NCBI GenBank assembly: GCA_017620455.1
Contig: JAFZQK010000018.1
Span: 1-17,770 of the forward strand
Source: Clostridia bacterium
Lineage (GTDB): Bacteria; Bacillota_A; Clostridia; Christensenellales; Aristaeellaceae
Direction: 5' to 3'
Length of the DNA: 17,770 bases
Shown here: in pieces, positions 1 through 17,770 of the stretch
Layout of the letters: every line of letters starts with the position of its first letter
Position numbering within the stretch: the first letter of the stretch is position 1
The notes under the pieces: generated by a model
What the model was told of the DNA's origin: nothing
Databases searched by the model: none
The model's input: only the letters and a program-made list of their open reading frames with translations
Position numbers and translations under genes: made by a program

Positions 1-1674
1 AAGCCGGTGGGCGATGAGGATGCTGGTGCGCTCCTGGATGATGGGCTCGATGGCCTCCTGGATCTTGGCTTCGGAAATGGAATCCAGGGCGGAGGTGGCC
101 TCGTCGAAGATCAGGAGCGCCGGGTTTTTCAGCAGCACCCGGGCGATGGAAAGCCGCTGCTTTTCCCCGCCGGAGAGCTTCAGCCCCCGGTTGCCCACCA
201 TGGCGTCCAGGCCCGATTCCTGCTTCTCCACGAATTCGTAGATATTCGCCTTTTTGCAGGCGGCGATCAGCTCCGCCTCGGTGGCGTCGGGCTTGGCGTA
301 GAGCAGATTGTCCCGGATGGTGCCGTTGAAAAGGTACGTTTCCTGGCTGACGATGCCCACGTGGCTGCGCAGGAAGGCCAGATCCAGCTTCTTCACGTCC
401 GTGCCGCCGAAATACACCGTCCCGTCCTGGCAGTCGTACAGCCGGGGGATCAGATTGATGATGGTGCTTTTGCCGCTGCCGGAAGGCCCCACGATGGCGA
501 CGCTGCGGCCGGCCTTGAGATCGAACGTCACGTCGTAAAGGATCTGACGCTCGGGATCATAGGAAAAATCCACGTGGGAGAAGCTCACGCTGCCGTCGCA
601 GGACGCGGGGGTGACGGCGTCCGGGGCGTTCTGGATCTCCACCGGCATATCGTAGTATTCAAAGATCCGGGTGAACAGCGCCATGGACCGGATCCATTCC
701 ACCTGGATGTTCAGCAGCTGGTTCACCGGCCCGTACATCCGCCCCAGCAGGGCCACCATCACGGTGATGTCGCCCACGGTGATCTCCTGATTGTAATTCA
801 TCATCAGGATGCCGCCCACCAGATACAGCAGCATGGGCCCGATGGAGGAAAAGGTCTGGATGATCATGAAGAACCAGCGGCCCGCCATGCTCTCCTTGAT
901 ATTCAGCTTGATCATGCGGCCGTTGGCGTCCTTGTAGCGGCCGTATTCGTATTCTTCCTTGCCGAAGAGCTTCACCAGGCTCTGGCCGCTGACGGACAGG
1001 GTCTCGTTGAGGATGCCGTTGATTTCGTCGTTGCAGGCCTGGGATTCCCTGGTCAGGTTCCAGCGGGTCCTGCCCGCCCGGCGGGAGGGGATCACGAACA
1101 GCGGGATCACCAGCACCCCCAACGTGGCCAGCATCCAGTTCCGCCGGTACATGACGGCCAGGGCGGCGATGAGGGTGATGGAATTGGAGAGGATGGAGGT
1201 AAAGGTATTGGTGATCACCGACTGCACGCCGGAAATATCGCTGGTCATGCGGGTGATGATATCGCCCTGGTTATTGGAGGTGAAAAAGCGCTGGCTCATC
1301 CTTTGCAGGTGGGCAAACATTTTGTTGCGCATGTCGTAGGTGATGTGCTGGGCGATCCAGCTGTTCAGGTAATTCTGCCCCACGCCGATGAGGCTGCTGA
1401 GCAGCGTCACCCCCAGGGAGAGCAAAATCAGCCGCACCAGCACCCCCACGCCGCTCCTTTCCGCCAGGGCGTCCACGATGCGGCCCGTCAGCACCGAGGG
1501 GTACAGCCCCAGCAGGCTGGACACCGCGATGGCGCACAGGATCAGAAGGAATTGCTTCCAGTACGGCCTGAGATAAGAAAACACCCGCTTGAGCAGCGCG
1601 CCGGTGACCTTCGGCCGGTTCGCCTTTTCTTCGTCGCTCATAAAGCCGCGTCCCATCGGCCCCATCCGCATCAT
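1..1674 (-). CDS. ABC exporter, fused permease and ATPase (3' end outside window)
   Basis: Half-size ABC exporter of the MsbA/BmrA multidrug or lipid type; it would act as a homo- or heterodimer in the cytoplasmic membrane, using ATP to expel lipophilic substrates. The first ~340 residues form the six-helix membrane domain. The nucleotide-binding domain follows, with Walker A GPSGSGKST (about residue 395), Q-loop SQETYLF, signature LSGGEKQR (about 498), Walker B LLIFDEATSALDS (about 518) and the switch histidine in IAHRL, where the window ends at residue 558. Some tens of C-terminal residues are therefore missing. The start is the first of two adjacent ATGs, 9 bases after AGGAGG; an ATG five bases further upstream meets a stop at once. 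A well-formed promoter lies just upstream, divergent from the VTC gene. The substrate cannot be predicted. The family assignment is secure. Confidence 0.95.
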   Translation of the reverse strand, partial: MMRMGPMGRGFMSDEEKANRPKVTGALLKRVFSYLRPYWKQFLLILCAIAVSSLLGLYPSVLTGRIVDALAERSGVGVLVRLILLSLGVTLLSSLIGVGQNYLNSWIAQHITYDMRNKMFAHLQRMSQRFFTSNNQGDIITRMTSDISGVQSVITNTFTSILSNSITLIAALAVMYRRNWMLATLGVLVIPLFVIPSRRAGRTRWNLTRESQACNDEINGILNETLSVSGQSLVKLFGKEEYEYGRYKDANGRMIKLNIKESMAGRWFFMIIQTFSSIGPMLLYLVGGILMMNYNQEITVGDITVMVALLGRMYGPVNQLLNIQVEWIRSMALFTRIFEYYDMPVEIQNAPDAVTPASCDGSVSFSHVDFSYDPERQILYDVTFDLKAGRSVAIVGPSGSGKSTIINLIPRLYDCQDGTVYFGGTDVKKLDLAFLRSHVGIVSQETYLFNGTIRDNLLYAKPDATEAELIAACKKANIYEFVEKQESGLDAMVGNRGLKLSGGEKQRLSIARVLLKNPALLIFDEATSALDSISEAKIQEAIEPIIQERTSILIAHRL

Positions 1675-1708
1675 GGCATGCCGCCTCCTTTTCTGTGCCC
1701 GATGCGTC

Positions 1709-1738
1709 ATTATACCAGCTTTTCTGCGCCCCTTTCAA
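1709..1738 (-). promoter_or_regulatory. sigma-A-type promoter for the ABC exporter
   Basis: On the minus strand, TTGAAA (1733-1738), an 18-base spacer ending in TGG (extended -10 context) and TATAAT (1709-1714). The start codon lies 35 bases downstream of the -10. No comparably good promoter was found for the divergent VTC gene, although the T/A-rich stretch at 1750-1800 may contain one. Confidence 0.8.
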
Positions 1739-1855
1739 CGGGGAAAGAAATGATTTCAAAAAAATATCAGCGATTTTTTCATTTTTTAAGGTTCTTTTAA
1801 GCCCCGGGGCGCACAATGGGCGCGTCCTCAGGAGAGGAAAAAGGAGGCGGTAACC

Positions 1856-2629
1856 GTGAGCGGATCCTTCCTGCAGGCCATGCAGCGCTATGAAATCAAG
1901 TACCTGATGAACGAAGCGCAGACCGCGCATCTTCTTTCCGCCCTGCGGGGGCGCATGCTCCTGGACCGGTACGGCCGCACCCCGATCTTTTCCCTTTATT
2001 ACGACACCCCGGACAGCCGGCTGATCCGCGCGTCCCTGGAAAAGCCCGCGTACAAGGAAAAGATACGCCTGCGGTCCTACGGCGCGGCGGACGCATCCTC
2101 GCCCGTGTTCCTGGAGCTCAAGCGCAAGGCGGAGGGCGTCGTATACAAGCGCCGGGTGCAGACCAGCCTGGAAAAAACGGAAGCGTTCTTTTCCGGCGGC
2201 CCGTCCCCGGAGGCCAGCCAGATCGGCCGGGAGATCGCCTTCTTCCGGGACCGGTATCCTTATCTCCGCCCCGCCTGCCTGATCGTGTACGACCGGGAGG
2301 CGTACTTTGAGCCGGCGGGCGATCTTCGCCTCACCGTGGACTACGCGCCCCGCTTCCGCACCGACCGCCTGACGCTGGATCATCCGGACGCATGCGCGCC
2401 GCTGCTGGCCCCGGGCGGGGCCATCCTGGAAATCAAGGTGCAGCAGGCCCTGCCCCTGTGGCTGAGCCACGCGCTGGACGCCGGGGAGATCCGGAAATCC
2501 AGCTTTTCCAAATACGGCGAGGCCTGGCGCCTCACCCACGCCGCCGGGACCGCCCGGACCGGAAAGGAGAGAAAACCATGTTTGATTCCATCTTTACGTC
2601 TTCCATCACCGCGAGCCAGTTTTTCCTGA
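1856..2629 (+). CDS. VTC-domain protein (polyphosphate polymerase-like, CYTH superfamily)
   Basis: A 257-residue VTC-domain protein. In the yeast VTC complex this triphosphate-tunnel fold polymerises polyphosphate from ATP; bacterial members are less well characterised. The basic and acidic tunnel residues are present in order: EIKY near the N-terminus (about residues 13-16), YYDTPD, the RLRSYG segment (about 71-76), FLELKRK with the following KRR (about 88-102), YDREAY, LRLTVDYAPRF, LEIKV (about 196-200) and FSKYGE (about 220). Retention of these residues suggests an active enzyme. The start is GTG, 8 bases after AAGGAGG. The reading frame overlaps the downstream DUF4956 gene by 52 bases, so its last ~20 residues are probably an unconserved tail. 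VTC-DUF4956 pairs recur in Firmicutes, sometimes with CotH-type genes, which supports joint function. The family is secure; the in vivo product is inferred. Confidence 0.88.
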   Translation: MSGSFLQAMQRYEIKYLMNEAQTAHLLSALRGRMLLDRYGRTPIFSLYYDTPDSRLIRASLEKPAYKEKIRLRSYGAADASSPVFLELKRKAEGVVYKRRVQTSLEKTEAFFSGGPSPEASQIGREIAFFRDRYPYLRPACLIVYDREAYFEPAGDLRLTVDYAPRFRTDRLTLDHPDACAPLLAPGGAILEIKVQQALPLWLSHALDAGEIRKSSFSKYGEAWRLTHAAGTARTGKERKPCLIPSLRLPSPRASFS

Positions 2630-3249
2630 TGGCCGCCGCCGCCCTGGTATCCGGGGCGATCTACGGGTGGCTGCTTTCCTTCCGGGTGCGGGCCAGCCGC
2701 CGCTTCTTCGTATCCTGCGCCCTGCTGCCCTGCGTGGTGGGCACGGTGATCACCTTCGTCAGCGGCAGCATCGGCGCCGGGGTGGCCTTCGGCGGGGCCC
2801 TGGCCCTGACCCGCTTCCGCAGCGCCCAGGCCAGCGCCGACGAAATGGCCGGGGTGCTCATCGCCATGGGGGCCGGGGTGGCCTTCGGCATGGGCTATGT
2901 GGGCTACGGCGCGGCGATCCTGCTGGGGCTGGGGCTGGTGTTCCTGGCCCTCAGCGCCCTGCCCGTCTTCGAGCACAAAGCGATGGCGGAGGAAAAGCTG
3001 CTGCGCGTCACCGTGCCCGAATCCATGGAATTCACTGACGCGTTTTCGGACGTATTTGCCCAATATCTCCTCTCTGCGGAAAACTGCGGCGTCAAAACCA
3101 CGGGAATGGGCAGCATGTTCCGCCTGTCCTACCGCATCCGGATGAAGGCCCCCGCCCGGGAAAAGGCCTTCCTGGACGAGCTCCGCACCCGGAACGGCAA
3201 TCTGGAAATTTCCCTGACCCCCTGGGCGGAGCCCCAGATCACGCTCTGA
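2578..3249 (+). CDS. DUF4956 membrane protein, partner of the VTC protein
   Basis: A 223-residue DUF4956 protein of unknown biochemical role. Hydrophobic segments lie at about residues 12-34, 44-62, 64-80, 90-105 and 108-128, followed by a soluble ~85-residue C-terminal domain. The glycine-rich GAGVAFGGALALTRFRSA segment and the following GMGYVGYGAA are typical of the family. The ATG at 2578 was chosen because GGAAAGGAG precedes it at good spacing; the same frame stays open further upstream but without a credible start. The gene lies inside the end of the VTC gene, so translation is probably coupled. An intrinsic terminator follows 20 bases after the stop, making this a two-gene operon. By context it may form a membrane platform or channel for the VTC enzyme; this is inference. 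Confidence 0.88.
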   Translation: MFDSIFTSSITASQFFLMAAAALVSGAIYGWLLSFRVRASRRFFVSCALLPCVVGTVITFVSGSIGAGVAFGGALALTRFRSAQASADEMAGVLIAMGAGVAFGMGYVGYGAAILLGLGLVFLALSALPVFEHKAMAEEKLLRVTVPESMEFTDAFSDVFAQYLLSAENCGVKTTGMGSMFRLSYRIRMKAPAREKAFLDELRTRNGNLEISLTPWAEPQITL

Positions 3250-3269
3250 CCCCGGAAAATCCCCCGCGT

Positions 3270-3299
3270 GCCCCTGCCGCCCGTCCGGCAGGGGCTTTT
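3270..3299 (+). terminator. intrinsic terminator after VTC-DUF4956
   Basis: Perfect 9-bp stem GCCCCTGCC (3270-3278) and GGCAGGGGC (3287-3295) with an 8-base loop, followed by TTTTATA. It separates the VTC operon from the pyrophosphatase gene. Confidence 0.85.
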
Positions 3300-3360
3300 A
3301 TAAAACCCAAATATTCCCCCGATTTCTCCGGATTTCGTTCGCTTTTTGCCCTTTCCGCTA

Positions 3361-3389
3361 TTGACGGGGCCCGGGGCGGAATATATAAT
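3361..3389 (+). promoter_or_regulatory. promoter of the membrane pyrophosphatase gene
   Basis: TTGACG (3361-3366), a 17-base spacer and TATAAT (3384-3389). The transcript would carry a leader of about 75 bases. That leader can form a hairpin (CGGCGCG, loop AAG, CGTGCCG), itself flanked by CGGGG and CCCCG. No known riboswitch was recognised in it. Confidence 0.82.
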
Positions 3390-3469
3390 AGGTAAGAAAT
3401 CGGGGAAACGGCGCGAAGCGTGCCGGAAGCCCCGGGATCCTCACAATACGGGATGGGAGGGCGCTCCTT

Positions 3470-5626
3470 ATGCTTTGGTATATCCTGGTCCTGGGCGTGG
3501 TAGCCCTGGGTATCGCCTATGTGGCGTACAACTACGCGCGCATCCGCAAAATGCCGGAGGGCACGCGGGAAATGGCCGAAATGGCGGGGATCATCCGGTC
3601 CGGCGCCAATACCTTCATGAAAACCGAATACCGCACCATCGTGATCGTGGTGGTCCTGCTGGCGGCGGTGTTCAGCCTGTTCGTGGAAGCCACCAGCGGC
3701 ATCACGTTCCTCTTCGGCGCGCTGATGAGCTCCTGCGCCTGCGTGGTGGGCATGAAAAGCGCCACCTACGCCAACGTCCGCACCGCCAACCGCGCCCGGG
3801 AAACCAAGTCCATCGGCGAAACGGTAAAGGTGGCCCTCTGCGGTGGCAGCATTTCCGGCCTGTGCGTGCAGGGCCTGGGCCTGCTGGGCATGGTGACCAT
3901 CCTGATGATCTTCGGCAGCGTACGCCACGACGTGCTGGGCGGCGGGCTGATCACCACCCTGGAAGGGGTCAACCCCACCATCATGCGCATTTCCACCTAC
4001 TCCCTGGGCTGCTCCCTGGTGGCCATGTTCAACCGCGTGGCCGGCGGCAACTACACCAAGGCGGCAGACATTTCCGCCGACATCCTGGCGAAAGTGCGCA
4101 ACGACCTGCCGGAGGACGATTCCCGGGTGCCCAACGTGATCGCGGACTTTATCGGCGACAACGTCAACGACATCGCCGGCAACTGCTCCGACCTGCTGGA
4201 ATCCTTCGTGGCCACCATTTCCGCCGCGCTGATGATCGCCGTGATCCTGTTCCAGCAGTATGAGATCAACATCGCCGAGAATGTAAAGCAGGCCCTGGAA
4301 AACGTGTTCAGCGGCACCATCCTCTATCCCGTGCTGCTGGCGGGCGTGGGCCTGCTCAGCTGCGTGCTGGGCCTGTTCTATGCCGACCGGAAAAAGATGG
4401 GCGATAACCCCTCCCGGGAACTGAACCTGGCCACCTGGATCTCCGCCGGCCTCACCATCGTGCTGGGCTTCGGCGCAGCGGCCATCTGCTTTGCCAATAC
4501 GGATGCCGCCGTGCTGCGGGAAACCTACAAATGGTCCGCCGGCTGGGCTTCCCCCTGGATCTGCGCCGTGCTGGGGATCTTAAGCGGCGTGGCCATCGGC
4601 TCCATCACCGAGTATTACACCTCCACCGATTATAAGCCCACCCGCAAGCTGGCCGAAATGGCCCCGGAGGGCGAGGCTTTCGTGGTCACCAAGGGCGACG
4701 CCGTGGGCTCCCGCAGCGTGCTGCTGCCCGTGCTGGTGATCGGCATCGCGCTGTTCGTTTCCGGCAAGCTGGCGGGCATCTACGGCGTGGCCGTGGCCGC
4801 GCTGGGCATGCTGGCCTTCGTGGGCGCCACGGTGTCCATCGACGCCTTCGGCCCCATCGCCGACAACGCCGGCGGCCTGGCGGAAAGCTGCCATCTGGAG
4901 AGCGACGTGCGCGTGATCACCGATAAGCTGGACGCCGTGGGCAATACCACCGCCGCCGTGGGCAAGGGCTTCGCCATCGGCTCCGCCGCCTTCGCCACGG
5001 TGTCCCTCATCGTTTCCTACGTGGGCAACTTCACCAGGGCCGGGGCGGAAATGACGCTGAATATCGCCTCCTTCGTGGTGGTGGCCGGCGCCATCATCGG
5101 CGGCGCCCTGGTGGAATACTTCTCCGCCATGCTCACCGACAACACCATCGAATCCGCCAAGCTCATGGCCGACGAGGGCGACAAGCAGCTGACCCCCGAG
5201 GTCCTTTCCGGCGAAAAAGCCCCGGACTACAACCGCATGATCGCCATTGCCGCCCGGCAGGCGCTGAAAAAGATGCTGGTGCCCTCCGTGCTGGCCATGG
5301 CGATCCCCGTGATCGGCGGCTTCCTCTTCGGCGTGGAATTCGTGGGCGGCCTGCTCATCGGCGCCACCATCGTGGCCATCCCCCGGGCCATTTTCATGGG
5401 CAACTCCGGCGGCGCGTTCGACAACGCGAAAAAGTACATCGAATCCGGCGCGCTGAAAGGCTACGGCAAGGGCTCCCACGCCCATAAGGCCGCCGTCACC
5501 GGCGATACCATCGGCGACACCCGCAAGGACGTGGTGGGCGTGGCCCTGGATATCTTCATCAAGACCATGTCCACCGTGGCCAACACCCTGGTCAGCGTGT
5601 TCAAAAATATTACGCTGATCCGGTAA
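3470..5626 (+). CDS. hppA: membrane-bound ion-translocating pyrophosphatase (divergent, K+-dependent type)
   Basis: A 718-residue polytopic enzyme that couples PPi hydrolysis to pumping of H+ and/or Na+ across the membrane. Recognisable motifs: YTKAADISADILAK (residues 195-208), FIGDNVNDIAGNCSDLLES (227-245), DAFGPIADNAGG, GNTTAAVGKG (491-500), GNSGGAFDNAKKYIE and HKAAVTGDTIGDTRKD near the C-terminus. Ala in GNTTAA, where K+-independent enzymes have Lys, indicates K+ dependence. The acidic metal-PPi ligands are kept, but several near-invariant positions differ: DVGADLVGK is DISADILAK, the GMGAD type is GNCSD, and the gate Arg of the AFRGG motif is Cys124. Glu244 occupies the usual gate-glutamate region, which alone does not separate Na+ from H+ pumps. 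The start ATG follows GGGAGGG by 8 bases. The gene has its own promoter and terminator. The family is certain; ion specificity is not. Confidence 0.95.
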   Translation: MLWYILVLGVVALGIAYVAYNYARIRKMPEGTREMAEMAGIIRSGANTFMKTEYRTIVIVVVLLAAVFSLFVEATSGITFLFGALMSSCACVVGMKSATYANVRTANRARETKSIGETVKVALCGGSISGLCVQGLGLLGMVTILMIFGSVRHDVLGGGLITTLEGVNPTIMRISTYSLGCSLVAMFNRVAGGNYTKAADISADILAKVRNDLPEDDSRVPNVIADFIGDNVNDIAGNCSDLLESFVATISAALMIAVILFQQYEINIAENVKQALENVFSGTILYPVLLAGVGLLSCVLGLFYADRKKMGDNPSRELNLATWISAGLTIVLGFGAAAICFANTDAAVLRETYKWSAGWASPWICAVLGILSGVAIGSITEYYTSTDYKPTRKLAEMAPEGEAFVVTKGDAVGSRSVLLPVLVIGIALFVSGKLAGIYGVAVAALGMLAFVGATVSIDAFGPIADNAGGLAESCHLESDVRVITDKLDAVGNTTAAVGKGFAIGSAAFATVSLIVSYVGNFTRAGAEMTLNIASFVVVAGAIIGGALVEYFSAMLTDNTIESAKLMADEGDKQLTPEVLSGEKAPDYNRMIAIAARQALKKMLVPSVLAMAIPVIGGFLFGVEFVGGLLIGATIVAIPRAIFMGNSGGAFDNAKKYIESGALKGYGKGSHAHKAAVTGDTIGDTRKDVVGVALDIFIKTMSTVANTLVSVFKNITLIR

Positions 5627-5667
5627 CGGCCGCCTGTCCGGCGGCAGGCGCCGGCTTTCCATCGCAC

Positions 5668-5713
5668 AAAAAAGCGGCGCGTTTTTCCTCCCCTTCGGAA
5701 GAAAGACGCGCCG
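5668..5713. terminator. bidirectional terminator between convergent genes
   Basis: Stem CGGCGCGT (5675-5682) and ACGCGCCG (5706-5713), with further partial pairing inside the long loop. On the minus strand it is followed by a six-T run (5668-5673), a good terminator for the thioredoxin gene. On the plus strand the tail is weaker (TTAATTCTTT). A GC-rich hairpin at about 5629-5655 directly after the pyrophosphatase stop may contribute. Confidence 0.75.
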
Positions 5714-5729
5714 TTAATTCTTTGCCCGT

Positions 5730-6668
5730 TTATTCGTCGATTTCCGCCCAGTCCAGGGCTTCGCCGGCAAAGTAATCGTTCGCCAGCGTCCGCAGCCCGT
5801 TTTCATCCCGGAACAGAATCATCATCATCGTCATTTCCCCTTCGCCGGTGCACAGGCCAAGAATCAGATAATCCGTCTGATCGGGAATTTCCGCATGAAA
5901 ATGATACGCGCCGTCCGCGCTGTCGTACAGGCTGTCCAGATCCTTCCGATCGCCGGTATCGGTTTCAACGTAGTCGTCCTTGGCTGCGCCCTCCAGCAGC
6001 CGGAAAATGAAATCCGCTTCCTTTCCGTCCACGATCCAGGCGGCGTCCACCACGTTCTGCCCCCCATAGGTAAGGCTGATTTTCCGGGCGCCCTCCACGC
6101 CGGCGTCCCACACCCGGGCCGGGGGAAGCTCATCCAGCACCCGGGAGGCCGTGTAGTCGTCCCCCAGGAAAGCGTCCATCAGCCGCAGGAAAGCGTCGGC
6201 GGAGGTGATGGCGCCGCTGTCCATGAAGCAGGCGTTGCCGAACCGGTCCACGATGACGGTGGTGGGGATGTAATAAACCTGCACATAGTCGCTCAGCGCT
6301 TCGCCCTCGTCCCGGCCCATGGGCAGGGAAAGGCCCAGATTGTTCTTGAACTCCGCAATCGCCTCCAGGGTGTCTTCCCCCTCGATGGAGAGGGCGATCA
6401 CCGCCACGTCGTCGGCCCGCTGGGCGTACGCTTCGTCCAGGTAGGGGAATTCCGCCTGGCAGGGCGGGCACCAGGTGGCCCACAGGTTGATGAGCACCGC
6501 CTTTTTCTCCTTCAGCGCTTCGGACAGGGTAAAGGTGTTCCCCTCCGTATCGACGGCGGTGAAGTCCGGGAAGGGCTGGCCCAGGATGGCGGCGTTTTCC
6601 GCCCGGACGGGCAGCAGCGCCAGGCACAGCAGCAGCGCCAGGCTCAGGGCGATTCCTTTTTTCAGCAT
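5730..6668 (-). CDS. secreted TlpA/ResA-like thioredoxin-fold protein with extra C-terminal domain
   Basis: A 312-residue exported thiol-disulfide protein. An N-terminal signal peptide (MLKK then a hydrophobic run, probable cleavage after VRA near residue 23) is followed by a thioredoxin-fold domain of the AhpC/TSA-Redoxin type. The active site is WCPPC (Cys67 and Cys70 in LWATWCPPC), with the cis-proline in YIPTT and the strand VIVDRFGN. No lipobox cysteine is visible, so it is probably secreted rather than lipid-anchored. Residues ~190-312 form an acidic C-terminal region that was not recognised. It likely reduces cell-surface or exported substrates. The start ATG lies 9 bases after AGGAGG. 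It is 49 bases downstream of the RNA methyltransferase gene with no terminator between, so the two are probably co-transcribed. The electron donor is not encoded nearby. Confidence 0.88.
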   Translation of the reverse strand: MLKKGIALSLALLLCLALLPVRAENAAILGQPFPDFTAVDTEGNTFTLSEALKEKKAVLINLWATWCPPCQAEFPYLDEAYAQRADDVAVIALSIEGEDTLEAIAEFKNNLGLSLPMGRDEGEALSDYVQVYYIPTTVIVDRFGNACFMDSGAITSADAFLRLMDAFLGDDYTASRVLDELPPARVWDAGVEGARKISLTYGGQNVVDAAWIVDGKEADFIFRLLEGAAKDDYVETDTGDRKDLDSLYDSADGAYHFHAEIPDQTDYLILGLCTGEGEMTMMMILFRDENGLRTLANDYFAGEALDWAEIDE

Positions 6669-6717
6669 GATCTTATCCTCCTGTATGATTGATCCCCGCT
6701 CCGGCGGGAAGGATGCT

Positions 6718-7527
6718 TTACCGGGGCCGCAGCTGCCAGAAGGCGACGGCGGAGGCGGCGGCCACATTCAGGGAGTCGATCCCCGCCGCCATGGGGATGC
6801 GCACGATATCGTCGCACTGATCCAGCACGCCGTCCGTCAGGCCCGTGTCCTCCGTGCCCAGGCACACCGCCAGCCGCTGCTCTTTGGGAAGGGACGGGTC
6901 GTCCAAGGTCAGACAGTTTTCCCTGAGCGCCAGGCCCAGCACCCGGAAGCCCTCGTGTTTCATCAGCGGGATCGCGCAGTCGTCCCCCGTCCGGGCCCAG
7001 GGCACCAGGAACACCGCGCCCATGCACACCCGCACCGCCCGGCGATGCAGCGGATCGCAACAATCAGGGGACAAAAGGATGCCTTCGCACCCCAGCGCCG
7101 CCGCCGAACGGAAAATCGCCCCCACGTTGGAGGGCTCGGTGATCCCTTCCAGCAGGGCGATGCGGCGCCTGCCCCGGATCACTTCCTCCGGCTGCCGCAG
7201 GGGCGGCCTTCGGAAGGCGCCCAGCACCCAGGACCTTTGCAGCCGGAACCCCGTCAGGGCGGCGAGGGTATCGTCGTCCCCGGTATATACGGGCACGTCC
7301 GGGCACCTGGCGATCACCGCCGCCCCCGGGCCGTCCACGAATTTCCGCCGCATCAGCAGGGAAACCGGCGCGCAGCCGGCCTCCAGCGCCGACAGCACCA
7401 CCTTGGGCCCTTCGGCGATAAACAGCCCCTTTTCCGGCTCCTGGCGGCTGCGGAGCTGATGATCCGTCAGGTGAAAGAATATCTCCGCCCCGGGAAATGA
7501 AAGATCCCGGATTTCCACGACCGGCAC
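6718..7527 (-). CDS. TrmH/SpoU-family RNA 2'-O-methyltransferase
   Basis: A 269-residue SPOUT-class enzyme that transfers methyl from SAM to a ribose 2'-OH of rRNA or tRNA. Residues ~1-115 resemble the SpoU substrate-binding domain. The catalytic trefoil-knot domain follows with motif 1 EPSNVGAIFRSAAALG (Asn134, Arg140), motif 2 CLGTEDTGL (222-230) and motif 3 IPMAAGIDSLNVAAASA (244-260). All catalytic residues are present. The start is GTG, 9 bases after GAGGAGG. Only ~23 bases separate it from the terminator of the upstream nucleotidyltransferase gene, so it has no room for its own promoter and must rely on read-through. The RNA target cannot be assigned. Confidence 0.9.
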   Translation of the reverse strand: MPVVEIRDLSFPGAEIFFHLTDHQLRSRQEPEKGLFIAEGPKVVLSALEAGCAPVSLLMRRKFVDGPGAAVIARCPDVPVYTGDDDTLAALTGFRLQRSWVLGAFRRPPLRQPEEVIRGRRRIALLEGITEPSNVGAIFRSAAALGCEGILLSPDCCDPLHRRAVRVCMGAVFLVPWARTGDDCAIPLMKHEGFRVLGLALRENCLTLDDPSLPKEQRLAVCLGTEDTGLTDGVLDQCDDIVRIPMAAGIDSLNVAAASAVAFWQLRPR

Positions 7528-7550
7528 GCCCGTTTTCCTCCTCTCGCCGG

Positions 7551-7582
7551 AAAAAGAAAAGGGAAGGCAGCCGGGCCTTCCC
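7551..7582 (-). terminator. intrinsic terminator between nucleotidyltransferase and RNA methyltransferase genes
   Basis: On the minus strand a perfect 8-bp stem GGGAAGGC/GCCTTCCC (7575-7582 and 7561-7568) with a 6-base loop, followed by TTTTCTTTTT (7551-7560). It is a strong terminator, yet sits just upstream of the next gene's ribosome binding site, so it should set a lower expression level for the downstream pair. Confidence 0.85.
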
Positions 7583-7594
7583 TGCCGAAAACGC

Positions 7595-8524
7595 TTACAG
7601 ATCGGAAAACAGATCCGTCCGGTACACGTCCCGGGCGATCAGATCCCGGAAGCTGTCCACCACGAAGGGCTTGTCTTCCTTGTACGTCACGCCGAACCAG
7701 GCGTCCGGGGTGTCCAGCACCTGTACGGTGACCTTTTTTTCTTTGAGCAGCTGCCCGATATAGCTGGGGATCAGGAATTCGGCCTTCAGGGGGTTTTCCT
7801 TTGCCTTCGTTTCCAGGAATTCCACGAACCCCTCCTCCAGCAGCTTCATGAACGCGGGGCTGAGGCCCCAGAAATTCATGGACGCATACGCTTTGGGGTC
7901 GATGGCCCGGCCGGCCGCTTCCGCGCCGATCTGCCCGTCCTTCACGGTTTTGACGATATCGGAGGTTTCCACCACTTCGGTGAGGAAGCCTTTTTCGTCC
8001 ACCCGGCACACGCCCCGGGTCACCGCGCCGTTGTCCGACAGGGTGTTTTTGAGAATGAAGCCCGCCATGCCGAATTCCCCGTCGCCCCGGGGAACGGACA
8101 GGAAATCGTGCAGCTTGAAAAACGCCTCCCGGCCGTAGTAATCGTCCGCGTTGATCACGGCGAAGGGCTCCCGGATCACATCCCGGGCCGCCAGCACCGC
8201 CTGGCCCGTGCCCCAGGGCTTGCCGCGGCCCTCCGGCACGGCATAGCCCGCCGGCAGATCGTGCAGATCCTGAAAGCCGTAGGCCACCTCCACGCCGCAG
8301 CGGGCGCAGATCTTTTCGATCCGGCTGCCGATGATCTCCCGGAAATCCGTTTCGATATCCCGGCGGATCACGAACACGATCTTGCCAAACCCGGCCCGGA
8401 TGGCGTCATGAATAGAATAATCCATGATGATCTCGCCGCAGGGGCCCACCTTTTCCAGCTGCTTGATGCCGCCGCCAAACCGGGAGCCGATCCCCGCAGC
8501 CATAATGAGCAGCGCCGTTTTCAC
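7595..8524 (-). CDS. sugar-phosphate nucleotidyltransferase (GT-A fold)
   Basis: A 309-residue nucleotidyltransferase related to enzymes that make NDP-sugars from NTP and sugar-1-phosphate. The N-terminal signature MAAGIGSRFGGGIKQ (residues 8-22) binds the nucleotide. GKPWGTGQAV (101-110) and INADDYYG (124-131) supply the base-binding and metal-binding segments. The C-terminal ~100 residues lack an obvious hexapeptide (left-handed beta-helix) repeat. The start is GTG, 8 bases after GGGGAGG. It follows the LCP gene by 24 bases, so the two are an operon. The pairing suggests supply of an activated sugar or alditol for a wall glycopolymer; this is inference, and the substrate is unknown. Confidence 0.85.
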   Translation of the reverse strand: MKTALLIMAAGIGSRFGGGIKQLEKVGPCGEIIMDYSIHDAIRAGFGKIVFVIRRDIETDFREIIGSRIEKICARCGVEVAYGFQDLHDLPAGYAVPEGRGKPWGTGQAVLAARDVIREPFAVINADDYYGREAFFKLHDFLSVPRGDGEFGMAGFILKNTLSDNGAVTRGVCRVDEKGFLTEVVETSDIVKTVKDGQIGAEAAGRAIDPKAYASMNFWGLSPAFMKLLEEGFVEFLETKAKENPLKAEFLIPSYIGQLLKEKKVTVQVLDTPDAWFGVTYKEDKPFVVDSFRDLIARDVYRTDLFSDL

Positions 8525-8548
8525 TGTGCTTACCTCCCCGTTTTTTTC

Positions 8549-9961
8549 TCAGCGCCAGTCGATCTGATGATACTGATTGATGGCGTAATCCTGCTCCCAG
8601 AAATGTCCGTGGGTACAGTTCAGGCTCTCCGTATAGCCAAACGCATCGGCCAGGGCCTGCAGGGAACGCTCGTAATTCTTCCGCAGCGTGGTGGGGATGA
8701 CGGCCCGGTAATCCCCGTCCTCCACCTTGGCGGACGCGTTTTCAAACGCCTCCAGGAAGTCGTTGTATATCATTTCAAAGTCCGCCAGCGCGGCCTTCTG
8801 GGCGGGGGTGGGGCTCGCCACATTGCCGACGAAATCCATCACGAACTGCCCCTTGCGCAGATGCTTGACGTAATCGAACCCGTCGTTGGCGTAACGGTTC
8901 TGGGTGATGTCCGCCGCTTCCGTCACGTTGCCGTTTCCCCGGAACAGCCATCTTACGTACCGCTGGCTGATGTAGGGCAGGGGCGCGGCTTCGATGCCGA
9001 AGACCTCTTTCAGCACCCGGATGCGGTTGTCCTGATCCAGGATGCGGAACTGGAAATCCCCGCAGGTGGTATGGGTGCCGTAATCGCCGGACAGCACGTA
9101 GGAGCCGATCTCCCGGCTGCTCAGGCCCTGCACCGCCTGATACAGGGCGGTCAGATCGCCGCCCTCGATATTGGTGTAGAAATTGATGTTGCTGCCGTTG
9201 GCGGTCTCCCACAGGGTATTGACCAGATCCCAGTTCCCCCACAGCTTCTGAATGATGGCGGAAATCATCTTCCGGCCCCGCTCGGTGCGGTTCTGGTCGT
9301 TGCTGTCGATGTTCTTGCGGGCCCGGACGTAGTCCATGACGCCGATCCCGTCCAGATGCTGCCGGCCCGCCGAATAGCCGCGGCCGCTGGTGCCGGTATA
9401 GCTGACCTCCAGATCGAAATCCACGCCCCCCAGGACGGTGGCCAGCTTCGTCAATGCGCCCATATCCACGAACACGTAGGCGTCGATCTTCACACCGCCC
9501 AGCAGCCAGCGCACCGTATCCCGGGTGCGGCTGATGCCTTCCCGCACGGAGGACGCGCAGTTGAACGCGTCGTTCAGCTTGTACACGCCGTACACGCCGG
9601 GCACGTACACCATGGTATCCCGGGGAATGGAGATCAGATTGATTTTTCCTTTGGTTTTGTTGACGGACAGCACCATGACGGCGTCGGTATGATAAGCCAT
9701 GATCTCAGGCAGGCCCTGATCCCTGGCCTTGGCGGCTTTGCTGCCGCTGGCGCTGGGCTTGCCCTGGCCGCTGGTGCCGTCTTCATATTCGTTGCCCAGC
9801 AGCAGCACGTTATACACGTCGTCCGCGGCGTATGCGGGCGTCAGCTCCTGGGCGTCCACGATGGAAAGGGAGCTTTTATTTATTTCCGCCGCCCCGGGAA
9901 ATACGATCCCCAGGATCAGCAGCGCGGCCAGCGCCGCCGTTATCAATCGCTTGCGTGTCAT
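8549..9961 (-). CDS. LytR-CpsA-Psr (LCP) family cell-wall protein
   Basis: A 470-residue membrane-anchored LCP protein. The family transfers glycopolymers such as wall teichoic acid or capsule from lipid carriers to peptidoglycan outside the membrane. A single N-terminal transmembrane segment (about residues 7-24) precedes the LCP domain with TDAVMVLSV (92-100), SIPRDTMVYVPG (111-122), YVRARK (211-216) and NRTERGRKMI (224-233), whose Asp and Arg residues bind the pyrophosphate. A Ser/Gly/Lys-rich insert lies at ~60-82. Residues ~330-470 form a long C-terminal extension with a Trp/Tyr/His-rich end that was not recognised. The start was placed at the ATG 8 bases after GAGGAGG; an in-frame ATG 90 bases upstream has no ribosome binding site. 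It has its own promoter and heads an operon with the nucleotidyltransferase. Confidence 0.92.
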   Translation of the reverse strand: MTRKRLITAALAALLILGIVFPGAAEINKSSLSIVDAQELTPAYAADDVYNVLLLGNEYEDGTSGQGKPSASGSKAAKARDQGLPEIMAYHTDAVMVLSVNKTKGKINLISIPRDTMVYVPGVYGVYKLNDAFNCASSVREGISRTRDTVRWLLGGVKIDAYVFVDMGALTKLATVLGGVDFDLEVSYTGTSGRGYSAGRQHLDGIGVMDYVRARKNIDSNDQNRTERGRKMISAIIQKLWGNWDLVNTLWETANGSNINFYTNIEGGDLTALYQAVQGLSSREIGSYVLSGDYGTHTTCGDFQFRILDQDNRIRVLKEVFGIEAAPLPYISQRYVRWLFRGNGNVTEAADITQNRYANDGFDYVKHLRKGQFVMDFVGNVASPTPAQKAALADFEMIYNDFLEAFENASAKVEDGDYRAVIPTTLRKNYERSLQALADAFGYTESLNCTHGHFWEQDYAINQYHQIDWR

Positions 9962-10110
9962 TGATTCTTCCTCCTCGCTTCCGGTTTTCCCACAGGCGTG
10001 CCGCGGCGCCGGATGCCCCTCCTGCAGCCGTCTTCGCCGTTTTTCGGTCATGAACCGCGCATCCGTTTTGAATGCATGGAACGGAAATGTGCGCAGCGGC
10101 TGTTGGCCTG

Positions 10111-10139
10111 ATTATACCACACATGCCCCGGCGCCGCAA
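10111..10139 (-). promoter_or_regulatory. promoter of the LCP-nucleotidyltransferase operon
   Basis: Minus strand TTGCGG (10134-10139), a 17-base spacer ending in TGTGG and TATAAT (10111-10116). The leader before the LCP start would be about 140 bases. No terminator separates it from prfA, so read-through from prfA is also possible. Confidence 0.75.
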
Positions 10140-10166
10140 TATAAGGAATTGTAAATCCTCCCCGCG

Positions 10167-11231
10167 TCAGACCGTCAGGCCCTTCAGCTTCTCCGCCTGC
10201 TCCTTCAGGATCAGGGCGTCGATGATCGCGTCCAGATCCCCGTCCATGACGGCGTCGATCTGGTACAGCGTCAGGTTGGCCCGGTGATCCGTCACCCGCC
10301 CCTGGGGAAAATTGTAGGTGCGGATGCGCTCGTTGCGCTCCCCGGTGCCCACCTGGGCCTTCCGGTCCCGGGCGTAGGCCGCGTCCTTTTCGGAGCGGTA
10401 CAGATCGTACAGCCGGGATTTGAGCACCTTCATGGCCTTTTCCTTGTTTTTCAGCTGGCTCTTCTCATCCTGGCAGGTGACCACCAGGCCGGAGGGCAGG
10501 TGGGTGATGCGCACGGCGGAATCGGTGCGGTTGATGTACTGCCCGCCGTGGCCGGAGGCCCGGTAGGTGTCGATGCGCAGGTCCTCGGAGCGGATCTCCA
10601 CTTCCACATCCTCCGCCTCCGGCAGCACCGCCACCGTGGCCGTGGAGGTGTGGATGCGGCCTCCGGCCTCGGTGACGGGCACCCGCTGGATGCGGTGCAC
10701 GCCGGATTCGTACTTCATCCGGGCAAACGCCCCCGCGCCGGAAAGGGTGAACACCGCTTCCTTTACGCCCCCCAGCTCCGTGTCCGTCACGTCCACCGTT
10801 TCAAAGCGGTAGCCCCTGCGCTCGGCGTAGCGCTGGTACATCCGCATCAGCAGCGCCGCGAACAGCGCGGCCTCCTCGCCCCCGGCTCCGGGGCGGATCT
10901 CCATCACCACGCTGCGGCCGTCGTCCGGGTCCCGGGGAATGAGGAAAAGCCGCAGGGCTTCCCGCTCCTTCTCCTCCCGGGGAAGCAGTGCCTTCAGCTC
11001 CTCCTGCGCGATTTCCGCCATTTCCGGGTCCTTCAGCATATCCTTCGCGCCGTCGATTTCCCGCAGAAGCTGCCTGTACGCCCGCCAGGCGTTCACCGCG
11101 GGCTCCAGCTGCCCGATCTCCCGCAGCAGCTTCTGATACCGGGGCACGTCGGAAAGGATCTCCGGCTGGGCCGCGGCGATCTGCATTTCCTCATAGCGGC
11201 CTTCCATGCTTTCAAACTGGGCCTCCATCAT
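10167..11231 (-). CDS. prfA: peptide chain release factor 1
   Basis: A 354-residue class I release factor that reads UAA and UAG and triggers peptidyl-tRNA hydrolysis on the ribosome. The RF1-specific tripeptide is PVT (residues 185-187, in [18 protein letters not shown]), not the SPF of RF2. The catalytic GGQ motif is at 229-231. The loop reads [14 protein letters not shown] where most bacterial factors have SGAGGQHVN. The acidic PGAGGEEA segment (114-121) and overall length are normal. The start is the first of two tandem ATGs. It overlaps the prmC stop codon as ATGA, which implies translational coupling with the methyltransferase that modifies Gln231. GGAGG lies 10 bases upstream of the start, inside prmC. 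Confidence 0.97.
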
Positions 11232-12064
11232 GGCGCTCCGCCCTCCTTTTTCACCGCGCTGATCCCCCGGGGCAGGCCCGAAAGATCACGGAACACGGCG
11301 ATCTCCTGAAATTTCTCCTCCAGCAGCCGTTCCACCGCCCGGCTTTCCCCGTCGCCGGTTTCCAGGATCAGCCGGCCGCCGTCCGTCAGGTGCTCCGGCG
11401 CTTCCCGGGCGATGCGGCGGTAAAAATCCAGCCCGTCCGCCCCGGCGAACAGCGCCAGCGCGGGCTCCTTTTCCACTTCGGACTGCAATTTGCCCCGCAG
11501 CCCGTCGGGGATGTAGGGCGGATTGCTGACGATCAGGCCGAACCGCTCCCCGGCAACGGGCGCAAACAGATCGCCCTGCAGGAAGCGCACCTCCGCGCCC
11601 AGCCTTTCCGCGTTCTCCCGGGCCAGGGAAAGGGCGTCCCCGCTCACGTCCGACGCCGTGATCTCCGCCCCGGGGCACAGCTTTTTGAGCGAAACGGCCA
11701 GGGCGCCGGTGCCGGTGCACAGATCCAGCGCCCGCATGCCGGGCCGAAGATAACGGAGCGCCTCCCCGCACACTGCCTCCGTGTCCTGCCGGGGGATCAG
11801 CGCCCGGGGATCGCACCGGAAGGAAAAGCCCATGAAGCTTTGCTCCCCCAGGATGTACTGCAAGGGCTCCCTTTCCTGCCGCCGGGCCACCAGCCCCGCA
11901 TACGCCGCGCGCTGCCCGTCCGTCAGCTCCCTGCCCTTGTCCAGCAGCATGGGCAGCCTGGATACGCCCAGTACCGCCGCCAGCAGGTATTCCGCGTCCA
12001 GCCGGGGCTCCGGGATCTCCCCGAGTTCTTCTTCCGCCCATTTCAGGACTTCCCGTACCGTCAT
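11228..12064 (-). CDS. prmC: release factor glutamine N5-methyltransferase
   Basis: A 278-residue SAM-dependent enzyme that methylates the glutamine of the GGQ motif in release factors RF1 and RF2. An N-terminal helical domain (to ~60) is followed by the PrmC signature [17 protein letters not shown] (66-82), LIPRQDTE (89-96), the SAM-binding motif [10 protein letters not shown] (114-123) and the catalytic NPPY (181-184, in VSNPPYIP). The start ATG was chosen because AAAGGAG lies 6-7 bases upstream; the in-frame extension upstream would cross a long hairpin. The gene overlaps prfA, its substrate's gene, by four bases. No convincing promoter is visible just upstream, so transcription may arrive through the partial terminator region after the DUF1385 gene. 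Confidence 0.96.
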
Positions 12065-12091
12065 GTTTTGCTCCTTTAGCGGGGGGATGCC

Positions 12092-12131
12092 GGGGGAAAC
12101 CGCTCTTTGGAGGCCAAAGAGCGGTTCCCCC
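12092..12131 (-). repeat. long hairpin in the prmC leader
   Basis: Near-perfect inverted repeat: 19 bases at 12092-12110 pair with 18 at 12114-12131 around a 3-base loop, with one unpaired A. It ends 27 bases before the prmC start and has no T-run on either strand. It is probably an RNA structure in the leader rather than a terminator. Confidence 0.7.
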
Positions 12132-12200
12132 GGGCCCCCTTCCGAGAAAGCCGGAACTGTTTTTTCAGATTGCTGTTTTTTATCCGGTAGGATTTCGGAT

Positions 12201-12236
12201 AATAAAAGCCTCCCCAAACCGGCTTTCTTGGGGAGG
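12201..12236 (-). terminator. intrinsic terminator after the DUF1385 gene
   Basis: On the minus strand a perfect 9-bp stem CCTCCCCAA/TTGGGGAGG (12228-12236 and 12209-12217) with a 10-base loop, followed by CTTTTATT. Confidence 0.72.
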
Positions 12237-12238
12237 AC

Positions 12239-12281
12239 GCGGGAGGGGAACTCTTTCCCCCGGAAAGAATCCCCCTCCCGC
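12239..12281 (-). repeat. GC-rich hairpin directly after the DUF1385 gene
   Basis: Ten-base perfect arms GCGGGAGGGG (12239-12248) and CCCCTCCCGC (12272-12281), with an inner CTTTCC/GGAAAG stem. It begins ~10 bases after the DUF1385 stop codon and sits in tandem with the terminator that follows. It may protect the mRNA 3' end or assist termination. Confidence 0.6.
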
Positions 12282-12290
12282 CAAAAACCG

Positions 12291-13337
12291 CTATTTTTCT
12301 TCCGCTTTTTCTTCTTCCTTATGCAGCACGATCCAGCCCTCTTCGGTCTTTTCTCCTTCGGGCAGGCCGTGGAGGGCGGCGTTCATGGAGGCGATGGCCA
12401 CCTCCAGCTGGCTGTCGCTGGGCTCCCGGGTGGTGAGGCGCTGCATCTGCAGCCCCGGCCAACGCAGGGCGCGGGTCAGGGGATTTTCGGCGTATGCCAC
12501 GCCCTTGAGGATCTCATAGCTGATGCCCGCCACGCAGGGCAGCAGGATCAGCCGGCTCAGCACCCGCCACAGGTAATGATTTCCCAGGTTGAACCCCGTC
12601 AGCTTCCACACCAGCACGTCGATGACGGAATAAAACAGGATGGACAGAATGAACGTCAGCAGCAGAAAGCTGGTGCCGCACCGGGGATGCAGCCGGGAAA
12701 ACTGCCGGGCGTTCTGCGGCGTCAGGGGCAGATCGTGCTCGTGGCAGAACACCGTTTTATGCTCCGAGCCGTGGTACTGGAAGGTCTTTTTCATGTCCGG
12801 CACCTGGCCCACCAGGGCGATGTATCCGATGAGCAGCAGCGTCCGCACCAGGCCGCTGACCAGGTTTTTCAGCAGCAGCGTCCAGGACGCGGAATCCTTG
12901 GGCGTATCGGGGAACAGCTTGATCACCAGGTTGGGCAGAAGCACGAACAGGCCCACGCTCATGGCCACCGCCAGCACGATGGCGGTGCCCATCACCACCT
13001 TGTCCACGCTTTTCCCCAGCTTTTTCGCCAGCCATTTTTCAAATTTGCTGGGCTCTTCCTCTTCCTCGCCGGACATTTTCATGCTGTCCTCCAGCACCCG
13101 CATGCCCAGCCCCAGCATCTGCACCATGCTCACCGACCCGCGGATGAAGGGCCAGCCCATCCATTTGTGCTTTTTGGCCGGGCTGACGTAGGGCTCCCTT
13201 TTCACCACGATGTCGCCGTTGGGCCGGCGCACGGCCACGGCCACGGCGTCGGGGCTTTTCATCATCACGCCGTCCAGTACGGCCTGGCCGCCGATATCCG
13301 CCCGGGGGCACTGGGCGTTTGCTTTTCCCTTCTTCAT
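12291..13337 (-). CDS. DUF1385 (YqhQ-like) membrane protein
   Basis: A 348-residue protein of the DUF1385 family, common in Clostridia near prmC-prfA and rpmE; its function is unknown. Family marks: IGGQAVLDGVMMKSPD (residues 15-30), RRPNGDIVVKRE, PFIRGSVSM (63-71), YHGSEHKTVFCHE (188-200) and LHPRCGTSF (216-224). The last two carry conserved His, Cys and Glu that could bind a metal. Membrane segments are at about 115-140, 157-177, 222-242 and 258-275. An acidic EEEEE patch (91-95) and a charged C-terminal tail flank them. The start ATG follows TTGGAG by 6 bases; longer in-frame starts run into the upstream zinc-ribbon gene. The upstream zinc-ribbon gene lies 37 bases away and may share its transcript. 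Confidence 0.9.
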   Translation of the reverse strand: MKKGKANAQCPRADIGGQAVLDGVMMKSPDAVAVAVRRPNGDIVVKREPYVSPAKKHKWMGWPFIRGSVSMVQMLGLGMRVLEDSMKMSGEEEEEPSKFEKWLAKKLGKSVDKVVMGTAIVLAVAMSVGLFVLLPNLVIKLFPDTPKDSASWTLLLKNLVSGLVRTLLLIGYIALVGQVPDMKKTFQYHGSEHKTVFCHEHDLPLTPQNARQFSRLHPRCGTSFLLLTFILSILFYSVIDVLVWKLTGFNLGNHYLWRVLSRLILLPCVAGISYEILKGVAYAENPLTRALRWPGLQMQRLTTREPSDSQLEVAIASMNAALHGLPEGEKTEEGWIVLHKEEEKAEEK

Positions 13338-13374
13338 AGCTTTCTCCAATTCAGTAAAATGTTCCCGTCCCGCC

Positions 13375-13863
13375 TCAACAGCGGATCTGCTCCATGATGG
13401 CGTCCGCATCTGCTTTGCCGTGCCCGTCATAGGCGCATCTTTCCGCGATCCAGGCCCAATCCAGGGCATGGTACGCTTCGAAATTCGCGGCGGCTTTCTT
13501 CAGCGCCTGAACATTCCGGGAAATCAGGATGGGCGATTTGTACGCCGCCTCCAGCACCCGCGCCGCTTCCCGATGGCGCAGATAGCGATACCGGCCGAAG
13601 ATGTTTTTCTGATCCCTTTTCTTAAACCCGTAATGTCCGCACTGCGGGCAGATGCATTTCATGCCTTCCAGCTTATCGCTGACCCGCTCGGTCCCGGCGT
13701 CCATGGCTTTCAGCTCATGCTCCACCACATGCCGGAGCTGATCCACCGCGTCGTCCCGCAGCTCCTTGCGCTCGTAGAACGGCGTCGATGAATAATACTC
13801 ATACCATGTGCATACGGCGTAAGCCGTTGGCGCCACGGTGCCTTTCCCGCATTCCGGGCACAT
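13375..13863 (-). CDS. zinc-ribbon protein of unknown function
   Basis: A hypothetical protein of 162 residues. It begins MCPECGKG and has a second CxxC pair in CICPQCGHYGF, so the two pairs probably form one zinc ribbon separated by ~60 residues. Between them is a Tyr-rich segment (WYEYYSSTPFYERKELRDD) and a helical stretch. The C-terminal ~80 residues are basic then helical (RYRYLRHREAARVLEAAYKS, later AANFEAYHALDWAWIAERC). No catalytic motif was seen. The ATG at 13863 is favoured because zinc ribbons often begin this way, but it has no good ribosome binding site, and the frame stays open upstream into rpmE. A better-placed ATG at 13924 is in another frame. The family was not recognised. 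Confidence 0.6.
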   Translation of the reverse strand: MCPECGKGTVAPTAYAVCTWYEYYSSTPFYERKELRDDAVDQLRHVVEHELKAMDAGTERVSDKLEGMKCICPQCGHYGFKKRDQKNIFGRYRYLRHREAARVLEAAYKSPILISRNVQALKKAAANFEAYHALDWAWIAERCAYDGHGKADADAIMEQIRC

Positions 13864-13960
13864 TATACAGGCACCAGACCGGGATTTCCGCGGTGATTCT
13901 GTTTCTGTGGCGCGAATTATCCATGCCGTTTTCCTCTTTTCGGGCCATACCCACGGATGA

Positions 13961-14003
13961 TAAAGAAAAGCAGCGCGGGCCTGTGCAGGGCCGTGCTGCT
14001 TTT
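13961..14003 (-). terminator. intrinsic terminator after rpmE
   Basis: Arms AAAAGCAGC (13966-13974) and GCTGCTTTT (13995-14003) around an inner GGCC/GGCC pairing. On the minus strand the stem is followed by CTTTA after its own TTTT arm. It is a symmetric, possibly bidirectional terminator, starting 5 bases after the rpmE stop. Confidence 0.75.
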
Positions 14004-14008
14004 GCTGC

Positions 14009-14206
14009 TTACATACCGAAGCGCTTCTTGAAACGGTCGACGCGGCCGCCGCTGTCCACCAGCTTCTGCTTACCGGTGAAGAAGGGATGGCACTTGGAGC
14101 AGATTTCCACGCGCAGCTCCTTTTTGGTGGAACCGGTCTCAAAGGTCTCGCCGCATACGCAGCGCACGATCGCCTTTTCGTACTTGGGATGGATCTTTTC
14201 CTTCAT
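14009..14206 (-). CDS. rpmE: 50S ribosomal protein L31, zinc-binding form
   Basis: A 65-residue ribosomal protein L31 of the large subunit, near the central protuberance. It is the Cys4 (C+) zinc form: Cys16 and Cys18 ([12 protein letters not shown]) and Cys36 and Cys39 ([16 protein letters not shown]) are all present, followed by the conserved [13 protein letters not shown] tail. Length is normal. The start ATG follows AGAGGTG by 8 bases. It has its own promoter, a structured leader of about 60 bases and a terminator, so it is a single-gene unit. No zinc-independent paralogue or Zur box was seen in this window. Confidence 0.97.
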
Positions 14207-14271
14207 CTTGATTTCACCTCTTTTGCCCTTGAATCTCGGATTCATGGGGGGCTGCCCATGAGCCGCAAAAG
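14207..14271 (-). promoter_or_regulatory. structured rpmE leader, candidate L31 autoregulatory RNA
   Basis: Two adjacent hairpins lie in the leader: TCATGGG/CCCATGA (14255-14261 and 14242-14248) and GAATC/GATTC with a 3-base loop (14231-14243). They are enclosed by CTTTTGC/GCAAAAG (14265-14271 and 14220-14226), whose 3' arm touches the ribosome binding site. The expected transcription start (about 14264-14267) may remove part of the outer stem. L31 leaders are known in Firmicutes; a match to those models was not tested. Confidence 0.4.
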
Positions 14272-14273
14272 GG

Positions 14274-14302
14274 ATTATAGCATGGATCAGCCGGGAATGC
14301 AA
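14274..14302 (-). promoter_or_regulatory. rpmE promoter
   Basis: Minus strand TTGCAT (14297-14302), a 17-base spacer ending in TGC and TATAAT (14274-14279). Confidence 0.8.
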
Positions 14303-14360
14303 GGGTTTGGGGGAAAAAACTTGCCGGGACGTAGGAAAAGCAGGGTTTTTGCCCGGCATA

Positions 14361-14458
14361 CCACCTCATCCAGCCCTTCGGGCCACCTTCCCCTCCAGGG
14401 GAAGGCATAAAAGGCTTCCCCTGGAGGGGAAGCTCCGCCGAAGGCGGTGATGAGGTGG
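14361..14458. repeat. palindromic MITE/REP-like element A
   Basis: A 98-base element with perfect 10-bp ends CCACCTCATC (14361-14370) and GATGAGGTGG (14449-14458). Inside are two reverse-complementary copies of an 18-base near-palindrome, CTTCCCCTCCAGGGGAAG (14388-14405) and its complement (14415-14432), plus small hairpins GCCC-TTC-GGGC and CCGCC-GAA-GGCGG. The whole can fold into a branched cruciform. It contains no credible gene. Similar sequence is, to my knowledge, frequent between genes of gut clostridia; copy number here was not testable. Confidence 0.8.
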
Positions 14459-14508
14459 AACGCCGCGAACTGAGTCTGCTTGTTTTTTCAAAACATCATT
14501 CAATCTGC

Positions 14509-14614
14509 CGTAGGGGCGGATATCATCCGCCCGGGCGAAACATGTTGATTTTCCTTGCTTTCCAGCGCTTTTCGTGTGCCCGGCTTTTTCGGGCGGATGA
14601 TATCCGCCCCTACG
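14509..14614. repeat. palindromic MITE/REP-like element B
   Basis: Perfect 25-bp inverted repeats at 14509-14533 and 14590-14614 (core GGGCGGATGATATCCGCCCC) flank a 56-base T-rich middle. There is no transposase. Translations across it give the meaningless peptides seen in many spurious clostridial gene calls (RGGYHPP, RADDIRPY). The flanks 14459-14508 and 14615-14704 show nothing recognisable. Confidence 0.85.
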
Positions 14615-14704
14615 ATATGAACCCCCTATTGTGTGCTTATAGTTTTCTGTGTGAATAAACCGGCGTTTACTCAAGGGCAAGCCGAATTGCGGCGGTCGTT
14701 CCCG

Positions 14705-15025
14705 TTATTTCTTCTGTTCCGCGGCTGTCAGCGCCTGATAACGGCGCATCAGTTTGGCGACGCAGCTACTTTCCGTGGTGGTTTTGACGGACATTCCATA
14801 CGCTTCCATCACGGCGCGGTCATTCTGCCGGTGGGCGGTGCGCAGCTCCGGCGGCATGGTCAGCTCGTCGTACAGATCAGCCAGGGAAGCATCGGGATAC
14901 AGCGCCCGGGCATCCAGAATGGCCTGGGCGGTCTGTTCAATGCGGGCCTTCTGCGCATCGGTGGGCGTGGGCCAGGGAAAGTTGTTATAGACGATATCTT
15001 TTGCATAACGATAATCGCTCTTTAC
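14705..15025 (-). pseudogene. 3' remnant of a large DNA methyltransferase gene
   Basis: About 106 C-terminal residues starting near KSDYRYAKDIVYNNFPWPTP and ending in a stop at 14705. From memory, this resembles the end of ~900-1000-residue class I SAM-dependent DNA methyltransferases (MmeI/type IIG-like) found on integrative elements. Following marks include LDARALYPDASLADLYDEL and MPPELRTAHRQNDRAVMEAYG. Beyond 15025 the open frame only mirrors a phage gene on the other strand, so the methyltransferase catalytic core is missing. The matching N-terminal piece lies at 16947-17219 in the same orientation. It is not expected to be functional. Confidence 0.8.
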
Positions 15026-15531
15026 GGCAGGCTGGTGCGCCTGTCCCAGGACGCGACCGAGGGCAAGGACGTCTCCCAGGAGCAGCTGACCGTGACCGAT
15101 GCCCTGGACACGATGGTGAAGTGGTTCTGCATCCTGTTCAACAACCAGTTCACCCCGGATGAGGTCTACGACAACTATCCCGCCGACCGCCTGATGCACG
15201 ACATCGCTCTGGCGCTGATGGCCGTACAGACCCAGACTACAGAGGTGCTGGATTCTTTCCCTACGATTCCGGTGGTGCAGGAAGCGGAACAGATTCTGGC
15301 GGAGGCGGAGAATCAGGAAGTGAAGACCGCGAAGGCACCCTGACACTGCCGGAATACATCTATGCCACTTACAACGAACTTCTGAAAGCCGGGTGGCGCA
15401 TGACGGAATTGGATGCCATGGACATGCTGGGCTTTCTTCGCCTGCGGGCTTGGGATGCCCGGCGGGAGCAGGAAAAGAAGAAACCCCGGCAGCGCTTCAT
15501 TGATGAAGTCTGGCCGGGGGTGAAACCATGA
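15026..15531 (+). pseudogene. 5'-truncated phage tail assembly chaperone (gpG/gpGT-like) with -1 frameshift
   Basis: The 3' portion of a siphophage tail assembly chaperone pair. The first frame (from about GRLVRLSQDATEGKDVS) runs through DALDTMVKWFCILFNNQFT and MHDIALALMAVQTQTTEVLDSF to a TGA at 15341-15343. A second frame, -1 relative to it, continues to 15531. After a Gly/Ser/Asp linker it encodes LPEYIYATYNELLKAGW, MTELDAMDMLGFLRLRAWDA and RQRFIDEVWPGVKP, which look like the T domain of gpGT. The heptamer TTTCCCT (15256-15262) sits in the correct phase for a -1 slip. Upstream of 15026 the sequence is methyltransferase DNA on the other strand, so the gene has lost its start. Confidence 0.7.
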
Positions 15532-15575
15532 TTTTCCAACTTCCGGGTTATCGTGTCAATACAACACTAAAATAG
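15528..15575 (+). other. short coupled reading frame after the tail chaperone, probably truncated
   Basis: An ATG overlaps the chaperone stop (ATGA) and is preceded by GGGGGTG. It reads MIFQLPGYRVNTTLK and stops just before the end of the S66 peptidase gene on the other strand. It may be the first codons of a phage gene cut by insertion of the peptidase gene, or chance. Confidence 0.3.
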
Positions 15576-15578
15576 TCA

Positions 15579-16607
15579 TTAGTCAATGAATCGGATGATC
15601 TGCTTTTCAGCATCGACAACTGAATTAACACCGAAGGGCATAATGCAGCGTGGCATTGCATGTCCTATATTTAGGTTAAAAACAATTGGGAGTTCTGGCT
15701 GATCAATCACATTAACCAGCAACTGTTTATACTCCTCTGCATAGGTCTCATCCATGGGTTTTCCAGCCAGTACGCCGCTTATGGTGTTGAATATACCCGT
15801 TGCCTTCAGATACTCCAATGCATTTCGATACTTTTCAGGAGTTGGCTTCTCTTCGCTGGATTCCAGCAACAGGATACGTCCACGCCAGTCTTCTGCATCC
15901 GGGAACAAATGATACTTTTGGCATAATACTGGCATGTCTGCATACCTTTCCCCATCAAAAAAATCATGTATTGAGTCGATGCATCCGCCAAGTATTGGAC
16001 CGGAGAAAACAGGCGGCCCCTGTAACAATTCGAATCCCTGGTTGGGAAGTGCAGGTAGCTGCTTACCCACCTGTTCTGGCGAAAAGCATTCCCTTTCTCC
16101 GTACCAAACATTGCTCGGAGTAATCTCCCTGATCTTCCCGGTAGTGATCAGTTCCTCAAAAAATTTCTGTGTGTATGGGTGCATCTGTGGACCCAGCTCG
16201 CAGATGTCTGCAAAAAATGCCTGACCGTAGAAGGTTTTCAGCCCAACTTTATGCAGCATGAAGTGATTGATTGTGGTGTCAGAGAAACCAAGGAATACTT
16301 TATCCGTGACTGCATCTACCAATTCATTGTTATCAAATAGATATGGCAGAAGCCGATATGTATCATCCCCACCGGTAGAACACAAGATCATATCTATTTC
16401 AGGATCCCTGAATGCTGCCAGAAGATCTTCTGCCCGTTTTTCCGGGTGATCCCTGACGTAATCAATCCCCATGCGTGCATGTGGCATAAATTTCACATTC
16501 AGTCCGAACCTCTTAAGTCTGCGGAGACCGATCTCCACCTCGAACTGAACAAATGGTTCGCCAACGATCCCGCTTGAAAGGCTGACAATTGCGACATTCC
16601 TGATCAT
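15579..16607 (-). CDS. S66-family LD-carboxypeptidase, MccF-like
   Basis: A 342-residue S66 serine peptidase. The family includes LdcA, which trims murein tetrapeptides, and MccF, which hydrolyses microcin C-type peptide-nucleotides and confers immunity. The catalytic triad is visible: Ser109 in FLGFSDTT, Glu249 in LLLESSEEKP and His316 in NIGHAMPR. STGGDDTYRLLPYL (77-90) and the position of Glu after LLLE favour the MccF side. Length is normal, and no signal peptide is seen, so it is cytoplasmic. The start ATG lies 5 bases after GGAGG. The gene has its own promoter, is visibly AT-richer than its neighbours, and lies antisense between two phage tail gene fragments, which marks it as acquired cargo. 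It is intact. Whether its substrate is a murein peptide or a toxin is inference. Confidence 0.88.
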   Translation of the reverse strand: MIRNVAIVSLSSGIVGEPFVQFEVEIGLRRLKRFGLNVKFMPHARMGIDYVRDHPEKRAEDLLAAFRDPEIDMILCSTGGDDTYRLLPYLFDNNELVDAVTDKVFLGFSDTTINHFMLHKVGLKTFYGQAFFADICELGPQMHPYTQKFFEELITTGKIREITPSNVWYGERECFSPEQVGKQLPALPNQGFELLQGPPVFSGPILGGCIDSIHDFFDGERYADMPVLCQKYHLFPDAEDWRGRILLLESSEEKPTPEKYRNALEYLKATGIFNTISGVLAGKPMDETYAEEYKQLLVNVIDQPELPIVFNLNIGHAMPRCIMPFGVNSVVDAEKQIIRFID

Positions 16608-16687
16608 GGCTTCCTCCAAATACGATCCAGCGATGGTGCGTTGAACAAAAATCCTGTTGTGTTAACTGCGCTTTTCAGCGCCTGCCC

Positions 16688-16716
16688 ATTATACCACTGA
16701 ACCCCTTATCTCGCAA
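16688..16716 (-). promoter_or_regulatory. promoter of the MccF-like peptidase gene
   Basis: Minus strand TTGCGA (16711-16716), a 17-base spacer ending in TGG and TATAAT (16688-16693), leaving a leader of about 75 bases. The leader contains GCGCTGAAAAGCGC, a small hairpin near the expected transcript start. Confidence 0.78.
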
Positions 16717-16736
16717 GAATAAGAAGGTGAAATCTC

Positions 16737-16952
16737 ATGGCTGAAACCCTGGGCGAACTGGTGGTCGCGCTGTCGCTGGACTCCAGCAATTTCTCGCGCA
16801 ATATGCGCTCCATCAATCAGCAGATCAAGGAAGCTGAGTCCACCTTCCGTCTGGCCGGGGCTGGCGTTCAGAACTATGAAAAGACCATCGCGGGCACGGA
16901 AGCCAAGCTGTCCATGCTGGGACAGAAGCTCACCCAGCAGCAGCGGGCCGTC
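16737..16952 (+). pseudogene. 5' fragment of a phage tail tape measure gene
   Basis: The first ~72 residues of a tape measure protein. MAETLGELVVALSLDSSNFSRNMRS is a common N-terminus of siphophage tape measure proteins, followed by a helical, Gln-rich stretch to LGQKLTQQQRAV. The ATG follows AAGGTG by 7 bases. After 16952 the frame runs into antisense methyltransferase sequence and ends at 17075, so the protein is truncated to a small fraction of its usual several hundred to >1000 residues. In siphophages this gene normally directly follows the tail assembly chaperone; here the peptidase gene lies between them. Confidence 0.78.
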
Positions 16953-17219
16953 CGATTGACGGATGGGCTTTTTCATGTCTTTGCCAATGCCCTTCTGCTC
17001 AATCAGCACATGGGTCGCCGGGATATAGCCGTCAATAAAGCTGGTATGGTCAAGATGCACTTGATCTTCAAATGAGATATATTCCGCTGCATGTTCTATG
17101 CCGAAAACATCACTTAACAAAGAAAGCCAAAACTTCTGGCTTTCTCCCTTTTCATATCCTTTGCCCTTCCAGTAATCTGCGAAATGCCTTGCCGCCTCTC
17201 GCTGCTGTACATCGTTCAT
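16947..17219 (-). pseudogene. 5' remnant of the DNA methyltransferase gene
   Basis: The first ~91 residues of the methyltransferase whose end is at 14705-15025. MNDVQQREAARHFADYWKGK, GESQKFWLSLLSDVFG, YISFEDQVHLDHTSFIDGYI and KKPIRQSDG match the N-terminal part of large class I DNA methyltransferases. The ATG follows GGGAGGA at good spacing, and a strong promoter precedes it. From about 16947 the frame only mirrors the tape measure fragment on the other strand and stops at 16689. A stub of ~177 residues could still be made but would lack any catalytic motif. Confidence 0.82.
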
Positions 17220-17243
17220 AAACGAATCCTCCCATCAAGGACT

Positions 17244-17259
17244 TAGTAAAATTTTACTA
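17244..17259. promoter_or_regulatory. 16-bp perfect palindrome over the methyltransferase -10 box, candidate operator
   Basis: TAGTAAAATTTTACTA covers the -10 element of the methyltransferase promoter, as expected for a dimeric repressor site. No regulator gene is present in the window. Confidence 0.55.
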
Positions 17260-17279
17260 TGCTTCCGCCAACATGTCAA
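17251..17279 (-). promoter_or_regulatory. promoter of the methyltransferase remnant
   Basis: Minus strand consensus TTGACA (17274-17279), a 17-base spacer and TAAAAT (17251-17256). It is probably still active, although the gene is broken. Confidence 0.78.
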
Positions 17280-17350
17280 TTCTGTACGGCAGTTCATAAT
17301 TTCTGAATTGTAGCCCTGCACAAAAATGTTCAAAAAAATAAAAAAAGCCC

Positions 17351-17379
17351 TTGACAAACCCCCGGTTGTTCAGTAAAAT
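17351..17379 (+). promoter_or_regulatory. promoter of the tRNA array
   Basis: TTGACA (17351-17356), a 17-base spacer and TAAAAT (17374-17379), 40 bases before the first tRNA. It is preceded by an A-rich stretch (17325-17346) that could act as an UP element. Confidence 0.82.
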
Positions 17380-17418
17380 AATCCTTGCCGCTTATGAAAC
17401 ACGGCGGCATGAAGCCTT

Positions 17419-17495
17419 CGGGGTGTAGCGCAGTCTGGTAGCGCACGTGCTTTGGGAGCATGGGGCCGGGGGTTCAAATCCCTTCACCCCGACCA
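17419..17495 (+). tRNA. tRNA-Pro (TGG)
   Basis: Acceptor CGGGGTG/CACCCCG, anticodon arm CGTGC-TTTGGGA-GCATG with anticodon TGG, T arm GGGTTCAAATCCC type, discriminator A and an encoded CCA. It is the first gene of the array. Confidence 0.95.
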
Positions 17496-17524
17496 TTCTG
17501 TCAGGCCCTGAAGGGTGTGCATGT

Positions 17525-17597
17525 GGCCCTGTGGTCAAGTGGCCTAAGACACCGCCCTTTCACGGCGGTAACTCGGGTTCGAATCCCGGCAGGGTCA
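17525..17597 (+). tRNA. tRNA-Glu (TTC)
   Basis: Acceptor GGCCCTG/CAGGGTC with one G-T pair, anticodon arm CCGCC-CTTTCAC-GGCGG with anticodon TTC, T loop GGTTCGAATCC, discriminator A. No CCA is encoded, unlike its neighbours (the next bases are TCC). Confidence 0.95.
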
Positions 17598-17641
17598 TCC
17601 TCTTTCTTCCTTTAGCGCGGCAGCCCTTCAGGAAAGCCCGT

Positions 17642-17718
17642 GGGCCTTTAGCTCAGTTGGTCAGAGCAGTCGGCTCATAACCGATCGGTCCGGGGTTCAA
17701 GTCCCTGAAGGCCCACCA
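17642..17718 (+). tRNA. tRNA-Met (CAT), elongator type
   Basis: Acceptor GGGCCTT/AAGGCCC, anticodon loop CTCATAA with anticodon CAT, discriminator A and encoded CCA. The fully paired acceptor start excludes the initiator. The body resembles clostridial elongator tRNA-Met; tRNA-Ile with lysidine-modified CAT is the less likely alternative. Confidence 0.9.
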
Positions 17719-17723
17719 TTCAT

Positions 17724-17770
17724 GGCCCGGTAGTTCAGTCGGTTTAGAATGCCAGCCTGTCACGCTGGAG
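17724..17770 (+). tRNA. tRNA-Asp (GTC), cut by the window end
   Basis: Starts GGCCCGG-TAGTTCAG and reaches the anticodon arm CCAGC-CTGTCAC-GCTGG with anticodon GTC. The variable region, T arm and acceptor 3' side lie outside the window. Confidence 0.9.

Follow-up and report, generated by a model that had tools for sequence, protein, structure and literature searches.

The window analysed here is a stretch of 17,770 nucleotides from a Clostridia bacterium (assembly GCA_017620455.1, contig JAFZQK010000018.1). It holds a minus-strand gene of the MmeI restriction-modification type that has been broken: its two ends abut the outer ends of a piece of phage DNA, and its middle is missing (Table 1). 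The C-terminal remnant also contains the end of an MmeI_TRD domain, in a match (E 2e-4) that falls short of the cut-off of that model. By eye and from the list of open reading frames, the remaining window carries ordinary host genes, with tRNAs at its right end. The phage piece consists of a pair of tail assembly chaperone frames, a cassette read in the opposite direction and the truncated start of a tape-measure gene, whose open reading frame within the window spans 16737-16952 on the plus strand. A preliminary description of this DNA had placed an S66 peptidase gene antisense between tail chaperone and tape measure, and the domain matches and coordinates confirm that arrangement. It had also described the gene as intact, AT-richer than its surroundings and under its own promoter, and this holds as well: the reading frame is uninterrupted from end to end, the GC content is 45.5% in the cassette against 59.3% in the chaperone stub and 58.6% in the tape-measure stub (62.8% in window 1-14000), and the putative promoter agrees with the consensus at 10 of 12 positions. 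S66 was further called the only intact gene of the island; intact it is, but so is the short gpGT frame.

Table 1 Features of the phage piece and of the broken host gene around it (positions in the window)
Feature	Position	Strand	Evidence or remark
C-terminal end of broken MmeI-type restriction-modification gene	14705-15022	-	MmeI_C PF20467, E 6e-25
Tail assembly chaperone G (gpG), 5' end missing	15026-15343	+	PF23857, E 2e-8; NF047360, E 8e-8
gpGT frame, 62 aa and stop	15343-15531	+	Left inner edge of the insertion site
Left cassette spacer	15532-15578	no strand	Common to phage contig L124
S66 peptidase, 342 aa, cargo	16607-15579	-	PF02016, E 2e-28; PF17676, E 1e-18
Putative hairpin-forming sequence GCGCTGAAAAGCGC	16668-16681	-	Just past the expected transcript start; read from the sequence
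Putative cassette promoter TTGCGA-N17-TATAAT	16716-16688	-	About 20 nt from the tape-measure ATG, directed away from the tape-measure gene
Tape-measure start, cut off: ribosome site and first ~72 aa	16725-16952	+	Right site edge; phrog_1533, E 1e-14
N-terminal part of broken MmeI-type gene	16953-17219	-	MmeI_N PF20464, E 2e-13

Such a mosaic could in principle be a chimeric metagenome assembly, the more so as the named genome records with the site are mostly metagenome bins, but we regard this as very improbable. The left junction between the MmeI-type gene and the phage DNA is also present in G001, the nearest genome compared, at about 90% DNA identity, and is therefore no artefact of a single assembly; moreover, relics of the same site lie inside the one-contig genome G206 and the two-contig genomes G118 and G157. 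G001 does not show the cassette, because its contig stops at window position 15342, within the chaperone region, and no S66 match was found in this genome. For the right junction the window is the sole instance seen, and phage copies match the window right up to it. A GCCGT microhomology proposed at the right junction was withdrawn because there is no intact MmeI copy to compare there. At the left junction, phage L105 and the MmeI relative L024 have no more than a few bases in common. To the left of the broken gene, window 14338-14481 and 14509-14614 hold two inverted repeats, a long one that is imperfect and a perfect one of 25 bp, in a stretch with many matches elsewhere in G001; they are probably dispersed repeats of the genus.

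The empty form of the site is found in genome G016, where chaperone and tape-measure DNA are continuous. Matches to the window stop at 15529 and restart at 16725 but lie 6 bases apart in G016, and hence about 1.2 kb has been inserted in the window. The window DNA is 88% identical to the G016 copy in gpG and 94% identical in the tape-measure gene. Among relatives the inner edges of the site are nearly constant and the outer ends of the phage piece vary from place to place; an element with fixed outer ends was ruled out, given that the outer ends are ragged and the inner edges alone are nearly constant. The G016 locus (L059, G016:C102) is itself a reduced prophage, in which we recognize by eye a DNA methylase, a small terminase, a major tail protein, the chaperones and a long tape measure, with no head genes between.

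A chaperone scan of IMG/VR gave 126 encoded relatives, the best 80 of which were analysed. Among these 80 loci the gap between gpGT and the tape measure exceeds 500 bp in 27 and stays under 100 bp in 38, the other 15 being not measurable, and the inserts of the 27 occupied loci range from 0.56 to 2.6 kb. The gap between gpG and gpGT, by comparison, is 2-59 bp in the 78 loci of the same set that have both genes. Within the 30 closest loci (L104-L133), 18 are occupied, 4 empty and 8 not measurable. Seven of the 27 occupied loci are exact copies, leaving 20 distinct inserts, each with a lower GC content than the phage DNA upstream of it. In 17 of these 20 the longest frame runs antisense; the exceptions (L111, L117 and L141) have no dominant antisense frame. 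Compared all against all, different inserts share stretches of just 64-86 bp, except for two HicAB inserts (71% over 472 bp). Two Christensenellales phages returned from INPHARED, both filed under 'Ca. Heliusvirales', show the same alternation, PV036454 having two minus-strand genes at the site and PV036419 none.

The cargo at the site is diverse. It comprises AbiEii and AbiEi (the latter from PADLOC, below the Pfam cut-off), HicB and HicA (the latter below the Pfam cut-off), a protein kinase, two GNATs, a radical SAM protein with a MarR, an AAA/DUF4143 protein and a class I methyltransferase (a Pfam match by way of an identical copy in L060); the other cargo proteins gave no family match. As judged from these sequence comparisons, the junction of gpGT and tape measure is a general cargo site and not one specific to S66. 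It has the features of a phage accessory or defence hotspot, namely two conserved flanking genes, high turnover between them and some known defence genes. Among the less readily classified inserts, that of L164 (1743-2484) encodes an unnamed 156-aa protein without Pfam or PADLOC match, preceded by short direct repeats in a layout like that of type III toxin-antitoxin systems. In L112 (2478-2978, phage) and L063 (7260-7577, chromosomal relic) the cargo has a leader-like sequence, 'LSMDELDxVxGG', which resembles the leaders of double-glycine peptides.

What unrelated cassettes have in common is the edge from which they are read. The shared stretches of 64-86 bp correspond to this promoter edge, by alignment for L115/L129 and by eye for the others. 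Across 51-60 bp, the DNA around the window promoter matches the equivalent position in L115/L116 (kinase cargo) at 94% identity, that in L129 at 88% and that in L239, whose cargo is VanZ-like by eye, at 94%. An exact 19-mer of the window promoter occurs in three IMG/VR contigs (L115, L116 and L129), in all of them at the cargo site, and a longer promoter pattern occurs in none of the 29 genomes of the genus. By eye, three promoter types can be told apart, each common to unrelated cargos, and similar hairpins are seen in other promoter types. Judged as a motif alone, the predicted promoters give a weak to modest signal: the antisense score averages 8.9 of 12 in 30 inserts versus 5.7 in 17 empty sites, and it exceeds that of shuffled sequences (p<=0.05) in 10 of the 30 inserts and in 1 of the 17 empty sites.

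The end of the S66 cassette itself is present in a phage contig. Judged by eye and by similarity to L105, the products of L124 (IMGVR_UViG_3300010282_000169) include proteins like portal, protease and capsid together with the two chaperones, and beyond the chaperone pair 158 bp match window 15526-15683 at 98.1%, spanning from gpGT into S66. The last 34 residues of the protein are identical to those of the window protein, the coding differences being synonymous, and the gene is then cut by an insertion with a transposase-like frame. These 34 codons are all that was recovered: a complete S66 cassette turned up in no phage contig, a protein-pattern search of IMG/VR for S66 returned nothing and missed the L124 fragment as well, and a protein search of INPHARED gave only relatives of 23-25% identity. 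The preliminary description had suggested searching phages for an S66 gene between chaperone and tape measure, which yielded the cassette end at the right place but no complete cassette; its counter-proposal, a peptidase inserted in this genome only, is contradicted by that same cassette end.

A related alternative is that S66 has no connection with the phage and reached the chromosome alone, landing in a phage fragment that had decayed before. The flanks retrieved with its close relatives (L010, L012-L014 and L029-L058) show no match to chaperones or tape-measure start, with tape-measure fragments near S66 in G055 only, and this fits an independent entry, as does the failure of the protein patterns to find S66 in IMG/VR. 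However, the inner edges in the window are those of the phage cargo site, the promoter is that of other phage cargos and the cassette end in L124 contradicts such an origin, which we consider scarcely credible. The empty sites in relatives, the AT-rich insert with a promoter of its own, the shared cassette end in L124 and the many other cargos at the site together make the interpretation of the S66 gene as a moron, that is, a phage accessory gene, well supported, in a more general form than first claimed. As to an own terminator, a further mark of a moron, a simple scan of the minus strand found no terminator-like site behind S66.

Host genomes keep small relics of the site, consisting of cargo and truncated tail stubs, more often than the other phage pieces tested. 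In 200 genomes of the host family we collected tape-measure and major-tail-protein matches of at least 70% identity and counted the loci that are partial without lying at a contig end. Such loci made up 13 of 19 for the tape measure (3 more cut by a contig end) versus 2 of 21 for the major tail protein (3 more cut by a contig end), an excess with a Fisher p of 0.0002, or 0.001 when the four copies with a cyclodeaminase-like cargo are counted once. Likewise, 27 of the 37 named genome loci with a tape-measure start hold at most about 210 residues of the tape measure, three of them touching a contig end. We also compared a 12.4-kb phage region with the 29 genus genomes, scoring 10 candidates per genome. 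Among the candidates scored there were 44 matches. The 0.93 kb at the cargo site account for 30 of them, although some of these (for example, G018:C78 and G019:C9) may come from more distant prophages that are fuller; the remaining 10.8 kb account for 9, the G016 prophage for 2 and homologues of the cargo for 3. In 28 close phages the region is evenly conserved to position 11,500, and none reached further.

Loci at which both stubs enclose an insert occur in G020, G012, G011 (C39, C63 and a tandem pair in C69), G022 (two), and G017, and among the family genomes in G145, G089 and G180. The G020 relic is 98% identical to phage L105 over 1.1 kb, cargo included. A tape-measure stub together with a cargo that is cyclodeaminase-like by eye occurs in the one-contig genome G206, in the two-contig genomes G118 and G157 and in G094; no gpGT stub was found in relics of this type, closed genomes included. 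In G206 and G118 (L217/L218) the relic and the genes next to it agree at 99.8%, the opposite flank at 86.7%, a contrast that suggests recent movement of the relic. The tandem pair (L065, G011:C69, 3203-4854) consists of a methyltransferase cassette (Pfam) and a nucleotidyltransferase-like one (by eye), separated by a tape-measure stub and then a gpGT stub, and it is flanked by two genes that look by eye like serine recombinases.

The relics could be ordinary decayed prophages, centred on the cargo site by chance or sampling and with no selection for the cargo. Their ragged outer ends would be expected from decay, some relics show no intact cargo frame (no clear one could be made out by eye in the insert of L221, G145:C88), and the possible origin of some site matches from fuller prophages points the same way. 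Against this stand the strong excess at the site over the other phage parts tested, the position of the eight relic loci inspected among ordinary host genes such as Lon, GH32 and murG (by eye) and the S66 gene itself, which has a dN of 0.11-0.14 against five chromosomal relatives (dS is saturated). On balance we consider unselected decay unlikely.

The explanation that we find highly probable is that S66 is one of many interchangeable siphophage cassettes at the junction of gpGT and tape measure, and that the window holds a chromosomal relic of such a phage. Siphophages related to the recorded Christensenellales phages would carry swappable cassettes between these two genes, each made of a backward promoter near the tape-measure start, a short leader and at least one gene in the direction opposite to the tail genes. 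With an antisense orientation and a promoter of its own, a cassette could be expressed by a lysogen while the late operon is silent, and its cargo may benefit the lysogen. The window relic would then comprise the cassette flanked by chaperone DNA (about 0.5 kb) and tape-measure DNA (0.2 kb), in place of the middle of the MmeI-type gene, and was probably made by illegitimate recombination or decay. More tentatively, the site may act as an exchangeable expression platform, in which a few constant antisense promoters at the tape-measure edge serve swappable genes, chromosomal cassettes are banked and the tail stubs provide homology arms for swaps between phage and chromosome or between phages. 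The cassette DNA of about 98% identity in phages and chromosomes, the promoter edges across unrelated cargos and the tandem pair in L065 are consistent with this idea, which we hold to be possible but somewhat less likely than its contrary.

Parts of this arrangement have precedents. In HK97 an extra gene, gp15, likewise lies between a chaperone pair (gp13/gp14) and the tape measure (gp16) and is annotated as 'moron product' in AF069529; papers that cite the work give it a role in superinfection exclusion. However, gp15 is on the strand of the tail genes, whereas cargo of the window type is antisense and highly interchangeable. The antiviral hotspots of P2 and P4 are, in the passages of PMC9122126 that describe them, also small loci of high turnover between two conserved phage genes and include defence genes, but they belong to other phages and other genes, and the cargo at the gpGT-tape measure site is broader, with many proteins lacking a family match; the term 'tape measure' is absent from the main text of that paper. 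Neither 'moron' nor 'tape measure' occurs in the main text of the 'Ca. Heliusviridae' paper (PMC9226167). We found no published description of a cargo site between chaperone and tape measure in these phages in a literature search outside which most subscription journals lay, and the passages of PMC10884400, PMC9226167, PMC6316719, PMC11318856, PMC9122126, PMC11364771 and PMC7285073 covered by it mention none. Given the HK97 and P2/P4 precedents, moron sites and their turnover are known, and what is new here is the antisense orientation, the shared promoters and the chromosomal relics. The site marks a defined place on the map where phages of gut and rumen bacteria that are common but little studied gain and leave accessory genes, abortive-infection and toxin-antitoxin systems among them. 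Reading the gpGT-tape measure junction across metagenomes would list new candidate defence or fitness genes, and the relics make it possible to examine directly if retention by the host is why cargo outlives its phage.

The function of the S66 enzyme was approached by alignment and phylogeny. The preliminary description took it for a possible MccF-type enzyme that would protect a lysogen against antibiotic peptide-nucleotides. MccF, according to passages of PMC7285073, cuts the aspartate-nucleotide amide bond in activated microcin C. The triad of such an enzyme is intact in the alignment (Ser109, Glu249 and His316, counted from Met1). A threonine nucleophile in GGDDT had been considered and was dropped when a better alignment placed the catalytic serine in GFSDTT. 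The closest solved structure by sequence is PDB 4e94, with 200 of 337 positions identical; its title, 'MccC family protein', is the depositors' name only, and we found no function for it. Like the window protein, MccF of pMccC7-H22 and the S66 protein of pAgK84 belong to the S66 family and have the Ser-Glu-His triad and an extended loop; they are, however, only about 23-24% identical to it and fall in a separate clade. In a tree of 45 rows the window protein groups with P0002-P0004, metagenomic proteins 87-91% identical to it, within a starred clade of host-family S66 proteins, and the starred fork (100/98) excludes E. coli MccF and the pAgK84 protein, with long branches that leave the deep forks unsure. 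The triad agrees with the MccF-type assignment; the position in the tree, outside E. coli MccF and the pAgK84 protein, does not.

The same tree, which included LdcA and MccF references, bears on whether the enzyme is instead a murein-recycling LD-carboxypeptidase (LdcA) or another housekeeping peptidase, not an immunity protein. A firm placement among LdcA enzymes, named at the outset as grounds for abandoning the MccF-type reading, did not emerge, the protein lying in a clade of its own. A housekeeping role agrees with the chromosomal location of the close relatives, with the frequency of S66 matches of any kind in the host family (97 of 200 genomes) and with the label 'LdcA involved in peptidoglycan recycling' that one source gives to some close relatives. 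LdcA in particular is argued against by the score of 34.3 bits with the NCBIfam LdcA model NF008424, for which the cut-off is 378, by the position outside E. coli LdcA in the tree and by the extended loop, which LdcA lacks. We consider the housekeeping role, taken broadly, rather unlikely, and give the same weight to the mechanism that we hold most probable for the enzyme, namely that it is an MccF-like amide hydrolase disarming a toxin of the peptide- or aminoacyl-nucleotide type. Cleavage of the MccF kind by the window protein is a putative activity, put forward as a hypothesis from the sequence. No microcin or agrocin genes were seen in the window.

A link between S66 and a GNAT neighbour, as in the microcin plasmid, was considered and judged too weak, being seen in 2 of 30 loci and in the fusions P0010 and P0012. 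In these two proteins, which are 83% identical to the window protein, an N-terminal GNAT domain is fused to S66. In L232 (G055:C39, 3429-6190) a chromosomal S66 gene is followed by a GNAT gene, and two tape-measure fragments lie about 1.5 kb further on.
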